This document shows, piece after piece, positions 1-64,000 of a stretch of DNA of 64,000 nucleotides. The DNA is from a virus. The DNA lies in IMG/VR virus record IMGVR_UViG_3300045125_000140, positions 1 through 64,000 of that record. One strand, given 5' to 3'. The first letter of the stretch is position 1. Every line of letters starts with the position of its first letter. The position numbers were made by a program, and so were the translations under genes. The notes below the pieces were generated by a model. The model searched no databases and was not told the DNA's origin. It worked only from the letters and a program-made list of their open reading frames with translations.

Positions 1-25
1 ACCCACACCCCCACTCTTTTTTACT

Positions 26-3000
26 TTAGATACTAGCGGTTACGACGTAACCAAATCTTGCCGAGTCCCCTTTAACCGTTCTGAATCTTATTTCTAAGAA
101 CGTATTTATAAGAGGATTTACATAATCTACCGTGATATCGTTTCCACTGACGGAGAAGGTAGCTCCGGGTACGTTGGTCTCCACAAGAGTTGTCAGATTA
201 ATTGATACAATTTGTGCCGCGTATACGCCATCATCAAATGTAAATAAGGCGTTGACGTTATCTTCAGCGATCGTGCTTATGGCTGGCGGAGACCCGGTGA
301 ACCCGGAAATGACTGGACTATTTCCGATAGAAAATGGTGAAGTTTGCGCTATCAAAGATCCGGAGCTTCCGTAACATCTGACTGAAGCTGAGGCTGTTCC
401 TAAGAACGACCCAATACCAGCCTGAACAGATAATACAAAGTCACTCCTATCAATGATACTTGTATATGACGTGCTCATGCCCAAAACCGAATACATGGCA
501 GGAAGCGCAATCATGTAAGAACCGGAAGTTACGAGCAAATCTACGTGAGTAATTGCTGTTAAGTTTGCTCCGTAGATTACGATAGTTGCAACATCAGTCG
601 GAGACACGACATCAAATGTCTCCACTCCAGATATTGTCGGAACTGACGGATTTACAACTGTCGGTATAAATTTAACTAGGGACGCGGAGCTGTTTCCATC
701 TGATCCGATAGAAATTTCTACATTCGTGTTTGTGGGGTTAATCGGAATGTTTACGCCGGTTATTGTAATCTTTGTTCTAGATTTAGGTGTTGAAATTGAT
801 CCGGTGGAGGCCGCGCCCCCGATAAGAATAGATCCGGTAGATACCGGGAAATTCTGACCTTCCAGCTCAATCTTGTATCCGGGTTGGCCGCGAACAAGTG
901 CAGACACTTGCGTGGTTCCCGAATATATGCGAACTCCGGTTATCTGCGGCGGTAAGTAGCTTGAAACCAATACGGGCGTCGTTGCTGTCTTTTGAGTTCC
1001 GGTAACCGCCGTTTTTATAACTAAATTTTTAGTAGTCCCGGCTGAATTTGGATCGATGTCAATATCGGACATCGATAACACACCCGCAAAAGGAGTAGCG
1101 ACGCTTCCGGAACGAGTGGCCGTAAACGAGACAACGTCCGTGCCGAAGGTAACTTCGGCGATGTTTACAGCGTATCCGTTGATAGACGAATCCCACTTGA
1201 ACAGATTATCTCCGTACAAGCTTCCGGTCGTCTCTTCCCCTTCTGCGTGCGTAGAAAGTGACAAGCTCGTTATGGACGGGACGGTATTTGTTGTGGTTAT
1301 TAGATAAGTATCACCAACTGATCCGTTGTTGTTATCGACCGTTAGCGTTATTTGTGTTCCTGGAGACACCTTCGGTTTTATCTTGTATTTTACAAGGATA
1401 ACCGTCGCAGACTGAACGACAGGTGCGCCGACGATCTCCATGTCGTTAGTTGACCCCGAAGTGGAGGCCGACACGGTTGCCGACGATAAGAAATCTGTTC
1501 CGTATATGGTTAACTCAGCTTCTGTACCCGGCTCAAACCCGTCGTACTGCCCGCCGTACGCATCGGAGGCAATTGACGTTATTGAAGGTGCGAGCGGAGC
1601 AACGACAGCGCACGTAGTAGTCGAGTTATTACCATTTGCATTAATTACTTTGAAGGTGAGATCTCCCGAGGAGACTACTGACGGAACGTCAAATGCAACA
1701 GAAAGAAGCGTATTGCCGCCCGAGACGGACGACTCGGTTATCGGAACCACACCTAACGATGCGACGCCGTCAAGAATTTCAATTCGGTAGTTACGGAAAT
1801 TTGACAACGTTCCGGCAGTAACAACGGCAAGGCTAGACGTCGTGCATGTAAGCGTAAAGATACGCCCGACTGCGCCCTCGCTTATAGTTGACGGAGTTAT
1901 TGAGGAGATGCTCGGAGTCTTGGTCGCTCCAACCACCCAGCCCACATCGATATACGACCCACCGGTGTTGATCAGGCGTACTACTATATTTCCCGCTTCC
2001 GGCGTAGTTACTGTGAGGGTAGCTCTTGACGGATTTGAGGCCACTACAACCGATCCGATGGTTGCAGTTCCTGGATTAACTACAATGCTCGCTGTTACTG
2101 GAGTCACGAACTCCGTTGCGTAAACCGTCAGAGTTTTGGCGTTGGCGTTTGCCGAGGTCGTCTCGGTGGCGCCTTCCATTACCTTGAAATATTGGAGGTT
2201 TGCTGCGCCTGCCGGGATAGCAAACTGAACATCGGTCGGTTCCAGCGCCACGTCTAGAACCTGTTGAAGTCGTACTACGAGGTTCTTAGCTGTTGCGGAG
2301 TTGGCCACATTAATTTTGATAAACGCGGTCACCCCTTCGCTGTCGCTTCTGGTCAGGCCAGTAGTGGAGAAGCCGCCGGACCATGTACCGGATAGAGGGA
2401 AGTATGTTCCCTTATACACAGTCATGTCTTCTATGGTAGCAAATGTCGGGGATGCGCCTGTGTCGGCGTCCACCAACGAATATCCGCGTTCTTTAAAATT
2501 AGCGACGGTTCCTGTTAACGGATACCCGCCCCACAGCGTTCCGCCTTCCGGCAATAGACCGAGAGGGAAATTTTTGCCGGTAATTACTAAATAATTAGTT
2601 CCTCCCGACATGGATGATGTTTCGTTGAACTGGTTTGTATATGGGCTCGTGAAGATTCTGACCGAAGTTATTTCCGGTTTGTTCGGAAGAATCGGGACAG
2701 CGACCGGAACGGATAACGTATTTGTTCCATTTAGCGCGTCTGTTAAATTCATCGCCAAGAACGCACCTGGCGGAAGATCGCCTACGTCAAAATCTACGAG
2801 TAATGATCCGTCAGTCTGCCTTCGATACTCAACATTTTTAATAGCTTGGTCGTTTAAAGGCTGAGTTGTGGGCCACACGACCGTGTTAGTTGTTGAGTTG
2901 GGATCAGAATAATCAGGGTATGGAATAGGTACCGCGTATGTTCTGGTGTTTGAGGGAATAAATGTGGCGGAGATCGCCTTACCCTGAATCGGTGGGGCGA

Positions 3001-4720
3001 TATTTACTGCGGTTCCAATCGGAGCAAAGGACGGTTCGAGTAACAAACTGGGAATTCTTTGAGCTTCTATCTTAATACTTGCTCGAGAATTTGTTCGAGC
3101 TAGTCGCATCTGAGTAACTAACGGAGTTCCGCCCATAGCTTCGCAGAACTCAACGTATCTTTGCGAATAACCTCCGGGAATAACTTCCGAGTAGAGGAAT
3201 CCACCCTCGATAGTTGGGGAGCCGTCCGGGTACGCGGGATCATCCGGACCAACCAGATCGGTCACTACAAATGTTCGTACATCAGCCGGATGCACAGATC
3301 CCGAAGGTTGGCCTCCGACGAGATAGATAAAGTCGCCTACCTTAGTCGTAGACCAAGTGCCGCTCGAGCAGCAATTTTGTCTAGGGAGAATTGCCGGGAA
3401 TACGGAGGTAGGTGCGGGCGGAACATTTGTGCACAGATAATACGTGTTCTCATCGTCGATCGATGATGCCGAGAAATCGGTGAACGAGTACTTTACGCCG
3501 GTGCTGACGGCCCACTCAGCATCAAATCCAAAGCGGCCGTACTTAGGCGATACCGGCAAGTATGTCGCCGAGGAGCCTACGGGGTGAACTGCGGATCTCT
3601 CTGCAAGAAGAGCTGCAATCAATGTTTGCACATCGGCAGTAAGCGCTCCGGATACGGTTGGATCGTTTGTTCCGCCGGAGATATCGACGGGCCCGTTGTT
3701 GTAGTAGTAGTGAAGCCTGTGATTTCGGTCCAGCGAAAACTCGTGAACTCCGCGAACGTTGTAGTTGGTGGAGTTGGCCGTTCCGGTTGTCGTCCACCAA
3801 ATAGTCGGCGTTTGCGCTCCGGCAGTAGGAGGACCAGAGATTGAGTAGATCGTCTTTTTTACAGTAGTGCCTAAAAGCTCGATGCGTAAAAAGATGCCTA
3901 GATAGCACGGGTGCGCTATTCCAATTCGGCTGGACGCCATAAGCGCTAACTGGAAAGAAACTCTATCAGTTAGCGGAGTTTCTCCTACCATCTCCGCTAC
4001 ATTTAACGTGACGCGCTGTACTTCGGAGTGTGGCACAGCCGATTTAACTCGGTGAAGTACGCGAGCACTCATGACGCCTCTATTAGAGGACTTTTGATAA
4101 ATACGAGCCTCGGATTGCCCGTATTCAAACTGCGCGGGTGACGAGGAATCCGATACAGTGAACCAGTCGCCGGCGGACAGTCTTTGGCCGGTCATTCCGG
4201 TAAAGTGATCTACAGCAACTACGGGCGCATACGTGGTTGGAAGGTGCGTGGGTACGCCAACGGCTGGTCCGGTACCTCCTCCGTTGAGCCCTGTATCGAC
4301 AACAAGAATATTTCCGGAAGGATTTTTTACCGACAGAGCTCTAGGAAATCTTATGTCAAGCGTGTTGTTTAGGGTCTGTTTAATGTAGACGCTGTCTACT
4401 ACGTCGGCGGTTGGCGTCGCTGCGGATTCTTGTAAATTACTTACGATTACCTTCGTGTTCGCGGACGTAGGGTGGATCGACGTATTTGCAATGTGCGTAT
4501 CAATTTGAGCGTGCGTGTTTGAGGGCAGGTACGCTAACTCAAACGTCAGATTAGAGTGGGAGATGCGAGGACCGGAACCTGGCGTGCCGCTGTGCGTGTG
4601 GCCGGAAGTGCCGGCAAACTTCGAGTCGAGCGTAACAAAGTTTCCGTTTACTCGATCATGCCACTCGACTGCGCCGCGTTCGACCAGGTCTAAGGAAAGG
4701 TATGGGGTATATGACGCCAT
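26..4720 (-). CDS. Large tail-fibre-like protein with IPT/TIG-type repeats
   Basis: This 1,564-residue protein is probably a tail fibre or other distal tail structure that contacts the host surface. The N-terminal 60 residues include SGHTHSG, a His-rich turn common in tail fibres. From about residue 690 to the C-terminus it is built of repeated beta-sandwich units of about 100 residues, each opening with a P-x-I-(T/S)-(S/G)-(V/I/L/F) segment (near residues 690, 940, 1050, 1150, 1260, 1360 and 1470) and containing I-x-G-x-N/D-(F/L), which is how IPT/TIG (immunoglobulin-like) domains look. Residues 160-430 could be a lectin-like domain, but this is a guess. The composition is rich in T, S, V and P. 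It is the last gene of the minus-strand tail module; the ATG lies directly after the stop region of the preceding gene. Confidence 0.8.
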   Translation of the reverse strand: MASYTPYLSLDLVERGAVEWHDRVNGNFVTLDSKFAGTSGHTHSGTPGSGPRISHSNLTFELAYLPSNTHAQIDTHIANTSIHPTSANTKVIVSNLQESAATPTADVVDSVYIKQTLNNTLDIRFPRALSVKNPSGNILVVDTGLNGGGTGPAVGVPTHLPTTYAPVVAVDHFTGMTGQRLSAGDWFTVSDSSSPAQFEYGQSEARIYQKSSNRGVMSARVLHRVKSAVPHSEVQRVTLNVAEMVGETPLTDRVSFQLALMASSRIGIAHPCYLGIFLRIELLGTTVKKTIYSISGPPTAGAQTPTIWWTTTGTANSTNYNVRGVHEFSLDRNHRLHYYYNNGPVDISGGTNDPTVSGALTADVQTLIAALLAERSAVHPVGSSATYLPVSPKYGRFGFDAEWAVSTGVKYSFTDFSASSIDDENTYYLCTNVPPAPTSVFPAILPRQNCCSSGTWSTTKVGDFIYLVGGQPSGSVHPADVRTFVVTDLVGPDDPAYPDGSPTIEGGFLYSEVIPGGYSQRYVEFCEAMGGTPLVTQMRLARTNSRASIKIEAQRIPSLLLEPSFAPIGTAVNIAPPIQGKAISATFIPSNTRTYAVPIPYPDYSDPNSTTNTVVWPTTQPLNDQAIKNVEYRRQTDGSLLVDFDVGDLPPGAFLAMNLTDALNGTNTLSVPVAVPILPNKPEITSVRIFTSPYTNQFNETSSMSGGTNYLVITGKNFPLGLLPEGGTLWGGYPLTGTVANFKERGYSLVDADTGASPTFATIEDMTVYKGTYFPLSGTWSGGFSTTGLTRSDSEGVTAFIKINVANSATAKNLVVRLQQVLDVALEPTDVQFAIPAGAANLQYFKVMEGATETTSANANAKTLTVYATEFVTPVTASIVVNPGTATIGSVVVASNPSRATLTVTTPEAGNIVVRLINTGGSYIDVGWVVGATKTPSISSITPSTISEGAVGRIFTLTCTTSSLAVVTAGTLSNFRNYRIEILDGVASLGVVPITESSVSGGNTLLSVAFDVPSVVSSGDLTFKVINANGNNSTTTCAVVAPLAPSITSIASDAYGGQYDGFEPGTEAELTIYGTDFLSSATVSASTSGSTNDMEIVGAPVVQSATVILVKYKIKPKVSPGTQITLTVDNNNGSVGDTYLITTTNTVPSITSLSLSTHAEGEETTGSLYGDNLFKWDSSINGYAVNIAEVTFGTDVVSFTATRSGSVATPFAGVLSMSDIDIDPNSAGTTKNLVIKTAVTGTQKTATTPVLVSSYLPPQITGVRIYSGTTQVSALVRGQPGYKIELEGQNFPVSTGSILIGGAASTGSISTPKSRTKITITGVNIPINPTNTNVEISIGSDGNSSASLVKFIPTVVNPSVPTISGVETFDVVSPTDVATIVIYGANLTAITHVDLLVTSGSYMIALPAMYSVLGMSTSYTSIIDRSDFVLSVQAGIGSFLGTASASVRCYGSSGSLIAQTSPFSIGNSPVISGFTGSPPAISTIAEDNVNALFTFDDGVYAAQIVSINLTTLVETNVPGATFSVSGNDITVDYVNPLINTFLEIRFRTVKGDSARFGYVVTASI

Positions 4721-4722
4721 TA

Positions 4723-5289
4723 TTAGTTGTTCCTACGAAGGTCGACCGGCTCGAGGTCGAGATCCATTATGTCAATTGAATCGTCGTCAGGGACGGCGAT
4801 GGAGAAGGCCGATGCCGATGTCGGGAAGTGCAGGATTATATGCATCCCTTTTACGGCGTATGTCTGAAAATTACCGCTCGCATCAGTCGTCAAAGCGAGA
4901 TCGTCGAGGCAGGCCAGTCCGTGATGGCGCACGTGCTCCGGAGTTATGTGGTAGTCAGCGAATATCGCCACGTAAGATCCGGGGCTGTTGGCACCAAAGG
5001 CGGTACGAACGTTTCCATAAATTCTGCAGAGCGGCGTTGTGGCGGTATCGAGAACCCAACGACTTACTTGAGGCTGATACTCGGACGGTTCTATATCCGG
5101 CTTACTGGGCAGCCTGGCAGTCAGCTGCTGGGCTACGCCCAGCGTCTCGGCGTCTGCTGCCGATTCCGATAGATGGGATATGGCGCTAACGTGGATATTG
5201 GATGGTACGGAAGTTACTCCGTTTACCGTATATCCGTTTAGCCGGGGATGCCAGCTTGGGGTCCAAATAATTAGGTTTTTATACGCCAT
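4723..5289 (-). CDS. Hypothetical tail-module protein, 188 aa
   Basis: I do not recognise this protein. It starts MAYKNLIIWTPSWHP and has a mixed beta-rich composition with an acidic C-terminus (DDDSIDIMDLDLEP). It sits 2 bases upstream of the large IPT/TIG fibre gene and 11 bases downstream of the thioredoxin-like gene, so it belongs to the same minus-strand tail operon. A carboxypeptidase-regulatory-like or Ig-like fold is suggested by the stretch DDLALTTDASGNFQTYAVKG, which resembles the 'T-D-x-x-G-x-F' turn of such domains, but that is only an inference. A structural or fibre-accessory role is likely from context. Confidence 0.65.
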   Translation of the reverse strand: MAYKNLIIWTPSWHPRLNGYTVNGVTSVPSNIHVSAISHLSESAADAETLGVAQQLTARLPSKPDIEPSEYQPQVSRWVLDTATTPLCRIYGNVRTAFGANSPGSYVAIFADYHITPEHVRHHGLACLDDLALTTDASGNFQTYAVKGMHIILHFPTSASAFSIAVPDDDSIDIMDLDLEPVDLRRNN

Positions 5290-5300
5290 GGCTATCTAAA

Positions 5301-5651
5301 TTAGTTTAAAGGTTCCTTATTAAGCCAGGGCGATAAGTCCTCTTCCTCCTCAGGAGTTATTAAACTAAGTAGCGCTTGATCAATCTCCGAGCCGACAAAA
5401 AGAATGGGTTTATCGTTATCAAATACGCCCTTCGGCAGCAGAAGTGCAGGGTAGCTAAACCCCGGTAAATTCATCTCGGTTGGGTACGGTTTACGTACTA
5501 CAAGTTGAATATCGTGTTCAATAAAAATCGGAGCCACCTTCTTTAACGCCGGTTCGCATAGCGGGCACGAATCCGAGTAGAAGAAGATGGGTCCTCCAAT
5601 AGGCCGATAATTACGCTTGCTTTTCGAGATGTTCATTGTTGTTGCACTCAA
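5301..5651 (-). CDS. Thioredoxin/glutaredoxin-like protein
   Basis: This 116-residue protein has the layout of a small thioredoxin-fold oxidoreductase: a beta strand (PIFFYSDS), then the dithiol motif CPLC at about residues 29-32, helix EPALKKVAPIF, and a proline before the next strand (SYPALLLP, about residue 68) in the position of the family's cis-proline. Such proteins exchange or isomerise disulfides. The location inside a tail-fibre operon is unusual and may relate to cysteine-bearing fibre domains nearby. The start may be TTG at 5651 (TTGA overlap with the upstream reading frame that ends at 5648) or ATG at 5636; neither has a strong Shine-Dalgarno sequence. Confidence 0.65.
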   Translation of the reverse strand: MSATTMNISKSKRNYRPIGGPIFFYSDSCPLCEPALKKVAPIFIEHDIQLVVRKPYPTEMNLPGFSYPALLLPKGVFDNDKPILFVGSEIDQALLSLITPEEEEDLSPWLNKEPLN

Positions 5652-5817
5652 ACACGCCTACAGAATAGCACCTGGAAAGCTGGAGGCATAGCGATCATAT
5701 CGGTCTGAACGCTATGAATATGGGAAGGTCCTATGGCTATTACCGGATCATCTTCTGGGTTACCTTTATCGGAATATTTACCGAACGGGTACGGCTTTAT
5801 ATACGCCAGATCTTTTT
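5648..5817 (-). other. Probable missing C-terminus of the 5797-6330 / 6339-11072 protein
   Basis: After the in-frame stop at 5797 coding continues in the -1 frame for about 55 residues (KDLAYIKPYPFGKYSDKG and onwards) and stops at 5648, overlapping the TTG start of the next gene by 4 bases. The switch lies on a run of five T on the plus strand (5813-5817, five A on the coding strand). The tight junction with the next gene and the natural-looking sequence support that this segment is really translated, most simply because one A is missing from the assembly. Confidence 0.55.
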
Positions 5818-6330
5818 CGGGACCGTGTTGGTGGTGTTTGTGAGCACCTCGATGCCTCCGGAGACATCGGCCAGCGGCGGCTCGAATCCGTCCGAATCGA
5901 AGATAGATGGGCCGGCAGTTATTATATTAGGATCCTGAATAGTATCGGAAGTGTGGTCATGATACCGCTGTCCGCCCAGGGTATTAAATTCCGTAGCGCC
6001 TTTAAACTCCGATATATTTATAGCTCTAAGTTGGCGATTAATTATTGAATCAATGATCGACGCGGCGTAGTCCCCCAGATTAGGATCGTCTAGTGTATAC
6101 GACCCGAGCGGCATTGGACCGGGAGCTCCGCCAAATATTGGATACACCGCTCCGGGAGGAACGGCTGAATCGGAAGGATAAACCAAGATATTATGGCCTG
6201 AATCCTGAATCGGAACAGACGACGAGTTTAGCGCAAGGATCGAAATATCCGAGATATTTGCTATAAGTTTCTCGAACAACGCGTTGAACGCCGGGGCAAT
6301 CTGAGTGACGCTCTGGGAATATGGCGACAC
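5797..6330 (-). CDS. C-terminal part of the VWA-domain tail protein (frame-split)
   Basis: Annotated alone this is a 177-residue protein starting at a GTG. It is more likely the continuation of the 6339-11072 protein. Reading upstream of the GTG in the same frame gives VTRKVLIYTVSPYSQS, which is what the central beta strand and following turn of a VWA domain look like, and the VWA domain's first half (DVVLALDMGGSLLFYR) sits at the end of the upstream frame. The frames join by -1 at a run of five G (6358-6362). The rest of the segment (PGAVYPIFGGAPG, GGQRYHDHTSD) is fibre-like with no recognised domain. It continues past 5797 in the -1 frame to 5648. Confidence 0.6.
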   Translation of the reverse strand: MSPYSQSVTQIAPAFNALFEKLIANISDISILALNSSSVPIQDSGHNILVYPSDSAVPPGAVYPIFGGAPGPMPLGSYTLDDPNLGDYAASIIDSIINRQLRAINISEFKGATEFNTLGGQRYHDHTSDTIQDPNIITAGPSIFDSDGFEPPLADVSGGIEVLTNTTNTVPKKIWRI

Positions 6331-6338
6331 GGTGTAGA

Positions 6339-9300
6339 TTAAAACCTTGCGAGTGACGGGGGAAGCGACGTCATCTCATCGCCTGCTTTTGAGATAGCGA
6401 GGGATAGCTGACTTAATCCGTTTGATGGTGGGGCGGACAGCTGCGTCTGCGGGGTCAACGTGGTGAAGATCTCGGCCTGGTTTGGAATTATGCTGTTCGT
6501 GTGAACAATTCTAAACCGTACTATGTTTGACGGCCACTTATTTAACGCGCTCAACATCTTATTAATAGCGCGATAGAACAACAACGATCCTCCCATATCC
6601 AACGCCAGCACAACATCTACGTATCTGAAGTCAGGATCGTTAGCTGTAGAATCCGACGTGATTTTTGAAACGCGGCGTTCGTAGAACGCGGCGTTATCCG
6701 TAACGCCAAGAGCCAGCTTCCCGTCGGTATCGGGAACTCGCAAGAATCCGGGAGGGCAGGAAGTTCCGACGGTCATGATTACCGTACCGGAAGGCACCTG
6801 AAGATCGGAATCGCATTCGGTAAACGGACGCGACCCGGATACGGATCCGACAGCTAAGGAAATTGCGGCGATTCCAGCCGACTCCGAAACTTTACCGGAG
6901 AACTCGAATAGCAGCGAAACTTCTTTAGCGGACACCGGGATCTTGTAGTTGTAGGAGAATCTGGAGCACTCTCCGGCGTACGCCGACGACTCGGATCCTA
7001 TCTTTGTGATAACACCGTCGACTACCAAAGATGTGGTTACGGTCGCGGATCCGTTAAACTTTCGCAGAGTAAACGAGACGGATACCTCGCGGCCCCTGAG
7101 CGGCTTCACATCCGTCAACTTTTGTTTTAGGTAAATTAACCCAGAAGATACGAACGTTATTCTCGCCTGGTTACCTCCGTCGGGAGAGTAGTGAGTAACC
7201 TCACCGTCTACGGGGATGATTTCAAACAGACCTTCAGATCCATAAACCTTCCATGGTGTAATCAGCGAATCGGCTTCTTCGGATTCAGCAACCGAGAAAA
7301 CTACACCTGATTCAGAGTCTATCTCTGCAGTTACGATATCGTTGTCGTAAACATCCTGCTGAAGTCCTTGGGGTTGAGGCGCGGATACCACATCGCACCA
7401 GCGTTTAACTTCTGCAGCAAGGTCAACACCGACTTGAGTTGTTGCGGCAGTTTTTTCTTCCTGCGTAGTAAACGGAAATCTCTGGCTACCGAACGACCCT
7501 AGATTCGGATATGTTGTGGGCGTAACTAATCCTGAAGCGTTAAGAAGGAACGGACCTAACCACGGGTTTTGAGCGTTATACGGAAGGCCCAGCGTATGCA
7601 TAGAGCGAAGATACTCGTCGGTACCGAGCGACGTGGTTGATCTCGGAGTATTTATGAACGAATCGGTTCCAGACGCATTCTTTAACTTTAAGAGATCGGT
7701 CCAACCTCGAAGTGAGGCGCGCAGAGAGTAGGTGGGTGACGGCGAAGGTGTTCCGGGAGACTCAATGTTTCCGGCAACGACGACACCAGTTCTAGACAAT
7801 CCAATGTTTTTAAACTCCGCATCCGCTTGAACAATCTGACCAAATCTGCGGTTGTTGTTTTTTGACCGGCTAAATCCGATGGTGCTCTTATCGGCCGCCA
7901 TTACGTCCATTGGGATAGGACCACGATTATCGCAAATGAAGAATGCTAACTTCTTAACACCCTGGATTTGTTTAAATCCTGTCGATATCTGAAAAATTGC
8001 GCCGGAATCGAAGCATCGTGAGGACACAGGTCCTACGAAATACGGGCCGGAGCCCTTGCCTACCAGTTCGATATTGGCGATATCCAACAAGATTTTGCTC
8101 TTGCTGCTGGAGGTTAGAAGTGTTCCCGAACGAAGCGGCGATATGATCGTCTGCAAAGTAGAATATTGACGAAGTCCGAGTGCTGCAGTCGACGTTGAGA
8201 TAGTTGGCGTAGATAGCCCGGCGGTAACTCCTGCAGCAAAAGGAGTGAAGTAATCTATGTTGCGGGTGAACGACGTACTCAACCTCGGACTTAAAATTCG
8301 GCACTCACCAAGCGTATCGTCGTAGGGAGATGCAGATACGGCGTTAGCTCCGAAGTACCCCAATATCGTTATGATTACTTTATTTCTATAAGATTCCGTG
8401 TCCAAAGAATTGACGAAAGACGTTAGGGTGTTTTTAACTCTGTCTAAATACTCGGTAGTCGAGAATCCGGACAGATTGTTGCTGTAGCCGATCTGAACGG
8501 CTAAAACTACGTGCACAGGAACGCTCGTGATCGCCGTCGTCTGCGGAACTAGGTATCCAGGAGACGATTTGACTTTTACCGAAACGGCTTTCTGTTGCTT
8601 GGGATACCGAGTAAATCCGCCGTTGGATATGCGATTTAGAGTAGCATCAAGATCGGCGAGATAGGATTTATTTCTAGCAGACGTGATGACTTGAGCGCTG
8701 AAACTGGTGTCGAGTCCGCTGCTTATCTCGCCCCAACCCATGTTGTCGATTGAATTAACGTTGGGCGAGAACGAAGCGCCGGTGATGCCGGCCCACACGG
8801 CTGGACCGCTCCCGTACTGCAGACCGACTCCTTCGATCCACTCTTGTGGCATTACGACTCCGGGAGACGAGATCACCTCGTTTCCATCGACATAGCATTT
8901 AAAGTCGTACTGATAATCAAGTAGCCCGGTGTATTCGTTGTACACTCGTGTTCCGGTATACCGGATTTCCAGCTTTAATTTGATTACTGTGTTGTAGATT
9001 GGCTGGATCGGGTTTCCAGTTACAGTCAGGTTTATAAGGGTTTCTCCCTCATTAACCAGCTTGATCTTTAAAGTTGGGACTTGAAAGTTTGTTATCGTCA
9101 AGCCGGATCTGCGCTCCAGCGTGAAGGTAACTCTTCGATCGTCGTTGAGACCGGGGGTGTTTCCTATTTCCCACTCGTTAATATTGCCGTTAGCGTTCGG
9201 TAAAAAGCTATAGGGACGGACTAGCGGTGTAGCCGTGCTCGGTCTTGGTACAGTAAAATTGCTTGCTAGGACGTCCAGATATTGAGTAGGAATCGTGAGG

Positions 9301-11072
9301 AAGCCGTTAATTCCGGCTCGTCCTCCTAAACCCCAGATGCCGATAAAATCGACTCCAGCAGTAGACTGCACGTTGGCCTCTATAAAATGAGGTCGAAGAT
9401 GCACATCCATAGATGGAGGCGTTTGTGCGAGAGACGCTGTGGTGGCTACTCCGTGATTCGGCAGCGATCCGATAACACTTACAAATTTGATGAAACTGTC
9501 GGAGATTCTTAAGGGATTCTGCTTATTAACATCCCACGCTTCTACAGCGCCCTTTTCCCAATACCCAACTACGCGATCGCGCGTATATCCGAAGTAATCG
9601 GTTAGTGCGGATCCTTCGTAATTTCCTATCGCTTGAAGCCGGTTTCCGCCGTCAAGTATGTTGGAGTTGGGCCCAACAGTTGAGGTCTGTACCTTAAAGT
9701 GTTCTGGGATCGAAAAATCGGAGGCAAGGAACGGGATATATCCGCCGTACTGGGGTGACGACGAGGCCCCATCAGCACCCGTAGCAGTTTGCCACCCCGT
9801 AAAACTCATCGTAGTTGTGCCTACAGCGAATGCGGTGCTGATACTCGTGTTAGCTGCGTATAGGTTGTAGTCTGCCGATATGGTGGCTCCGGCCTGGAGC
9901 CGTAGCTGTTTTTCAGATCCTCCGGACATCAAGCCTGACACGCCGCATTTGAATATGTTATTTTGAACACTGGCAGATGGGACTTGAATATCTAGAAGAT
10001 ATTTAGAGGACGTCGCTAATCCAACGACAACAGTGTTATTCCAAAATACAAGACTATTGCCGGTGATGGATAAGGCCGCTGGTTCGTAAACATCACTGAA
10101 CGGTAAGCTAAAGATGCAGTCTAAAAAGACCACGTTTGCGCCGCTTAAGGCGCCCGCAGCTTTGGACACCGTAACCAGGGCTCCCGCAGTCAGAGACTGA
10201 TTTTTTATAAAGCACCGTTTAAATACTAACTTCACTCCGACAGGAGGGGTAAGTCCAGCATCTGGGGATACTACGACGATCCCGTATCGGCAATTGATTA
10301 TTTTAATTGTGTAGATATACGACGGGGATCCGCTCGCCGGCGTTGCAGTAGAGAACACCCATCCGGAGATGTACAGGCCAGTAGCCGGGGTCGTATTGCC
10401 GCTGTTGGTTGTTTGGGACGGAGGCGGTCCTGAAACACCGACTTGTTCTATGTGTATGTCCGCGCATCTGAATACAAACCTGTCCGCCTCCAGATAACTG
10501 CTGGCGACGGCTCCGCGCTGACTTGGGGATTGCGCCTCGATACTCAGGCCGCGCACCCAAGAGTACTTACAAACAACCGAATTCAGATCAACTTGGCAGT
10601 TTTGTGTTTGAATACCGTACTCAGCGCCGGTAACTTCACAGTCCGTCATTCTTAACGCGGTTCTGTCGTTAGACCCCGAGTAAGAAGCGGTGCACGTCAC
10701 CTGAATGCCGCGAGATCCGGCACACGCGGATCCGCTAACCTGAACAACTTTAAGATTGTTTATTACTACTAACCGCTTATTGTGCAGAGAGACTACCGCG
10801 GTAGTCGGAGCAGTTATGTTTGATATAGTTGCATATTTTGCGTTTTCGTTATTGTACGTTGTTATGTAAAGGCTGTAATGCGAATTGGTTGTGTCGGTGA
10901 TCGTTCCGGTAAATGCGTCTCCGCCCCTAAAATACAGGTACACATCATCGCTGGTCGATGCCGTGGCGAGCATCGCGTTAACTTTTGTTAGCGTCTTTAC
11001 CGGAGAGGCGTCGGACGTGCCTGACGCATTATCGTCTCCAGCGAGTGATACATATATCTTTTTAATTGCCAC
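6339..11072 (-). CDS. Tail spike-like protein: beta-helix, lectin-like and VWA regions
   Basis: This 1,577-residue protein is a probable receptor-binding or tail-spike protein. The N-terminus (YVSLAGDDNASGTSDASP, then VKTLTKV) is the typical opening of right-handed parallel beta-helix (pectate-lyase-like) proteins, and the next 450 residues have the expected pattern of short strands with N and C turns. A later motif VIMTVGTSCPPGFLRVPDTD matches the start of tail-collar domains and recurs in the two genes upstream. The last 100 residues (DVVLALDMGGSLLFYR) begin a VWA fold with a metal-site-like D-x-G-x-S variant (D-M-G-G-S), cut off by an apparent -1 frameshift at 6358-6362; the full gene probably runs 11072 to 5648, about 1,808 residues. 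The ATG start (MAIKKIYVS) directly follows the preceding gene's stop. Confidence 0.75.
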   Translation of the reverse strand: MAIKKIYVSLAGDDNASGTSDASPVKTLTKVNAMLATASTSDDVYLYFRGGDAFTGTITDTTNSHYSLYITTYNNENAKYATISNITAPTTAVVSLHNKRLVVINNLKVVQVSGSACAGSRGIQVTCTASYSGSNDRTALRMTDCEVTGAEYGIQTQNCQVDLNSVVCKYSWVRGLSIEAQSPSQRGAVASSYLEADRFVFRCADIHIEQVGVSGPPPSQTTNSGNTTPATGLYISGWVFSTATPASGSPSYIYTIKIINCRYGIVVVSPDAGLTPPVGVKLVFKRCFIKNQSLTAGALVTVSKAAGALSGANVVFLDCIFSLPFSDVYEPAALSITGNSLVFWNNTVVVGLATSSKYLLDIQVPSASVQNNIFKCGVSGLMSGGSEKQLRLQAGATISADYNLYAANTSISTAFAVGTTTMSFTGWQTATGADGASSSPQYGGYIPFLASDFSIPEHFKVQTSTVGPNSNILDGGNRLQAIGNYEGSALTDYFGYTRDRVVGYWEKGAVEAWDVNKQNPLRISDSFIKFVSVIGSLPNHGVATTASLAQTPPSMDVHLRPHFIEANVQSTAGVDFIGIWGLGGRAGINGFLTIPTQYLDVLASNFTVPRPSTATPLVRPYSFLPNANGNINEWEIGNTPGLNDDRRVTFTLERRSGLTITNFQVPTLKIKLVNEGETLINLTVTGNPIQPIYNTVIKLKLEIRYTGTRVYNEYTGLLDYQYDFKCYVDGNEVISSPGVVMPQEWIEGVGLQYGSGPAVWAGITGASFSPNVNSIDNMGWGEISSGLDTSFSAQVITSARNKSYLADLDATLNRISNGGFTRYPKQQKAVSVKVKSSPGYLVPQTTAITSVPVHVVLAVQIGYSNNLSGFSTTEYLDRVKNTLTSFVNSLDTESYRNKVIITILGYFGANAVSASPYDDTLGECRILSPRLSTSFTRNIDYFTPFAAGVTAGLSTPTISTSTAALGLRQYSTLQTIISPLRSGTLLTSSSKSKILLDIANIELVGKGSGPYFVGPVSSRCFDSGAIFQISTGFKQIQGVKKLAFFICDNRGPIPMDVMAADKSTIGFSRSKNNNRRFGQIVQADAEFKNIGLSRTGVVVAGNIESPGTPSPSPTYSLRASLRGWTDLLKLKNASGTDSFINTPRSTTSLGTDEYLRSMHTLGLPYNAQNPWLGPFLLNASGLVTPTTYPNLGSFGSQRFPFTTQEEKTAATTQVGVDLAAEVKRWCDVVSAPQPQGLQQDVYDNDIVTAEIDSESGVVFSVAESEEADSLITPWKVYGSEGLFEIIPVDGEVTHYSPDGGNQARITFVSSGLIYLKQKLTDVKPLRGREVSVSFTLRKFNGSATVTTSLVVDGVITKIGSESSAYAGECSRFSYNYKIPVSAKEVSLLFEFSGKVSESAGIAAISLAVGSVSGSRPFTECDSDLQVPSGTVIMTVGTSCPPGFLRVPDTDGKLALGVTDNAAFYERRVSKITSDSTANDPDFRYVDVVLALDMGGSLLFYRAINKMLSALNKWPSNIVRFRIVHTNSIIPNQAEIFTTLTPQTQLSAPPSNGLSQLSLAISKAGDEMTSLPPSLARF

Positions 11073-11073
11073 G

Positions 11074-14000
11074 TCAGACTTTCTCGCACATCAAGTATGC
11101 CGAAAACTCGGGCATAGGGTAAAAATACTTCGGGAAGAAGCCGTGACCGTGCTTACGCGCTACGGACGTCGGAGCAACTTCGGATTCTTTGTATGTCGCA
11201 ACTCTCGGCGCAATATTTTCGTTAAACGTCGCGTTTCCTTGAGTTATTTCGTGAGAGTGTCCCATAGATCCGTAGCTGAAGCCTTTTAATCTACCATCCG
11301 GGTACAGGTCGTCAACTACCGTATCGCCGTATCTTACATATCCGCTAGGCTCTACGACGACCCCTTCAAAATTATTAGACATGATATCGTCGACGACGTT
11401 GCCGAATACTGAAACATTCAGCACCGTTGTGAACGCGCGAACAGACCACATACCCTGACCGCGTATGACGGATTTATTTATAACAACAGAATTAGGGTCA
11501 AACAGTTTAGCATCCGACAAGTACGCCCACGCGTCTTGCGAGTCTCCAACAGGATCGCCCGGCAATCTGGCCCAGTTAAGTGATGTTACGAGGCTGTTAA
11601 AGGCGGACGATATTTCTGAAGGAACTCCGCTTAACACGAAACCGTCCGGAGCGGGGCCGCCAGCGGATCCAACGTAAGAATCGATCGTTCCACCACCGGC
11701 TTTTCTAACTGATACGCTAGTTGCATTTGCTGAATTTATCTCTACCAGAAGTCGCTGCATTAAATAAACGTACTGCGTGGTTGTCGAGCCGCCGGTAGGG
11801 TTGGGGAGTGTCTGATTTACTAATGCTTTAATAGGTACTGGTAGCGTATTATAAGATATGCCTCTAGAGTCTAACGTAGACTTGGGAATTCGATACATCA
11901 GAGTCAAAGCAAACAGGTCCCCGATATTCGGTATCGGATCAAACTCTACGTTCGGAAGTCCCACCAGCGCTAGCCCATCGTTGAGAGTAACTGGAACCGG
12001 ATTTCCATATACGCCGTTTGGAGGAAGCTGCCCGAAATCCCCGGGAGACCAGTTCGGAACGCCGCCGTTAAACGGGAAACCTGGAAAGATGGAGTAGAAC
12101 GGCGTTAGGTTAGTTCCGTACGGAAGCGTGGTGTAAAGAGTTTCCAGAGACGACGGGGGCCCGTTTACAACTCTTGTAATTTTTGAGACGGTCTGCGTAG
12201 TCTCAGTTTGATTAATATTTCCAATAGTTAGTGACGTTGCTGATTGATTATTTGATGCGTTAGGCAGTGATGCGGTTGTGACGAATATTGGGCCTAGTGG
12301 CGGGACGGTGGCGGACGACGGAGGTAGGGCGGAGAACGGGATAAACATCGGGTACGAGATGCCGTCATACGCGGGATTATCGGATGCCCAAACCCCTTCA
12401 AAGTGCTGCCTAGAAACAGACACTTGACGAACCACGGAAGAGTAGTCGTACTTCCTGTTTCGGAGATCGTGTATGCCCCGATCTCGAGATGACCTGATTC
12501 GCAGCGACATGCCGGGTTGAACCTTAAGTTGCGGCGTATCGATGTTGAACAACTCCATTTCGCCAAACGTCGGGGTCGTTGCTGGAGTCGACATCAGAAC
12601 TTGTTTTGAGACCCCTTTCACCGGTATGGGTCTGTTGTTCTGGTCTAGCAACACAGCCGGAATGCCGGTCCACGTCAGAACAGTCCTATTTCGGATACCG
12701 TCGTAAGACGCGCCTTCAGGAGGAGGCAGAAGCGGAACAGTTTCTAGCTCTCCCGAAGATGCTTGTCTGGTGGACGACCATATACCGTCAGTTGCACTTT
12801 TTGCAAGTGAGTCCACGCGTTTAAATCCAGCAGGGCATCTCGGACCGCTGTATAGGATGACGGCACCTTTAGGAATAACTCCTGCATGCTCATCCACCTT
12901 ATGAAGCAGCCGATCTAAAGAAGATCGCTGATCTGCGGGAAGGGCTACGGATGTGTCGCTACGGTCGTCTAGATAGCTGAAGTCGTGTCGCGCTACGAAA
13001 TCGCCTTTGTAGAGAACAACATCGCCGATCTCGAAGGTCGGAGGATACTCTGTTGACGATGTGTTCAACGGCTGGTATCGAATTCTGACTCGAAGGTTAC
13101 CTTTCGGCGGCGTGGTAAATTCGGTTAAGAATCTAAATACGTGGCGACGGAATGTAGTAGTCAGCGACGATTCTTCGCTGGTTGACGCCGACTCTCCGAA
13201 CGCCGTGGCCGTCGAATTTGAGGCCCCGGGAAGCGGGACCGTTGTGTTGTTTATCAGAATCGGAGTTTCTTCTCCGGTCACTGGATCAACGATATCGATA
13301 AACGGTTCTATTAAAAATGAGTCGAATGCGTTAGAAAGGACATTTGCGGGGTAGGCGCTAAATGCCAGCGTGAACTCGTATCGATAGGCGTAGACGTACT
13401 TTACGAAGTTAACTCTGAATCTCGGGAAAACGTACCAAGTGGTAAGGCTGATGTTTGGAAGACCGGCCGGAATAAATGGGGATCCAGGTATTGCGGACAC
13501 ACCTAGTTTTACAGAGCCCTCTTGATTCTGAATCGACGTAATTTTGCAGACCGAGTAGTCGGTTCTTCGACGAAGGCCCGATGTTTGCGAGAAGAGGACT
13601 CCAGCCCGCTCCTCGATGTTCTCGATCACCAACGTATCGCCGGGCTGTATCCCTACTAACTCCGAATTGTTTTCGTCCTTTATTTGGCGATTAAATGTAT
13701 TGGCTTTGTTAATTACAATAAACGTGTGCTGCCCTTCGGAAACAAAGGACGCGGCCGCATTTTGGTGGGAGGCGATCCACGGAATCGACTTTGTCGGCGA
13801 AGCCGTCAAGAAGTATCGATCGATGTTGGACGCCGTGTATTTTACGGTCGCCCCAGCTCTAAACACTCCGTTTAGATCCGGATACTGGGGAACTTCGGCT
13901 AAAAGTTCGGAGCCCTCGGAGATCGGGATGCGTTCGCCGAAGCCGTTCATCTGATAGACGGCGAACTCTTCGGAAGCGACGTGTTTTCCGTCTATTATTG

Positions 14001-14337
14001 TATCTGCTGGAAACTCAATTCGAATAGTAGACGGGGAGGTTGGCACAGCGATAGCATTAACAACGTAATGTTCGCTTGGATACGACCACACGTCTTTTCG
14101 GTCAACAGTCTGGGCAATTTCGGAGTAGTGGTCTACCCCGACTTCGGCAGGGCGAACGAGCTTGGCCACGTACAACGGCGATCCGGTGTTCTGTAAGCTG
14201 AGCTCGGAGGTGCTTCCGGCAATCGAATTAATCCCGTGACTGGCTGAGCCACGGAGGACTTCCCATCCGGAGAGACCGCTATTGAAATCTCCGTTCATGA
14301 GCAGCGACGGCGCATCTTTTTGGCGGATCGTTGCCAT
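11074..14337 (-). CDS. Tail fibre with collar-type motifs, 1,087 aa
   Basis: A large tail fibre. The N-terminus contains SLLMNGDFNSGLSGW, which is how carbohydrate-binding (galactose-binding-like) modules of fibres often begin. In the middle, near residue 500, KGAVILYSGPRCPAGFKRVD resembles a tail-collar domain entry. The C-terminus has GHSHEITQGN and HGHGFFP followed by a final aromatic strand ending in C-E-K-V, a common ending of collar-type fibres, where His pairs coordinate metal in the trimer. It starts at ATG 14337, overlapping the upstream stop, and is part of the minus-strand tail operon. Receptor binding is inferred from architecture only. Confidence 0.75.
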   Translation of the reverse strand: MATIRQKDAPSLLMNGDFNSGLSGWEVLRGSASHGINSIAGSTSELSLQNTGSPLYVAKLVRPAEVGVDHYSEIAQTVDRKDVWSYPSEHYVVNAIAVPTSPSTIRIEFPADTIIDGKHVASEEFAVYQMNGFGERIPISEGSELLAEVPQYPDLNGVFRAGATVKYTASNIDRYFLTASPTKSIPWIASHQNAAASFVSEGQHTFIVINKANTFNRQIKDENNSELVGIQPGDTLVIENIEERAGVLFSQTSGLRRRTDYSVCKITSIQNQEGSVKLGVSAIPGSPFIPAGLPNISLTTWYVFPRFRVNFVKYVYAYRYEFTLAFSAYPANVLSNAFDSFLIEPFIDIVDPVTGEETPILINNTTVPLPGASNSTATAFGESASTSEESSLTTTFRRHVFRFLTEFTTPPKGNLRVRIRYQPLNTSSTEYPPTFEIGDVVLYKGDFVARHDFSYLDDRSDTSVALPADQRSSLDRLLHKVDEHAGVIPKGAVILYSGPRCPAGFKRVDSLAKSATDGIWSSTRQASSGELETVPLLPPPEGASYDGIRNRTVLTWTGIPAVLLDQNNRPIPVKGVSKQVLMSTPATTPTFGEMELFNIDTPQLKVQPGMSLRIRSSRDRGIHDLRNRKYDYSSVVRQVSVSRQHFEGVWASDNPAYDGISYPMFIPFSALPPSSATVPPLGPIFVTTASLPNASNNQSATSLTIGNINQTETTQTVSKITRVVNGPPSSLETLYTTLPYGTNLTPFYSIFPGFPFNGGVPNWSPGDFGQLPPNGVYGNPVPVTLNDGLALVGLPNVEFDPIPNIGDLFALTLMYRIPKSTLDSRGISYNTLPVPIKALVNQTLPNPTGGSTTTQYVYLMQRLLVEINSANATSVSVRKAGGGTIDSYVGSAGGPAPDGFVLSGVPSEISSAFNSLVTSLNWARLPGDPVGDSQDAWAYLSDAKLFDPNSVVINKSVIRGQGMWSVRAFTTVLNVSVFGNVVDDIMSNNFEGVVVEPSGYVRYGDTVVDDLYPDGRLKGFSYGSMGHSHEITQGNATFNENIAPRVATYKESEVAPTSVARKHGHGFFPKYFYPMPEFSAYLMCEKV

Positions 14338-15449
14338 TATATCTTCCTGCAGAAGAGGAACTGTCGATTAACCGGAACAGATCCGGCATCAGAAACATTA
14401 TGTTGGTGATCGGACGTTCCTTCGGCGGCTTCGTCGGCCGGCGAACGGCCGAAGCTGTTATAGGACGGAAACTGTGTCGGATCTACGGACACAGACTGAC
14501 CAAACTTACTTAAAAAGGATTCAAACTGCCTTGTTTGATCAGCTACAAGAGAGAATTTATATTCCGCTCTGTTGTGCGAAGGTGCGCCGAGTGATTGGTT
14601 GGTGGGCGAGGTTGATCCCATAGGGAACGCTCTGAACCTCGCCTTTATCCTTGAGTCAGCTGAAACCCATTCGTCGGGCGGAACTTGATTATCCGGCTCC
14701 TCAAGCTTTACAAATCCAGGCGGGCACGCATTACCCATGAACATCATTATGGCGTCTCGAGGAATTGCGCAGTACACGGGATCGCCCGTGTACGGCGCAC
14801 TGTCGTGCTCTCCGTGAACCAGCTGAATGTTGCCTATGTGAACTTCGGCAAGCTCGGTGCGGTCCAATCTCTTTATAGAGATTAGAATCTTTGCCGGCTC
14901 TATGGGAGCAGGAATCTTTAGACGTATGCGGGACCAGGAGCTGTTAGTCGATCTGGATAAGTTTCTTACATCGGAAACGCCGACGCTAGATCCCAGGATG
15001 TCTTCGAACTTGGCGGACACGGTTATTTTGCCGCTCTTCAATCGCATAGACATTTCGAGCGTATACCACGCCTGCTTGCCCAGCAATCTTAAATGATCGG
15101 ACAGGTAACCTTCGTACACCTCTCGGCGAGCCGAGGCCGGCTCGAGCGGAACAGGAAAATCTAGAACGTTAACGTTCGAATTAATTGAGTAAGATTGCGA
15201 CAAAACAAGCGCGGAGCTAGACACCAACTTTACCGCAAGATAGTCCGAAGCGCCGTCTACCTCGGTCTGATCTTCTGAGCGGACATACGCGGCGTTTACC
15301 GAAAGGTCGTCCGGATAAAACGCTCCACCAAAAACATCCCAATAGTGCGGATATCGATCGCCGTCTACAGTTTCGAGGTGATCCATCCCGCCATTGATGA
15401 CTAGGTTTCTAAGGCAGAAGGAGTCGGCGTGTTTTCTGTTACGGCTCAC
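14337..15449 (-). CDS. Collar-type tail fibre, 370 aa
   Basis: This protein has the same layout as its neighbour in shorter form: LVINGGMDHLETVDGDRYPH near the N-terminus (the 'NGGM/NGDF' opening of fibre carbohydrate-binding modules), then a collar-like motif IMMFMGNACPPGFVKLEEPD near residue 235, then DHQHNVSDAG and a final strand ending C-R-K-I. It starts with GTG at 15449, which overlaps the stop of the helicase gene (GTGA), so the two are translationally coupled. Likely a tail fibre or fibre-tip subunit, paralogous in its C-terminal half to the 11074-14337 protein. Confidence 0.75.
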   Translation of the reverse strand: MSRNRKHADSFCLRNLVINGGMDHLETVDGDRYPHYWDVFGGAFYPDDLSVNAAYVRSEDQTEVDGASDYLAVKLVSSSALVLSQSYSINSNVNVLDFPVPLEPASARREVYEGYLSDHLRLLGKQAWYTLEMSMRLKSGKITVSAKFEDILGSSVGVSDVRNLSRSTNSSWSRIRLKIPAPIEPAKILISIKRLDRTELAEVHIGNIQLVHGEHDSAPYTGDPVYCAIPRDAIMMFMGNACPPGFVKLEEPDNQVPPDEWVSADSRIKARFRAFPMGSTSPTNQSLGAPSHNRAEYKFSLVADQTRQFESFLSKFGQSVSVDPTQFPSYNSFGRSPADEAAEGTSDHQHNVSDAGSVPVNRQFLFCRKI

Positions 15450-16924
15450 TTGCCGCCCTCCTGTTGGAGGACCTCAAGGAACTGGTCGATCAGTTTCTGT
15501 TTTTTGCCGGCCAGGCCGTGCATGTATTCGTCGGTGGATGTGTGCGGCTTATCACCCATCATGCGTTGAAATAGCGTAGGCGGGGTGGTCGAATGGTAAT
15601 GGCGAACATCGACATGACGCTCATCCGGAGGAAGATGCTCGTGGCTCTTATAACGGATCGCGCGGCCGATGACCTGCTTGATGCGGCTCTTGTTCCAGTG
15701 CGGCTCGACTACCTGAACCATTCTGGTGCCCTTTAGGTCTAGGCCTTCGGAGCCGGCGCCGGAAACTAGAAGAGCCTTTATCTTATCGGCGTTGTAGTCT
15801 TCGACGATCTTCTTCTTTTGCCGATCCGAAAGCTCTCCTGTGAACATCGCCGCCGGAACACCTGCCTTGGTTAAGGCCGAGTGCAGCGGCTGGATCCCGT
15901 CACGGATAAAGTTGGAGTAGATCACGCCCTTGAATCGGGGGTTCTTTTCCAGCCCGGAACCAAAATCAGAAAGAATCTTCTGGAACTTGGGCGAGTGATG
16001 GAGTGCATCCTCTTCCGTCATGTACGTCTGGTAACTGTGCGGCGTGTTCGACACCGCTCGAGGAGCGCTCAGGAAGGCGGCGAGGTTTGCCGACTCTTTC
16101 TTTGACGGAGGGAGGTTGCGTTCTACTTTTCGGAGAAGTCCGCTCGGTATTCCACGGGCAACGTAATCGTATACCTGCTTCTGAACCGGGCTCATCTGAA
16201 CCTTGATGGTCTTTTCCGACGAGGACGGGAATCCGTCTTTTATCGACGGATGGTAGTCGACGTATTTACGTACGGCGCGCGCAAATTGAGCCTTGTTCTT
16301 TATAGCCGGCTCGACTCCAGGCTGAACTCCGAAAAGATACTTCTCGATGAGCCCGGGGCTTACTTCCTTCTCCTCAACAAACTCTTTTTCGAATTCTCCG
16401 CCGGTAGGAAGGACCTTCTTACCTGCGGCGATGTTGAGTAGTGGGGCTAGCTCGCTCGGATAGTTTTGAATCGGCGTGCCGGTAAGTAGGATTCTGCGGG
16501 CGGACGGAGACGCCTGCTCCAAGGCGGCGCGAGTGCGCATCGACGTCGGATCTTGCAAGCGGTGCGCTTCGTCGAAGATAAGGACTTTGTCCCTGCTCGA
16601 CGGCGACTTCGTAAATCCTTCGTAGCTCTTAAGATCGAAGGGTACTTTGGGCTTGACCTTGGCTATCTCTTTGAGGTAGTTGGGTCTAAGCGATGCCGGA
16701 ACAACTGCCTCAGCAGGAAGTCCTAGCTTATCGGCAGCCGAAATTGATGTGATCGTTTTACCGGAACCGAGTCCGTGGTAAACGAGAAGGCCAGGAGTTT
16801 CGAGAAGCTTTTGAAGCACGCGCTTTTGATGCGGCTTGAGCTCTATCTTCTCCTCTCCCTTATTCTTATCGGGATCGGGAGCTTTCTTGGCGATCTTCTC
16901 GAATGAAGAGGCGAGGCGTCTCAT
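15446..16924 (-). CDS. SF2/SNF2-type DNA helicase-ATPase
   Basis: A 492-residue superfamily 2 ATPase. Motifs in order: Walker A GLGSGKT at residues 51-57, DEAH box (LIFDEAHRLQD) at 118-121, motif III-like LLTGTP at 146-151, then in the second RecA domain SGAGSEGLDLKG and QVIGRAIRYKSH (motif VI with its arginines). The HW..SRIKQVIGRAIRYKSH form resembles SNF2-like helicases of large viruses. It would translocate on double-stranded DNA using ATP. Its place among fibre genes is odd for a replication enzyme. Its N-terminus, RRLASSFEKIAKKA, resembles a short form of the tag seen on many proteins at 33-61 kb, so it may be packaged in the virion. The ATG start is at 16924. Confidence 0.85.
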   Translation of the reverse strand: MRRLASSFEKIAKKAPDPDKNKGEEKIELKPHQKRVLQKLLETPGLLVYHGLGSGKTITSISAADKLGLPAEAVVPASLRPNYLKEIAKVKPKVPFDLKSYEGFTKSPSSRDKVLIFDEAHRLQDPTSMRTRAALEQASPSARRILLTGTPIQNYPSELAPLLNIAAGKKVLPTGGEFEKEFVEEKEVSPGLIEKYLFGVQPGVEPAIKNKAQFARAVRKYVDYHPSIKDGFPSSSEKTIKVQMSPVQKQVYDYVARGIPSGLLRKVERNLPPSKKESANLAAFLSAPRAVSNTPHSYQTYMTEEDALHHSPKFQKILSDFGSGLEKNPRFKGVIYSNFIRDGIQPLHSALTKAGVPAAMFTGELSDRQKKKIVEDYNADKIKALLVSGAGSEGLDLKGTRMVQVVEPHWNKSRIKQVIGRAIRYKSHEHLPPDERHVDVRHYHSTTPPTLFQRMMGDKPHTSTDEYMHGLAGKKQKLIDQFLEVLQQEGGK

Positions 16925-16927
16925 GGA

Positions 16928-17611
16928 TCACCTCGGCTCAACTACGAGAACTCCGGAGTTATCGACGCGAACGAGCCACTTGGACCCGTTTGGCGCCCGC
17001 ATGGCGAAACCATCGCCAAAACCGCGGAACTCGGCGGCTTCGTTGTCGCCCTGATCTTGGACGATCACCTTATTTCGCACGGAAGCGGGAATCGACGTGT
17101 GCGGAACGGAGAATAAATATAGCCCGGTTTGATACGTAGAGTCGTCCTTGTCCGCCCCGTAAATTCTTACGCTGTTGGACGTGCGCTCTTCGTAAAATGA
17201 GGGGAAGTCTGCGGCGACAAAGCTCGTCGGAGACGCTCCGCCGGTCTTCTGCATCCCAATCATAGACAGGCGCTCGTCTATAGATGGAATACGGCTAAAT
17301 GTGATCTTGGTAGTTGCGGGATTTGACCCGTTATAGTTCGCTATGTATATCTGAAGCTGATTTGAAGCGACTATGTAGTCAAAGTCTAGGATAAAATCGG
17401 TGTATACCCCGATCGCATCTGTTCCACGAGTTACCTGAGGCGATCCGTTCTTTACGGTAGACGTGCTGTGTATGGACACGACTTGAGACTTACCGGTTTC
17501 GGCGCCGTAAAATCTGGACGCATCGCCCTCGCTCGCTACGCGAACAAATACCCCAGGAATTAACGTTGGAGTAGGTAAAATCGTGTTTATGTATTGACGA
17601 ACTTGAGCCAC
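16928..17611 (-). CDS. Tail-module structural protein, 227 aa
   Basis: A beta-rich protein of unknown fold that starts (GTG) with MAQVRQYINTILPTPTL. The N-terminal MAQ(V/I)R resembles the start of the upstream 777-residue fibre (MAQIRTTRYH), suggesting both attach to the same partner. Residues 1-200 alternate short strands and polar loops. It sits 3 bases upstream of the helicase gene and 49 bases downstream of the large fibre gene, so it is co-transcribed with them. A fibre or baseplate-accessory role is inferred from context. Confidence 0.65.
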   Translation of the reverse strand: MAQVRQYINTILPTPTLIPGVFVRVASEGDASRFYGAETGKSQVVSIHSTSTVKNGSPQVTRGTDAIGVYTDFILDFDYIVASNQLQIYIANYNGSNPATTKITFSRIPSIDERLSMIGMQKTGGASPTSFVAADFPSFYEERTSNSVRIYGADKDDSTYQTGLYLFSVPHTSIPASVRNKVIVQDQGDNEAAEFRGFGDGFAMRAPNGSKWLVRVDNSGVLVVEPR

Positions 17612-17660
17612 TTTAAGCCTCGATCAAGTACAGTTTATCTGGATTTTGGCCGTTTACCCG

Positions 17661-19994
17661 CTAGTAACGAATATACGACTCAAAATCCAAATCGATCTTA
17701 GCAAGCCCGTTTGACAACGACGATGCGACGACCGTCAGGCCGTCTCTGGTCACATCAAATACCGGCGCACTTACGTTAAAGGATCTATTATACGCGCTCC
17801 CCTCTACTACGGACGCGTTTAACGACCCGAGCTGCGTAAATTTCTGGGCGCCGAACTGAATCGTAGCAGCTACCTGCTGCGCCTCTGTGGTGTTCCCAGC
17901 GGCTATTAGCCGGCCTCGTTCATAGTACTTGCGCAATATGTCCGTGGCGTTGACCGGCTCCGTGTAATCGATTGTGGCGAACTCGCCGAGGGCGCCTGTT
18001 GCGTTATAAACCGTAACATTGCCGGTTCGATCAATAAATTGAATTACAAAACCGATAGCTACGGCATCCACCGGGATCGTCGTAAGAGACCTCACGATCA
18101 CGCGGCCGATAGCTGTGGTAGCTACTGCGGACTGGGCCAGCTCGCGAGTTACGCCGCCGGTCGGGGTCAGGCGGTAAATAGCGATATTAACTGCTACGAG
18201 GTTCGGCGCCGATCCTCGGTAAGAGAGGGCGAACGTAACCCACTTTCCAGTCTCTGATCCCGATATCGGAGCACGGTACTCCAGCTCCGAGGTATTGGTG
18301 CTGGCCTGATTGGGGCCAATCTCCCAATACAGTCCAGTATCTGTTCCCGGACCAACGCCCAATAGATCCGACTGGATCGATACACGGCTTATGGTGTTAT
18401 TAACGGGGACCGCTCCGAGGCTGACGAACTGCCAGCCATCGGCTGCAAACGGACGCGTTTCCGTAACTTGGTATACGATCTCCTCATTTGCGTCCGGATT
18501 CGGAACTTGGCTATTGATATCGTTCCGACTCCACACTCTGAAGTTACCGTTTGCAATAAGGTTCGGTACCGCGTTCTTCAAAGATCGGATACCGACATCC
18601 GCTACCGTAGCCGTATTTACTACCTGCTGATTGAGCCGGAGATAGCAGCCGTACGAGAATATGTTACAGCCGAGAGCGCGATTAACGTACTCAGCCGGAA
18701 TATAGAATTTCAGATATAGCTTTTGTACTTCGCCCGCCGGAATACGTACGATCTGGCCCGGGCGGAACAGCGGGCTACTAAATCCGGCAGTCGGTGAGCT
18801 GGTTGAATATCTGAAATATACATTCGTGAAATCCGAATCGACGTGCACCATGAAGTGCTGGGCTTTAAACGAAACATCGCGGAACATGTCCTTTGTTACA
18901 AATACCGCGTATCCGGAAATAGGCGTTCCTGTATTCGCTAGATTTAAAGCCGTTCTTCCTTTATCTAACGAGATGGACCAAGGCTCTGCCGTGACCGATG
19001 AGTTTAGTACCTCGATTAAAGAAGTTTCGGAGGCAACCGCGGTCGAGGTCAATTCGATGCCGGAGGTATCGCGGAAAACGTCTACGCGCACGAAATCAAA
19101 GATTGAGTCCGCAAGAGACGCCTTATACGGCTCGTCCTCGACGACGGCAACCAACTGTCGAGATACCGGGAATCTTATATCCCGGACAGATACTATTGCA
19201 GGAACGGTGCCTATGGCTGTGTTTACCACAGCGATACATAGCGGTAATATGGAGCTCGTAAACGTAGGCAAGTTCTCTTCAGAGTCCGCCGTACCGATTA
19301 CCGACACGACGCCGTCGTCGGTCAGCCCGAACAAAGCGTACTTCAGACCGTATCCATCAAAATCATCGATAAGCAGCTCTCGGCTATAGCCGCCGGGAAA
19401 GTGGATAGCTTTTGCACCATCGAACGATTGGAATACACCCTCGTGCACAAAAATGCGGGTAGTGCGTACAGGATCGGCGATCGGTTTGAGTGAGCCGATA
19501 TCCTGCCCCGGAGTAAATCTTGCCGGTACGAGATTGATTACGTCTGTGTAGGCTATCGAGGCTGATCCGGACTTAGCCTGAACATACACGTGCGCGAGAG
19601 GAATATCGAACGGACCGGGAGACGGCGGTACCGGATCGTCGCCCGACGACGGGTATGTCCCACGAATAACTTCGTAGGTTTGTCCTACGTTGTTATCGGC
19701 GCTGAATTCGTAACGCGCCACAACAAGATCGACTCTGACGCCGTCAGGGTTAGAGTTGGTGACCAGAACGATCGAAACGAGGTCGTCGGTTTCTTCTATT
19801 CTGACCCCCTGAGAGGTTAATAGGATAGACGACGGCGCATTACCGCGAACAATCGACAACCGATTTGATCCCTCGGAAGCTGGAACTACCTTATATCCCG
19901 AATAAACGCCGGGACGGACGAGACCGGCCAGCTGCAAGTTCTGGTTGCGGCTGGTGTCGGGAGAGTGGTACCGGGTAGTTCTAATTTGAGCCAT
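17661..19994 (-). CDS. Tail fibre / virion structural protein, 777 aa
   Basis: A long beta-rich protein. The first 250 residues (SGYKVVPASEGSNRLSIVRG, then VRVDLVVARYEFSADNN) look like the conserved N-terminal adaptor region of phage fibre or baseplate-attached proteins. From about residue 490 the segment NAVPNLIANGNFRVWSRND starts what looks like a carbohydrate-binding module, continuing with a beta-sandwich (YWEIGPNQASTNTSELEYR) and ending in aromatic strands. It probably recognises a surface glycan. The ATG start is 3 bases after the preceding stop. Assignment is from composition and context, without a catalytic motif. Confidence 0.7.
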   Translation of the reverse strand: MAQIRTTRYHSPDTSRNQNLQLAGLVRPGVYSGYKVVPASEGSNRLSIVRGNAPSSILLTSQGVRIEETDDLVSIVLVTNSNPDGVRVDLVVARYEFSADNNVGQTYEVIRGTYPSSGDDPVPPSPGPFDIPLAHVYVQAKSGSASIAYTDVINLVPARFTPGQDIGSLKPIADPVRTTRIFVHEGVFQSFDGAKAIHFPGGYSRELLIDDFDGYGLKYALFGLTDDGVVSVIGTADSEENLPTFTSSILPLCIAVVNTAIGTVPAIVSVRDIRFPVSRQLVAVVEDEPYKASLADSIFDFVRVDVFRDTSGIELTSTAVASETSLIEVLNSSVTAEPWSISLDKGRTALNLANTGTPISGYAVFVTKDMFRDVSFKAQHFMVHVDSDFTNVYFRYSTSSPTAGFSSPLFRPGQIVRIPAGEVQKLYLKFYIPAEYVNRALGCNIFSYGCYLRLNQQVVNTATVADVGIRSLKNAVPNLIANGNFRVWSRNDINSQVPNPDANEEIVYQVTETRPFAADGWQFVSLGAVPVNNTISRVSIQSDLLGVGPGTDTGLYWEIGPNQASTNTSELEYRAPISGSETGKWVTFALSYRGSAPNLVAVNIAIYRLTPTGGVTRELAQSAVATTAIGRVIVRSLTTIPVDAVAIGFVIQFIDRTGNVTVYNATGALGEFATIDYTEPVNATDILRKYYERGRLIAAGNTTEAQQVAATIQFGAQKFTQLGSLNASVVEGSAYNRSFNVSAPVFDVTRDGLTVVASSLSNGLAKIDLDFESYIRY

Positions 19995-19996
19995 TA

Positions 19997-20278
19997 TCAG
20001 ACCTCAGGAGTAGCGACGAACTGGATTTCCCAGTCAATAACCAACCACTCAAGATTTGTTTTTACTTGCTTTATCGTTCTGCCGTTGGCATCGGCGTCGG
20101 ACACGTAATGCGCCAACAGGACGCCATTAGCGGCTTCAATACCGAGCTCATCTATAAACGGTCTAGAAGGATTGTCGGACGATGTAACGCCGTCCTCGGG
20201 CGCCAGAATGGACGAGTAGTGGATTCGACGCTCCTCGATCATGCCGGATTGAGTTATCTGAACTAATGGGGTAGTCAT
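19997..20278 (-). CDS. Small tail-module protein, 93 aa
   Basis: I place the start at ATG 20278 (MTTPLVQITQSGMIEERRIH) because it overlaps the upstream stop as ATGA; a longer reading upstream in this frame would run through the neighbouring gene and looks unnatural. The protein has no recognised domain. It contains YSSILAPEDGVTSSDNPSRP and ends with a beta-rich stretch (LEWLVIDWEIQFVATPEV). A small connector or fibre-attachment role is plausible from its position between fibre genes. Confidence 0.65.
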   Translation of the reverse strand: MTTPLVQITQSGMIEERRIHYSSILAPEDGVTSSDNPSRPFIDELGIEAANGVLLAHYVSDADANGRTIKQVKTNLEWLVIDWEIQFVATPEV

Positions 20279-20574
20279 GATAACTCGGCGCATTTGAGTA
20301 TCTTCATACGCGGGGGCTGGCGTACGCCCATGAAGCCACCGACGTTGTTGTACTCGCCGCCGCAGCCAATCGATATTCTTGCAGGCTGCCAAAGTTCAAA
20401 ATCACGCATGAGCAGGCGCTGAACTGTGTCGTGCATCCCGACACAGACAATATTATTGCCGCCAAATTTTAAAGTTCTATTCTCCTTGACTCTGGGATCA
20501 AGGTGCGCAGGGACGGACCACACCTTAGGTTTTCCAGAAGTTTTAGATAGATCGAACTTCGAGGATGAGATCAT
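20275..20574 (-). CDS. Small tail-module protein, 99 aa
   Basis: Unknown protein, basic, starting MISSSKFDLSKTSGKPKVW. It overlaps both neighbours by 4 bases (ATGA at 20571-20574 and 20275-20278), so it is translated as part of a tightly coupled operon. The central region NNIVCVGMHDTVQRLLMRDF looks like a mixed alpha/beta fold. No catalytic motif was seen. Confidence 0.65.
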   Translation of the reverse strand: MISSSKFDLSKTSGKPKVWSVPAHLDPRVKENRTLKFGGNNIVCVGMHDTVQRLLMRDFELWQPARISIGCGGEYNNVGGFMGVRQPPRMKILKCAELS

Positions 20575-20999
20575 GCGTTCGGTCTCTGCTTGTTAAATAC
20601 CAGCTTAAACAATATCCAGCCGTTTATGGGCCGAGCGAATCCTGCAGGTGCAGTGGTGACCTGGTTGATTATGCTGCCGGATGAAAACACAGAGGGAAGG
20701 GCGCCGGCACCTAAACCAGACGGATCGTTTACTGCCGTTGTGCCGTCTTCGATAAAGAACGGTTTCTGGAAATACCGGCTAGCGTTTCCGGCGTACTGGT
20801 TCATTATCGTGAGATACTCTATGGTGGATATGAACGTAATCGCTGGCGGAACCATGATCGAAAAGCGCTGCGTATCGTCGAACGCCGCTCTTACTCCAGT
20901 AACGGTGTCGTACCATCCGGACGTGTATCCAGTTACGTTAGATACGATTTGAGGAATTCGGGTATGCCCGGTATATCCGGCAAAAAAGCGGACCGGCAA
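20571..20999 (-). CDS. C-terminal part of a split tail-fibre protein
   Basis: Taken alone this is a 142-residue ORF with only a TTG to start on. Reading upstream in the same frame there is no start, but natural sequence continues (LKLSSLTTKNNYEAFTNDQ). This joins the preceding segment at a run of five C on the coding strand (plus strand 21064-21068). I therefore take it as the C-terminal domain of one fibre whose N-terminus is the ORF at 21437-22240. It ends in the strand WILFKLVFNKQRPNA, and its stop overlaps the next start as ATGA. Confidence 0.65.
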   Translation of the reverse strand: MPVRFFAGYTGHTRIPQIVSNVTGYTSGWYDTVTGVRAAFDDTQRFSIMVPPAITFISTIEYLTIMNQYAGNASRYFQKPFFIEDGTTAVNDPSGLGAGALPSVFSSGSIINQVTTAPAGFARPINGWILFKLVFNKQRPNA

Positions 21000-21043
21000 A
21001 GCTAACTGGTCGTTAGTAAATGCCTCGTAATTATTTTTAGTAG

Positions 21044-21445
21044 TTAACGACGACAGCTTGAGTGGGGGACGTAGTAAGTCGCAAACGACTCAAGTTCTAC
21101 CGATTTGTCGATCGGCTGCTCGGTGTAGAAGATGGTGGAGAACGGGTCCAATCTTTCGGTATCTCCGGGAGTCAGCCACAGCAAATTGTTCTGTGCGTAC
21201 GACGTCGGAGAGGGTAAGAACCACGGAACAGTTAAATCCGCGTAAGCGAATGTACCCCTGCGGGTAGAATGGAGCCGTGCTCTCCGTGGAGGTGCGCACC
21301 GACTTCACGTACACCAACAGCTGTGCGTTGAATTTGGTGTTGGAGGTTGGGTGCTCGTGATCTGCTCTAGCAAACAGATTAGATGTTCCGGGAACCGAGA
21401 GCTTACCTGGAATCGGGGAGTCTTGGAATCGAGGAGTCAGTTTTG
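21044..21445 (-). pseudogene. Middle part of the split tail fibre (frame-shifted)
   Basis: This segment codes in two frames. The first part contains GKLSVPGTSNLFARADHEHP, a classic tail-fibre 'ARADHxHP' metal-binding motif, followed by SNTKFNAQLLVYVKSVRTST. Near 21255-21258 (four C on the plus strand) the natural frame moves by +1 to TVPWFLPSPTSYAQNNLLW and LTPGDTERLDPFST. It connects upstream at four T (21441-21444) to the ORF ending at 21437, and downstream at five G (21064-21068) to the ORF ending at 20571. No segment has its own convincing start, so a single gene from 22240 to 20571 with three indels is the simplest reading. Confidence 0.6.
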
Positions 21446-22240
21446 GGAGGATATAAACGACAGATCCTCAACAGAGATTCCAAGAGAAACGTTTCTGTCG
21501 GATAGCGCCGCATTCTGTGACGGAGCTGAGGAAAACGACCGGGACGATCCGAGCGTAAGCTCCAGGGGAGACGCGGCCGTTACGTTAGTTATCGCCGATT
21601 CAACGACCTTAACATATGCCGGAGGCATTAAGCCGGTGGCATTATTTGAAGACGACGCCAGGTTTATAGGATCGGCTCCGCCCGGTTTATGCGTAGACGC
21701 GTGGTTGGATGTGATCGTACCACTGAAGGAGATCAGGTACGAATCCGGATCGAAGGATATGGACGTCACGGCCGTAGCGCCGGTGACAACCGTGGCGAAA
21801 CGAAGCTCTTTATTATTTACGACCGGAATTGACGGATTAACCGTTTTATCCAGCGAAACGACGTAGGTAGACTCCACTTCAACGGAGGTACTCGAAGCCA
21901 CGCCGCCGACGAGCTTCTCTCTTGTCGCCGTCGTGGTGGATTCGGTCAACTTAAAGAAGAGGTGATAAGTATTATTTGCGCCGAGGAGTGTCGTACCGCC
22001 ATCGAATCTTGCGAGAATACCCTTTACGGCAAAATATTGAGCGGGTACGGTTACTTGTAGGCCGGCGTAAGTTATGGATGCGCTAGTATCAGAGAACAAG
22101 ACGTTCTCGCTTGAGGACCCGGACGACGCGAACGCCGCGACAACCTCAGCCAGGGCGCTCTCCAAGTTTGTGGATATAGCTTGAAGATCGACGGACTCGA
22201 GCTTGATTCCGGACGGAAAGAGTCTTTTCTGCAGTGGCAT
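21437..22240 (-). CDS. N-terminal part of a tail-fibre protein
   Basis: A fibre protein starting MPLQKRLFPSGIKLESVDLQ. Residues 90-200 form a beta-rich domain and then the motif TSNHASTHKPGGADPINLAS, a His-containing segment typical of phage fibres just before the trimerising region. The C-terminal SSSNNATGLMPPAYVKVVES followed by SLGISVEDLSFISSQ also matches fibre repeats. The stop at 21437 is probably artificial: adding one A at 21441-21444 continues the protein into the ARADHEHP segment. The complete protein would be about 555 residues. Confidence 0.7.
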   Translation of the reverse strand: MPLQKRLFPSGIKLESVDLQAISTNLESALAEVVAAFASSGSSSENVLFSDTSASITYAGLQVTVPAQYFAVKGILARFDGGTTLLGANNTYHLFFKLTESTTTATREKLVGGVASSTSVEVESTYVVSLDKTVNPSIPVVNNKELRFATVVTGATAVTSISFDPDSYLISFSGTITSNHASTHKPGGADPINLASSSNNATGLMPPAYVKVVESAITNVTAASPLELTLGSSRSFSSAPSQNAALSDRNVSLGISVEDLSFISSQN

Positions 22241-22248
22241 CGATTAAC

Positions 22249-22902
22249 TCAGTTCGTGATCTGGCGGAACCAGATAGATCCGTTAAATGATAACGTTACC
22301 GAGGCAGCAGCGGTAGATTTCGTCACTTCCAGCAGTAACCTTTTACCAGGAAACAGCTTGAGTCCGTTTGAGGGATTTAACTCAAATATGCGATTATAGT
22401 ACTCGGAGGGGGCGGTAACTTTGAACGAGAACGCAGCAACCACCCCACTCTGCGCGGTGCTGGTTGTGTTGTCGTTGGTAACTACAAGCTTAACGATAAT
22501 GACGTCGCCGGCTGCGAGCGTCGTCTGATCATTAAAATACACCGCATCGATAATCCACGACTTCCCGGAGTCTGGGACGTCTGAAATAACTTTTGGATTT
22601 TGAGCTGCTGGGGCCACTCCAGTTGTACCGTTGAGGTAGTACAGAGTTTGGCTACTAGTTTGCGCCACAGAGGACAGGCCGAACGATATAACTCCCTGAG
22701 CCTGGCCGCTAACTAGATCGTAGATGCCGTCAAGCCAGGTATTCGAGACGTCTTGATTAGCCGACGTAGCGACGCCGGAACCGGACAACTCGCTTCCGAA
22801 TATCTTATCGACAATAACGTGGGACGTATGCACCGAAGAAGCCTCGGTGGTTTTCATTGCCACGGTAGCGCCGGACGCATCTTTTACGGAAATTGTTGCC
22901 AT
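22249..22902 (-). CDS. Virion structural protein, 217 aa
   Basis: A beta-rich protein starting MATISVKDASGATVAMKTTE. It has strands rich in V, T and S and ends FNGSIWFRQITN. Phage proteins with this composition and length in tail modules are often head-decoration-like or fibre-attachment proteins, but no diagnostic motif was found. It lies 8 bases from its downstream and 7 bases from its upstream neighbour, so it is co-transcribed with the fibre genes. Confidence 0.65.
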   Translation of the reverse strand: MATISVKDASGATVAMKTTEASSVHTSHVIVDKIFGSELSGSGVATSANQDVSNTWLDGIYDLVSGQAQGVISFGLSSVAQTSSQTLYYLNGTTGVAPAAQNPKVISDVPDSGKSWIIDAVYFNDQTTLAAGDVIIVKLVVTNDNTTSTAQSGVVAAFSFKVTAPSEYYNRIFELNPSNGLKLFPGKRLLLEVTKSTAAASVTLSFNGSIWFRQITN

Positions 22903-22909
22903 TGTGAGC

Positions 22910-24199
22910 TCAGAATAAGAATTGGATTAGGCCGGATTGGCGTGAATTGCTGAAATCAAGTCGACCAACCGGCTCTAAATCCGCTGACATTAGTGTAGCT
23001 ATCTGGGCAGCAATCTGCTGACCAATTGCCGAATGCTGGGCCTCTGATAATATCAAACCCCAAGGGTTTAAGCTAGAGGTCATGTACGGCCGCGTATCGA
23101 ATTTTGTTATCGCAGATCCGCTTACGCCGGTAATCCCAGAGTGGATGCCTGAGCCGGCCGGGCCGGCGATCGGGGGCGTAACTAGGAGCACCGGCGTAGT
23201 CAGCCCGGTTGCTGCCCGTATTTGGGATATTAGCGAGTTTAATCCGGAGGTAAGTTGGGTATGCCAGGTCGAATCGTCCGGATTCCGCATCGCGTAATCA
23301 CCTATATCAGGAACGATAACGGCCAATTTTATAGCGGAAATACTTCCGCGTCTATATAGCGTTGATCTACCGACTAGGTTTGCCACGTTACCGGGATAAC
23401 TGTAGTACGGCTCTACGATGACCGATTCGCCCGTGTCTAGGTTGATTCCGTCACCCGCGGCGTACATCTCCTTAGACGTGTAGGCCACTTCTCCCGGAAA
23501 TTTTCTAGAAATACTAAACGATACGGGCTGAATATGCATCTCTGGGTAGGCGGTGTACAGCTTCACCAGCCGCTTAGCAGGAGATAATCCAAGAAGTCCG
23601 TTGGTGACTCCTAAAGATGCGTAAGACTTCTCGACTCCATCAAAGATCAGTCTATTTGCCGGAAGCCGGATATCGGAACCAGAGTATGGGACGACGACCC
23701 CGTCCATCGACTCCCCGCCGACGATAAGAACGGGATATCTAGCGGGAGACAGGAACGGAGATTCGGACTCTACGGTGTTCAAGATTGCCGGAGTATCGAC
23801 GAGGAGAGCGACGATTTCGCAAAAGCGACCATACGGCCCTTCCGACAACACATCCTCTTCCGGGGCTTCCCGCCAACGCTCAACCGATCTTATCGGAAGT
23901 CTGGATGCGTCTACCTGACTTCCCAGTCTTAGCACTGTTATATCTACGCGATAGGTGACGTTCGGAGATAAGTCAGTTCTAAAAATTATGCGGCCGCGCG
24001 CAGGAAATACTTCCTGTGTTTTGGGGCCGGGCACATTAATCGGATAAATCGAAACACCAACCAGTGGGTAAGAGGGCAACGTGTCAAAACTGCCCGATTG
24101 GATCATGAACGACTCACCAAAGTCGGCCCCTACAATGTAGGAGTTTTTCAACGAGAAGGCGATCTTGGCGCCTGTTCTATTTGTGATCCAATTAGCCAT
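22910..24199 (-). CDS. SGNH-hydrolase-like tail protein, 429 aa
   Basis: The C-terminal 200 residues look like an SGNH/GDSL esterase fold: IKLAVIVPDIGDYAMRNPDD in the position of the block III strand, TTPVLLVTPPIAGPAGSG as the following strand and turn, and LSEAQHSAIGQQIAAQIATL as a final helix with a block V-like His. The block I G-D-S motif is not clear (VGGESMDGV is the nearest), so activity is uncertain. If active it could remove acetyl groups from surface polysaccharide. The N-terminal half (TNRTGAKIAFSLKNSYIVG) is unknown. Its start overlaps the stop of the glycoside-hydrolase-like gene (TAATG). Confidence 0.5.
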   Translation of the reverse strand: MANWITNRTGAKIAFSLKNSYIVGADFGESFMIQSGSFDTLPSYPLVGVSIYPINVPGPKTQEVFPARGRIIFRTDLSPNVTYRVDITVLRLGSQVDASRLPIRSVERWREAPEEDVLSEGPYGRFCEIVALLVDTPAILNTVESESPFLSPARYPVLIVGGESMDGVVVPYSGSDIRLPANRLIFDGVEKSYASLGVTNGLLGLSPAKRLVKLYTAYPEMHIQPVSFSISRKFPGEVAYTSKEMYAAGDGINLDTGESVIVEPYYSYPGNVANLVGRSTLYRRGSISAIKLAVIVPDIGDYAMRNPDDSTWHTQLTSGLNSLISQIRAATGLTTPVLLVTPPIAGPAGSGIHSGITGVSGSAITKFDTRPYMTSSLNPWGLILSEAQHSAIGQQIAAQIATLMSADLEPVGRLDFSNSRQSGLIQFLF

Positions 24200-27100
24200 T
24201 AGAGGGGAGTTCTTGAAATCTCGTAGAGGTAAATGGCTGGGCCAGTCAGCTGGGCTGTGAATTTTACGGTGTTTCCTCTAAATTGTCCTATAGGAATTCG
24301 AGTAACTCCATCGAATCTATAAACATATTTAATTCCGGTCCAGAGCGGCCAGCCGATCGAGTCGATTGAAACACCGAACGTAGATGCGTTGTTTGGGTAG
24401 GCTTCGGTTATGATTATCCCAATATTTCCGGTTATGGGATTCAACCAGATAGATTGCATCTGGGTTGCTTGGGTAGTTACGTAAAACGCCATGTCGCTGG
24501 TGTTAGCCGCGAGTCTTCGCATCTCTACGCCACCAGGAAGCGGCCTTAGGGGTTCGCCTAGACGGTAATCATCTATCCACGACATGCTGGAGTGAAGTTG
24601 CTTGAACCATCCGAGCACGTAACCCCACGGCGCTATGTTAGGAGTTACTCCAGTTTGTATTAAGAACTTGCCGGACGCGTCGGTTCTAATCGGGACGCTG
24701 CTTGAATCTAACGCAGCTGTCCCGTTATCGACCATATGACGCATCGGGTAGGGCGGCTGATTGTATGCAGTGTCTGTTAAGCCGGAGGAGAACGAATAAT
24801 TAAGCGAAAGCGGTAATCCTTTGTGATAGGAGTCGTTAGTAACCCACATAGCGTTAAAGACCGAAACCTCGGGCTTAGCCGGATCTATAGTGATGCCTAG
24901 GTGAGCGGTTCTTTGATATTGGCTATACACCATATTCCACAAGAAACACGCGCGACCGCCGTCAAAATCGCCTATGACGTGCATCATGTCGATTTTGCCG
25001 AGCAGAGCTTCTTCAACAGCTTCGCTCGAGAATGCAAAATCGGAGTCGGATGCTCTAAGCGTCGTAAGTAAATTGCTCGCAATAGTTCGTTTTCCGGCGT
25101 GGTACGTTCCGATGTTTCCGTAATCGCCGGCCGCAGCATTTTTACGATCAAAAATTAAAACATAGCAGTCGTTATTTGAGCCGACAACGTCTACGTTAGT
25201 TCCTATTCCGCAATACTGGTCTAGATAGGATCCTTTTGGGGCTAGCGGAATTACACTCGTAGAAGTTCCGGAAAATATACCTGAAAGTGATGCTTGCGAT
25301 AAGCTATTGTAAATCTTTTTTTGGTGATCTACGATCAGAGATTGCCCAGGAGTTCTAGAAAAGTCTACTCCGTGAACTATTCCCGGGTTTGGGTTGTAGA
25401 CGTTCTCCAGGTACTTAGGGACAAGCGTAAAGTAGGAGTTCTCGGCTACTCCGCTTAACGTCCGCGTCCCACCAACTTTAGTTTGCTTTTCTAGCAAGTA
25501 ATTATTAGACGGCAGCAACGGGTTTACTGGAGTAGTTGTTCCTGTAAACAAGTACTGGGTTTCTGGACCGATACCTCCGGGTTGCGTCCCATCTGGCCAC
25601 GTGACCGGAAATACGTACGGAATCGTAGTTGGGCCTGTTGCATATGGAAGAGTTATTACCGTCGTCTGAAATTGTCCGGTGTTTCTGGATGTCCAATATC
25701 CGGGAATCGTGTACGGGAACAATCTCGGGGCCCGGTCAGGGAACGCACTAAATACTGCTCTTAAGCCAGACGCCATCTCCATGTAACTAATATTATTAGC
25801 ACTTATGTAGGTATAAATAGACGGGGGAAAGGCGTATGTGAATGCGTTATTTGGCTCATATTGAATGTACCCAGATACACCGTCGCTGGCTCGCCCTCTA
25901 GCAGGTATGGAATTCTGCGTACCGCCCATGTCAAAGGAGTTGTTATGCCAATTATAGATATGAGCTCGTATGTTTCCGTCTTGGAAAAACTGCTCTAACC
26001 GAATGAGCTCATAAAAAACAGGGAAGAAATTAGCCGCTGGAACCAGGGCGTTGCTGGTCTGGCTGGGGGCGTGAGAGTCTACTGGCCCTAAAACCACAAA
26101 CAACTTCTCCAACTTAGTTCTTGGCGACACGTCGGAGCTGGCGCGCCACTTTGCAGGTAAGAAGTATGGTTGAGTAGCTTCGATCCAGTCTCGGTACATG
26201 ACGGACGCGTCGTAGTATGCGGATTCGCCTTGGCCTCGAATCGGGAGATTCTTTATGCTTAGCTTGTACGGCTGCGAATACTGAGCGGCAGTTGTAAACT
26301 GTCCTGGCGTGAAGTTATTCTTCGGGTAATGCGTCCAGAATATCTCTAGGCACGTACCCAAACCTTTATAGGTGACCTGCTTCCAAAGCAGATTTGGATC
26401 TTCAAATTGGAAGTAGATTCCTCGACGTAGGACTACGTCGTATAGGGCGTTAAATCCGAGGGCGGGCGGCGCCGAGTTTGTTTTGTGACCGTCGTTTAGT
26501 GAGTACTTAAACGAAGACAAGGTCGGTCCGTGATGGATGCTTCCGGAGTGCTCGGTCTCAACAAACCGCATGTTGGACGGGTTCCCCTGGGGCTGTATCC
26601 GCAGTCTTGGGAACTCGCCGCACACGATTGAGTATCTAGTCTCTCCAGTGGGGCCCCACATCTTGTGCCAGAATTTAATATCAACCGAAGACTCTTCGGT
26701 GTAAAGTTCGATGTTAAACGTTCTGGACTGATATACCGTAGATCCTGCGAGGGTAGTGGTCGTAATTCCGTTCGCCGTAGAGGTAGTGGTGGTCCACGTT
26801 ATGGCGGACGAGTTTATTATTGCGAAAGAGTCGTTTACGTTATCCCAAATCACAGCGCGCCAAATCGGGCATGGTTCGCAAACCCAGGTAGACGGACCTA
26901 GAATCAACGAGCTGATGTATTTGCCGTAAGTTGCATCGGTAGAGAAATTCAATTGAGGCACCTCTTCCCACCAGTTCTCGTCAACTAATGCGCTAAAGTC
27001 AGTCCTCGTGGAGTAGGACGGTCCGATGTAGTCGTTGCCTACATAAGATAGATCAGATACCGAGAATGTTGGGATTTTCTTAAATGAAACTTGTTCAGAT

Positions 27101-27654
27101 ACAACCTCGCCCTTAAGTACGTCCTTAAGAGATCCGTCCTCTACTTGGGTAAAGGGAATAACTCCGACATCGGCGGGTTTTGACCGATGAAGTAGGGTTA
27201 TAGCGTTATTGACTCGGGTCTCGTCTGTATTCGCATTCCACGTGATCTTTGCGGCGAATATGAATCGGGACAGCACTTCGGATAGCAGCTTCGTCGCCTT
27301 TTGAATCGACTCGCCTTCCGCTAACGCGGACAGGTCATCGATCATAATATCCGAGAACGAGAAGGCGTCGCGCTGGCGCATCGTTCTCGTATAGAGCTTA
27401 GCCGACACGGCCTGTGTTCCAGTCAGCCTAGCGCCGTAGAATGATCCGTACGGGTCTACGCCGTATCGAACTGGAACAACATCTACCTTAGTGCGCGAAG
27501 ACGCTGAGGTCGGAGTGACAATGTACGGTCGTAGATACCGGCGCTCGGTGTTACCATCGCTGGTCAGCACGATCATTTCGATAAGATCGGTCGGCCGATA
27601 CAGCATACCCACTGATATCAGTGGAGAAGGACAGCTGGTAGTTGTCGCCGTCAA
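24199..27654 (-). CDS. Putative tail glycoside hydrolase (TIM-barrel type), about 1,135-1,151 aa
   Basis: A very large tail protein. An N-terminal region is followed by a beta-sandwich (residues 300-450), then segments typical of a TIM-barrel glycoside hydrolase of the DUF6259-like kind: YYDASVMYRDWIEATQPYF, RAHIYNWHNNSFDMGGT, GSYLDQYCGIGTNV and SEAVEEALLGKIDMMH, the last two lying where acidic catalytic residues would be. It may degrade a host glycan. The TTG at 27654 has no natural upstream sequence in frame. A more natural start is ATG 27606 (MLYRPTDLIE), or the gene is fused by a frameshift to the coding fragment just upstream. Confidence 0.55.
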   Translation of the reverse strand: MTATTTSCPSPLISVGMLYRPTDLIEMIVLTSDGNTERRYLRPYIVTPTSASSRTKVDVVPVRYGVDPYGSFYGARLTGTQAVSAKLYTRTMRQRDAFSFSDIMIDDLSALAEGESIQKATKLLSEVLSRFIFAAKITWNANTDETRVNNAITLLHRSKPADVGVIPFTQVEDGSLKDVLKGEVVSEQVSFKKIPTFSVSDLSYVGNDYIGPSYSTRTDFSALVDENWWEEVPQLNFSTDATYGKYISSLILGPSTWVCEPCPIWRAVIWDNVNDSFAIINSSAITWTTTTSTANGITTTTLAGSTVYQSRTFNIELYTEESSVDIKFWHKMWGPTGETRYSIVCGEFPRLRIQPQGNPSNMRFVETEHSGSIHHGPTLSSFKYSLNDGHKTNSAPPALGFNALYDVVLRRGIYFQFEDPNLLWKQVTYKGLGTCLEIFWTHYPKNNFTPGQFTTAAQYSQPYKLSIKNLPIRGQGESAYYDASVMYRDWIEATQPYFLPAKWRASSDVSPRTKLEKLFVVLGPVDSHAPSQTSNALVPAANFFPVFYELIRLEQFFQDGNIRAHIYNWHNNSFDMGGTQNSIPARGRASDGVSGYIQYEPNNAFTYAFPPSIYTYISANNISYMEMASGLRAVFSAFPDRAPRLFPYTIPGYWTSRNTGQFQTTVITLPYATGPTTIPYVFPVTWPDGTQPGGIGPETQYLFTGTTTPVNPLLPSNNYLLEKQTKVGGTRTLSGVAENSYFTLVPKYLENVYNPNPGIVHGVDFSRTPGQSLIVDHQKKIYNSLSQASLSGIFSGTSTSVIPLAPKGSYLDQYCGIGTNVDVVGSNNDCYVLIFDRKNAAAGDYGNIGTYHAGKRTIASNLLTTLRASDSDFAFSSEAVEEALLGKIDMMHVIGDFDGGRACFLWNMVYSQYQRTAHLGITIDPAKPEVSVFNAMWVTNDSYHKGLPLSLNYSFSSGLTDTAYNQPPYPMRHMVDNGTAALDSSSVPIRTDASGKFLIQTGVTPNIAPWGYVLGWFKQLHSSMSWIDDYRLGEPLRPLPGGVEMRRLAANTSDMAFYVTTQATQMQSIWLNPITGNIGIIITEAYPNNASTFGVSIDSIGWPLWTGIKYVYRFDGVTRIPIGQFRGNTVKFTAQLTGPAIYLYEISRTPL

Positions 27655-27896
27655 TTATAAGAATCGGGTTGTCGAGGGTCACCTCGATCGGAAGGTAAGC
27701 GTCAACTCGCTTTCCGTACTGGTAATCTCCGAAAGACTGGGCTACGAACGGGAGCCAGTTAAGGCTCTTCGATACGCCGTCGCCCTCGATGATCTCGCAG
27801 TTCCGGTTTACCGGATGGAACGCAGGAACAACTCGACCAGGGTTATCGAACGGAACATCCGGATCGATCTTTAAGCTGGTTTGTTCCGTTAGGTGT
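27551..27896 (-). pseudogene. Coding fragment without start, baseplate module
   Basis: About 110 codons of clearly natural sequence (KIDPDVPFDNPGRVVPAFHP, NCEIIEGDGVSKSLNWLPF, KRVDAYLPIEVTLDNPI) have no start codon. They lie between the stop of the 27954-29648 ORF and the start of the 24199-27654 ORF. Upstream, natural-looking stretches alternate between frames (TEILLLVDTPNGTNQL in another frame). The region is best read as part of one or both neighbouring genes broken by two or more indels, for example at the three A near 27872. No separate function is assigned. Confidence 0.5.
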
Positions 27897-27953
27897 ATCT
27901 ACAAGCAGGAGAATCTCCGTCCTGCGTGTTATCGACGCCCTTGGATATGCCGG

Positions 27954-29648
27954 CTATCGGATGAGTACTCGGAGCCGAGCGCGATGCTCACCAGAGTCAC
28001 GGGCGATCTTTACCGTGCTGCCCGAGCGCATAGCGGCGTAGAAGGCTACAAGAACCTTGCGGTAATCATCAGTCCAGCGACCGCCGTCCTCGAAGCGAGC
28101 CGGCACCCCAAGCATATCGCTCAGCAGGTGATCGTCGATCAGCGCGTTCTTAAACCAGGCTCGCTCGAATCGATCGCTAGTCTCGACCAGCGTGCCGCCT
28201 AAGTCCGGGCGAACAGTTACTTTAAGATTATCGCCGCTGCACGATACCGTAGGTTTATCAATTCCATCCTGTATCGCGTCGGCGGACACAAGAGTTCCTC
28301 GATAATTCTCGGATTCGTCGACTCGGGTCGGAACTACTGCGGTATATCGGAGCGACTGGATAGCGCCTCGAGCGCTTATTCTCGTACCCGACATAGTTAT
28401 CGGGCTATCGACGATGGTCAGGAAGTTTCCAGCCAGCGGCGTATCCGGAGCGGGGATAAGGCCGAGGTCGGAGCGGTCAACCATCACGGGGAAACGGTCC
28501 GAGTCGATCGGCGAATCAAATTCGATGCCGATAAGTTCGGCGTCTCGATCTAACGTGAGCATCGAATACGAGTGCACGTGATCTATAGGATCCTCGGCGT
28601 CCGTGTACTCGACGTCAACCTGGTCTCCAGGATTAGCGAATACATTGGCGGACAGCTGGATCGTCGACGAATTTAGGAAGCTGTACTGCGAGGAGTACGT
28701 AGCAGACGATCCTGCAGCCGGTGGCCGCAGCAGAATCCCGTTGATATAGACCTTGATCGGGAAATTTGCGTCTTCAACTAGTTGGTTTGTCTTGAGGCGC
28801 AGCGGGCGAGACGTGGGCAGCGATATTGTTTGCGAACGAGTTCTTGCAATATAGCTATATCGGGCGTGATCATGCTCCGCAAAGTGTTCTCCGGTCACTT
28901 GGAGCTGGAGCCCAGCTACCGGAGCGGCGCTGAATGTTATTAATCCTTCGGATACGTCGATGGCGCCGAGGTCAATATTAAATATGGTAACTGTTGCCGT
29001 GTCCGGATTGACCGGCCGGCTCAGCTTAAATGTGGCCTCGCGCTTAGTTGTGGTGAACGACTGGACTCCGGACGAGTCCGAGATCTTGACCGTGATGCCT
29101 GGAGGAAGGGGCGTGTTAAGAGTCAGATAGTTATTGGTGAACGAGAACGGCTTTGGATAGATATCAACATTTAATTTGATAAGTGTACCGGATTTTATCC
29201 ACGTGGTCGCCGAAATCCTTAGCGTGTCAGCACTTACGGATGAGGGGAATACAAACTCTTTCTTAGAGTTGTTACCAAGGAAGGCGGTATCGAATGGATT
29301 GCTGCGGTAGAGCTCCGCATCGGACTCGACTGTGAACGCGGCGTTTGGTTCAAGGAACTTAACCATGCGCACACCGAGCTCGGCCTGCTCTTCGACATTA
29401 CGGAGTAATGGATTTAAAATAAAATCCATGTCGAAGACGAGGCGCGTTCCCGGAACTGCGCCGGATATCGGAGTTACGCTCGGATTCGCGGCGATATCCT
29501 TGGCGTAATTGATCTGATATTCGTCAAGTTCGTTCGTTAAGTAGATCTCGCCGCGTTTTGGTATGTATTTTCCGCCAAAATAGATTCGGCTTGATTCCAG
29601 ATCCAAATACGAGCCCAAATAATAGGTCGTAATTCTCGGATCGAGCAT
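27954..29648 (-). CDS. Baseplate-type structural protein (true start probably 29926)
   Basis: A 564-residue ORF rich in beta strands, starting at an internal ATG (MLDPRITTYYLGSYLDLESS). Upstream in the same frame natural coding continues (SFYRDKLPQKDRVVLSKLWE, TRIIEDDYAALFQTAANARL) to about 29900. There, one extra T at 29899-29902 would join it to ATG 29926 (MKSFDPEVF), which overlaps the preceding stop as ATGA. The whole protein is then about 660 residues. Position directly after the J-like wedge gene suggests a baseplate wedge component. The early motif KDRVVLSKLWEGVTRIIEDD is a helical tail-attachment-like region. The family is not recognised with certainty. Confidence 0.65.
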   Translation of the reverse strand: MLDPRITTYYLGSYLDLESSRIYFGGKYIPKRGEIYLTNELDEYQINYAKDIAANPSVTPISGAVPGTRLVFDMDFILNPLLRNVEEQAELGVRMVKFLEPNAAFTVESDAELYRSNPFDTAFLGNNSKKEFVFPSSVSADTLRISATTWIKSGTLIKLNVDIYPKPFSFTNNYLTLNTPLPPGITVKISDSSGVQSFTTTKREATFKLSRPVNPDTATVTIFNIDLGAIDVSEGLITFSAAPVAGLQLQVTGEHFAEHDHARYSYIARTRSQTISLPTSRPLRLKTNQLVEDANFPIKVYINGILLRPPAAGSSATYSSQYSFLNSSTIQLSANVFANPGDQVDVEYTDAEDPIDHVHSYSMLTLDRDAELIGIEFDSPIDSDRFPVMVDRSDLGLIPAPDTPLAGNFLTIVDSPITMSGTRISARGAIQSLRYTAVVPTRVDESENYRGTLVSADAIQDGIDKPTVSCSGDNLKVTVRPDLGGTLVETSDRFERAWFKNALIDDHLLSDMLGVPARFEDGGRWTDDYRKVLVAFYAAMRSGSTVKIARDSGEHRARLRVLIR

Positions 29649-29922
29649 GAATCCGCTAACGAAGCTCTTTACTACGTGGCGGTGACGAGATTTACGGATC
29701 TCCCATGTTCCGAATTCGTGGTAAGCCCACGATCTAGGAGAAAGGACCGAGCTGGTAGCTAGCCGCGCGTTAGCCGCGGTCTGGAATAGGGCGGCGTAAT
29801 CGTCCTCGATGATACGAGTTACGCCCTCCCACAGCTTACTAAGAACTACGCGGTCCTTTTGCGGAAGCTTATCTCTGTAAAATGACGGAATGGCCCCGAA
29901 AAGACTTCCGGATCAAAAGATT

Positions 29923-30438
29923 TCATCCGAGCTTCCTGATGCTAAGAGTTGCGGCAGGGCGGAACACCTGATTGCCGCTCACCGACACTCTATCCTGCGA
30001 CGATACCGAATCAACGTTGCCGTCACCCATGTCCGTATTCATGAGAAGGGTGACGGGCATCTTGATATCGGTCACGCCGAAGAGATGGAGCAGCGAAATG
30101 ATCTCGCTTATGGTGATCTCCGAGTCAAATCCCTTCGACAGAACCAGATCTCTAAATACCTGCTCGATATCTTCTATCAGCGCGGGGCCGGTATAGCTCA
30201 TATCTAGATTAACGAGAGAGATCAGCGGGCGCACGACCTGAATGTCCTTCGTGACGTCTCGATTTTCGTCGAGTTTAAGGAAGGTATCGATCGTGTTGTA
30301 GTCTGCGTTGGTCAGATACGTGACTCTCAAACGGGCCCCCGCGAAGGCGAGCCCATCTGTCGTATCAGGATCGCGGATAACTATGACGTCCTTAGTACTG
30401 GAGGTTGCAAACGCAGCTCGAGAGCTCGCTCTGACCAA
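29923..30438 (-). CDS. C-terminal part of the baseplate J-like protein
   Basis: Taken alone this is a 171-residue ORF, but sequence upstream of its nominal start in the same frame is natural (RELTPNRHYALVRASSRAAF) and overlaps the end of the J-like ORF. Joining them by +1 near 30471-30478 gives a single protein of about 653 residues, close to the length of T4 gp6 (660). It contains ADYNTIDTFLKLDENRDVTK, DLVLSKGFDSEITISEII and LLHLFGVTDIKMPVTLLM, helical and beta segments in keeping with the gp6/GpJ C-terminal region. Confidence 0.6.
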   Translation of the reverse strand: MVRASSRAAFATSSTKDVIVIRDPDTTDGLAFAGARLRVTYLTNADYNTIDTFLKLDENRDVTKDIQVVRPLISLVNLDMSYTGPALIEDIEQVFRDLVLSKGFDSEITISEIISLLHLFGVTDIKMPVTLLMNTDMGDGNVDSVSSQDRVSVSGNQVFRPAATLSIRKLG

Positions 30439-31873
30439 CGCATAATGCCTGTTCGGTGTAAGTTCGCGTATGAATCTCGTCGGTATCGATTTCGAGCTGC
30501 TCTATCTTGGTGATTGTAAGAACAGGGAGCTCGAATCCAATACCGTCTTCGAATATAGCGACGCCCGCGTCGTTATTGGGTGATGTCTGGATCGGAATCT
30601 CAGCAACACCCGCGGCGTCCGTGAGCACCTTACCCACGACAACGGCTTTCTCGATGTCCGCGGACGAATCAACGTATACGTCGATCTTTCCGCCGATATG
30701 GAAGTTATTAGCCGCCGTCGGGCCGATGATTGTATATTTGAATCTATTGTCCTGATCGTCCGACAACGACGTGGTGTTGAACGGACGGTCGGTGAGCAGA
30801 AGCATCTTGTTCTCGCCACCGAACTCTACCGGGCCTGTGATCACGCGGGTGATCGTATAATCGCCGGTGTCGTCGACCGTGCCCTCATTACCATACAGCC
30901 GGATGCGATGACCGGGGCGAACGGCGACGCGTTCGATAGTCACGCCGTCCAGCGACGTCTCGAGGTTAAGATAATCGAGGTCCAGGAGATCATAAATAGC
31001 GCCAACGAACGGGACGTTGGTGTACAGGTTTCCGTTGGGGTCGGCGAACTCGATCTCGCCCGAGTTATTTAACGGGACGTTGTGCTTCTTGCACATCGAT
31101 ACCCGGAACAGCTCCTGGAAGTCGACGTTAACGGCCACCACGTCACGGGTCATGGCCTTATCGCCGAAGCCGGAGACCTTTACACGGCGCACGGACGAGA
31201 AGTTATCGAGGATAGTCTTCTCGATGCCGTCGCGCTTGACTAGGTCGCGATTAACTACGCTATTTATAATCCGCAGGTAGAGGTCGGTGTTTGAATCCCG
31301 ATTCTGGCCTGAGGTAAACCCGAGCTCGTTATTGGTGCGGGTCGCGCCTTTGATGCCTTGCGATATAGTCACAGTGCCGGCGCTTACGGACTGATCTTCG
31401 CCGATAGCTACCGAGACTACGGGAACATCGACATAGTACTCGGCGGTCGAAGGCAGGAAGTTCGCCTCGAGCTCTTCCTCGGTCACGAAGACATTCGAGG
31501 AGGGGACGAATACTCTTCCGGCCGAATCGAGGAACCTGGCGGTGGTCGTGATATTAACTGGCTGTACCACGCTGAAAAACACACGCTGAACTCCGCGAGC
31601 CTGGGCGCCGTCTCGGCGCGACACCAGGAAGTTCGAGGCGAGCGAGTCCATTTCCGACTCGTTCATTACCTGGAAGTTCCGGAGCTTCAGGTTGCGCGAC
31701 ATGACTCGAATATAGTCACGGTGCGGCTGGAGCATAAGGGCGATAGGGCGTACGATCAGATCGTGGATCGCCGACCCATCATTTAGGTTGAGGTCCGGAT
31801 AGCTTTCCTTGAGCAGGTCGATGAGAAACTGCTCGACAGGAATGTTGAATCGGACTTTATCGGATGCCGCCAT
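30392..31873 (-). CDS. Baseplate J-like / gp6-like wedge protein
   Basis: A baseplate assembly protein of the GpJ/gp6 family. N-terminal FLIDLLKESYPDLNLNDGSA and IHDLIVRPIALMLQPHRDYI match the family's opening helices, and AGTVTISQGIKGATRTNNEL followed by NTDLYLRIINSVVNRDLVKR lies in the conserved core, which builds the wedge ring around the tail tube. I chose ATG 31873 because GGAG lies 6 bases upstream; the alternative TTG at 31885 includes that site. The last 30 residues of this frame (from HTRTYTEQ on) look unnatural, and the genuine C-terminus is probably the 29923-30438 frame. Confidence 0.75.
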   Translation of the reverse strand: MAASDKVRFNIPVEQFLIDLLKESYPDLNLNDGSAIHDLIVRPIALMLQPHRDYIRVMSRNLKLRNFQVMNESEMDSLASNFLVSRRDGAQARGVQRVFFSVVQPVNITTTARFLDSAGRVFVPSSNVFVTEEELEANFLPSTAEYYVDVPVVSVAIGEDQSVSAGTVTISQGIKGATRTNNELGFTSGQNRDSNTDLYLRIINSVVNRDLVKRDGIEKTILDNFSSVRRVKVSGFGDKAMTRDVVAVNVDFQELFRVSMCKKHNVPLNNSGEIEFADPNGNLYTNVPFVGAIYDLLDLDYLNLETSLDGVTIERVAVRPGHRIRLYGNEGTVDDTGDYTITRVITGPVEFGGENKMLLLTDRPFNTTSLSDDQDNRFKYTIIGPTAANNFHIGGKIDVYVDSSADIEKAVVVGKVLTDAAGVAEIPIQTSPNNDAGVAIFEDGIGFELPVLTITKIEQLEIDTDEIHTRTYTEQALCVGQSELSSCVCNLQY

Positions 31874-31918
31874 CAATAGCTCCAAAGGTCAAAAATAGTG
31901 TAACCTTAACTTGAATTC

Positions 31919-31939
31919 ACCTGGATTAGTAGTTACCAG
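31919..31939. promoter_or_regulatory. Inverted repeat in a divergent intergenic region
   Basis: The 90 bases between the minus-strand baseplate operon (start 31873) and the plus-strand gene at 31965 hold an inverted repeat, CCTGG...CCAGG, with a 12-base spacer, and a strong AGGAGG at 31955 for the plus gene. Divergent promoters must lie here, but no copy of the two-part phage promoter seen elsewhere is present. Confidence 0.3.
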
Positions 31940-31964
31940 GTTATTCTAGTATTTAGGAGGACGT

Positions 31965-32173
31965 ATGCGCACGAACGAGTTAACCAAGGTCAAACTCTCT
32001 ACTAAAAAGAGATACCAGAGACCGCTAAGAAACACAAGTTGAGGGAAGCATTTCCGCTGCTCAGCAGCCTGCTCCATAGTTACGACCCGGATACAGCCGA
32101 CGGAATGACTATCGGGTTGACCAACGGATTGCGCGATATATTCCTGCACGTTAAGAAGGGGGATTCGATATGA
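31965..32173 (+). CDS. Small hypothetical protein, about 69 aa (frame-shifted)
   Basis: ATG 31965 has AGGAGG 4 bases upstream. The frame stops after 25 codons, but with one more A in the run 32004-32008 it reads on as KKEIPETAKKHKLREAFPLL and SYDPDTADGMTIGLTNGLRD, ending at 32173 in an ATGA overlap with the next gene. Both the strong ribosome binding site and the coupled stop support the repaired reading. A basic N-terminus is followed by a helical, acidic half. The function is unknown; it pairs with the 32170 gene as a two-gene operon. Confidence 0.6.
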
Positions 32174-32781
32174 CTCCGTTTAAGAACCGCGCCAACTGGG
32201 ATAAGGCGTTATTTGAGGTCGGAAATAATCTGAGCGATGAGGATGCTCTTATCGAGCTGCTTCGAGCTGACGCGGCCCTCGCCGCGATGATTCAACCGAT
32301 CATGGCCCGTGACGCCGATATAGCCGCTGGGCTTATCATGGCGATGGTTACCTCTGACGCCGTGTTCCAAGGGCGCATGCGGCCCCTCAGCATCGACCAG
32401 ATGATCGACCGTGAATACGAGGAGATCGAGGAAGATGAGCCGGCGCCGGAACGAGATATAATGGCGGATCTCCTGGAAGAGGAGTCTGATGAATATGCCG
32501 CCGACGCACCGCCGGTAATAGACGAGCCGGCAACGGGTGCAGGGTCCGGGAGCAGCACAGCCGATCTTAAGGCTATGCTCCGCACGCTCAGCGAAATCGG
32601 AGACATTACACCGAAGATTTCATACAATAGCGAGCTGGACCGTCTCGAGGTCAGCGTGAGCTTTGATAAAGAGGTCGACGCCAGCTTAGTGGCTACTCTT
32701 ATATCCGCCTTCTACGAAATCTCGCCCTCAACTACGATCCGCACCGATAACGGCGGAATCGTTATTTGCGCCGCCGTTTAG
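32170..32781 (+). CDS. Acidic hypothetical protein, 203 aa
   Basis: The start ATG overlaps the preceding stop (ATGA). The middle section is strongly acidic and probably disordered (EYEEIEEDEPAPERD, LLEEESDEYAAD). The C-terminal 80 residues form a likely small alpha/beta domain (YNSELDRLEVSVSFDKEVDA, TLISAFYEISPSTTIRTDNG). The gene's 3' end overlaps the 3' end of the minus-strand gene at 32762 by 20 bases, so transcription converges here. No family was recognised. A chaperone or assembly-adaptor role would fit its composition but is only a guess. Confidence 0.6.
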   Translation: MTPFKNRANWDKALFEVGNNLSDEDALIELLRADAALAAMIQPIMARDADIAAGLIMAMVTSDAVFQGRMRPLSIDQMIDREYEEIEEDEPAPERDIMADLLEEESDEYAADAPPVIDEPATGAGSGSSTADLKAMLRTLSEIGDITPKISYNSELDRLEVSVSFDKEVDASLVATLISAFYEISPSTTIRTDNGGIVICAAV

Positions 32782-33202
32782 GCTCGTCCGGCAAGAAGGG
32801 TAGCGGCGCGGGGGCCTTAGCCGGCTTCTTCGCCGCAGGCTTCGGAGGAGCCTTGGTGGCCGGCCTGCTCTCCGGTACCTTTACAGGTTCCGCGGGTCTG
32901 CTGGCCGGGGCCGATTCAACTTTTGGCTTTTTAGGCAATACTTCGGGCGCTTTAAGTTTGAACTGCTCTTCGTTATATCTCTTCAGCAGTTCAATCAGAT
33001 CGTTTCTTGAGGATGACTCTTTGAATGCGGCTATGTTAGGTGGAACTAGCGGGCCCTTCCAAGGAGCAGTGGGGCCTACGACCACAGGCACATCGTGCTG
33101 AATGCCGCCAACCAGTGCAGCCTTGTGAGCGGCTTTAATCGCAGAGTTTATTTCGGCGGCGGTCGGCTTACCCTTTACTTTGGGCTTTAGATGCGTGCTC
33201 AT
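32762..33202 (-). CDS. Pro/Lys/Ala-rich C-terminal part of the 3D-domain protein
   Basis: A 146-residue ORF (MSTHLKPKVKGKPTAAEINS). After a helical start and NDLIELLKRYNEEQFKLKAP it becomes a low-complexity Pro/Lys/Ala tail (ATKAPPKPAAKKPAKAPAP). There is no ribosome binding site before its ATG. Reading upstream in frame gives KAGNRDKTYHIDQRSA, which continues the 3D domain of the gene upstream after removing one base at 33248-33251. So this is probably the C-terminal tail of that protein and not a separate gene. Confidence 0.55.
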   Translation of the reverse strand: MSTHLKPKVKGKPTAAEINSAIKAAHKAALVGGIQHDVPVVVGPTAPWKGPLVPPNIAAFKESSSRNDLIELLKRYNEEQFKLKAPEVLPKKPKVESAPASRPAEPVKVPESRPATKAPPKPAAKKPAKAPAPLPFLPDEPKRRRK

Positions 33203-33230
33203 CGCGGAGCGCTGGTCGATATGATATGTC

Positions 33231-33638
33231 TTATCCCTGTTTCCAGCTTTTCTTCATTGCTCCGCCTGTGTCATCCGCCACAACCCAGCCCTTGCCCGGA
33301 ATAAATAGCCAGGATCGCTCTGGAATAGCGGAAGGATCGACAGCTGCTCCTGGCTGGCTGGCTATTCCGCCGTATGCGGTGTCACGATCGATTCCTCGCT
33401 TGGCGTGCCCCTCGCAGCATGTGGGACATGGGCAGTAATTGGTGAGCTTGGCCGAGATCGTTTTAAAGCCTTCCGGAAGCGGCTCGAGTTTCGGAATATT
33501 TAGATCTTTTATATCTTGGCCGCCCGCTCCAGCGGTAAGCGCCGCGGCTAACCCAGCGTTACGCAGAACTTCCTTAAATCCGGCTTCCTTTTGGAGCTCG
33601 TCCAGAAACGCGTCAAATACAACGGCGTGTCGGCTCAT
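33231..33638 (-). CDS. Tagged 3D-domain peptidoglycan-active protein
   Basis: The N-terminus has a variant of the shared tag (FDAFLDELQKEAG, residues 8-20). From residue 65 it matches the 3D (three-aspartate) domain of lytic transglycosylase-like cell-wall enzymes: TNYCPCPTCCEG, AVDPSAIPERS (99-109), then VADDTGGAMK with two of the family's aspartates. The third expected element, H-I-D, appears only in another frame (KTYHIDQRSA) just downstream of four T at 33248-33251, so the printed C-terminus KSWKQG is probably wrong and the protein continues into the 32762-33202 frame. It would cleave peptidoglycan, perhaps during entry or lysis. Confidence 0.65.
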   Translation of the reverse strand: MSRHAVVFDAFLDELQKEAGFKEVLRNAGLAAALTAGAGGQDIKDLNIPKLEPLPEGFKTISAKLTNYCPCPTCCEGHAKRGIDRDTAYGGIASQPGAAVDPSAIPERSWLFIPGKGWVVADDTGGAMKKSWKQG

Positions 33639-34095
33639 TGCATCTGGGGGAGCCGTGAGGCGCTGTCGCTTCTGGGAATCCTCTGGACTGAGCGTCGCGC
33701 GATTTCTTTGCCATGTAGCTTGCGCCCATCGCGCGCGACGCGGAAGTGGTCGGGTCTGCCGACGGAGTAACGGCGCTCGTGCGCAACGGATTGGTCTTCG
33801 GAGGCGGAGGAGGCGGCGTCTCGTAAGACGAGGTGGACGGATTCTGCGCCGTCGGCTCCGCCGGCTTGGGCAAATTCATCCAGTCGCTCTTGCTCATAGC
33901 TATCTTCGCCATCGCGCTGACGAACACCTGCCCAAACCCGGCTGTCTTATTGTGGGTTTGGGCGAGGTATTGCGGAAGAATCGCTTTGGCGAAGCCCGAC
34001 TTCCCCATTATGGCGTCCGGCGGAACATTAGCGAACATGCCCTTGGCGATGTTCTCGGATGCGCAGGACGCTAATTTGAGGAAGGCGTTCGGCAT
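33613..34095 (-). CDS. Hypothetical Pro-rich protein, 160 aa
   Basis: The protein begins MPNAFLKLASCASENIAKGM, a weak form of the shared tag, and carries a second tag-like segment near residue 60 (FVSAMAKIAMSKSDW). The second half is low-complexity Pro/Ser/Thr (SYETPPPPPPKTNP). The printed C-terminus runs 26 bases into the next gene; adding one C at 33646-33650 would instead end it as HGSPQMQ with an ATGA overlap onto the 3D-domain gene, which matches the habit of this operon. Function unknown. Confidence 0.55.
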   Translation of the reverse strand: MPNAFLKLASCASENIAKGMFANVPPDAIMGKSGFAKAILPQYLAQTHNKTAGFGQVFVSAMAKIAMSKSDWMNLPKPAEPTAQNPSTSSYETPPPPPPKTNPLRTSAVTPSADPTTSASRAMGASYMAKKSRDAQSRGFPEATAPHGSPRCNEPTRRCI

Positions 34096-34099
34096 TATA

Positions 34100-34516
34100 T
34101 CACTTACGGCCGAACAGGCCTTTAAGCTTGCTCATGAAACCTTGACCCTTTAAGTGTTTTAGATATTGTTCCGCAAGTTCGTTACGGCGAGCCATCTCCT
34201 CGGTAAGATTATGCTTCGATCTCGCGCCGAGAACACCACCGGTTGCTCCGCCGAGCAGTGTTGATCCTAAGCCTACCGTCTTCATCTTCTCTTCGAGAAG
34301 ATTGTTGAACATCGAGTCATGCATCGGGGAGTTAGGCATGGGGAATTTCCCCATTCCAGGAACGTCAATCGCAAGATCATCAACACCCTTTGCGGCGAGA
34401 AGAGCCGATAAGCCCGCTCCGCCAAGGCCGCCTAAAAGAAGGCCCTTAAGTGTTCCTGATCCAGCACCGGCGATTTTTTCAAGTTCAGTAAAGAAACCAA
34501 GTTCAAATGAGTTCAT
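34100..34516 (-). CDS. Tagged glycine-zipper protein, 138 aa
   Basis: Starts with the shared tag MNSFELGFFTELEKIAG. This is followed by a glycine-rich hydrophobic stretch (LKGLLLGGLGGAGLSALLAA), a second glycine zipper (LGSTLLGGATGGVLGARS), and a basic C-terminal helix (SKLKGLFGRK). Such zippers associate with membranes or pack tightly in oligomers. The SD AGGAAAG precedes ATG 34516. It may be an internal virion protein delivered with the DNA, by analogy with tagged internal proteins of T4, but nothing else in the sequence proves it. Confidence 0.65.
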   Translation of the reverse strand: MNSFELGFFTELEKIAGAGSGTLKGLLLGGLGGAGLSALLAAKGVDDLAIDVPGMGKFPMPNSPMHDSMFNNLLEEKMKTVGLGSTLLGGATGGVLGARSKHNLTEEMARRNELAEQYLKHLKGQGFMSKLKGLFGRK

Positions 34517-34599
34517 GTGATATCACTTTCCTGAGAGAAGCGCTTTGAGCTTGTCTTTGAGTTCCACACGTATCTATTATAGGATTTTTGGTAGTCGTA
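34517..34599 (-). other. Short gap, probably the frame-shifted end of the upstream gene
   Basis: Between two tagged genes. The minus strand holds natural-looking pieces in two frames (DTTTKNPIIDT, then ELKDKLKALLSGK with its stop just before the next ribosome binding site), which suggests the 34600 gene continues to about 34520 after indels. A TATAAT-like box also occurs here on the minus strand, so a promoter cannot be excluded. Confidence 0.3.
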
Positions 34600-35238
34600 T
34601 CACCGGTCACGTACATCAAGTTGGTATGTTCCAAATACAGAGGGAAACATAGCTCCTCCGAGGGCCGCAGGAACACCTAACGCGAGAGCGTTAGATAAAC
34701 GCTGTCTGGCGCCGCCGTTACCGATCGGGGCAGACGCGCCGAGTGCTGCGCCAAGGAGGCCGGTTATTGCAGCGGCCTTCCGCCGGCTAAACTTCGGCTC
34801 TAGCGCTTCATTGTATAAGTCCTTATTTAGACGGGTTGCGGCGGTTATTGCAGGCCCGACTGCCCCGCCTAAAAATTGCCCATAGAGTTGGGCCTTCCTG
34901 CTCTTACCCAGAGTGGCACCGAGGTGACTGCCGGCGAGCTGTCCGGCGGTTGAGAGACCAAGATCTAGTAGTAAGTGCTTATTCGTATAAGGTTCCTTGT
35001 CAACTTCGGGAGGAGAGTCAAAAACTACGAGCTCATGGTCATTTGTTCCCGGTATCGGCCTACGCATCGTACGTACTCTCGGATTATCTTCGAAATAGTC
35101 GGGCAAAAATTCTTTCGGTCCACGCCACCGTGTGTTGCCCAGCATGTCGTATGTCACCACCATCGGCTCGACGGGGCTTGCGGATGCCGACGCAACCTTA
35201 ATAAGTTCGTCAAAGAAGCCGAGTTCGAAGCTGTTCAT
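34600..35238 (-). CDS. Tagged glycine-zipper protein, 212 aa (paralogue of 35235-36005)
   Basis: Opens with MNSFELGFFDELIKVAS, the shared tag. Residues 20-90 are polar, and the C-terminal 120 residues repeat the neighbour's design: VGPAITAATRLNKDLYNEAL, then PKFSRRKAAAITGLLGAAL, then GGARQRLSNALALGVPAALG. The same blocks are at 35235-36005 (VGPAINAAIRSNKKL, AKFSRAKAGAITGLIGAAL, GSARHRLAAALSLGIPAA), so the two genes arose by tandem duplication. The end may be extended by frameshifts to about 34520. Function unknown; membrane-active or virion-internal is suggested by composition. Confidence 0.65.
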   Translation of the reverse strand: MNSFELGFFDELIKVASASASPVEPMVVTYDMLGNTRWRGPKEFLPDYFEDNPRVRTMRRPIPGTNDHELVVFDSPPEVDKEPYTNKHLLLDLGLSTAGQLAGSHLGATLGKSRKAQLYGQFLGGAVGPAITAATRLNKDLYNEALEPKFSRRKAAAITGLLGAALGASAPIGNGGARQRLSNALALGVPAALGGAMFPSVFGTYQLDVRDR

Positions 35239-36005
35239 ATCAGGCTTTCGTTGTTCCGAAGCAAGGCGGGCGACCCAGCACCAAAAGCGGCCGCCGGAAT
35301 ACCGAGCGAGAGAGCTGCGGCTAGGCGATGTCTGGCGCTACCGTCTCCCATCGGAGCAGCTGCGCCAAGCGCCGCACCAATGAGCCCGGTTATTGCACCG
35401 GCCTTTGCCCGGCTAAACTTCGCCTTTTTGCCCTGCTCTTTTAGCTTCTTATTGGAACGGATTGCCGCATTTATTGCCGGCCCGACTGTCGCGCCTACAA
35501 ATTTGCCCAAGTCTTCGTGATCCTCGTGTCCACCCATAACGCGGGCGAGGCGTTTTCCGGCAAAGCCGCCGCCGAGGCCGAGCGCGATATCAATTAGATC
35601 GTCTTTAATCGTTTCAGGTGCGCCAGTAGGAGTCGAGAGAATGTTGTCGACAGTCTTCTTTAATCCGCCCGATTCAGCGGACTTGCTCATATCGCCGCCT
35701 TGATTACGCGCATCTCTAATGGCCTTAACCTTGGCGTATCTCTTGGCGCGGTCCATTACGGCAACATCATCGGCTGTGGGCGCTTTGGATCTGGCCTCTC
35801 TTGTCGGATCTTTGCTTACCGGTCCGCCACCAGGAGCTCGCTGATCTTGTTGGCTGTCGCGGTGAGCCATCGCGCCAAGATCCGCTTTGCCGCGCTTACC
35901 TAAAACGGGTTCCATTTTTGGGTCGCGGTATAACTCGTAGAGCTCTTTGCTGCTTGTTGCGATTTTTTGCAGCTCGTCAAAGAAACCAAATTCAAAATGG
36001 TTCAT
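35235..36005 (-). CDS. Tagged glycine-zipper protein, 256 aa
   Basis: Starts MNHFEFGFFDELQKIAT (shared tag). The next 100 residues are charged and probably disordered (GAMAHRDSQQDQRAPGGGP). The C-terminal half is the block shared with the neighbouring gene, with small-residue helices (GAITGLIGAALGAAAPMGDG) that could insert into or lie on a membrane. The stop overlaps the next gene's start as ATGA. It belongs to the 33-38 kb tagged cluster. No enzymatic motif was seen. Confidence 0.65.
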   Translation of the reverse strand: MNHFEFGFFDELQKIATSSKELYELYRDPKMEPVLGKRGKADLGAMAHRDSQQDQRAPGGGPVSKDPTREARSKAPTADDVAVMDRAKRYAKVKAIRDARNQGGDMSKSAESGGLKKTVDNILSTPTGAPETIKDDLIDIALGLGGGFAGKRLARVMGGHEDHEDLGKFVGATVGPAINAAIRSNKKLKEQGKKAKFSRAKAGAITGLIGAALGAAAPMGDGSARHRLAAALSLGIPAAAFGAGSPALLRNNESLI

Positions 36006-36013
36006 GGCAGATC

Positions 36014-36403
36014 CTATGAGGTTTTATAAGCGGCCAACGTGCTGTTCGGTACGGTGTGATAAAGAGGTCCTTCGAGGCCGTAGGCTTTCATGCCTAGCTT
36101 GCGACGTTCCGGGAAGGTCAGCGAGGGAGCGAAGTAGTCCGTGATACGGCTCATGCCTCGTGATTGGTAACCCCTCGATTTTCGGTCCGCCTCTCTAAAT
36201 TGACTCATATTATGAATCAAGGCGCCAGTTTCAGCTCGGCTCCGTTTACCGAAGCCGCGCGTCGCCCTGTCCGGAATCATTTCATCAAATAAGCCCGAAT
36301 GCCGAGGGGACGGATAGCGCTGGCGCAGCTGATCCAGGCTCGGATCTACCGCGTCAGCAATTTTCTCTAATTCGTCGAAGAATCCGAATTCAAAGTGATT
36401 CAT
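36014..36403 (-). CDS. Tagged hypothetical protein, 129 aa
   Basis: Starts MNHFEFGFFDELEKIAD, the best match to the tag consensus. The body is basic and polar (DRATRGFGKRSRAETGALIH, MSQFREADRKSRGYQSRG). It includes MKAYGLEGPLYHTVPNS near the C-terminus; a similar string, YKPFGLEGAPNPIP, ends the tagged protein at 36855-37562, so the two may share a small C-terminal element. Preceded by a GGAT-type ribosome binding site. Function unknown. Confidence 0.6.
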   Translation of the reverse strand: MNHFEFGFFDELEKIADAVDPSLDQLRQRYPSPRHSGLFDEMIPDRATRGFGKRSRAETGALIHNMSQFREADRKSRGYQSRGMSRITDYFAPSLTFPERRKLGMKAYGLEGPLYHTVPNSTLAAYKTS

Positions 36404-36412
36404 GGCTTATCC

Positions 36413-36858
36413 TTAATTACTGCCTTTAACGGCACGATCTTTAAGAGCTTTGTATCCCATGGGGGACACTTGTTCGAGTGGGTCATTTCCTATAACTGGG
36501 CTCAGGGATACGCGCGTTAGCCCGAACGAGTCTTTTTAAAGTGGATAGATGCTTCAGTCCTCGCGCTATCTTACCCCCGCCAAAGCTCCCATAAAACCGG
36601 TGGCCGGAGAAGCGATCGACGCAGCTGCGGAATGGCCTCCTTTAGCTGCGTCGTAAACGAGCGGAGCTGCGGCGCCGATTATGCTGCCTGCTACTCGACC
36701 GTCTTGGTCGGCCGTGTCGAGATCCTGAGCGTGATGGCGGCTGGTTCCTTCACTCGGAAATCCGTAAGGAATTTTTTCTTTGGGAAGCTCAAAGTTCCGT
36801 CTTCCACGGTAGCCAGCTTTTCTAGCTCGCTGAAGAAGCCGAGTTCAAAGGCATTCAT
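36413..36858 (-). CDS. Tagged protein interrupted by three apparent indels
   Basis: ATG 36858 overlaps the preceding stop and gives the tag MNAFELGFFSELEKLAT. After 57 codons the printed frame stops, but inserting one A in the run 36772-36777 continues it as PYGFPSEGTSRHHAQDLDTA and AGSIIGAAAPLVYDAAKGGH. One G more at 36574-36578 then gives KIARGLKHLSTLKRLVRANA, and a further shift near 36486 gives NDPLEQVSPMGYKALKDRAV, ending at 36413 just before the ribosome binding site of the next gene. The repaired protein has about 148 residues with a glycine-rich central helix. Confidence 0.55.
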
Positions 36859-37562
36859 TGAGCGCCGCCCTGCGGTTGTGGATACGGGATGGGATTAGGC
36901 GCGCCTTCTAATCCGAAGGGTTTGTAGAGCTGCTTCCGTTGTCCCGCATCATTAACGTAGGTGCGCCGGGAAAGATCACGCGGATTCATCCGATCGGACT
37001 GATCAAAAACTGTGTCGAGGCGACTTACCTTCTTTTCGCGCTGCTCTCTGTTTGCAACTTGGCGAGGCTGCCCGTCCTGGTCAACGTTTTCGCCGAGCTG
37101 CGTTACGCCTGGGATCGGAATAGTGGTATTAAAGAGACTCCGTCGTGCATTATCTTTACTGAATCTTGGATCCGACGGGTTTTCCGAAGACAGGCGACTA
37201 GCTGTGCCTCTTGCGAATTGAGTCAAGCCGGTCGCTCTGGCGCCAATATCTGCACGGCTCGCGTTTGGATACATCCTTCTATACCCAGCCATTCTTTCGG
37301 CCACTGCATCTCTGTCTGTGGCAGTCTTATTTATCACGGTCGTTTTGAGTTTGTTTGAGACGCCAGGGCCTAAATTTGGCCCCTCAGTCACCTTCGGTTT
37401 CGGAGGTATGAAGTCATTCTTAGTACCGCCATACGGACGGCCGGCCATGGGCATACTGGAACGCAGACGGCCGACCTCGAGCATAACGGGGTGAGGATCG
37501 TCGGACGAACTGGCTGCTATTTTAGCCAGCTCATCAAAGAAACCGTATTCAAAGTGATTCAT
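36855..37562 (-). CDS. Tagged hypothetical protein, 235 aa
   Basis: Starts MNHFEYGFFDELAKIAA. The body is polar, basic and probably extended (MAGRPYGGTKNDFIPPKP, GYRRMYPNASRADIGARATG, QREKKVSRLDTVFDQSD), ending YKPFGLEGAPNPIPYPQPQG. There are no hydrophobic segments, which sets it apart from its zipper-bearing neighbours although the N-terminal tag is the same. This supports a tag that is independent of the cargo's function. Start and stop overlap both neighbours by 4 bases. Confidence 0.65.
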   Translation of the reverse strand: MNHFEYGFFDELAKIAASSSDDPHPVMLEVGRLRSSMPMAGRPYGGTKNDFIPPKPKVTEGPNLGPGVSNKLKTTVINKTATDRDAVAERMAGYRRMYPNASRADIGARATGLTQFARGTASRLSSENPSDPRFSKDNARRSLFNTTIPIPGVTQLGENVDQDGQPRQVANREQREKKVSRLDTVFDQSDRMNPRDLSRRTYVNDAGQRKQLYKPFGLEGAPNPIPYPQPQGGAQ

Positions 37563-37963
37563 ATTATAAATTCCACTGCATCGCCGGCGGCGGTTATAAG
37601 GTCGATATATATCTTCCAGCGGCCGACGCCCATTTGTTGTACTTCTCTTAAATAGGCGGCCTGGAGTCTTTCCGAACTACGCATTGTTTGGGAAGACTGG
37701 CGGCCCAGAATCCGCTGAGTAGCTATATCCAACGCCTCCGCGACGATCGCTTCTGCAGATGATTGGTCTACTGCGTTGGCTCCGTCGAGATTTTGAAGGA
37801 GGCCGGTTCCTCTGTCGAATCCGGGCAAAATCGCGGAGGAGAACTCAGCGGCGAATTCTTGAACTAATTGAGCTGTGCCGCTGACCGTGGCACAGGGATA
37901 AAATAGACCGAATTTAAGCTCGTCATCCGAGGCTTTGGATTGTATAAGCTTTAGGTCGGTCAT
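37559..37963 (-). CDS. Hypothetical protein, 134 aa, untagged
   Basis: Starts MTDLKLIQSKASDDELKFGL and continues FYPCATVSGTAQLVQEFAAE. It is mainly helical (AIVAEALDIATQRILGRQSS, RLQAAYLREVQQMGVGRWKI) with no tag and no low-complexity regions, so it is unlike the rest of this cluster. Its length and folded look are compatible with a baseplate or tail-completion protein, but no specific family is recognised. It is the second gene of the minus operon, directly downstream of the terminator at 37976. Confidence 0.6.
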   Translation of the reverse strand: MTDLKLIQSKASDDELKFGLFYPCATVSGTAQLVQEFAAEFSSAILPGFDRGTGLLQNLDGANAVDQSSAEAIVAEALDIATQRILGRQSSQTMRSSERLQAAYLREVQQMGVGRWKIYIDLITAAGDAVEFII

Positions 37964-37975
37964 TTTACCTTATTA

Positions 37976-38012
37976 AAAATGCGGGGGATCTTTTGGACCT
38001 CCCCGCATTTTT
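37976..38012. terminator. Rho-independent terminator (bidirectional)
   Basis: A 12-bp perfect stem, AAAAATGCGGGG / CCCCGCATTTTT, with a 13-base loop. A/T runs on both sides allow termination in either direction. It separates the 38032-38542 gene from the tagged-protein operon, so 37963 and downstream genes may need a separate promoter or read-through. Confidence 0.85.
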
Positions 38013-38031
38013 AACACTTAGGCTACGCTGA

Positions 38032-38542
38032 TCAGCCGCCCATGTTCTTGATCGAGTCAAGGAGGTTGCCGCCCTTACCCTTAACGTTTTCGAAAACCTC
38101 TTCGGCCTTCTTCATGGCTTCCGAGCCCTGCGCCTTGATCTTCGAGAGGATCTCTTCGAGCTGGTTCGTGGTGCTTGGCACCGGCAACTGCGCTGCCGCC
38201 CATCAACGCGGCGATGCCGCCGGCTTTGGCCGCCTTTTCACCAGCCGAGGACTTGCGCTCGCCGCCGAGAGCGGAGAGGAGCTTACCACGGGCGCCTTCC
38301 TTTGCATCGTCAGCCTTTTCCTTGGCCTTGCCGAGCATGCCCATCAACTTGGCCTTGAGGCCGCCCATTCCGGCTTCCTTTGTTTGGCCGTAGGCTTCAG
38401 CGAGCTTAACGATCGCGGAGCCGTCGAATCCGGTTTCGGCCTCGTCGCGGCCATAAGTTTCCGCGAGCTTGAGCAACGCGGTGCCATCAACTTCGGGCTC
38501 TTGGTTGCCCGCCAACTTCTCAAGCAAAGAGTATCTTGCCAT
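38032..38542 (-). CDS. Alanine-rich protein with internal repeat, about 169 aa (frame-shifted)
   Basis: Starts MARYSLLEKLAGN, a short variant of the tag. It contains a duplicated unit, GTALLKLAETYGRDEA and GSAIVKLAEAYGQTKEA, then an amphipathic Ala/Lys helix region (MGMLGKAKEKADDAKEGARG). In the printed frame the end looks unnatural (KHHEPARRDPLEDQ). Moving +1 between 38180 and 38210 gives STTNQLEEILSKIKAQGSEA and VFENVKGKGGNLLDSIKNMG with a stop at 38032, right before the terminator. The amphipathic repeats suggest a DNA- or membrane-binding internal protein, by inference only. Confidence 0.6.
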
Positions 38543-38618
38543 GATTGTCCTTACTAAACGCCGCAGGTGGGCGGCCTCTTGTTTATGCGTGCCTAAAAGA
38601 GCCCGCTATATGAGTATA

Positions 38619-38634
38619 GCCATAAGACATTCTA
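38619..38634 (+). promoter_or_regulatory. Weak match to the phage promoter
   Basis: GCCATAAGACATTCTA resembles the downstream box of the two-part promoter (GGCATAAGAATAATAG), but the upstream CAAAWA box at 14-nt spacing is missing. It lies 23 bases before the ATG of the 38657 gene and is the only promoter-like signal there. Confidence 0.35.
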
Positions 38635-38656
38635 TTTCATCTTCATACTGTATTTG

Positions 38657-40759
38657 ATGGCTACCGAAGAACCGCGCGGCACGGGAAATACCCAGGTCAA
38701 CTTACCTCCAGGCTTTAGTTCAGCGACACAGGCGCCAAGCAGCTCTATTCCTGGGGTGCCGGGCAGCGGCGGCCAAGCCGCTATTAGCACCGACACGTCC
38801 CGAAGCGCCACTCTCCAGGAGATCGACGAAAAAGTTCGTCAAATGATTACGGAGCGTGCGGAGAAGTTAGACGTAGAGCTGCGGCTCAAAGAGTACGATC
38901 GGGCACGCCTAAATAACGAAAGCAAGTTCTGGGATCTTTTTGTAGCCGAGCCGGTAAATCAGGCGATAGAGGAATTTGCTGACGAGTTCGGAGAAGACGA
39001 CGAGTCTATAAGCAACGCCGCCACTAAAACAAAGGCAAAGCTGTCGAGCCTTTTAGATGTGGAATCGACTTGGGAAAACTTCGATACGAAATACGGAAAG
39101 CTGAAAAGCTCCGACGACTTTACCAACCTCGAGAAGTTATTCAGCAATCCGGAAACAGAGAACTATATAATCGAGCAGTATGTAAGTCCATATGCTCGAA
39201 GCGCTCTGGATAAGGACAAGTGCGAAAATACGGTAGTCGGCGCGTCGATCGGGGTGGTATCTAAAACTTTAGCGGGCGCAGTCCGAAATCAGGTTCGAGG
39301 CGTATACGCGCTAAATGCGTCCTTGGCTCTGCTTATTAACCAGGTGGAGGGTCTGGGGTCGGCGTTCATGCAGATGCCGGTTCAAAACCTTATATCAATT
39401 CTGGTGTCTCGGGACCTTATAATCGACCGGATAATAAAAGTTTCGGAAGCAATTGCGTCTATTTCCAGAGATATGTCGGACAGGGATTATCCGTTCGACC
39501 ACCCATACTGGCTCCGCGAGGAGCAGCGCCGACTTAAAAACGCCGAGGACAAGCTTTCCAGAGTTCAGGCGATTTTGGAGGGCGGCGGTAAGTTTAATAC
39601 CGGTTTATGGACCAGCGCCAAGCGGGACATCGATGAAGCGGCCGACGCGCTGTGCGGCACGAATATCGATCAGCTGCTCAGCGGCCTCAGCCTTCGGCCC
39701 ATCGCGCTAGCCGGTCTGTCCGCATACCTGCAATCGTTGGTGTCGGTGCTTCAGCGTCAGCAACAGATTCGCAACCTTCTTATAAATTCAATCGTGTCGT
39801 TCAACAGCCGGTTCTTCCAGCTGACGCGATTCGACAATCTCTTCGTTCCGATTGTGCAGGCTATTCGGTGCCGCCTTACGAAGATAAACGATCAGATAGA
39901 CGTGGCGATTAAAAAGAACCAGTTCTTCTACTACCTGATAAAGGAGAAGGAGTGGTGCTTATACCTTAAAGCGCTTTCGGCCCTCATGTCCGCGAGCGTC
40001 AAGTTTAATCTACCCGAAAACGTTAATAAGTTCCTGGGCACGGAGATTCTTCAAAACGCAGCCAACAGCGTCGTAAGCACGTTGAACGAGGCTGCCGTCG
40101 AAAGCATCGACGCCTCTGCCCGAACACTCATCCGCCTGTGCAACGAGTTAATTCTGGTCGCCAAGAAGAAGGCGACGTACAACATCAGCCCGAACTATTT
40201 AACCAGCCTCGCCACCTCGATTAAGGTGGAGGGTGAGCGGCTGAAGTCAGTAGACGATCCAGTTAGTAAGGTTCTGAATATATTCAGCGGCCTTATTCCA
40301 ACGCAGGCGTTCGAGGCGGTTCTTATCGTAAACCAGCTGATGAGCTTTGCGAAGGACCGAAACCTGGATAAGTTCGTTGACGCTATTCAGGCCGGTAATC
40401 TCGACGACGCGTTTGGCGTCAGTGGCCTGATTGCCACTATTGATCAAACAGTTACTTTCGGAATATCAAACTACATAGCCGGAAACATTGCCGGAGGTGG
40501 CCTATTCGGTGAGCCGCTGCGCGAGGCTATTGCCGTTAGAAATTTATCTGTGTCAAGAGCACGGGCACAGGCGGCAAAACAGCGGGTACGCAATTACTCA
40601 GATCAGGGAATAACCGAGGCATTTGATCAGGTTCAAAAGCTGAAGGACGCCAGACGGTCTATGGGCGTTGTTCTGCAAAACGAGGACGTAAGCACGCCCC
40701 CACAAACTATCTCACCTAAGCTCATCGACGCTCAAATAATCCCGCATATTGCGGCATAA
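38657..40759 (+). CDS. Helical protein of unknown function, 700 aa
   Basis: Starts at ATG 38657 (MATEEPRGTGNTQVNLPPGF) with no clear ribosome binding site, possibly on a short leader from the weak promoter at 38619. After a disordered 55-residue N-terminus the protein is almost entirely alpha-helical with long heptad-like stretches (EIDEKVRQMITERAEKLDVE, NAEDKLSRVQAILEGGGKF, RSATLQ...). Hydrophobic helices near the C-terminus include FGISNYIAGNIAGGGLFGEP. It is a single-gene unit transcribed away from the tagged cluster. A structural role (for example tape-like or scaffold-like) is possible but not shown. Confidence 0.65.
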   Translation: MATEEPRGTGNTQVNLPPGFSSATQAPSSSIPGVPGSGGQAAISTDTSRSATLQEIDEKVRQMITERAEKLDVELRLKEYDRARLNNESKFWDLFVAEPVNQAIEEFADEFGEDDESISNAATKTKAKLSSLLDVESTWENFDTKYGKLKSSDDFTNLEKLFSNPETENYIIEQYVSPYARSALDKDKCENTVVGASIGVVSKTLAGAVRNQVRGVYALNASLALLINQVEGLGSAFMQMPVQNLISILVSRDLIIDRIIKVSEAIASISRDMSDRDYPFDHPYWLREEQRRLKNAEDKLSRVQAILEGGGKFNTGLWTSAKRDIDEAADALCGTNIDQLLSGLSLRPIALAGLSAYLQSLVSVLQRQQQIRNLLINSIVSFNSRFFQLTRFDNLFVPIVQAIRCRLTKINDQIDVAIKKNQFFYYLIKEKEWCLYLKALSALMSASVKFNLPENVNKFLGTEILQNAANSVVSTLNEAAVESIDASARTLIRLCNELILVAKKKATYNISPNYLTSLATSIKVEGERLKSVDDPVSKVLNIFSGLIPTQAFEAVLIVNQLMSFAKDRNLDKFVDAIQAGNLDDAFGVSGLIATIDQTVTFGISNYIAGNIAGGGLFGEPLREAIAVRNLSVSRARAQAAKQRVRNYSDQGITEAFDQVQKLKDARRSMGVVLQNEDVSTPPQTISPKLIDAQIIPHIAA

Positions 40760-40768
40760 GAATAATAG
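40733..40768 (+). promoter_or_regulatory. Two-part phage promoter (copy 1)
   Basis: CAAATA at 40733, exactly 14 bases, then GGCATAAGAATAATAG at 40753. It overlaps the end of the 38657 gene and drives the 40855 gene. The RNA start is inferred to be near 40767, where the 5' stem-loop begins. Confidence 0.75.
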
Positions 40769-40843
40769 TGGCTGCTTTTGGCGTCAGAGCCACTCTGTCC
40801 GGGCAGACTCCCGGTGAAGTCTTTCTGGCCTAGCTAGCCAGAA
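40768..40843 (+). promoter_or_regulatory. Structured mRNA leader with three hairpins
   Basis: Directly after the promoter are GTGGCT / AGCCAC (40768-40793), CCGGG / CCCGG (40799-40814) and TTCTGGC / GCCAGAA (40823-40843). The last stem ends one base before the GGGAGG ribosome binding site of ATG 40855. 5'-end stem-loops protect mRNAs from decay in known bacterial and phage systems; that role is inferred here. Confidence 0.6.
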
Positions 40844-40854
40844 GGGAGGCTGCG

Positions 40855-41570
40855 ATGGGATTCCGCATCGTAGTCAGTGTTGTGGAGGAGGGCCTCGTGC
40901 ACGAGGGTCGAGTGATCGACCCCGCCACGGGGCCGGTGGTGTTAGACCCGAAGCGCGGTGTTCGGGTCTTGGTCGCAGCGCGCCCAGGTAACAAGCCGGG
41001 GCAGACGCTGCTTCAACTCCTTGTTCGCGTGGGCGCGGACAAGGAGTACGTCGTTCCAGCCCACATTCCGGGAGAGTACGCGCTGCTTCCGGAATTCGGT
41101 CACAGGGTAAAACATGCGACCGAGGTTAAGGATCCGTTGGAGCGGGTCCTCCGCGAGGAGGGGATTCCCCTTGCGGCCGCGTCCTTCTACCACGACCCCA
41201 CGGTTGCGGTAGAAGTCGAGATCGCCACGGAGACGTCCGCGGCGGTTAAGCCCTGGAATTTCACCAAGGCGCAGACGGCTGTCCTGAATAAGGGCGGCCG
41301 TGTGTCTTTCGGGCCGTGGACCGAGCTCGGGCCCGGGCTCGGTCGGGCCCGGAAGGCAACATTCACCCCCTCCTCCAAGGGGGTGGTGATCATCCTCAGC
41401 GACGTTCGGGTGGGCCGCCACCCCGGCGTCGCCGAGCGCAGGATCGAAAGATCCTTATCGGCAGGGGCGTGACGCCTGCCGAACTCAAGGCCGCGCTCGC
41501 GGCCGCGAAGCAGGAGCGCCTGGACGTGATCCAGGCTTCTTCTGTGTCCGCGGCTGCGGCACAGGCCTGA
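40855..41570 (+). CDS. Hypothetical protein, about 238 aa (frame-shifted near the end)
   Basis: ATG 40855 has GGGAGG 5 bases upstream. The protein is beta-rich (FRIVVSVVEEGLVHEGRVID, LLQLLVRVGADKEYVVPAH). In the printed frame it stops at 41472 after an unnatural tail (ERRIERSLSAGA). Adding one C at 41421-41424 continues it as AQDRKILIGRGVTPAELKAA and AKQERLDVIQASSVSAAAAQ to a TGA at 41570, 4 bases before the terminator, where a gene end is expected. No family was recognised. It is the first of four independently transcribed small genes, so it is probably made in quantity. Confidence 0.6.
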
Positions 41571-41573
41571 AAA

Positions 41574-41626
41574 AGGGTGGGGTACAGGGGGCAGTGCGGC
41601 CCCTGTACCCAACCCACCCTATTTTT
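41574..41626 (+). terminator. Rho-independent terminator
   Basis: A long GC-rich stem, AGGGTGGGGTACAGGGG against CCCCTGTACCCAACCCACCCT with a small bulge, followed by ATTTTT. It lies right after the stop of the 40855 gene. Confidence 0.85.
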
Positions 41627-41790
41627 AACCCAATTACACCCAATTAGGCCAAAAATAGCCATTTTTGTCATATTTTGGCTATATAGGCGGTTTTTAGGCC
41701 AAAATAGGCTATTTTAGCCCAAAATAGCCCAAAATGCCCTATTTTGGCCTAAAATGGCCTATTTAGCCCCTATAGGGCCAAAAACAGGGG
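41627..41790. repeat. Cluster of AAAATAGCC / GGCTATTTT short inverted repeats
   Basis: About 160 gene-free bases are filled with degenerate 9- to 10-base units, AAAATAGCC, CCAAAATAGG, GGCTATTTT and CTATTTTGGC, about ten in both orientations (for example CCAAAATAGGCTATTTTAGC and CCCTATTTTGGCCTAAAATG). The region is far more A+T-rich than its surroundings. Such iterated, palindromic, AT-rich DNA is typical of replication origins, partition or packaging sites, or protein-binding arrays. Which applies cannot be told from the sequence. Confidence 0.65.
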
Positions 41791-41814
41791 TATTTTATGG
41801 CACAAGAATAATAG
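41779..41814 (+). promoter_or_regulatory. Two-part phage promoter (copy 2)
   Basis: CAAAAA at 41779, 14 bases, then GGCACAAGAATAATAG at 41799. It starts the folded RNA at 41814 and lies at the edge of the AAAATAGCC repeat cluster. Confidence 0.7.
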
Positions 41815-42190
41815 AGGACATATTAGGTTGCAAACTAATGTGTTCTCAAACCCCGGGCATCGGACTAACTCACCGATGCTCTCAAGGGGTGCCCCCAAGG
41901 GCTGGCTCGACGAAGGAGCAGCCGCCGTATTAGGAACCGGCGAGGGGCAAGGTTGACACCAGACCTGATAAGGTGTCCCTCTACAACCAAAATGGTGAAT
42001 CTGCGAATCGAGTCGGCAGATTCTTAATTGTAGAGGCGGTAAGTCGCGGGAAGGTCCCGCCCATGGTATGGCTATACCCGCTCACCCTAGCGAAAAGGGG
42101 GGATGTGGCAAGTCCCTTAAACTTGTGCTCCGCATTCTACGGGCAGATTCATTGTGGGTCTGCCCGTGGAGTTCGGTTCAAACAACATGT
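41814..42190 (+). ncRNA. Large, highly structured RNA of unknown class (about 375 nt)
   Basis: No convincing ORF covers this stretch, but it is packed with complementary segments: 41814-41826 with 41835-41847 (13-bp 5' stem); ACCCC/GGGGT enclosing GCATCGG/CCGATGC; GGCT..GCTC/GAGC..AGCC; CGCCG/CGGCG; GACACC/GGTGTC; CTCTACAA/TTGTAGAG enclosing ACC/GGT and AATCTGC/GCAGATT; GCGGGA/TCCCGC; GGTAT/ATACC; CAAGT/ACTTG; GGGCAGA/TCTGCCC. It begins at a phage promoter and ends just before the ribosome binding site of the 42209 gene. It could be a free-standing ornate RNA or a long regulatory leader. I do not recognise its class. Confidence 0.65.
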
Positions 42191-42208
42191 GAGCTGAAAG
42201 GAGTTTAG

Positions 42209-42457
42209 ATGAGGTTTGATTTTGAAAAAGAGTTAGTGTTCGACAAGACCGGCAAAGAGATAGGTTATTTGGAACCCACGTACAACGCCATGAACTGGCG
42301 TGTACTTTTATACGCGGAAAGCGGGCCTCCCATTCACTGGGGAGTAGCCTTTCCGACACCATGACCTCCGACACCTTGGATACGACGTCTCGTACGTTGT
42401 ATTCGAGGTGTCGAGAGACCAGGCGAAAGCTTGGAACATCGTCAAAGCGGGGGTTAG
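42209..42457 (+). CDS. Small hypothetical protein, about 83 aa (frame-shifted)
   Basis: ATG 42209 has AAAGGAG 5 bases upstream and reads MRFDFEKELVFDKTGKEIGY, then YNAMNWRVLLYAESGPPIHW. The frame stops at 42364, but a +1 shift near 42360 continues naturally as HDLRHLGYDVSYVVFEVSRD and KAWNIVKAG into the terminator at 42444, where genes of this cluster place their stop codons. Mixed alpha/beta small protein, no family recognised. It follows the folded RNA, which may control it. Confidence 0.5.
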
Positions 42458-42473
42458 ACCCCCGCTTTCTTTT
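42444..42473 (+). terminator. Rho-independent terminator
   Basis: Perfect stem AAAGCGGGGG / CCCCCGCTTT with a 5-base loop (TTAGA), followed by CTTTTA. It ends the transcript started at 41779. Confidence 0.85.
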
Positions 42474-42477
42474 ACTC

Positions 42478-42513
42478 CAAATAATATTGAAAACTGCGTC
42501 ATAAGAATAATAG
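42478..42513 (+). promoter_or_regulatory. Two-part phage promoter (copy 3)
   Basis: CAAATA at 42478, 14 bases, then GTCATAAGAATAATAG at 42498. It lies immediately after the terminator of the previous unit and drives the 42601 gene. Confidence 0.75.
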
Positions 42514-42587
42514 AGAGAGTATTACCGGAGGTAGGGAAACTCTCTCCTAAACCTAGAGATCAGGAGGGTTCCTGATCCGTGGTTTAG
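42513..42587 (+). promoter_or_regulatory. Structured leader with conserved TCAGGAGGGTTCCTGA hairpin
   Basis: A 5' stem GAGAGAGT / ACTCTCTC (42513-42546) is followed by a nested hairpin: CTAAACC / GGTTTAG (42547-42587) around GATCAGGA / TCCTGATC (42558-42577). The AGGAGG-like sequence sits inside the inner stem and loop. The identical 16-mer recurs in the leader at 43164. It suggests translational control, though here the ATG is 35 bases downstream. Confidence 0.6.
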
Positions 42588-42600
42588 TTCCTGTTCGACG

Positions 42601-43029
42601 ATGAATGAAAGAGGAAAACTTTCTTCGTTCGCTCAAAAAATGAGCGAACTCCTCGAGCTGCCGCACAGGCAGCTCGAGGATCTCCGAGAGGCTTCAAAGA
42701 AGTTTGAAGCCGTTCTCCTTTGGGAGGACGACGCGGACGACGAATGGGCGGACTTTGTGTCCGTCAGAGGTTGGATCGAGGTGGCGTATTTACGCCTGCT
42801 CGAGAGCAACCGAGTCCGCCCTGACTGGGATTCGGCGCTCGACGCACTCAAGTGCGTCGATGACGCGCTGGGGACCTTCACCTCGAGGGTGAAGGACCCC
42901 AAAGGCCGCAAGGAGGTCAATGACCTCCTCGAGGCCACCTGGGAGGTCCAGGCCGGCCTCAAGCCGGCTATCGATCGGCTCAGGCTCCGCCAACGGGTGG
43001 AGACTGAAGCACCCACCCTCAACGACTGA
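42601..43029 (+). CDS. Hypothetical helical protein, 142 aa
   Basis: Starts MNERGKLSSFAQKMSELLEL and is helical throughout (PHRQLEDLREASKKFEAVLL, DALKCVDDALGTFTSRVKDP, LKPAIDRLRLRQRVETEAP). It is acidic overall and has no recognised motif. No conventional ribosome binding site lies close to ATG 42601; the nearest AGGAGG is in the leader hairpin, so initiation may depend on RNA folding. The stop codon lies in the loop of a CCCTC/GAGGG hairpin just before the terminator. Confidence 0.6.
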   Translation: MNERGKLSSFAQKMSELLELPHRQLEDLREASKKFEAVLLWEDDADDEWADFVSVRGWIEVAYLRLLESNRVRPDWDSALDALKCVDDALGTFTSRVKDPKGRKEVNDLLEATWEVQAGLKPAIDRLRLRQRVETEAPTLND

Positions 43030-43035
43030 GGGTGG

Positions 43036-43076
43036 GAAGGCGGGGTTGGTCATGTGCCGGCCCCGCCTTCTTTTTT
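43036..43076 (+). terminator. Rho-independent terminator
   Basis: Stem GAAGGCGGGG / CCCCGCCTTC followed by TTTTTT. It is preceded by a second hairpin, CCCACCCTC / GAGGGTGGG, that spans the stop codon of the 42601 gene. Confidence 0.9.
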
Positions 43077-43080
43077 ACCT

Positions 43081-43116
43081 CAAATACTTCCACATATTGC
43101 GGCATAAGAATAATAG
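43081..43116 (+). promoter_or_regulatory. Two-part phage promoter (copy 4)
   Basis: CAAATA at 43081, 14 bases, then GGCATAAGAATAATAG at 43101. Together with copy 1 it is the best match to the consensus. It drives the small membrane-protein gene at 43182. Confidence 0.75.
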
Positions 43117-43190
43117 AGAGGACATTACTTGGAAAGGTAAGAAGTCCTCTCCCCGACCAGGCGTCAGGAGGGTTCCTGAATATGGTTGGG
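43116..43190 (+). promoter_or_regulatory. Structured leader that can hide the ribosome binding site and start codon
   Basis: 5' stem GAGAGGAC / GTCCTCTC (43116-43151), then TCAGGA / TCCTGA (43164-43179) nested in CCCGACC / GGTTGGG (43152-43190). In the folded form AGGAGG is in the inner hairpin and the G of ATG 43182 is in the outer stem, so opening the structure should be needed for translation. The inner hairpin is identical to that of the 42513 leader. Confidence 0.6.
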
Positions 43191-43463
43191 TTCTGGCAGG
43201 TTATGACGAACAGCAACAACAACTTGCCGCCGGCTCAACCGGCGGCTGCGGCGAAAGCTGCCGCCACGCCCAAGTGGGCGGTGGCGGCGGTGCTCGCCGC
43301 CATCACCCTCTCGGTGGTGGCGGCGGTGGTGGCCGCCTCGGCGAAGGCCGAGGCGCAGGCCAAGACGATCGTGTCCATCAAGGACACATCGTCTTGGTAC
43401 CAATCGTCGGTGTGGGTTGCGACCCACGCCGACGGCTCAACGTCCACCCTCACGACTAAGTGA
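43182..43463 (+). CDS. Small single-pass membrane protein, 93 aa
   Basis: ATG 43182 lies 10 bases after AGGAGG; a second in-frame ATG is at 43203. After a Gln/Ala/Pro-rich N-terminus (LPPAQPAAAAKAAATPK) comes one hydrophobic helix of about 21 residues (WAVAAVLAAITLSVVAAVVA), then a short polar tail (KTIVSIKDTSSWYQSSVWVA). Type I or II topology cannot be fixed. A holin-like, superinfection-exclusion or host-membrane role is possible. Its own promoter, hairpin leader and terminators suggest strong, controlled expression. Confidence 0.6.
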   Translation: MVGFWQVMTNSNNNLPPAQPAAAAKAAATPKWAVAAVLAAITLSVVAAVVAASAKAEAQAKTIVSIKDTSSWYQSSVWVATHADGSTSTLTTK

Positions 43464-43499
43464 GGGTCGCGCCCCTCTCAGCTCGGAGCTGGGAGGGGC

Positions 43500-43534
43500 A
43501 AAACGCGGAGATGGATTGTCCCGCGTTTCTTTTA
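43500..43534 (+). terminator. Rho-independent terminator
   Basis: Stem AAACGCGG / CCGCGTTT with a 12-base loop and a CTTTTA tail, preceded by a second strong hairpin, GCCCCTCTCAGCTC with GCTGGGAGGGGC. Confidence 0.75.
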
Positions 43535-43542
43535 CTCCGGAT

Positions 43543-43570
43543 AGCCGCTTGGGTTAAGGCGGCTTTTTTT
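43543..43570 (+). terminator. Second rho-independent terminator in tandem
   Basis: Stem AGCCGC / GGCGGCT region followed by seven T. Two terminators in a row insulate the 43182 unit from the MoxR-VWA operon. Confidence 0.75.
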
Positions 43571-43586
43571 CACTATCATCATTGCT

Positions 43587-43621
43587 CAAATTTTATAGCA
43601 AATGATGGCATAAGAACTATG
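43587..43621 (+). promoter_or_regulatory. Two-part phage promoter (copy 5)
   Basis: CAAATT at 43587, 14 bases, then GGCATAAGAACTATGT at 43607. The downstream box is less perfect and no 5' stem-loop follows. It drives the MoxR-VWA operon. Confidence 0.65.
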
Positions 43622-43644
43622 TGCGCTTTTTAATTGGAGGTAGC

Positions 43645-44751
43645 ATGACGTTTCTCAATAAAGTTACGAATTCGTTGTCCGGCTTCTATCAGCCGGAGAA
43701 GTTCGCGAAGGTGCTGTCCCTCGCTCTCGCGAGCGGGCGGCATCTGGTCGTCTACGGACCTGCCGGTCACGGCAAGTCCGAGATGACACAAACAGCCCTC
43801 AAGGGGCTGGACCCCTTCGTGCTCTCGTTCGGCGAGGGCATGACCGAGGACAAAATCTACGGCGGCATAGACTTTGCCGCCATGAACCGCGCGGACTCGC
43901 CGGTTCTTCAGTTCAACGCGCAACACTCCTTCCTCGCGCACAGCATCGCTGTGTTCGAGGAGTTGTTCGACGCGCCGTCGAACGTCCTCCTGTCGCTGAA
44001 GGACACCCTCGCGGCGAAGGCTCTGCGCGCCGGCCACCAGCAGGTGGCGTCGAAGGTGAAGACCATCGTGGCTCTCACCAACAAGAGCCCGAGCGAGATG
44101 TCGGAGCTCGGTCCGTCGGTGCAGGCGCTGACCGAGCGCTTCCCGCTGCAGTACGAGATGCGGTGGGCAAATTACGACTCCAACGCGTACCGGCAAATGC
44201 TGGCCGCGGAAAAGTCGTGGGCAGAGGCGGGCATCGTCGAGTCCGACCTCGACGAGGTGCGGGAAAATTGCGGCCGCGTCGAAATCGGTGAGGACATGAT
44301 GGACGCGTACGCCACCGTGCTCGGCACCGCGGCCGACTCGGGTCGCCTGGTGTCGCCGCGCATCGCGCGGGCTGGCCTTGACGTGATCAAGGCATCGGCG
44401 GCGATTAACGCCCGCAGCTACGTTGAGGTGGAGGACCTCGCCGAGGTCACCTATCTCGGGATCGATGTCGGCGATTACGTCGACACGATCGAGCGGCGGA
44501 AGAGGACTCGGGAGGCCAGAGAGTCCCTCTCGGCTCTCGAGGAGCAGCTGACCGCGCTCAAGGGAGCGCTGGCGAGCGCATCCACGCCGATCCCGGCTCT
44601 TCAGGTCGGGAAGGCGGCAAAGGAGATCGCGAACCGCGCCAAGGCACTCGCGGTCACCGACGATCTCGTCAGGGCGCGAGAGAACATCGAGGCTGGGGCG
44701 AACGTCGTCGCAAAGGCCGCCGTCGAGCTGGCCACGAGCCTCACTCGATGA
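43645..44751 (+). CDS. MoxR-type AAA+ ATPase
   Basis: I chose ATG 43645 (MTFLNKVTNSLSGFYQPEKF), which has GGAGG 7 bases upstream. The 368-residue protein has Walker A GPAGHGKS at residues 38-45, a Walker B-like VFEELFDAPS, sensor-1 TNKSP and an arginine-finger-like ERFPL, as in MoxR/RavA ATPases. The C-terminal 100 residues are a coiled helical region (ALEEQLTALKGALASASTP). MoxR ATPases act as chaperones that remodel protein complexes, usually with a VWA partner, and such a partner is encoded directly downstream with an ATGA overlap. Finding the pair in a phage is unusual. Confidence 0.8.
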   Translation: MTFLNKVTNSLSGFYQPEKFAKVLSLALASGRHLVVYGPAGHGKSEMTQTALKGLDPFVLSFGEGMTEDKIYGGIDFAAMNRADSPVLQFNAQHSFLAHSIAVFEELFDAPSNVLLSLKDTLAAKALRAGHQQVASKVKTIVALTNKSPSEMSELGPSVQALTERFPLQYEMRWANYDSNAYRQMLAAEKSWAEAGIVESDLDEVRENCGRVEIGEDMMDAYATVLGTAADSGRLVSPRIARAGLDVIKASAAINARSYVEVEDLAEVTYLGIDVGDYVDTIERRKRTREARESLSALEEQLTALKGALASASTPIPALQVGKAAKEIANRAKALAVTDDLVRARENIEAGANVVAKAAVELATSLTR

Positions 44752-45952
44752 GGTTTTTCAGGAGTCCGGCGAACTATATCATGCCGTCGGACTACGAGCT
44801 CTCTGAGGGGCTCAAAAGAATCGGCTGACCGCAGAGCGTGATTTCTTTCACGACCTGATCGCGCGGTCAGCCGGAGGCGAGGTGGACACGAGCGTCGAGG
44901 CGGAGAACTACTCCGCGCGAGACTTCGTGAACTCCTTCGACCTGGAATCCGTTCCAGGCGATACGCCTATGAGGCGAGCTCTCTCGCTAATGAAGGCGTT
45001 GGAGCTGGTGGCCAAAGAGGCGCCGCCGGAGGTGGGCTCCAAGACCGCCCGCAAGGGATTTGCCCGCGCACTAAGCAGTGACGCGGTCACAAATGAGGGA
45101 GGCAAATTCACTTTCGCCTCCCCTGAAAAAACCGCGAGGCTGCTCAAAAAGCGGTTCGAGGCGGTAAAAGAGATGTCCGACGAGGAGCAGACAATTCTCG
45201 GCACCGACCCTGTCTCGATTATCAAGACGGGGTTGAAGGCCGGGGACTTCCTGAGGATCTCCAGGAAGCTCAAGCGATACGACAATTTCGCTCTCCGTCC
45301 CACTAACAAGGTGAAGGCCGACGTTAACGGGACGGACACGCGGATGCGTCCTATCAAGGACTTCTCGGAGATCGGCCGCGCGACGTCTGACTTCTGGGGC
45401 CTACCCAAGAGGCTCCAAAACTTCCGCATGGTGACCAACCAGGTCATGGTGCGGGAGAAGGTCAAGAAGGAGGATAAGAAGCAGCTGCTTTATATCCTCG
45501 TTGACGTCTCGGGGTCGATGAAGGACGGCGACCGCCGGGCAAAGGCGGTCGCGGTCGTTCTAAACCGACTCACGTCGGTTGTCCGGGGCGAAGCCGTCCT
45601 CATCGTGAGGACGTTCTCAAACCGCCTTCTCGATAGGTGGGAGGTTGAGGATGCGACCGACGCGAAGACCGTCATGAGTCGGATCGTAAATCACCCCTTC
45701 TCGGAGGGGTCGACCGCGATCGGAAATTGCACCGCCAGTGCGGTGCATGAGATCGAGCAAATGTCCGAAAGCGGGAGGTTTGAAGGAACCAAGCCCGACC
45801 TGGCCGTCGTTACTGATGGTCAGGATACGGTGGACATGCAGCTAGAGGAGCTCCACGGGATCAAGTTGCACGCATTCGTGTGCGACGGTGTGAACGAGGG
45901 GCTTACTCAGCTGGCGGTCAAGTCCGGCGGTTGCGGAGTCGGCAGCTTCTAG
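44748..45952 (+). CDS. VWA-domain protein, partner of the MoxR ATPase (frame-shifted)
   Basis: ATG 44748 overlaps the MoxR stop. The frame MRFFRSPANYIMPSDYELSE stops early, but one extra A at 44814-44817 gives KNRLTAERDFFHDLIARSAG and joins the long ORF whose nominal start is 44882. The repaired protein has about 400 residues. The C-terminal VWA domain carries the full metal site: DVSGSMK near residue 250, EGSTAIG with the threonine, and VTDGQD with the aspartate, as in CoxE/ViaA-type proteins. The N-terminal half is helical. It would bind clients or ligands and couple to the ATPase. Confidence 0.8.
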
Positions 45953-45985
45953 GAAGAGGGGGCGCTTCATGCGCCCCTTCTTTTT
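45953..45985. terminator. Rho-independent terminator
   Basis: Stem GAAGAGGGGGCGC / GCGCCCCTTC with a 5-base loop and TTTTT, right after the VWA gene stop. It faces the 3' end of the minus-strand gene at 45984, so it may serve both directions. Confidence 0.8.
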
Positions 45986-46175
45986 ACTGCTCGTTATTTT
46001 TCGCTATAACGGCAGCTGTCGCGTCTTCCCACGACCAACCATCATTTGCCGCCTTGAGTCGCTTTATTTCCGCGATCTCTTCGGTGGTCAAAAACTTAGG
46101 AATAGGAACGTGATCGGGAATCCCTGACCGCAGAGATTCCCGTCTTCCTATCTGTCGTGCTCGTTCTTCGTTCAT
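45984..46175 (-). CDS. Small hypothetical protein, 63 aa
   Basis: Starts MNEERARQIGRRESLRSGIP with an ATGA overlap on the upstream gene. It has a helical C-terminus (FLTTEEIAEIKRLKAANDGW, then SWEDATAAVIAKNNE). Charged and soluble. It is the last gene of a three-gene minus operon with 46172 and 46419. Confidence 0.55.
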   Translation of the reverse strand: MNEERARQIGRRESLRSGIPDHVPIPKFLTTEEIAEIKRLKAANDGWSWEDATAAVIAKNNEQ

Positions 46176-46408
46176 GTACCGAAGTAGGATTGTCGAAGTT
46201 GGCTCTGCTTATATTCTTCGGCTTCCTTCTTCGCACGATCGGACTGCCCGGAGGTTAGGCCCTTACCGAAGGCGTAGGAACCGATCGCGAGTGGGACACC
46301 GAGAACGGCCAAAGTTTTCATCCAGCTACCAATACCAGCCCGCTTCTCGAGCGGTGTCGACTCGTACAAATTGGAGACGAAGCTTTTTGTAAACAGGCTG
46401 GTATTCAT
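46172..46408 (-). CDS. Small membrane protein, 78 aa
   Basis: Starts MNTSLFTKSFVSNLYESTP, which resembles the looser tag form (S-L-F-x-x-S-F-x-x-x-L) also seen at the C-terminus of the 54615 protein. One transmembrane helix follows (MKTLAVLGVPLAIGSYAFGK), then a charged coiled tail (SDRAKKEAEEYKQSQLRQSY). Function unknown. Confidence 0.55.
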   Translation of the reverse strand: MNTSLFTKSFVSNLYESTPLEKRAGIGSWMKTLAVLGVPLAIGSYAFGKGLTSGQSDRAKKEAEEYKQSQLRQSYFGT

Positions 46409-46418
46409 AGGACCTCTA

Positions 46419-46622
46419 TCAGTCTTCGTATTCTTCGGTGTCGTCTACCCGCTCATAGTCGGGTTCGCCGCCATCGTCGGAATACTCCTCATCTGAGTCG
46501 GTATCAGACTCTTCGTCGGAGGTATCCTCGTAGTCCTCGTCAGCGGCATCCGAGTCGTCCTCGGGTTCAGGCTGATTGGGCGCGGCGAGTTTGTAAAGCT
46601 CATCTTCGTCTAAATGGGTCAT
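46419..46622 (-). CDS. Extremely acidic protein, 67 aa
   Basis: 33 of the 67 residues are D or E and only three are H, K or R (for example SDEESDTDSDEEYSDDGGE). The N-terminus MTHLDEDELYKLAA has a faint tag likeness. Phages use highly acidic small proteins as DNA mimics that inhibit DNA-binding host enzymes; the sequence here looks disordered, so a charge-based chaperone or counter-ion role is as likely. ATG 46622 is preceded by AAGGAGG. Confidence 0.6.
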   Translation of the reverse strand: MTHLDEDELYKLAAPNQPEPEDDSDAADEDYEDTSDEESDTDSDEEYSDDGGEPDYERVDDTEEYED

Positions 46623-46670
46623 GGTGGTCCTCCTTGCAGGACATCTTCAGTATAATCGGTTGGGAGGGAT

Positions 46671-47012
46671 ATGGTTAGTACGGCTAAAATAAGGAGAATG
46701 GCCGAGCTGCTGAGCAAAATCAATGATATTATCAGCAGGTCCGCGGTCATCGCCTTATCTCAAATCAATGAACACACTCCGCCGCATAAACGATTTATCG
46801 AGCGGGTGATGTTCGATGCGATCCTAGAATCGATCGCAAATACTCACGAATCCGAGATCCAGCAATTCATGCAGGATTTTCGGGAGATCGCTTCTATGCT
46901 CCGAGAATTCTCTGCCGACGACTTTAAGCAGGCGTTGGCTCAATCCGTAGTGGCGTCGGCCAGTCCGGACGGTTGGGCGATGCTTCTGTCTATTACAGGA
47001 GGGCGAGAGTAA
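46671..47012 (+). CDS. Hypothetical helical protein, 113 aa
   Basis: First gene of a three-gene plus-strand operon, with GGGAGG 5 bases before ATG 46671. It is all-helical (KIRRMAELLSKINDIISRS, LESIANTHESEIQQFMQDFR, SADDFKQALAQSVVAS). No recognised motif. The 48-base gap to the divergent minus gene holds a TATAAT-like box at 46651. Confidence 0.6.
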   Translation: MVSTAKIRRMAELLSKINDIISRSAVIALSQINEHTPPHKRFIERVMFDAILESIANTHESEIQQFMQDFREIASMLREFSADDFKQALAQSVVASASPDGWAMLLSITGGRE

Positions 47013-47359
47013 TGTTTTGGATTATCGTTACAGCAATTGTCTGCACATATATCGGGCGTCGGCTCTCGGCCTCCAAAATCAATATTCCTCAAGTAATCGT
47101 TCACCCTATTGATGGGGTGCTCGGGTACATCAGAAGAGGAAACGACGTGGGCTGTAGCGCCTACGCAATTATCGTGATGGATGACGGCAGGGTTAACTCC
47201 CCCGTCAGAGTCGAGGTCATTCCCGGAAACGGGAGGAACCTTGAGTCATTCAACGTTACTGGTCATGCATTCGAGCGGCCTTCGCCAGATCAGGTGTCCC
47301 GCCGAATAGCCATGATCATAGCCCAAGGGCATTTTAAATATCTGGAAGAAAAGAGATGA
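47012..47359 (+). CDS. Membrane-anchored small protein, 115 aa
   Basis: ATG 47012 overlaps the previous stop (TAATG) and has AGGAGG upstream; I prefer it to a start inside the preceding gene. An N-terminal membrane anchor or signal sequence (MFWIIVTAIVCTYIGRRLSA) is followed by a beta-rich domain (QVIVHPIDGVLGYIRRGNDV, SAYAIIVMDDGRVNSPVRVE). The anchored, exported or cytosolic side is not clear. Function unknown. Confidence 0.6.
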   Translation: MFWIIVTAIVCTYIGRRLSASKINIPQVIVHPIDGVLGYIRRGNDVGCSAYAIIVMDDGRVNSPVRVEVIPGNGRNLESFNVTGHAFERPSPDQVSRRIAMIIAQGHFKYLEEKR

Positions 47360-47481
47360 GCAAGGCAAAGATAAATAAAGCAATAAGGCTCTTAAAGAAC
47401 ACCGACGTGCGACCTTTCGTGTCGCTCACGCTTCTGCGGTATCTTCTAGCTCAAAAGAAGAAGAAAAAGAAACCTGAATAA
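47356..47481 (+). CDS. Tiny basic protein, 41 aa
   Basis: ATG 47356 overlaps the previous stop as ATGA. The protein starts MSKAKINKAIRLLKNTDVRP and ends in a Lys run (LLAQKKKKKKPE). It is coupled to its neighbours and followed by a terminator, which argues that it is real despite its size. A nucleic-acid-binding role would fit the charge. Confidence 0.5.
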   Translation: MSKAKINKAIRLLKNTDVRPFVSLTLLRYLLAQKKKKKKPE

Positions 47482-47489
47482 TCAGGGAT

Positions 47490-47519
47490 AAGTGGGGATA
47501 GCTACCCCACTTATTTTTT
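47490..47519. terminator. Rho-independent terminator
   Basis: Perfect stem AAGTGGGG / CCCCACTT with a 7-base loop, then ATTTTTT. It closes the three-gene plus operon and faces the minus-strand gene at 47523. Confidence 0.85.
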
Positions 47520-47522
47520 ACC

Positions 47523-47846
47523 TCAATTAGCTACTGCGCCAGGAGGTGCGGATGACTGGAACGACATGCTCGCTCCGCCGGTGGGGTCTTTACCGCCACG
47601 GAAGGCGTTAACTGCGTTTCTGATTCCAGTGAGCTTTTCGTGCCACCCACCAAGTGGGTTGTCGGTACCTTCTCCCATACCAGCTTGTCCTGCCGATTGA
47701 CCGCCGCGAATCGCTCCCATCGCCGATAGGCCGCTGGCGAGGGCGCCAGCACCTCTAAGAGCTGTCCCGACTACGCCAATAAACCCAACCTTAGTCAGCT
47801 CGTCGGTAAAACCGAATTCGATCTTGGAAAGTCTTGAATCACGCAT
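47523..47846 (-). CDS. Tagged hypothetical protein, 107 aa
   Basis: Starts MRDSRLSKIEFGFTDELTKV, i.e. the tag core preceded by seven extra residues. A small-residue helix follows (FIGVVGTALRGAGALASGLS), then a glycine-rich polar tail (GGQSAGQAGMGEGTDNPLGG). Its start overlaps the end of the next tagged gene. It is the first of a second tagged cluster on the minus strand. Confidence 0.6.
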   Translation of the reverse strand: MRDSRLSKIEFGFTDELTKVGFIGVVGTALRGAGALASGLSAMGAIRGGQSAGQAGMGEGTDNPLGGWHEKLTGIRNAVNAFRGGKDPTGGASMSFQSSAPPGAVAN

Positions 47847-48171
47847 TCGGAGCTCCGACCTGCTGCGCCATCAGCGCCTTCTCTTTCATAGCCTGATTCT
47901 TCAGAAATCCGGAAAGACCTCCGAGAATGGATCCGCCGAGAAGAAGGCCGCCCGAGAGCAGTGGGCTCATCGAAGCGAAGTTACCGGCGTTAGCGATCGC
48001 CGTTCCAAGAAGTCCGGTGGCGGCACCGCCGGCGACGCTCTTCCCGACGCTTTGAGATCCTGGAGCAAGCATCCCGCCCATTAAAGATCCCCAAACCGCG
48101 GGGCTCATGTCCGCAGTTTTTTGGAGTTCGTCCATGAACGCGCGTTCGATTATGTCAATCTTTATAGTCAA
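47839..48171 (-). CDS. Tagged glycine-zipper protein, 110 aa
   Basis: Starts MTIKIDIIERAFMDELQKTA, a tag variant. Two long small-residue hydrophobic segments follow (VGKSVAGGAATGLLGTAIAN and SPLLSGGLLLGGSILGGLSG), which could span or coat a membrane, and the protein ends in a charged helix. No enzymatic motif. Overlaps the next gene by 8 bases. Confidence 0.6.
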   Translation of the reverse strand: MTIKIDIIERAFMDELQKTADMSPAVWGSLMGGMLAPGSQSVGKSVAGGAATGLLGTAIANAGNFASMSPLLSGGLLLGGSILGGLSGFLKNQAMKEKALMAQQVGAPNA

Positions 48172-48182
48172 AGTTGTGTCCC

Positions 48183-48779
48183 TCAGCGCACCGGGTTTGG
48201 GGGAAGCTGTCCGGCTTTAATCTTAGCGAGGGCGAGCTCGTTTTGGTATTTGTTTGCTTTCGTAAATCCGGCAACGCCGCCCATCAAGGCACCCAGCCCG
48301 AGTATGGGCAAAGAGGCCATCGGATTTATTGCTGTCGCTCCGGTAGCCAGTAAGTTAAGTCCGTGAGTCAGACCGCCTATGCCTAATCCGCCGATTAAGC
48401 CTCTACCGAACCCACCGGCCCTAGACATGCCAGGTTTAGCTAACATACTCCCGCCGTACATCATACCGTAGAGAGCGGGGCTGATGAGGGGGAACGAAGA
48501 TTTTACGGCGCCGTCGGCGACCCCAACTCCTGGAGTCAGCTTAGCGGCTGCAGCCGGATCAGCGGCACTCGATGTTATATGCGCGTCCGCTCCAGTGTCG
48601 TGGAGCATGTTGTGGCCGAAGGACTTAATCCCGCTCCAAGTAGAATCGGCTATTCCTTTGATATTTTCGCCAACGCCTTTAAGCCCTGCGCCTATGGAGC
48701 TGAAATCGACGCCTTCTAAAAATCCGAGTTTTTCAAGCTCGGAAATAAATCCACGTTGTATAGCGTCTGAGCGGTCCAT
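48183..48779 (-). CDS. Tagged glycine-rich protein, 198 aa
   Basis: Starts MDRSDAIQRGFISELEKLGF, the tag variant G-F-I-S-E-L. The middle includes GAGLKGVGENIKGIADSTWS and a block of glycine zippers (RAGGFGRGLIGGLGIGGLTH, LPILGLGALMGGVAGFTKAN). The C-terminus is charged. This resembles, in general design, membrane-active ejection proteins, but no homology can be claimed. Confidence 0.6.
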   Translation of the reverse strand: MDRSDAIQRGFISELEKLGFLEGVDFSSIGAGLKGVGENIKGIADSTWSGIKSFGHNMLHDTGADAHITSSAADPAAAAKLTPGVGVADGAVKSSFPLISPALYGMMYGGSMLAKPGMSRAGGFGRGLIGGLGIGGLTHGLNLLATGATAINPMASLPILGLGALMGGVAGFTKANKYQNELALAKIKAGQLPPNPVR

Positions 48780-48820
48780 CTACCTATAAGTTTAGCTTCG
48801 GCTTTGGGCTGATCCACAAA

Positions 48821-49351
48821 TCAAAGTTCCGGGAAGAACACCTGGTCGTTTCTTCTATAATCTTTGGTTTTGTGCCACAGATCGGGATCAACAAAAGACG
48901 GGTCGTAAAAGCGGATATAGTTGTTCGGATATAGAACTAAATGGCCGTTGTTGAGCAGAAGAAGATTAAGCGGCTTGTGCTGCTCCGGAGATCGGATGAA
49001 CCCGCCGTCATACCAATCCAGGATCATTCCGGAGTGTCGGCCGCTAACTCCTCCGACCTCGCAACCCAGCCCTTCCAGATAGGGCATGTGCGACATGAAC
49101 GGCTGAGAACCCATGCAGCCCCATGGCTGGCACTGCTTATGGTCCCAGGTCGGCGGCGTATCTAGATGAGTGATCCCATGTAGGGGAACGCCCGACCAAT
49201 GCGCGCCAGTCTCAAGGAGCAGGTTTCCGTAAACAACCTGACCTGGCCGAGTATATAGCCCATGAAGGACGGCTCGAGTAGTGCCGGCGCATTTAGAAAT
49301 AAAAGAGTTAGAAACGATAACATAGAGGTGGTGCGGAAGTGCGGTGTGCAT
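48821..49351 (-). CDS. Hypothetical protein, 176 aa, His/Trp/Cys-rich
   Basis: Starts MHTALPHHLYVIVSNSFISK. It has an unusual share of W, H, C and G (THLDTPPTWDHKQCQPWGCM, GHLVLYPNNYIRFYDPSFVD), which suggests a compact, possibly metal-binding or disulfide-bonded fold. VIVSNSFISKCAG may be a degenerate tag. No family recognised. It stands between two tagged genes, 41 bases after the 48183 start. Confidence 0.5.
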   Translation of the reverse strand: MHTALPHHLYVIVSNSFISKCAGTTRAVLHGLYTRPGQVVYGNLLLETGAHWSGVPLHGITHLDTPPTWDHKQCQPWGCMGSQPFMSHMPYLEGLGCEVGGVSGRHSGMILDWYDGGFIRSPEQHKPLNLLLLNNGHLVLYPNNYIRFYDPSFVDPDLWHKTKDYRRNDQVFFPEL

Positions 49352-49366
49352 TTATCCAGCTGGTCA

Positions 49367-49720
49367 TCAATACGCCTTATCCGGATTCGAGATGTTGGTG
49401 ATCTGGTATGGAACTTGATTAACCTCAGCCGGATCTGATCTTATCGTATCGCCATGTGTTTTGGAAGGGGGCACAGCCATTCTTGGAGATTTTTTATGCC
49501 CGTGTTTATGCTCACGATAAGACGGATATCTGCGATCCTCGTGACCAGTTCCTAAATAGTTACCGCGGACGTCGGTATCTATTCCGTGATCTGTATGTCT
49601 GCTGGAATTATAGTCCGTGATTTTCTCAACAGGGCCGTCGTGATGCAAGCCCGAGTATCTGGAGTAATACTCGGCAATCTTGGTCAGCTCTGATATAAAA
49701 CCGCGGAATATTGGGCTCAC
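49367..49720 (-). CDS. Tagged His-rich hypothetical protein, 117 aa
   Basis: Starts MSPIFRGFISELTKIAEYYS (tag variant). The rest is polar, rich in H, R, Y and D, and probably disordered (SRHTDHGIDTDVRGNYLGTG, YREHKHGHKKSPRMAVPP). Its start overlaps the stop of the upstream 548-residue gene (ATGA-type). Function unknown; metal or nucleic-acid binding would fit its composition. Confidence 0.6.
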   Translation of the reverse strand: MSPIFRGFISELTKIAEYYSRYSGLHHDGPVEKITDYNSSRHTDHGIDTDVRGNYLGTGHEDRRYPSYREHKHGHKKSPRMAVPPSKTHGDTIRSDPAEVNQVPYQITNISNPDKAY

Positions 49721-51363
49721 AGCTTAATCAACATTTCTAGGAACATGGGCCACTGCTTCTCGGCTGACGGGCCCAACCCGCCCTGGTCTACCTGAAGCTT
49801 ATCTGGGGCAGGCGGAGTCGCTCCCGAGTCGATCGCCGAGAAGTTCATACCGATGTGTCCGAACATCGTCTTATTCAGCGCGACTTCCATATCCTTGTAC
49901 TTCGTTCCAAACTTGGACTCGACGTACGGCCACAAGCGATACCAGAACGAGATGTGGGATATGGCGTTCTCGGACGGGTTGGTCGGTGTGCCGCTCGGCA
50001 CATTAACGTGATACTGCGCCTGCGCGATTCCTTTATCCTGGTTGCGCCAACCGACACCGTATTGGCAATACCAATCGAGCATTTGATAAAGGCGCGCTTC
50101 GTGGTGGCGGCAGATATTTACTTCCGTCATCCACTTAAGGGCGTAGTAGAAGAAGGTCATGCCTTCCCAGGCGTCGGTATACGTCTTGACGTAATCGTTC
50201 GGAATCCAGAGCTCGTCCGGCTTAAGGACGGTGAAGAAGTAGTTGATGAAGGACTCGGCCTTGTCGAGGAACTTAACGCCTGAATCAAGGACGTTGTCCT
50301 TGTACATTATCCAGAGGTTCTGGAGATATCGGCCAGCCATGCGGCCGCCTGCGGCGCGAGGCCACACGACCGAATTAGATCGGTTGAGCAGCGACGTCTT
50401 GCGTACCTGAAGCGCGCGCTCGAAGATCGGCTCGGGGCTTATCTTGTTTGCGATTACAAGACTGGTGTCCCACTCTTTTGCGGCCGCCGGCGCCTGGAAG
50501 AAGCCGAGACGGTTTCCCTTCTCCCACTTCCAGTAGCCGTAGTACGGGTGGAGAACGTCCGCCATATCGTACAGGCCGTAATTGATCTTCTTGCGGAGAA
50601 GCATCAGGCCCATCTCGAGCGCTACGCGATCGTCGTTAAGTAGGTAGTTAACCAAGAAGTACAACGGATGATCGTAGTGCTCGTTGGTGAGGCCGTCCGA
50701 GTTTGCCCAGATAGATACGAAGCCGTATTGCGACTTCATGTAGGACAACGGCGGGAAGTTGCCCCAACGCTTGTTGTATGACTCGGGCCAGATCCACCAG
50801 CCGAAGTTACGTTCTACCGCCGAGGGGTTGAAGCTGTCGTTGGTTACGCGGTAGAAGCTGAGGATGCGGCGAAGTGCGGGCTGCTCGGTCAACAACTTGT
50901 AGTCGAAGTTTAGGAGCTTGAGGCACTCGATGGATACATCCTTCGGGGCAACGAAGGGCTCATTGTGCGGGCGGAATCGTACCGAGAAGCAATCGCTGCC
51001 GTCTAGAAGATGGAAGTCGTTGGAGAGCGGGAGCAGCGGCGTCGGTACTTTCGGATCGCCTTGATCGAGCAGGATGTATATCCCGTCTGTCGACTCCGGC
51101 CCGTTCATTCGCCGCGCCGATCCTATATTGAGGAGCTCGGGAAGTAGAACCGGGTCGTGCGCGATTACGCTCTTGAGGTACACAGGCTGTCCGGCGTACG
51201 TAACCGAGTTGAGCGTGAGGTGGTACGGACGGCCCATGTTGTGGATGCGGACTACGTTGTCCGGGGTGATCTCGCACACGACGCGGCCGCTGTACACGGT
51301 CTTCTTGTCGATGCCGCTAAGCTCTACAACCAGGCCGTCGTGGAATTCAATTCTTGCTCTCAT
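49717..51363 (-). CDS. Putative alpha-toroid glycosidase/lyase-like protein, 548 aa
   Basis: An N-terminal beta-domain (MRARIEFHDGLVVELSGIDK) is followed from residue 150 by a long helical region rich in W, Y, H and D (GWWIWPESYNKRWGNFPPLS, MADVLHPYYGYWKWEKGNRL, WEGMTFFYYALKWMTEVNIC), the look of (alpha/alpha) toroid glycoside hydrolases or polysaccharide lyases. No catalytic residue can be assigned by eye. Unlike its neighbours it has no N-terminal tag. It may degrade host glycans or serve as a structural lectin. Confidence 0.45.
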   Translation of the reverse strand: MRARIEFHDGLVVELSGIDKKTVYSGRVVCEITPDNVVRIHNMGRPYHLTLNSVTYAGQPVYLKSVIAHDPVLLPELLNIGSARRMNGPESTDGIYILLDQGDPKVPTPLLPLSNDFHLLDGSDCFSVRFRPHNEPFVAPKDVSIECLKLLNFDYKLLTEQPALRRILSFYRVTNDSFNPSAVERNFGWWIWPESYNKRWGNFPPLSYMKSQYGFVSIWANSDGLTNEHYDHPLYFLVNYLLNDDRVALEMGLMLLRKKINYGLYDMADVLHPYYGYWKWEKGNRLGFFQAPAAAKEWDTSLVIANKISPEPIFERALQVRKTSLLNRSNSVVWPRAAGGRMAGRYLQNLWIMYKDNVLDSGVKFLDKAESFINYFFTVLKPDELWIPNDYVKTYTDAWEGMTFFYYALKWMTEVNICRHHEARLYQMLDWYCQYGVGWRNQDKGIAQAQYHVNVPSGTPTNPSENAISHISFWYRLWPYVESKFGTKYKDMEVALNKTMFGHIGMNFSAIDSGATPPAPDKLQVDQGGLGPSAEKQWPMFLEMLIKL

Positions 51364-51364
51364 A

Positions 51365-51577
51365 TTAGCGCATCTTACCGTAAAGCTTTTGTTTCTGCAA
51401 GGCGGAGTTAATAGCCCGAGATATTGCCTGTATTTTCGACTTGGACACAGGCTTAGCCGAAGGAACCTTCATCGGCTTAGGAAGCGATAGTTTCTTTGTC
51501 GGCGAGTTAAGAAGCGATCGTTTCTTAACTGCGCCGGCTAACTTCGTCAGGGAGGATATAAATGAGTCAGAGAACAA
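51365..51577 (-). CDS. Tagged basic small protein, 70 aa
   Basis: Starts MFSDSFISSLTKLAG (short tag form). The remainder is strongly basic (SPTKKLSLPKPMKVPSAKPV, then a helix SKIQAISRAINSALQKQKL), likely nucleic-acid-binding. One base separates it from the next gene. A DNA-condensing or packaged protein would fit tag plus charge. Confidence 0.55.
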   Translation of the reverse strand: MFSDSFISSLTKLAGAVKKRSLLNSPTKKLSLPKPMKVPSAKPVSKSKIQAISRAINSALQKQKLYGKMR

Positions 51578-51616
51578 GAGGACGCTCCACTAACTAATTA
51601 TACCCAAATACCGGCA

Positions 51617-51883
51617 TCAGTGCTTGCCGCGGTTATAGGACTTGGACGTGACCGATATGTTGCTGGTTCCGTTATTACGAGGATTTCCGTCCTTATGGTC
51701 TATGTCCTTGCCGTCGTTCTTGCTCACCCTGCCCGACGCTAATAGCCGCCTTCGAATCTTGTTCCGATGCGCTCTGTCTACCTTGGAAGCCCGCGACGCC
51801 TGAAACTTTCTATATTCGTCCTTATAGTCGCGGGCGGCCAACTTCTCCAGCTCGTCAAAGAACCCATATTGAAATGGATTCAT
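51617..51883 (-). CDS. Tagged HNH-nuclease-like protein, 88 aa
   Basis: Starts with the tag MNPFQYGFFDELEKLAA, then a basic helical linker and the segment DIDHKDGNPRNNGTSNISVT, which matches the HNH_3-type core (D-x-D-H-x-D-G-N-x-x-N-N ... S-N), ending SYNRGKH. HNH proteins nick or cut DNA using one metal ion. The size is minimal for the family. If the tag directs packaging, this could be a nuclease delivered with the genome or acting at DNA packaging. Overlaps its upstream neighbour by 4 bases. Confidence 0.7.
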   Translation of the reverse strand: MNPFQYGFFDELEKLAARDYKDEYRKFQASRASKVDRAHRNKIRRRLLASGRVSKNDGKDIDHKDGNPRNNGTSNISVTSKSYNRGKH

Positions 51884-52215
51884 TGGGCACCCGCCTTGAT
51901 TGATCTCGCGATTTGATCGTATTTATAAGACGGAAGTGTTCTTGACGTATCTCGCCAGTTATTTTTCATGGCGGCGACAAATCCGTCCGGAGCCGGCTTC
52001 CAGTCAGTCCAAGCCGCGTTGTTCTCGGGCGTCACCAAGCTGTATGTCGGGTTGGGCGGCTTAATGGGATTGCCTTGCATATCGCGATGCGCGCCGTCGG
52101 GCGTGACGGCCCACCTGAACGCCTTACCGTGATGCGCGTCCCAGTCGATGGGTTCGCGCTCGGCGGCGATCTTACGCAGCTCGTCGAAGAATCCTAATTC
52201 GAAGGCACGCACCAC
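51880..52215 (-). CDS. Tagged hypothetical protein, 111 aa
   Basis: Starts MVRAFELGFFDELRKIAAER. The body holds IDWDAHHGKAFRWAVTPDGA and NAAWTDWKPAPDGFVAAMKN, a small Trp-rich fold with no recognised family. Its stop overlaps the HNH-like gene's start as ATGA, so the two are made together. Confidence 0.6.
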   Translation of the reverse strand: MVRAFELGFFDELRKIAAEREPIDWDAHHGKAFRWAVTPDGAHRDMQGNPIKPPNPTYSLVTPENNAAWTDWKPAPDGFVAAMKNNWRDTSRTLPSYKYDQIARSIKAGAQ

Positions 52216-52221
52216 GGCGTA

Positions 52222-52524
52222 TCAGCAGTTCCAGGCCCGAAGCGACTTATTGATTCTCGAGTCCGGATCTCTCGAGGTCTTGGCAGAGGTCAGCTTCGCC
52301 TTCATCCCACGCATACGTGCGCAGAAAGATTTGCGGCGAGAGGCGTCCTTCTTGGTGCGGGGATTTGGCGCCGGCGCTTTTAGATTTCCGCCGTGAGCTC
52401 TGTTGTAGGACGCACGTCCTTTAGCGTTGAGTCCGCCGCGAGGGTTCTTACCCTCTTTGCGGGTCCAAGCTTCGGAGGCGATCTTTTCCAGCTCATCAAA
52501 AAATCCGAATTCAAAGCTGTTCAT
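52222..52524 (-). CDS. Tagged DUF6321-like basic protein, 100 aa
   Basis: After the tag MNSFEFGFFDELEKIAS, the remaining 80 residues (WTRKEGKNPRGGLNAKGRAS, PRTKKDASRRKSFCARMRGM, SRDPDSRINKSLRAWNC) match from memory the small basic DUF6321 domain found in many large phages. Its function is unknown; the charge suggests nucleic-acid binding. Here it is fused to the tag, as the DUF5872-like domain is in the next gene. SD and ATG are normal. Confidence 0.65.
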   Translation of the reverse strand: MNSFEFGFFDELEKIASEAWTRKEGKNPRGGLNAKGRASYNRAHGGNLKAPAPNPRTKKDASRRKSFCARMRGMKAKLTSAKTSRDPDSRINKSLRAWNC

Positions 52525-52531
52525 GATAATC

Positions 52532-53265
52532 TCACGTGTAGTTATGTTTGGATCTAACCCGCGCCGCCGGCGTATTAGATACGAATTGGTTAGAGGAACT
52601 TAATTTCTTCTTGTCCGTGGCGACCTGCTCACCTTTTGAGAGGCTCTTCCACTTTTTCTCTGGGAGATAGCGGGAGGTGCGGCCGCTGTCCTTTTTGCGA
52701 TAGGGCTGGTGCCCGGCCGAGTTCGCCACTTCTGTTTCGTCCACTTGACCATTTTGTTGGACGATGCAGACGGCTTACGGCCAGAATATCCGCCGCCGCT
52801 TTTCTTGTATATTTTCGTTGCAAGTTGCATCGCCCTGGCTGAGTGCTTACCGCCCATACGGGCTTTGGCCTGAGCCTTGGCCCGAGCCCACAGAGACGGA
52901 TTTTTCTTGGTGGCCACGCCTTTGGCGGCCCCGGTCTTGTTCATATCCGCTGCTTCGCGAAGCGCCTGGCGAAGTTTGCGAACGCGATCTAACTTCTCAC
53001 CTACATGATGTTTAACATCATGCACGCCCTTAGCCACGACGGGAATAGCCGCGGCGGCCGCGCCAGGGCCCCAGGCAAAAGTCGTGTCGCCTCTTGAAAG
53101 TCCCGCCATGGCGGCGGGGATCGCGCTCATCGCTGCCGTGGACGCGGAGTCCTTGGCGATTGGTTTGGCGGATCGCCTAAGTGCAATCGTATACTCTCGA
53201 AGCGTATCGCCGAGAGCGCCTAGCTTTTCCAGCTCGTCAAAAAATCCATATTCAAGAGCGTTCAT
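52532..53265 (-). CDS. Tagged DUF5872-like protein, about 244 aa (frame-shifted)
   Basis: Starts MNALEYGFFDELEKLGALGD. A helical and Ala-rich region is followed by KMVKWTKQKWRTRPG, the start of a DUF5872-type domain. The printed frame then becomes Pro/Ala/Arg noise and stops at 52600. One extra A at 52692-52696 restores KKDSGRTSRYLPEKKWKSLS and SSNQFVSNTPAARVRSKHNY to a stop at 52532, which completes the domain (R-Y-L-P-E-K ... Q-F-V pattern). DUF5872 is a small phage domain of unknown function. Confidence 0.65.
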
Positions 53266-53275
53266 CTATATACCA

Positions 53276-53920
53276 CTAATCTCGCTTATTAAGACGCTTC
53301 CAATGCTTGTAGGCATCACGCTCGTCGAGAGTTGACAACGTCCCTCCCGTAAGCGCGCCTAAGAGAGCGGTTATAAGCGGAACCCCAGTGTTTCCATCGG
53401 TCATGGCCTCGAGGGGAAGACCGGCTAAACCTCCGAGGAGCCCGCCGCCAAGAGCTGATTTCAATACGCGAAGAGGCGCGGTAGCAGTGCGTGTGTGCCC
53501 GCCGAGGCCGGCCACTGCAAAGTCGGAGGCCGCAATCTTTTGCAGCTCATCGAAGAAGCCGTACTCGAAAGCACCCTTCTTCTCGATAGCCTCCAGGCGC
53601 TCGTAATAATCCTTATCCTCGGTGAGGTGGTCCTTCGCGATCTCCTTCGCGATCTGTTTCTTCTTGGTGTGCTCGCGTTCGTGCTTAACGCCCTCTTTGA
53701 GTTTTTCTTTATTAAACTCGGAGTCGGGCTTGTTGTCGCCCTTACCGCCCTCGAGGATCTCGCCGTTATTCGGATGCTCGTCTTCCATCTCTTCCTCGGC
53801 TTTCTTGGTGTGCCAGGGAAGGCCTTTATTCTTCGCACCCTTTTCGTGCGCCCAGCGCTTGGCGATTTTAGGGTGCTTCGCCCACATCAGGCGGCGTTGT
53901 GCTTCTGATTTAAACGGCAT
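53276..53920 (-). CDS. DUF5661-like protein with the tag in the middle, 214 aa
   Basis: The N-terminus MPFKSEAQRRLMWAKHPKIA is a well-known opening of small phage proteins, followed by the charged helix region and EIAKDHLTEDKDYYERLEAI, which looks like DUF5661. Then, at about residue 117, a full tag appears internally (GAFEYGFFDELQKIAAS), followed by a glycine-zipper domain (LGGGLLGGLAGLPLEAMTDG). It looks like two proteins joined: a small cargo and a normal tagged protein without its own start. No ATG is available right before the internal tag. This is evidence that the tag is a movable module. Confidence 0.65.
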   Translation of the reverse strand: MPFKSEAQRRLMWAKHPKIAKRWAHEKGAKNKGLPWHTKKAEEEMEDEHPNNGEILEGGKGDNKPDSEFNKEKLKEGVKHEREHTKKKQIAKEIAKDHLTEDKDYYERLEAIEKKGAFEYGFFDELQKIAASDFAVAGLGGHTRTATAPLRVLKSALGGGLLGGLAGLPLEAMTDGNTGVPLITALLGALTGGTLSTLDERDAYKHWKRLNKRD

Positions 53921-53927
53921 GGTTATC

Positions 53928-54307
53928 TCATTTATACGGGCGTTTCATCCCGAGCGTTGTTTCGAATTTAGTGGTAGGCGGATCATCAGCAGTGGGCCGT
54001 CCGTCATGCTTCTCTGGGCGCGTCTTCATAAAGACATACCAGTGGAACCACGCGATCCACCACCACAGTACAGATATTCCAATATTGAGGCAGATCTCAG
54101 CTTTGGGAACTGCCGTCATCGAGGCGGCGGCGAAAGCGTGCCCGATAATTATGAACGTCATCGCGCTCTTTAGAACAAAGTGCGACACTCTAGAGAAGGT
54201 GTGCACCGCACTGTCTGGACGACCAAATATCATAAAAGGAGGCAGAGCATTCCGCTGAATCCGACGCAATGCGCTGCCGAGTTTATAATTATCGGAACGA
54301 GCTCCAT
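53928..54307 (-). CDS. Membrane protein with three helices, about 126 aa (frame-shifted)
   Basis: The best start is ATG 54307 (MELVPIIINSAAHCVGFSGM). One extra T at 54234-54237 joins it to FMIFGRPDSAVHTFSRVSHF and two further hydrophobic helices (MTFIIIGHAFAAASM, GISVLWWWIAWFHWYVFM), ending in a basic tail. It starts one base after the stop of the 54309 gene. With that gene it forms a membrane-protein pair, the usual arrangement of phage holin or holin/antiholin genes, although no endolysin is next to it. Confidence 0.55.
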
Positions 54308-54308
54308 A

Positions 54309-54608
54309 CTACTCTCCCGGGCCGGATAATTTCTGCATTAACTTAGAACTGAACTTCTCCACAACTCTTAATCCGAGATGTCCGGTCAGGAAGGCGACCG
54401 CATACGTAAGAGATTGCGAAGTTATGTGCGCCAGTTCGACAATAAGTGGAGTGAGGTAATTGGCCGCCACTGCTCCCCCAAAAAGAGCGAGTAGCGTCTC
54501 TCTCCACGTAATAGCCGACGTCCTGCTGATCGAGAGGATTGCGCCTGCAAGACCTGCGAGGAATAGGGCTACATTTATTCCCATGTCTTTGAAGTTAGAA
54601 TCGTTCAT
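54309..54608 (-). CDS. Putative holin-like membrane protein, 99 aa
   Basis: Starts MNDSNFKDMGINVALFLAGL. It has three predicted membrane helices (INVALFLAGLAGAILSISR, LLALFGGAVAANYLTPLIVE, SLTYAVAFLTGHLGLRVVEK) and a short charged C-terminus. Length, helix number and a charged tail match phage holins, which open the inner membrane at lysis. The assignment is by topology only. Confidence 0.5.
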   Translation of the reverse strand: MNDSNFKDMGINVALFLAGLAGAILSISRTSAITWRETLLALFGGAVAANYLTPLIVELAHITSQSLTYAVAFLTGHLGLRVVEKFSSKLMQKLSGPGE

Positions 54609-54614
54609 ATAACC

Positions 54615-54938
54615 CTATTCAGAGGCCAGATTCAAAATGAAAGATCGAACAAACAAGCTGTCGGTAAGTCCGGCCTCTTTTTGAACGCCGTCTTCCGACT
54701 GCTTGTTTGTATTGGGGGTCGACTCTTTCGCCTTCGGGGCCTCGGGTTTTTTAGTAACTGGTTTTTTAGAGGCGAGTCTGCTAAGTACATACGCCGCAAG
54801 CATGCCGGCGTAAAGTGGCCTTGTTATAGACTCAGATTTAATCTTGCCTTTGGAGAAGGACTGGGTCAGCGTTCCCGCTACCCCAGCCCCGGTTACTCCG
54901 GAGGACAAAGATTTGATGTGGTCAAATATAGAGGCCAC
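54615..54938 (-). CDS. Hypothetical protein with C-terminal tag-like end, 107 aa
   Basis: Starts MASIFDHIKSLSSGVTGAGV. One possible membrane helix (LYAGMLAAYVLSRLASKK) is followed by a Lys/Pro/Thr linker (KKPEAPKAKESTPNTNKQSE). The C-terminus SLFVRSFILNLASE looks like the loose tag, here at the end of the protein. That placement suggests the motif may work at either terminus. Confidence 0.5.
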   Translation of the reverse strand: MASIFDHIKSLSSGVTGAGVAGTLTQSFSKGKIKSESITRPLYAGMLAAYVLSRLASKKPVTKKPEAPKAKESTPNTNKQSEDGVQKEAGLTDSLFVRSFILNLASE

Positions 54939-54974
54939 TGATACCGTCGATTAGTCTGCTAGATAGTTACGGTA

Positions 54975-55547
54975 TCAGTACTTCGGACCGAGCTTCCAAC
55001 CTTCAGCTTTATCCGTTGCAGCTGGAGGCATAGCGTTGGGGCCTACCTTCTCGGTGTAGCCGCCTTCATTTAGGATCTTGGGAAGAACTTTAAGCGCTGA
55101 TCCTTGAGTGTACTGGGGCTCGTGATGAGGCGAGTAGTCTTCTATCCCGTACGGATCCAACTCATGGATGGAGAGTGGGGCTTTAGAAGCGCCGCCGCCG
55201 AATAATCCCTTAATCTTCTCTAAGATTGAGGACCCCTTCAACTTCTCCATGATTGAATCACCGAGTCCGAAGTGATGGGCAGCGCCTAAGGCGCCGGCAC
55301 CGAGGGCGCCTCCGAGAAGCATCTTCTTTCTGTTTGCGCTCTGACTTGCCGCAGCCGCCGCAAGGGCGGCTTGTCTGGCCTGATCGTCCTTATGGCCCTG
55401 ATACATTTTGTAACCGCCATAACCGAGACCGCCTACAGCTAGGAGCTTAAGCAGATTGGCCATGTTTGCGGAGCCTTTAGCTGGGGCTGCCTGATCCTCA
55501 GCAATCTTAACAAACTCGCGCATAAAAGTACGTTCAAACGAATTCAT
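54975..55547 (-). CDS. Tagged glycine-rich protein, 190 aa
   Basis: Starts MNSFERTFMREFVKIAEDQA (tag variant). A hydrophobic helix (LLKLLAVGGLGYGGYKMYQG), an Ala-rich segment and a second glycine zipper (KKMLLGGALGAGALGAAHHF) are followed by a polar C-terminus with Y, P and H (DPYGIEDYSPHHEPQYTQGS). The ribosome binding site GGAGACACC precedes ATG 55547. Probably a membrane-associated virion or early protein; function unknown. Confidence 0.6.
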   Translation of the reverse strand: MNSFERTFMREFVKIAEDQAAPAKGSANMANLLKLLAVGGLGYGGYKMYQGHKDDQARQAALAAAAASQSANRKKMLLGGALGAGALGAAHHFGLGDSIMEKLKGSSILEKIKGLFGGGASKAPLSIHELDPYGIEDYSPHHEPQYTQGSALKVLPKILNEGGYTEKVGPNAMPPAATDKAEGWKLGPKY

Positions 55548-55587
55548 GGTGTCTCCGGTAAAGTTTGACCCACATTTAGTATGTGGA

Positions 55588-55980
55588 TTATCTGATGCGC
55601 CTCATTGTTTGAATGAAGCTTTCTGATGCCTTTTTTACCATCTTATTTGAAGACGGCTTTGAGTTGTCGAGAATATCCGGAATTTCGGGCAATTGGATGA
55701 GCGGCTTATTCTCAGAAAGTCGCTTAAGAGCTCTGGCGCCTTCAGTAACGGCAACACCGCCAAGCAATGCGCCGCCAATGTCTTTCAGACGCTGATTGAA
55801 TTTGGCCGATTCCGTGAGCTGCTTCTGCTGTTCTAGCAGCTGCTTCTCCATTTTACGGGAGCGGATATTCGAGTGGACCGCGTCGGCTATGCCGGCTACG
55901 GAGATAGCGGGCATAACCCACTCCGGCATCCACTCCGGCAACCAGCCTACCACAGCTGCTTTTTCAAGGTGCTTAGACAT
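55588..55980 (-). CDS. Hypothetical protein, 130 aa
   Basis: Starts MSKHLEKAAVVGWLPEWMPE. An N-terminal hydrophobic part (VMPAISVAGIADAVHSNIRS) is followed by a coiled-coil helix (KMEKQLLEQQKQLTESAKFN) and a small glycine zipper (GGALLGGVAVTEGARALKRL). The C-terminus KASESFIQTMRRIR may be a tag remnant. It lies two bases from the next gene. Function unknown. Confidence 0.55.
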   Translation of the reverse strand: MSKHLEKAAVVGWLPEWMPEWVMPAISVAGIADAVHSNIRSRKMEKQLLEQQKQLTESAKFNQRLKDIGGALLGGVAVTEGARALKRLSENKPLIQLPEIPDILDNSKPSSNKMVKKASESFIQTMRRIR

Positions 55981-55982
55981 AA

Positions 55983-56426
55983 TTAAACAACTCTTCCAAA
56001 TCTAGGAGTTGCTGGCAGAAGACCTCGGAGCCCGGCTCCGATGGATCTGAATACGCGTCCGAACACTCCGGGGCGCAAGCCCTGCTTAGCTGCTCTGGCT
56101 CTGGCCAGATCGGAGGCGGCCATGGGAAGGGCCCTAGCTGCGTTTCTTAGAGCGAATTGACGCTCCTCAAGACCACGGGTGTATTCTCTCGGATCCATGG
56201 TTCCGTGATACCGGCCGCCGTATCCATAGTCTTGTCGGTATCTGTTCAGCTCTCGTTGCATGTCCGCGCGGTGAGCCGCTGCGTCCGACAATGCCTCGTG
56301 GTAACTTCCCGCAGGAATATCCCCTCGAGGTTCTCCTATCGGGACATTGGGCGACGGAGTTCCGAGCTGAGCGGCTTGCTTTTTAATCTGCCACTTGAAT
56401 TCGGTAAGTAGTGATTTGTTGGACAT
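55983..56426 (-). CDS. Hypothetical Arg/Tyr-rich protein, 147 aa
   Basis: Starts MSNKSLLTEFKWQIKKQAAQ, where the first 17 residues (L-L-T-E-F-x-x-Q-I-K-K-Q-A) could be a distant tag. A disordered middle (RYRQDYGYGGRYHGTMDPRE) and a basic helical end (SDLARARAAKQGLRPGVFGR) suggest nucleic-acid contact. GGAGATACC precedes ATG 56426. Confidence 0.5.
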   Translation of the reverse strand: MSNKSLLTEFKWQIKKQAAQLGTPSPNVPIGEPRGDIPAGSYHEALSDAAAHRADMQRELNRYRQDYGYGGRYHGTMDPREYTRGLEERQFALRNAARALPMAASDLARARAAKQGLRPGVFGRVFRSIGAGLRGLLPATPRFGRVV

Positions 56427-56446
56427 GGGTATCTCCTACTTAATTA

Positions 56447-58009
56447 CTAGGCCACACCAGAGCTAGATGCCGGAGGCGCGTCGGGAGGAGGTATTAAAGG
56501 TCTTGGCGCTCTTCGAGCCGGCGCTGCTCCTGGCGCGGGCGGGGAGGTGTCGCGCCTGGAGGCGGAGCCGCGGCGCCTGGGGAGGAGTTGCTGCTCCTGG
56601 CGGAGGAGCTGCCGCTCCGGGCGGAGGCGGTCCTGCGGCAGGTTTGCCGCCAAAGACTCCGGCAACAGATTTACCGAACCTGTACGAAAGGGAACCCTTA
56701 TCAACAGGTGGGCCAAGTTCGGGATTTTTTCTCCGGCTCCAGCGCGGTAATCAGAGACGGGCCGATCATTGGCGACTGCGCCACGACCAAAAACTCCCCC
56801 GAGTCGTTGGGGTATGCTCTTCTTTTCCTGCACTCCTTGTTGGAGCTTGGCTTGTTGAGCACGAGTTTGTTCCAGAGCGCCCTTAGCAGTATCTAGCTGT
56901 TTGCGCTCCTCCTCGGACAAGCCCGCCGGCGTTTTCGCTTTAGCCTCTAAATCCGAAACAGTCTTTTTATTCTGTGCGGCTTGTGCCGAAGTCTCGTCAA
57001 GTAGCTTGGCTTTACGAGCTCTGGCTACGTCAGCGTCGGTCTGGTATTTACCTAACGTGACATTTTTAAGAGCCATTTGACCAAACGATCGAGCAGCGCG
57101 ACCAAAGATTCCGCGTTCCTTCCCGCCCGAGGCGGCGTAGGATAGGCTGGTATCTAGTTTCGCCTTCTCCTTATCCAGAGACTGCTGCACCCGAATAGCG
57201 GACTGATACGCGCGCTCCTGGTCAGGTCTTAGAGGCTGGCCGCTCTTTATCTGCTCTTCGAAGCCCTTGATCGCGGCTTCATTTCGGCCTCTGTTCTTCT
57301 CTATGTCGCTGAGTCGGCCCTTAATTCTGGTGTACTCGTCCTGGCGGCCCTCAAAAGACTTCTCTCTTCCGGCGCGCTGAACTTCGTAAACACGCTGGCG
57401 CTCTTGATGCAATCCGGCTAAGTCTGATGCGGCGGACTGAATTCGATTCATAACCTCGGGTGGGACCGAGCCGGGCCCACCTCTCGGATCGACGCCTTCG
57501 GTTGCCCGGGCCATCTCCATTACAGCGCCTCTCTCCTGGTCGCTTCCGGTAGCGAGCATTCGAGCTAAAGATCCCTCGTCAAGGGCTTTATGCTCCGGAG
57601 CGAGCGTCCTTAGCCGGATAGCCAGATCTCTAGCGAGGTCTCGATCTGCCTGAGTAACACCAAACTCATCCGCCTCGAGTCGAGACTTTGGTTTCTGATC
57701 CCGGTAACGACCGCCATCTCTACGGTCTCGGTCACGACGGTCGCCACGGTCACCACGGTCGCCACGGTCGCCGCGATCACGCCTATCACGGAAATAACGG
57801 AAATGATCGACTAGGCGGTCCTTACCACGACCGCCGTCCTTTGCAACCTTAAAGAAGCCGTCTACGACCTTGGAAAGAGGCCCAGAAACCTCCGCGGTTT
57901 GGAAGTATATCGTCTTATTATCCGATGCGGCCGCGACTTTATAAAAGGCGGACGAAAGAGTTAATACTACGGGAGATCTATTATCAGGCACTGTGTGGAC
58001 CCTCACCAA
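56447..58009 (-). CDS. Long low-complexity coiled-coil protein with RGD-type repeats, about 520 aa
   Basis: Near the N-terminus are two tag-like elements (SSAFYKVAAA and DGFFKVAKDG). Next comes a repeat of Asp-Arg-(Gly) units (RRDRGDRGDRGDRGDRR), then a long coiled coil (SDIEKNRGRNEAAIKGFEEQ, KKTVSDLEAKAKTPAGLSEE) and a Pro/Ala-rich end. In the Pro-rich end the frame must shift three times by -1 (56709-56711, 56579-56582 and 56541-56544) to give a sensible sequence (PVDKGSLSYRFGKSVAGVFG and PPPGAA repeats). The three shifts cancel, so the ORF stays open. Likely a structural or scaffold-type protein. Confidence 0.55.
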   Translation of the reverse strand: MVRVHTVPDNRSPVVLTLSSAFYKVAAASDNKTIYFQTAEVSGPLSKVVDGFFKVAKDGGRGKDRLVDHFRYFRDRRDRGDRGDRGDRGDRRDRDRRDGGRYRDQKPKSRLEADEFGVTQADRDLARDLAIRLRTLAPEHKALDEGSLARMLATGSDQERGAVMEMARATEGVDPRGGPGSVPPEVMNRIQSAASDLAGLHQERQRVYEVQRAGREKSFEGRQDEYTRIKGRLSDIEKNRGRNEAAIKGFEEQIKSGQPLRPDQERAYQSAIRVQQSLDKEKAKLDTSLSYAASGGKERGIFGRAARSFGQMALKNVTLGKYQTDADVARARKAKLLDETSAQAAQNKKTVSDLEAKAKTPAGLSEEERKQLDTAKGALEQTRAQQAKLQQGVQEKKSIPQRLGGVFGRGAVANDRPVSDYRAGAGEKIPNLAHLLIRVPFRTGSVNLLPESLAANLPQDRLRPERQLLRQEQQLLPRRRGSASRRDTSPPAPGAAPARRAPRPLIPPPDAPPASSSGVA

Positions 58010-58034
58010 GAGGAACTGTCTAAATTATTATGGC

Positions 58035-58069
58035 CGAAACCGGCCCCAAATCAATCGGGGTCGGTTTCG
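58035..58069. terminator. Strong hairpin at the end of the phosphoesterase gene
   Basis: A 13-bp stem, CGAAACCGGCCCC with GGGGTCGGTTTCG (one G-T pair), and a 9-base loop containing the stop codon of the 58051 gene. No T run follows on the minus strand, so it may be a terminator aided by other factors or an RNA 3'-end stabiliser. Confidence 0.5.
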
Positions 58070-59507
58070 TCATTCAGCGGGTCGTCTATAATATCGCCCG
58101 GCAAAACCTCAGTAATTGCCGTAACCATATCCAGCCTGAAGCACTGGTAGAATGGGTACTTTATTTCGTAGAACTTCGGCGTGACTTCTTGGTCTTCGGT
58201 GAGCTCGAATTTTTTGACGACGGCGGGGAGTCCTTTGCAGACGACGACGGCCGTTTGCGTGTCCGAGAAGTAGACTTTGTAGACGCGGCAGCCTTCCCAC
58301 TCGCGGGCGGTTTCAGCCTTGGCAAACTCACGGAAGAAGTCCCGGACGCTCCCTGCTTGTACGCCTCCAGTAATTGAACGCCGGTTTCTGTCGGTAGTAC
58401 CTGGATCTTCCTCGTCTTCGGCCATAGGATCGCCATATAATCGGGATTTAAATTCTCCCACGCAAAGCCCTGCTCTATTGCGTAGTCGTCGTACTCGCTT
58501 CTCTTAAAGGCGCCGACCTGGATACCCCAGCGCGTTTTGCCTTTAAGCATGCGCTCCTGTACGCCGGAGCGATGTGTGTGGCCTGCCACGATTATGTCCG
58601 AATCGAAATAATCGAACATATGGTGCTTCGATACGCCGTGGGCCGGATTCAGCTCGGAGCCGCCCTTGACCTTGTGGCGGAGAAGGATCCGATACGGGAC
58701 ATCTCCGACATTGACGGTTAGAAGCATCTCGAACGGGTGGTACGGGATCTTCTTCGACAGCTGAAGCATCACGGTGTCGAGGTGGGAGAACCCGGTCATG
58801 CGCCACGAGATCAGGTCGTGGTTACCGGCAACGACGCCCACGAGTCGGCCGGCTTTTACCACCTGCTCGAGCCAGTAGGTCGCGGCGAAGATTTCTTCGG
58901 GAACGTCGATCGGAGTCTTATGGCGCTCGACCATAACGTTGCGCCAGATCATGGAGTCGAGAACGTCTCCGATGGACGCGGTGTAGACGTCGATGTCCTT
59001 GCGGCTAAATACGTTAAGGAGGTATTCGAGTCTCGGGTAATCGGTCGAGGCCGACCCGATATGAATATCGCCGAGGAATACGATGCCGACAGGCCGATCG
59101 GTTTTGATATTGACCACGCGGCTTGACGACATTTCGACTTCGTCGACGCGCTTGGCGAATCGGTCCTTCAGCTTGCCCCAAGCCTCGAGCCCGCTAACTT
59201 CAATGGGCGCGTCGGATTCGGAGGTTTCGCTAAGCTTAATCAGGTCATCCTTTTTAGGCTCCTGTGTTTCAACCAAAGACACAGAGCTAAACGGCTTATT
59301 CTTTTCGAGACAGTCTTTAATGTTGACCCACGGAATTCCGAAGTTGGTGATTACGTACATCTCGCTCATCACCGGCATCCGTAAGTCTCTGAGTGCTTCT
59401 CTAACCGTATGAACTTTCAAGCTACCGTACCGCCGCATGCTAAGCTCGGCGGCTTTTCGGAACATATCCTCTACCTCGCTCAACGTGAACTTCATGTACT
59501 TGGTCAC
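58051..59507 (-). CDS. Calcineurin-like metallophosphoesterase, about 485 aa (frame-split)
   Basis: Two-metal phosphoesterase with all core motifs: GDIHIGS (146-152), GDVLDS (180-185), GNHD (228-231) and GHTH (near 312), as in Mre11/SbcD- and PolD small-subunit-like enzymes. It probably hydrolyses DNA or nucleotides. GTG 59507 overlaps the upstream stop (GTGA). The printed frame ends at 58161 in a Ser/Lys/Arg-rich tail that looks unnatural. One extra G at 58351-58353 instead gives SVRDFFREFAKAETAREWEG and KFYEIKYPFYQCFRLDMVTA, ending at 58051 in the terminator hairpin. The N-terminal 130 residues are helical and unknown. Confidence 0.75.
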
Positions 59508-59743
59508 GCGTTCTCCTTGGGGATCTTTATGAGGATCTCGGCGTCAGGGATTGTTATCTCGCCAGTGAGATAGTTAGCCAGTAAATCCAGTGCCGCATTT
59601 TTAGCTCTTGTTTCTCGTGAACTGAGCGGCACCGAATCTGCGCACGATCCTCCAAAATTTACCGGAGAGAGGATGGTAAGAACCTCTAACGCCGTAGCTA
59701 CCTTTGAGGGTAGATCAGGACCGCGACTCTCGTGATTGAACAT
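59504..59743 (-). CDS. Hypothetical protein, 79 aa
   Basis: Starts MFNHESRGPDLPSKVATALE with GGAGG 6 bases upstream, and is coupled to the phosphoesterase gene by a GTGA overlap. Mainly helical (RETRAKNAALDLLANYLTGE). No motif. The close coupling suggests a partner or regulator of the phosphoesterase. Confidence 0.6.
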   Translation of the reverse strand: MFNHESRGPDLPSKVATALEVLTILSPVNFGGSCADSVPLSSRETRAKNAALDLLANYLTGEITIPDAEILIKIPKENA

Positions 59744-59771
59744 ACGAGTCCTCCGGACAGGCGAGCGCCCG

Positions 59772-59803
59772 CAGTTACAGTTTAACCGAACCGCGGGCAG
59801 CTA
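59772..59803. terminator. Hairpin between two minus-strand genes
   Basis: GCCCGCAGTT pairs with AACCGCGGGC across a short loop in the 75-base gap between the 59819 and 59504 genes. There is no clear T run. It may be a weak terminator or an RNA-processing site. Confidence 0.35.
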
Positions 59804-59818
59804 AGCAACAACTAATTC

Positions 59819-60013
59819 TTAGTCGTCGGAACTTTTGTTTTTCGGCGCTTTATCCATATCAGCGGATAAGCGCCATCCGAGGAAGAGGCCGGCCGGAAGG
59901 GACAGCATCGGCAAAACTTTAGCCCAGTCGACTTTTTTGAAGTCTGGTTTCATCTTGCTGAGCTCGCTGAAGAACCCGCGAGAGACTGGCTGCTGATCTT
60001 TACCGTCGAACAT
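59819..60013 (-). CDS. Tagged small membrane protein, 64 aa
   Basis: Starts MFDGKDQQPVSRGFFSELSK, the tag core moved about 9 residues inward. One hydrophobic helix follows (VLPMLSLPAGLFLGWRLSAD), then a charged end. Start overlaps the stop of the upstream gene. Function unknown. Confidence 0.55.
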   Translation of the reverse strand: MFDGKDQQPVSRGFFSELSKMKPDFKKVDWAKVLPMLSLPAGLFLGWRLSADMDKAPKNKSSDD

Positions 60014-60432
60014 CAGAGTAGATCAGGGTGCTTGGTCGGTACGTACACTTCGCGGATTACGAAGTTGTATCCACCGCCTGTCGCAGTGGCTGTAATGTAA
60101 ATTGGCTCATTTACTCCGGTAACAAACCACCCGTCCGGATTAAACGGGCAAACAAACATCGCGCTGCCTTTGTCTAAATGAATTCCAGGGATTGTTTTTG
60201 TCGCGCCGTTTGACGCGTTAGCTATCGTATATGATAAATCGCTACCAGTATTTGGATTTGGGGATAGATGATAAGCGACTATCGAGTAGTAGTGTCCGGC
60301 CTTAGCAGCCAAAACTAGGGTAGCCGTGTTTGCCGCCGCAATTGTCCCAGTAACACGGGTTGTTCCGACGAGAGTATCCGGGCCGTTAGCTATCGCCTGC
60401 GAAACTTGAAACGACTTAGAATTTGTAGACAT
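60013..60432 (-). CDS. Small beta-rich structural protein, 139 aa
   Basis: Starts MSTNSKSFQVSQAIANGPDT and reads as an all-beta domain (LVGTTRVTGTIAAANTATLV, GHYYSIVAYHLSPNPNTGSD, WFVTGVNEPIYITATATGGG). Such small jelly-roll-like proteins in phages are commonly head-decoration or fibre proteins. No tag is present. It lies next to small tagged genes, not in the tail module. Confidence 0.55.
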   Translation of the reverse strand: MSTNSKSFQVSQAIANGPDTLVGTTRVTGTIAAANTATLVLAAKAGHYYSIVAYHLSPNPNTGSDLSYTIANASNGATKTIPGIHLDKGSAMFVCPFNPDGWFVTGVNEPIYITATATGGGYNFVIREVYVPTKHPDLL

Positions 60433-60435
60433 AGG

Positions 60436-60717
60436 TCACTTCCTCAGTAGGTGGTAAAGACCACCTAACCCTGCACCGATTAGGGCGCCTTTGATGGCGC
60501 GCTCTTGTTTTGATTTAGACTCGTCTCCGAGAAGGAGATTTGCGAGAGCGCCGGCTCCGCCAAACGTGGTCATGCGGCCCAACGCCGACGGGCCTGAGCT
60601 GCTGGGGAGATTTATAAGGATCTCCTGGGGAAGCTGGGGAGCCATCTGAGCTTCTTGTTCCGCCGAAAGGCCGCGAGATTGTTTCTTATCTTTCGACTTA
60701 TTCTTTCGGGAAACCAT
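60436..60717 (-). CDS. C-terminal part of the 61172 protein (frame-split), 93 aa
   Basis: Printed alone it starts MVSRKNKSKDKKQSRGLSAE. Upstream in the same frame is natural sequence (RGLSVDDVERIVD) that reaches the end of the 60741 ORF, and a -1 shift near 60753 joins the two (KIGRESRGLSVDDVERIVDM). The segment ends in a glycine zipper (AIKGALIGAGLGGLYHLLRK) typical of the tagged proteins. Confidence 0.55.
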   Translation of the reverse strand: MVSRKNKSKDKKQSRGLSAEQEAQMAPQLPQEILINLPSSSGPSALGRMTTFGGAGALANLLLGDESKSKQERAIKGALIGAGLGGLYHLLRK

Positions 60718-60740
60718 ATCGACGATGCGCTCTACGTCGT

Positions 60741-61172
60741 CTACCGAGAGGCCGCGCGACTCGCGCCGATCTTCTCTATCCGAGCCATACGATCTTTGGC
60801 GAGACCCGCCGCGTCCTGATCGGCCCCCAAAGTCACGGTCGGGCCCGGCATTTGATCGGCCGCCCGATCTTCTGCCGGAGTTCCCCCGGATTGGTTACCT
60901 GTACGGTAGGCCGGGCTAGAGATCGGAGGCAGCGGCATGGCCAGTTTGGAAAGAAGGGCGCCCATAAACGCCGCTTCGGCTTCCTTATGGTGCTCTTTTT
61001 CAAGACCTAGGTCCTCTGCTGCATCCTCGGGCACAGGCTTTTCGGATTCATACTCACGACGCTCCTTCTTAAGCCCATACTTTCGTTTAGCTTCGGGCGG
61101 AATCGGCTTAGACGCATGATATTCATGCGACGCCAATTTGTTCATGAAGGAGTTCGTAACAATATCTAGCAT
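60741..61172 (-). CDS. Tagged hypothetical protein, N-terminal part, 143 aa
   Basis: I prefer ATG 61172 (MLDIVTNSFMNKLASHEYHA), which places a loose tag at the N-terminus; an upstream start at 61211 adds 13 unlikely residues. An internal repeat is visible: KPIPPEAKRKYGLKKERREY and KPVPEDAAEDLGLEKEHHKE. A second tag-like string (AAFMGALLSKLAM) follows. With the 60436 segment the full protein would have about 245 residues. Confidence 0.55.
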   Translation of the reverse strand: MLDIVTNSFMNKLASHEYHASKPIPPEAKRKYGLKKERREYESEKPVPEDAAEDLGLEKEHHKEAEAAFMGALLSKLAMPLPPISSPAYRTGNQSGGTPAEDRAADQMPGPTVTLGADQDAAGLAKDRMARIEKIGASRAASR

Positions 61173-61218
61173 GTGCAGGGGGTCCCTAGGAATAGGATAG
61201 GCTGGGGGCATAGATATT

Positions 61219-61254
61219 CAAAAATATGCCGAATATGCGGCATAAGAAGATTAG
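61219..61254 (+). promoter_or_regulatory. Two-part phage promoter (copy 6)
   Basis: CAAAAA at 61219, 14 bases, then GGCATAAGAAGATTAG at 61239. The spacer and box form an inverted repeat, ATGCCG...CGGCAT. A 5' hairpin, GCAGT / ACTGC (61256-61270), follows and then GGGGAGG before ATG 61284. Confidence 0.7.
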
Positions 61255-61283
61255 AGCAGTAATTTACTGCTGAAAGGGGAGGT

Positions 61284-61595
61284 ATGAAGATCCTACTCGT
61301 TTACCAAGACGGGATCGAGAAGGTTAACTCGGCCCGCGTCTTTTTTATGGAGCCTTTTGGCCGCGAGGTCGAGGCTCCTAAAAAACGAGAGATGCGGGAG
61401 TACTCGGAAATGCTGCCGGACATCAAGTCGGCGGCGATGATCCAGTACGGCCGCGACCTTAAAACCAGCAAGGTGTGCTGGTCTCGCAAATTCAAGTGCT
61501 TGCTCTTGAAGGAGCACCGTGGATTTGATATCTTCATCGAGTTGCCCGGTTTCCGGGCGTGGCACGATCGGTGCCTCGATTCGATGGACACCTGA
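61284..61595 (+). CDS. Small hypothetical protein, 103 aa
   Basis: ATG 61284 has GGGGAGG 3 bases upstream. A mixed alpha/beta protein (MKILLVYQDGIEKVNSARVF, LPDIKSAAMIQYGRDLKTSK, HRGFDIFIELPGFRAWHDRC). No family recognised. It is transcribed from its own promoter together with the tRNA-Lys gene 6 bases downstream. Confidence 0.6.
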   Translation: MKILLVYQDGIEKVNSARVFFMEPFGREVEAPKKREMREYSEMLPDIKSAAMIQYGRDLKTSKVCWSRKFKCLLLKEHRGFDIFIELPGFRAWHDRCLDSMDT

Positions 61596-61601
61596 AAAAG
61601 G

Positions 61602-61674
61602 AACTCCGTAGCTCAGTTGGTAGAGCAGCAGACTTTTAATCTGTTGGTCCTGGGTTCAACTCCCAGCGGAGTCA
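61602..61674 (+). tRNA. tRNA-Lys (anticodon TTT)
   Basis: A full cloverleaf in 73 bases: D arm GCTC..GAGC, antic stem GCAGA/TCTGT with loop CTTTTAA, T arm CTGGG TTCAACT CCCAG, acceptor 3' strand CGGAGTC plus A73. The first acceptor pair is A-C instead of a Watson-Crick pair. CCA is not encoded. It follows the 61284 gene and is probably processed from the same transcript. Confidence 0.9.
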
Positions 61675-61676
61675 TA

Positions 61677-61743
61677 GGGCGGCATTAAGCTTCTGGATTT
61701 TAGATCGTTTCTAAAGTCCTAATACCCTTGGTTGATGCCGCCC
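61677..61743 (+). other. Inverted repeat after tRNA-Lys
   Basis: GGGCGGCAT and ATGCCGCCC form a perfect 9-bp stem closing a 49-base loop, which holds a second imperfect hairpin (GGATTTTAGA with TCTAAAGTCC). The size is close to that of a tRNA but no T arm or anticodon arm fits. It may be an RNA-processing structure or a decayed tRNA. Confidence 0.4.
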
Positions 61744-62001
61744 GTCAATATGGAACAGCAACAACCTCAAATAGTGCCCGCGCAAGCGTGGTACTTTATT
61801 CGAAACACCGTAGGAGTCGGCGCTACCTTAATAGGTCAGGCGTCGATGTTCGCCAATAATCAATCCATCAAGCAGATGGAGTCCGTGCTTCCTGGACTTA
61901 AGGAAGTAGTGATGAAGCTCGAGCAGCTTCTTAAATTCGCCAAGGAGGCGGATGAGCCGCAAGCTCAACAACCTCCCAGTGATACTGGGACGAAACCATA
62001 G
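61735..62001 (+). CDS. Small hypothetical protein, 88 aa
   Basis: Starts MPPVNMEQQQPQIVPAQAWY; ATG 61735 lies inside the inverted repeat, and ATG 61750 is an alternative, neither with a clear ribosome binding site. It has a hydrophobic middle (FIRNTVGVGATLIGQASMFA), then a helix (SIKQMESVLPGLKEVVMKLE) and a Gln/Pro-rich end. Function unknown. Confidence 0.5.
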   Translation: MPPVNMEQQQPQIVPAQAWYFIRNTVGVGATLIGQASMFANNQSIKQMESVLPGLKEVVMKLEQLLKFAKEADEPQAQQPPSDTGTKP

Positions 62002-62278
62002 TATTCCGTACTATGGGTTATTTCACTCAAGCTGTGTCGAGGGGAAGGACACAGAGTGGGAAAGAGCATTATCTAAGATGCTCCTAGATCAGGACGTCCA
62101 GATCGAGATAAATCCTGATCTACCGCTCGAGCCGGCGTTACTGGCTCTTTTCATCCCCGTCCGTGTGGCATGGGCTACCCACAAAAAACTGTGGATCCTG
62201 TGTCATAAGAAGAATAGTGGGAGAATTATTACCTTCGCTACGAAGGCTATAAGCGTCCCCACCATGTATCAGGTATAG
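61952..62278 (+). CDS. Possible small protein overlapping the sigma-factor promoter, 108 aa
   Basis: ATG 61952 has GGAGG 3 bases upstream and reads MSRKLNNLPVILGRNHSIPY and DTEWERALSKMLLDQDVQIE. It overlaps the preceding gene by 50 bases and runs through the promoter and leader at 62182-62280, so its last 30 residues are doubtful. Either it ends earlier after an unseen indel or it is not a gene. Confidence 0.35.
   Translation: MSRKLNNLPVILGRNHSIPYYGLFHSSCVEGKDTEWERALSKMLLDQDVQIEINPDLPLEPALLALFIPVRVAWATHKKLWILCHKKNSGRIITFATKAISVPTMYQV
62182..62216 (+). promoter_or_regulatory. Two-part phage promoter (copy 7), before the sigma gene
   Basis: CAAAAA at 62182, 14 bases, then GTCATAAGAAGAATAG at 62202. 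A 5' stem GTGGG / CCCAC (62217-62262), enclosing CCTTCG / CGAAGG, follows. Because the sigma factor gene lies directly downstream, positive autoregulation is possible. Confidence 0.65.
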
Positions 62279-62285
62279 GAGGTAT

Positions 62286-62873
62286 ATGCCTGAATTGTTT
62301 AGTAAGAGGAGAGCGGAGCTGCAAAAAGAGCTCATGCTCAAAGTAAAGAATTCTGCGCCGGATGCGCAGGAAGCCGCGGCGCAGCTCTACATGGAGCTGA
62401 AGCGAGCGGTGGCCGGAAAAGCACTGTCCGTCAGTCGAAGGCTGACGCCGGTGCTGGACGACCTCATCCAAGAGGTATTTCTGCGGATGTTGGACCGCAG
62501 CAAGTTGTACGACCCTAAGTACAACGTGAACTCTTGGGTGATGAGAATCACCCGGAACATCTGCATCGATAAGATGCGGTATGAAAAGGTCCGGGAGACC
62601 GAGGTGCTCCAGGACAAACCGTCCGCAATCGTCGAGGCCTCGAATCAAATCGAAGCCGACGAACAACGAGCTCTAATCGAACTCGGACTGAAAAAGCTTC
62701 CGGAGACCCAGCAGCTGGTTCTTCGGAAGTATTACTTGGAAGGGGATAATCTTGAGGAGATTATCTCGAGCACCAAATTCAAGAAGGGGACCATAACCTG
62801 CGCCATGTCGCGCGGGATTAAGGCTCTCCGAGAGAACCCGAATATCGGGAAGCTAGCGCCAGAGGTTGACTAG
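62286..62873 (+). CDS. ECF-like sigma-70 family factor, 195 aa
   Basis: ATG 62286 has AGGAGG 3 bases upstream. Residues 55-100 match sigma region 2: LDDLIQEVFLRMLDRSKLYD, then NVNSWVMRITRNICIDKMRY (the W-x-x-x-I-x-R-N-x-x-x-D-x-x-R signature of -10 recognition). Residues 130-185 match region 4: ELGLKKLPETQQLVLRKYYL, then NLEEIISSTKFKKGTITCAM and SRGIKALRE, the -35-binding helix-turn-helix. Length and two-domain layout are those of ECF sigma factors. It probably redirects host RNA polymerase to phage promoters; the seven two-part promoters in this window are the obvious targets. Confidence 0.85.
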   Translation: MPELFSKRRAELQKELMLKVKNSAPDAQEAAAQLYMELKRAVAGKALSVSRRLTPVLDDLIQEVFLRMLDRSKLYDPKYNVNSWVMRITRNICIDKMRYEKVRETEVLQDKPSAIVEASNQIEADEQRALIELGLKKLPETQQLVLRKYYLEGDNLEEIISSTKFKKGTITCAMSRGIKALRENPNIGKLAPEVD

Positions 62874-62927
62874 CGTTGGGCGCGTTTGGACGACCGCAAT
62901 CCGTCCGAATGCGCCCTGAACCGATCC

Positions 62928-63000
62928 GCTTTCGTAGCCCAACGGCAGAGGCAGGAGACTTAAAATCTCCCAAGTGTGGGTTCGAGTCCCACCGAAAGCA
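62928..63000 (+). tRNA. tRNA-Leu (anticodon TAA) with short variable loop
   Basis: Acceptor GCTTTCG / CGAAAGC plus A73, anticodon stem GGAGA/TCTCC with loop CTTAAAA (anticodon TAA), T arm GTGGG TTCGAGT CCCAC. Total 73 bases with a 5-base variable loop, whereas ordinary tRNA-Leu has a long variable arm; short forms occur in phages. CCA not encoded. Its last 26 bases plus the next T are repeated at 63718-63744. Confidence 0.85.
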
Positions 63001-63053
63001 TGGGCCGCACGATATACGTACGGCTTTTTTATCAAAGGAGTGAGACACTATTT

Positions 63054-63683
63054 ATGAAGTCTATTATCCATATCGAAAAGATCGAAGCTGAAGGTGTTGT
63101 GTTCCACAACATCAAAATCGAAATCGACAACATCAAGGCCCACCTCCCGGGACCGTGTCGTCCGAACCGGACTTCCACGTACCCGGGAGGTGGGCCTGCC
63201 GCAGAACCGGCCGCACCTCGCGACCGTCGAACGCTGAAAACGGCGTTGGCGGGTACGGGGCTCACCACTAAGCAGCTCGCCGATCTCTTCGGCGTATCTG
63301 TCTGGTCGATTCGGGCGTGGTGCTTGGGAGACAACCGCCCCAAGGACGAGAAGATCGCGAAAATCGCGCAACTTCTCGACATGACGCCGAAGGAGGTCTC
63401 GCGACTTCTTCCTCGACGTCGCCCGTCGCGTACTGCGGCGAAGCGCGTCATGCGAACCCGCAAGTCTCTCGGATACGCCATCGCGGCGTACCCGGATGGC
63501 CGGTTCGTGGCGAACGACGGCCACACGGCCGTGACGTTCACGGTTCGGAAGATGGGCCAGCGTACCGTTCTCGACCAAATCGAGACCGGTAAGGACAGCC
63601 CGCTTGGGAAGAAGATCGCGCGCGACGGCAAGATCAGCGGCTTCGGCCGCGTCTGCCAAGCGGCGCGACTGAACACTCTGTGA
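63054..63683 (+). CDS. HTH DNA-binding protein, 209 aa
   Basis: ATG 63054 with AAAGGAG 13 bases upstream. Residues 61-118 form an XRE-like helix-turn-helix domain (LTTKQLADLFGVSVWSIRAW, then KIAKIAQLLDMTPKEVSRLL) followed by a basic stretch (PRRRPSRTAAKRVMRTRK). The C-terminus is an unknown alpha/beta region (YAIAAYPDGRFVANDGHTAV). The N-terminal 57 residues are separate (SIIHIEKIEAEGVVFHNIKI). It sits alone between tRNA-Leu and a repeat of that tRNA's 3' end, as a cargo gene of an inserted cassette would. Likely a transcription regulator. Confidence 0.7.
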   Translation: MKSIIHIEKIEAEGVVFHNIKIEIDNIKAHLPGPCRPNRTSTYPGGGPAAEPAAPRDRRTLKTALAGTGLTTKQLADLFGVSVWSIRAWCLGDNRPKDEKIAKIAQLLDMTPKEVSRLLPRRRPSRTAAKRVMRTRKSLGYAIAAYPDGRFVANDGHTAVTFTVRKMGQRTVLDQIETGKDSPLGKKIARDGKISGFGRVCQAARLNTL

Positions 63684-63717
63684 TCGACATCCTCAGAGCC
63701 CGACGGGGGCTGGTGAC

Positions 63718-63744
63718 TGTGGGTTCGAGTCCCACCGAAAGCAT
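63718..63744 (+). repeat. Copy of the tRNA-Leu 3' end (attachment-site-like)
   Basis: These 27 bases are identical to 62975-63001, the T arm, acceptor 3' strand and discriminator of tRNA-Leu plus one base. The rest of a tRNA is absent. Two direct copies 743 bases apart flank the HTH gene, the pattern left when an element inserts at a tRNA 3' end. Confidence 0.75.
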
Positions 63745-64000
63745 CAGTGGCTTCTATCTTGAGAGGATCGGGGCGAGCTAAGGATAAATATCCAAGGCTC
63801 GTTAACCCAAAACTCTCGAGGTTACTGCGGCGAGCTCGCCGCGGGGAAACAAATTCGGACCATAAAATCCCTAGAATGCCCTACCCTCGAGGATCGCTCG
63901 AGGATAGGGCGCCTTCGGAGGTCCCCCTCCGACCAGGCTCGAGGAGCTTACGGGTCCCTCTGCCCGCGCGCACGGCTATTCTGGCGTAACCGCCAGATCG
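63745..64000. other. End region without a confident gene
   Basis: An open frame from GTG 63747 (80 codons) is Arg/Pro-rich with no natural look. The DNA holds a strong hairpin, CCCTACCCTCGAG / CTCGAGGATAGGG (63879-63909), and GGAGG...CCTCC just after it, with several CTCGAG sites. It may be another structured RNA or leader, cut by the window edge. Confidence 0.4.

Follow-up and report, generated by a model that had tools for sequence, protein, structure and literature searches.

A probable long 5′ leader among the hairpin-rich transcripts of one promoter class in a tailed phage

The region 41814-42208 is probably the 5′ leader of a phage mRNA of about 660 nt, which would be one of at least seven hairpin-rich transcripts that start at promoters of a single class, form a hairpin from the first base and may serve a protective or regulatory mechanism. 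It lies on the plus strand of the analysed window, which covers positions 1-64,000 of a virus record of 155,302 bp from a tailed phage. The evidence is read from the sequence, and comprises the set of promoters, the predicted hairpins, the marks of selection at the RNA level, the terminators and the genes for a polymerase and a sigma factor. A preliminary description of this locus had singled out one ornate RNA; what it missed is that a whole promoter-defined set of transcripts is built hairpin-rich. Dense hairpins are not by themselves proof of a non-coding RNA.

The dense pairing reported in that description is real. The MFE of 41814-42190 is -167.3 kcal/mol compared with a mean of -128 for shuffled sequences (z = -6.3; 0 of 100 shuffles as low), and a separate genome-wide run over 377-nt windows with 16 shuffles gave z = -9.0. 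About ten helices are predicted with a pairing probability of at least 0.85. The first is the 5′-terminal hairpin P1 (41814-41847), a 13-bp stem (41814-41826/41835-41847) with the arms GAGGACATATTAG/CTAATGTGTTCTC, of which two pairs are G-U; its first base is the +1 nucleotide and its pairing probability is 1.00. At a randomly chosen position, a stem at least this long has a probability of 0.0009. This is followed by the hairpin P2/P3 (41850-41890), where ACCCC/GGGGU encloses a nested GGGCAUCGG/CCGAUGCUC stem (p = 0.95-0.99). The body of the leader (41892-42177) contains about eight further helices, including 41978-42036 and an 18-bp stem formed by 42134-42151 and 42155-42172 (pairing probability 0.97), while the predicted topology of 41892-41977 is uncertain. 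No Rfam family matches 41814-42190 at either the gathering or a relaxed threshold, the relaxed matches falling far below the gathering scores.

The leader begins at a promoter that is repeated in this genome, coinciding with the phage promoter and 13-bp stem that had been noted at the 5′ end. Promoter B (41788-41813, plus strand; GGGTATTTTATGGCACAAGAATAATA) has a PWM score of about 35, where shuffled sequences reach maxima of 9-18, and the +1 nucleotide is the G at 41814, immediately after ACAAGAATAATA. The common motif is GGCATAAGAATAATA followed by the +1 G, with the fuller form CCGCATATTGCGGCATAAGAATAATA. Within the 155-kb genome the PWM finds seven strong sites of 34-42 bits (40742, 41788, 42487, 43090, 61228, 62191 and 80166) and two weaker ones (98162 and 154757), all nine on the plus strand. 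No sigma-70 hexamers are present at the class promoters in the 40.6-46.1 kb stretch that was scanned. Every one of the seven strong sites is followed by a 5′-terminal stem at +1, each of different sequence. The +1 positions come from the alignment, and a shift of one base was allowed; behind 62191 and 80166 the stem is short and, taken alone, not significant. Unit B has both marks of the class, the GGCATAAGAATAATA motif and a stem, here of 13 bp, starting at +1. Three unrelated viral contigs carry the exact promoter pattern and have no 5′ hairpin; these look like chance matches and were set aside. Just upstream of promoter B is an AT-rich intergenic array (41640-41790) of palindromic GGCCAAAATAG / CTATTTTGGCC units, which could be operator or replication-protein sites.

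The 3′ boundary that had been proposed, at 42190, does not hold. The terminator scan found no terminator there, and an RBS hairpin, a gene and a terminator come next. The RBS hairpin (42178-42219, plus strand; -15.5 kcal/mol) holds the SD core GAAAGG in its loop and the AUG in its stem. The small gene (42209-42364, plus strand) encodes 51 aa as read and has some codon signal, which shifts by one frame near 42355 and continues to about 42443. The gene is thus apparently frame-broken as read, suggesting an indel, a sequencing error or a frameshift, and a 20-bp hairpin (42369-42413) lies beyond the break. The first good terminator is at 42444-42475 (plus strand), with an 11-bp stem followed by CTTTTAC. 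Because the predicted transcript continues through the RBS hairpin and the small gene to this terminator, 41814-42190 appears to be mainly a 5′ leader, of 395 nt in a unit of 662 nt. With a promoter upstream, no terminator before the gene and an RBS directly downstream, unit B has the organization of an mRNA with a long 5′ leader, and a long cis-acting leader before a small gene, which the preliminary description had offered as its alternative, fits better than an ornate RNA.

The pairing of the start codon within the RBS hairpin raises a special case of this leader, in which it would sense a ligand or protein in the manner of a riboswitch and control the small gene via that hairpin. An alternative 6-bp pairing between 42080-42085 and 42189-42194 would break the RBS hairpin. 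Yet this pairing is short and unfavourable, costing 7.1 kcal/mol, there is no known aptamer among the Rfam matches, and the searches found no homologues from which a conserved core might be seen. We therefore regard riboswitch-like control as decidedly unlikely.

Unit B is flanked by transcripts of the same construction, all on the plus strand. Unit A (40742-41612) comprises a promoter, the 5′ hairpin GTGGCT/AGCCAC, a gene from 40855 onward with a frame break near 41440, and a 3′ hairpin at 41580-41610. Unit C (42487-43074) has a promoter, the 5′ hairpin GAGAGAGT/ACTCTCTC, an SD hairpin, a gene at 42601-43029 and a terminator at 43034-43072, and unit D (43090-43564) has a promoter, the 5′ hairpin GAGAGGAC/GTCCTCTC, an SD hairpin, a gene at 43182-43463 and a terminator at 43543-43564. 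Thus units A to D each have a class promoter, a hairpin from +1 and a 3′ hairpin that closes the unit, the last seen by eye in unit A and called by the terminator scan in the other three. The predicted transcripts are 40768-41612 (A), 41814-42475 (B), 42513-43074 (C) and 43116-43564 (D). Unit E (43596-45990) follows a weak variant of the promoter, and its hairpin-rich coding sequence specifies a MoxR-type ATPase (43648-44751) and a VWA protein (44882-45952). The occurrence of this pair of genes (43648-45952) in a phage is an observation in its own right; no relatives were found in phage or viral collections.

The leaders of units C and D are paralogous, and share the SD-holding hairpin TCAGGAGGGTTCCTGA. 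Of 21 base pairs, five have undergone double compensatory change, one has changed on one side and none is broken; one of the changed pairs is retained as G-U. The order of P1 followed by P2/P3 in leader B is also seen in leaders C and D. Leader B is four to six times as long as those of units A, C and D.

Could leader B be what is left of a protein gene? All the other units are both coding and hairpin-rich, and the genes of units A and B appear to be frame-broken, so the leader might once have been a structured coding region of the kind seen in A, C and D and have since lost its frame. The earlier judgement that it contains no convincing ORF is borne out, however. The ORFs within 41814-42208 have no codon signal and score like false frames, at the 1st-10th percentile of real-gene segments, and the stems are intact, whereas decay would erode them. 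A decayed gene is thus extremely unlikely, and was rejected on the codon scores. The apparent frame breaks at 41430-41450 in the unit A gene and 42340-42365 in that of unit B both fall in hairpin-rich sequence, and could be sequencing errors, indels or programmed frameshifts.

A free-standing structured RNA that ends or is processed near 42175-42208 and acts in trans has more in its favour; the small gene would then be a passenger or be translated on its own. Leader B is non-coding, very stable and much longer than its neighbours, and a related phage has an apparently non-coding structured stretch of about 500 nt (z = -6.5) behind a promoter of the same type. Against this, there is no terminator at the proposed end, immediately downstream are a canonical RBS and a gene that shows some codon signal, and the RBS hairpin links the leader to the gene. 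There is neither an Rfam family nor a detected homologue, and since the adjacent mRNAs are just as heavily folded, folding by itself is no sign of a non-coding RNA. Strong stems number about 8 per kb in 41814-42190, about 18 in units C and D and about 1 in the rest of the genome. The preliminary description was thus correct that stem density far exceeds that of other DNA in this genome, but the adjacent transcripts, their coding parts among them, are as dense or denser. On this evidence we think a trans-acting RNA unlikely.

The more specific proposal, of a discrete RNA of about 375 nt resembling GOLLD or ROOL, fares no better. GOLLD RNA is found near tRNA islands and is often over 800 nt (PMC12286853); ROOL RNA, too, is expected beside tRNA islands. 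Leader B is likewise phage-encoded, large and densely paired. However, it is shorter, has no defined 3′ end of its own, leads into a gene and shares its hairpin richness with neighbouring mRNAs, and the nearest tRNA is at 61602, 19 kb away. No Rfam covariance model for GOLLD, ROOL, OLE RNA or any known riboswitch or leader class matches it.

The mRNA leader lies within a hairpin-rich zone. Among the 377-nt windows at 41145-43407 are some with z = -9 to -13, and perfect hairpin stems take up 0.15-0.20 of the bases in the kilobases at 41-43 kb, compared with 0.025 on average over the genome and a maximum of about 0.05 in shuffles. Hairpin coverage changes from 0.000 upstream of the first promoter to 0.154 downstream. 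A second such zone (61228-63683, plus strand) has promoters at 61228 and 62191, with a 5′ hairpin behind both, and contains genes for a sigma-70 family factor (62286-62873) and an HTH_3 protein (63054-63683). Genes of the first zone exceed synonymous-codon shuffles in hairpins by z = 2.8-5.5, and those of the second (62-66 kb, behind promoters 61228 and 62191) by z = 3.4-5.8; for most genes outside both zones z is 0-2. Hairpin richness thus appears usually to extend through the coding region of the class transcripts, and exceeds the needs of the proteins and of codon usage. The strongest of the folding windows sampled outside the two zones (98200) is directly behind promoter 98162, and covers a 53-aa ORF and a terminator-like hairpin.

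Such perfect palindromes might instead be selected as DNA, for protein binding, cruciforms, recombination or single-strand functions, with RNA folding a by-product. Both strands fold well, with many perfect stems, and the MoxR-VWA genes hold G-U pairs and A-C mismatches in balance, at 4:6, with no G-U excess. In the long stems of units A-D, however, the ratio of G-U to A-C is 14:4, and in unit B alone it is 7:0. This excess is modest and points to selection on the plus-strand RNA, as does the changed pair kept as G-U between leaders C and D. The minus strand of 41814-42190 has z = -4.8, weaker than the -6.3 of the plus strand, and the plus strand has the better z throughout unit B up to 42200. 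The edge of the zone is the first promoter and the stems start at +1. We consider a DNA-level origin very unlikely.

What might transcribe these units? The phage encodes a 2011-aa protein (G000:144384-150419; L097:1284-7319) with fused beta (Rpb2) and beta′ (Rpb1) domains and the motif NMDFDGD, and the sigma-70 family factor, with regions 2 and 4, is itself behind class promoter 62191. We infer that the fused polymerase, possibly with the sigma factor, acts on the class promoter. The phages AR9 and phiKZ provide a comparison, as promoters have been characterized for their phage-encoded multisubunit RNA polymerases (PMC5312081, PMC9209446). There too the phage has its own multisubunit-type polymerase and promoters that lack sigma-70 hexamers. 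In contrast, the polymerase here is a single fused beta-beta′ chain, the motif is GGCATAAGAATAATA and a sigma-70 family factor is also encoded.

In the proposed mechanism the fused polymerase, possibly with the phage sigma factor, would start at the G after ATAATA. The terminal hairpin would then leave no free single-stranded 5′ end for 5′-end-dependent decay, the internal hairpins would expose few single-stranded stretches to endonucleases, and the RBS hairpin would hold translation of the small protein low or regulated. That the hairpins stabilize the RNA and control translation, and that the extra ~300 nt of leader B have any task of their own, is inferred from this anatomy. Stem-loops at or near the 5′ end stabilize bacterial and phage mRNAs of the ompA and T4 gene 32 types, and the +1 stems are similarly expected to block 5′-end-dependent decay. 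The difference is that in this phage a +1 stem, each time of another sequence, stands behind all the strong promoters of a phage-specific set, and hairpins usually continue through the coding region. Placement of the ribosome site and AUG within a hairpin resembles the operators of the MS2/R17 replicase and T4 gene 43, except that the RBS hairpin of unit B is preceded by a structured leader of ~360 nt and its regulation is putative. RNA viruses have ordered RNA structure on the scale of the genome, and share with these units a pervasive structuring of coding RNA beyond the needs of codons; here it is found in a dsDNA phage, limited to the transcripts of one promoter class.

How far does this extend to other phages? 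The helicase (15446-16924) has 35-45% identity to those of many IMG/VR phages, often of 130-210 kb, and 41% to that of Salmonella phage Arash. Kin were reached solely through this helicase, and ten of their records were read whole; the structured zone is absent in most of the ten. In one (G023) it begins at the promoter AAAGCATAAGAATAACG, followed directly by the 5′ hairpin AGATG..CATCTC, with coverage rising from 0.018 upstream to 0.158 downstream. First behind this promoter is the apparently non-coding RNA of ~500 nt (L189:11190-11695, minus strand; z = -6.5), and after it a 390-aa ORF, more enriched in hairpins than any other in that genome (z = 7.2). Near the 3′ end of the RNA there is a tRNA-like T-arm (GGGTTCGAGTCCC). 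Another relative (G010) has the promoter GGATAAGAATAGTA with the 5′ hairpin GAAGG..CCTTC and a zone that is only mildly structured; further down from the promoter a structured stretch of ~300 nt (L159:16574-16884, minus strand; z = -4.6) precedes a 102-aa ORF. Variants of the promoter occur in G040, G042, G028, G013 and G049, some without 5′ hairpins, and G028, G013 and G040 lack either a structured zone or a 5′ hairpin. The search of kin for the promoter pattern gave 22 true matches and 11 in the reversed control.

A DNA search of phages and plasmids found no homologue of leader B, and covariance models of its two halves (R1 and R2), each run on 50 records that were almost entirely kin, had no match. 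Against the structured RNAs of G023 and G010 the R1 model gave only noise of ~5 bits, and these RNAs are not detectably homologous to leader B. An 11-nt loop (AGUCCCUUAAA) common to leader B and the G023 RNA was discarded as a lead, as 3 of the 50 kin records contain the same 11-mer, which is near the chance level. The proteins of units A, B, C and E found no relative among phages and viral contigs, the sole match, for B, having an E value of 0.8, and the neighbouring 701-aa and VWA genes have no useful homologues in kin.

Structure within the mRNA of phage genes is usually treated as incidental, but here it tracks one promoter class, in a zone that starts at the first promoter. We tentatively suggest that a family of dsDNA phages with its own RNA polymerase may make a promoter-defined set of 'armoured' transcripts. 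Synonymous choice would carry their hairpins on from the first base through the coding sequence, giving general protection against RNA decay or against immune systems that target RNA; leader B, at 395 nt, and the ~500-nt G023 RNA would be the non-coding members. The ingredients are each known separately; a limited literature search found no description of hairpin-rich transcripts defined as a set by their promoter in a dsDNA phage. If confirmed, this would be a strategy for RNA survival or regulation, visible in sequence, in phages with their own polymerase.

Two features close to or outside the zones deserve mention. A strong folding window at 54560-54990 (z = -9; 54600) lies outside both and spans the minus-strand gene 54615-54938 with flanking sequence; none of the class promoters was seen there. 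The 3′ end of a tRNA-Leu, TGTGGGTTCGAGTCCCACCGAAAGCAT, at 62974-63001 recurs at 63718-63744, past the HTH_3 gene, as if an element of ~740 bp had inserted at the tRNA.
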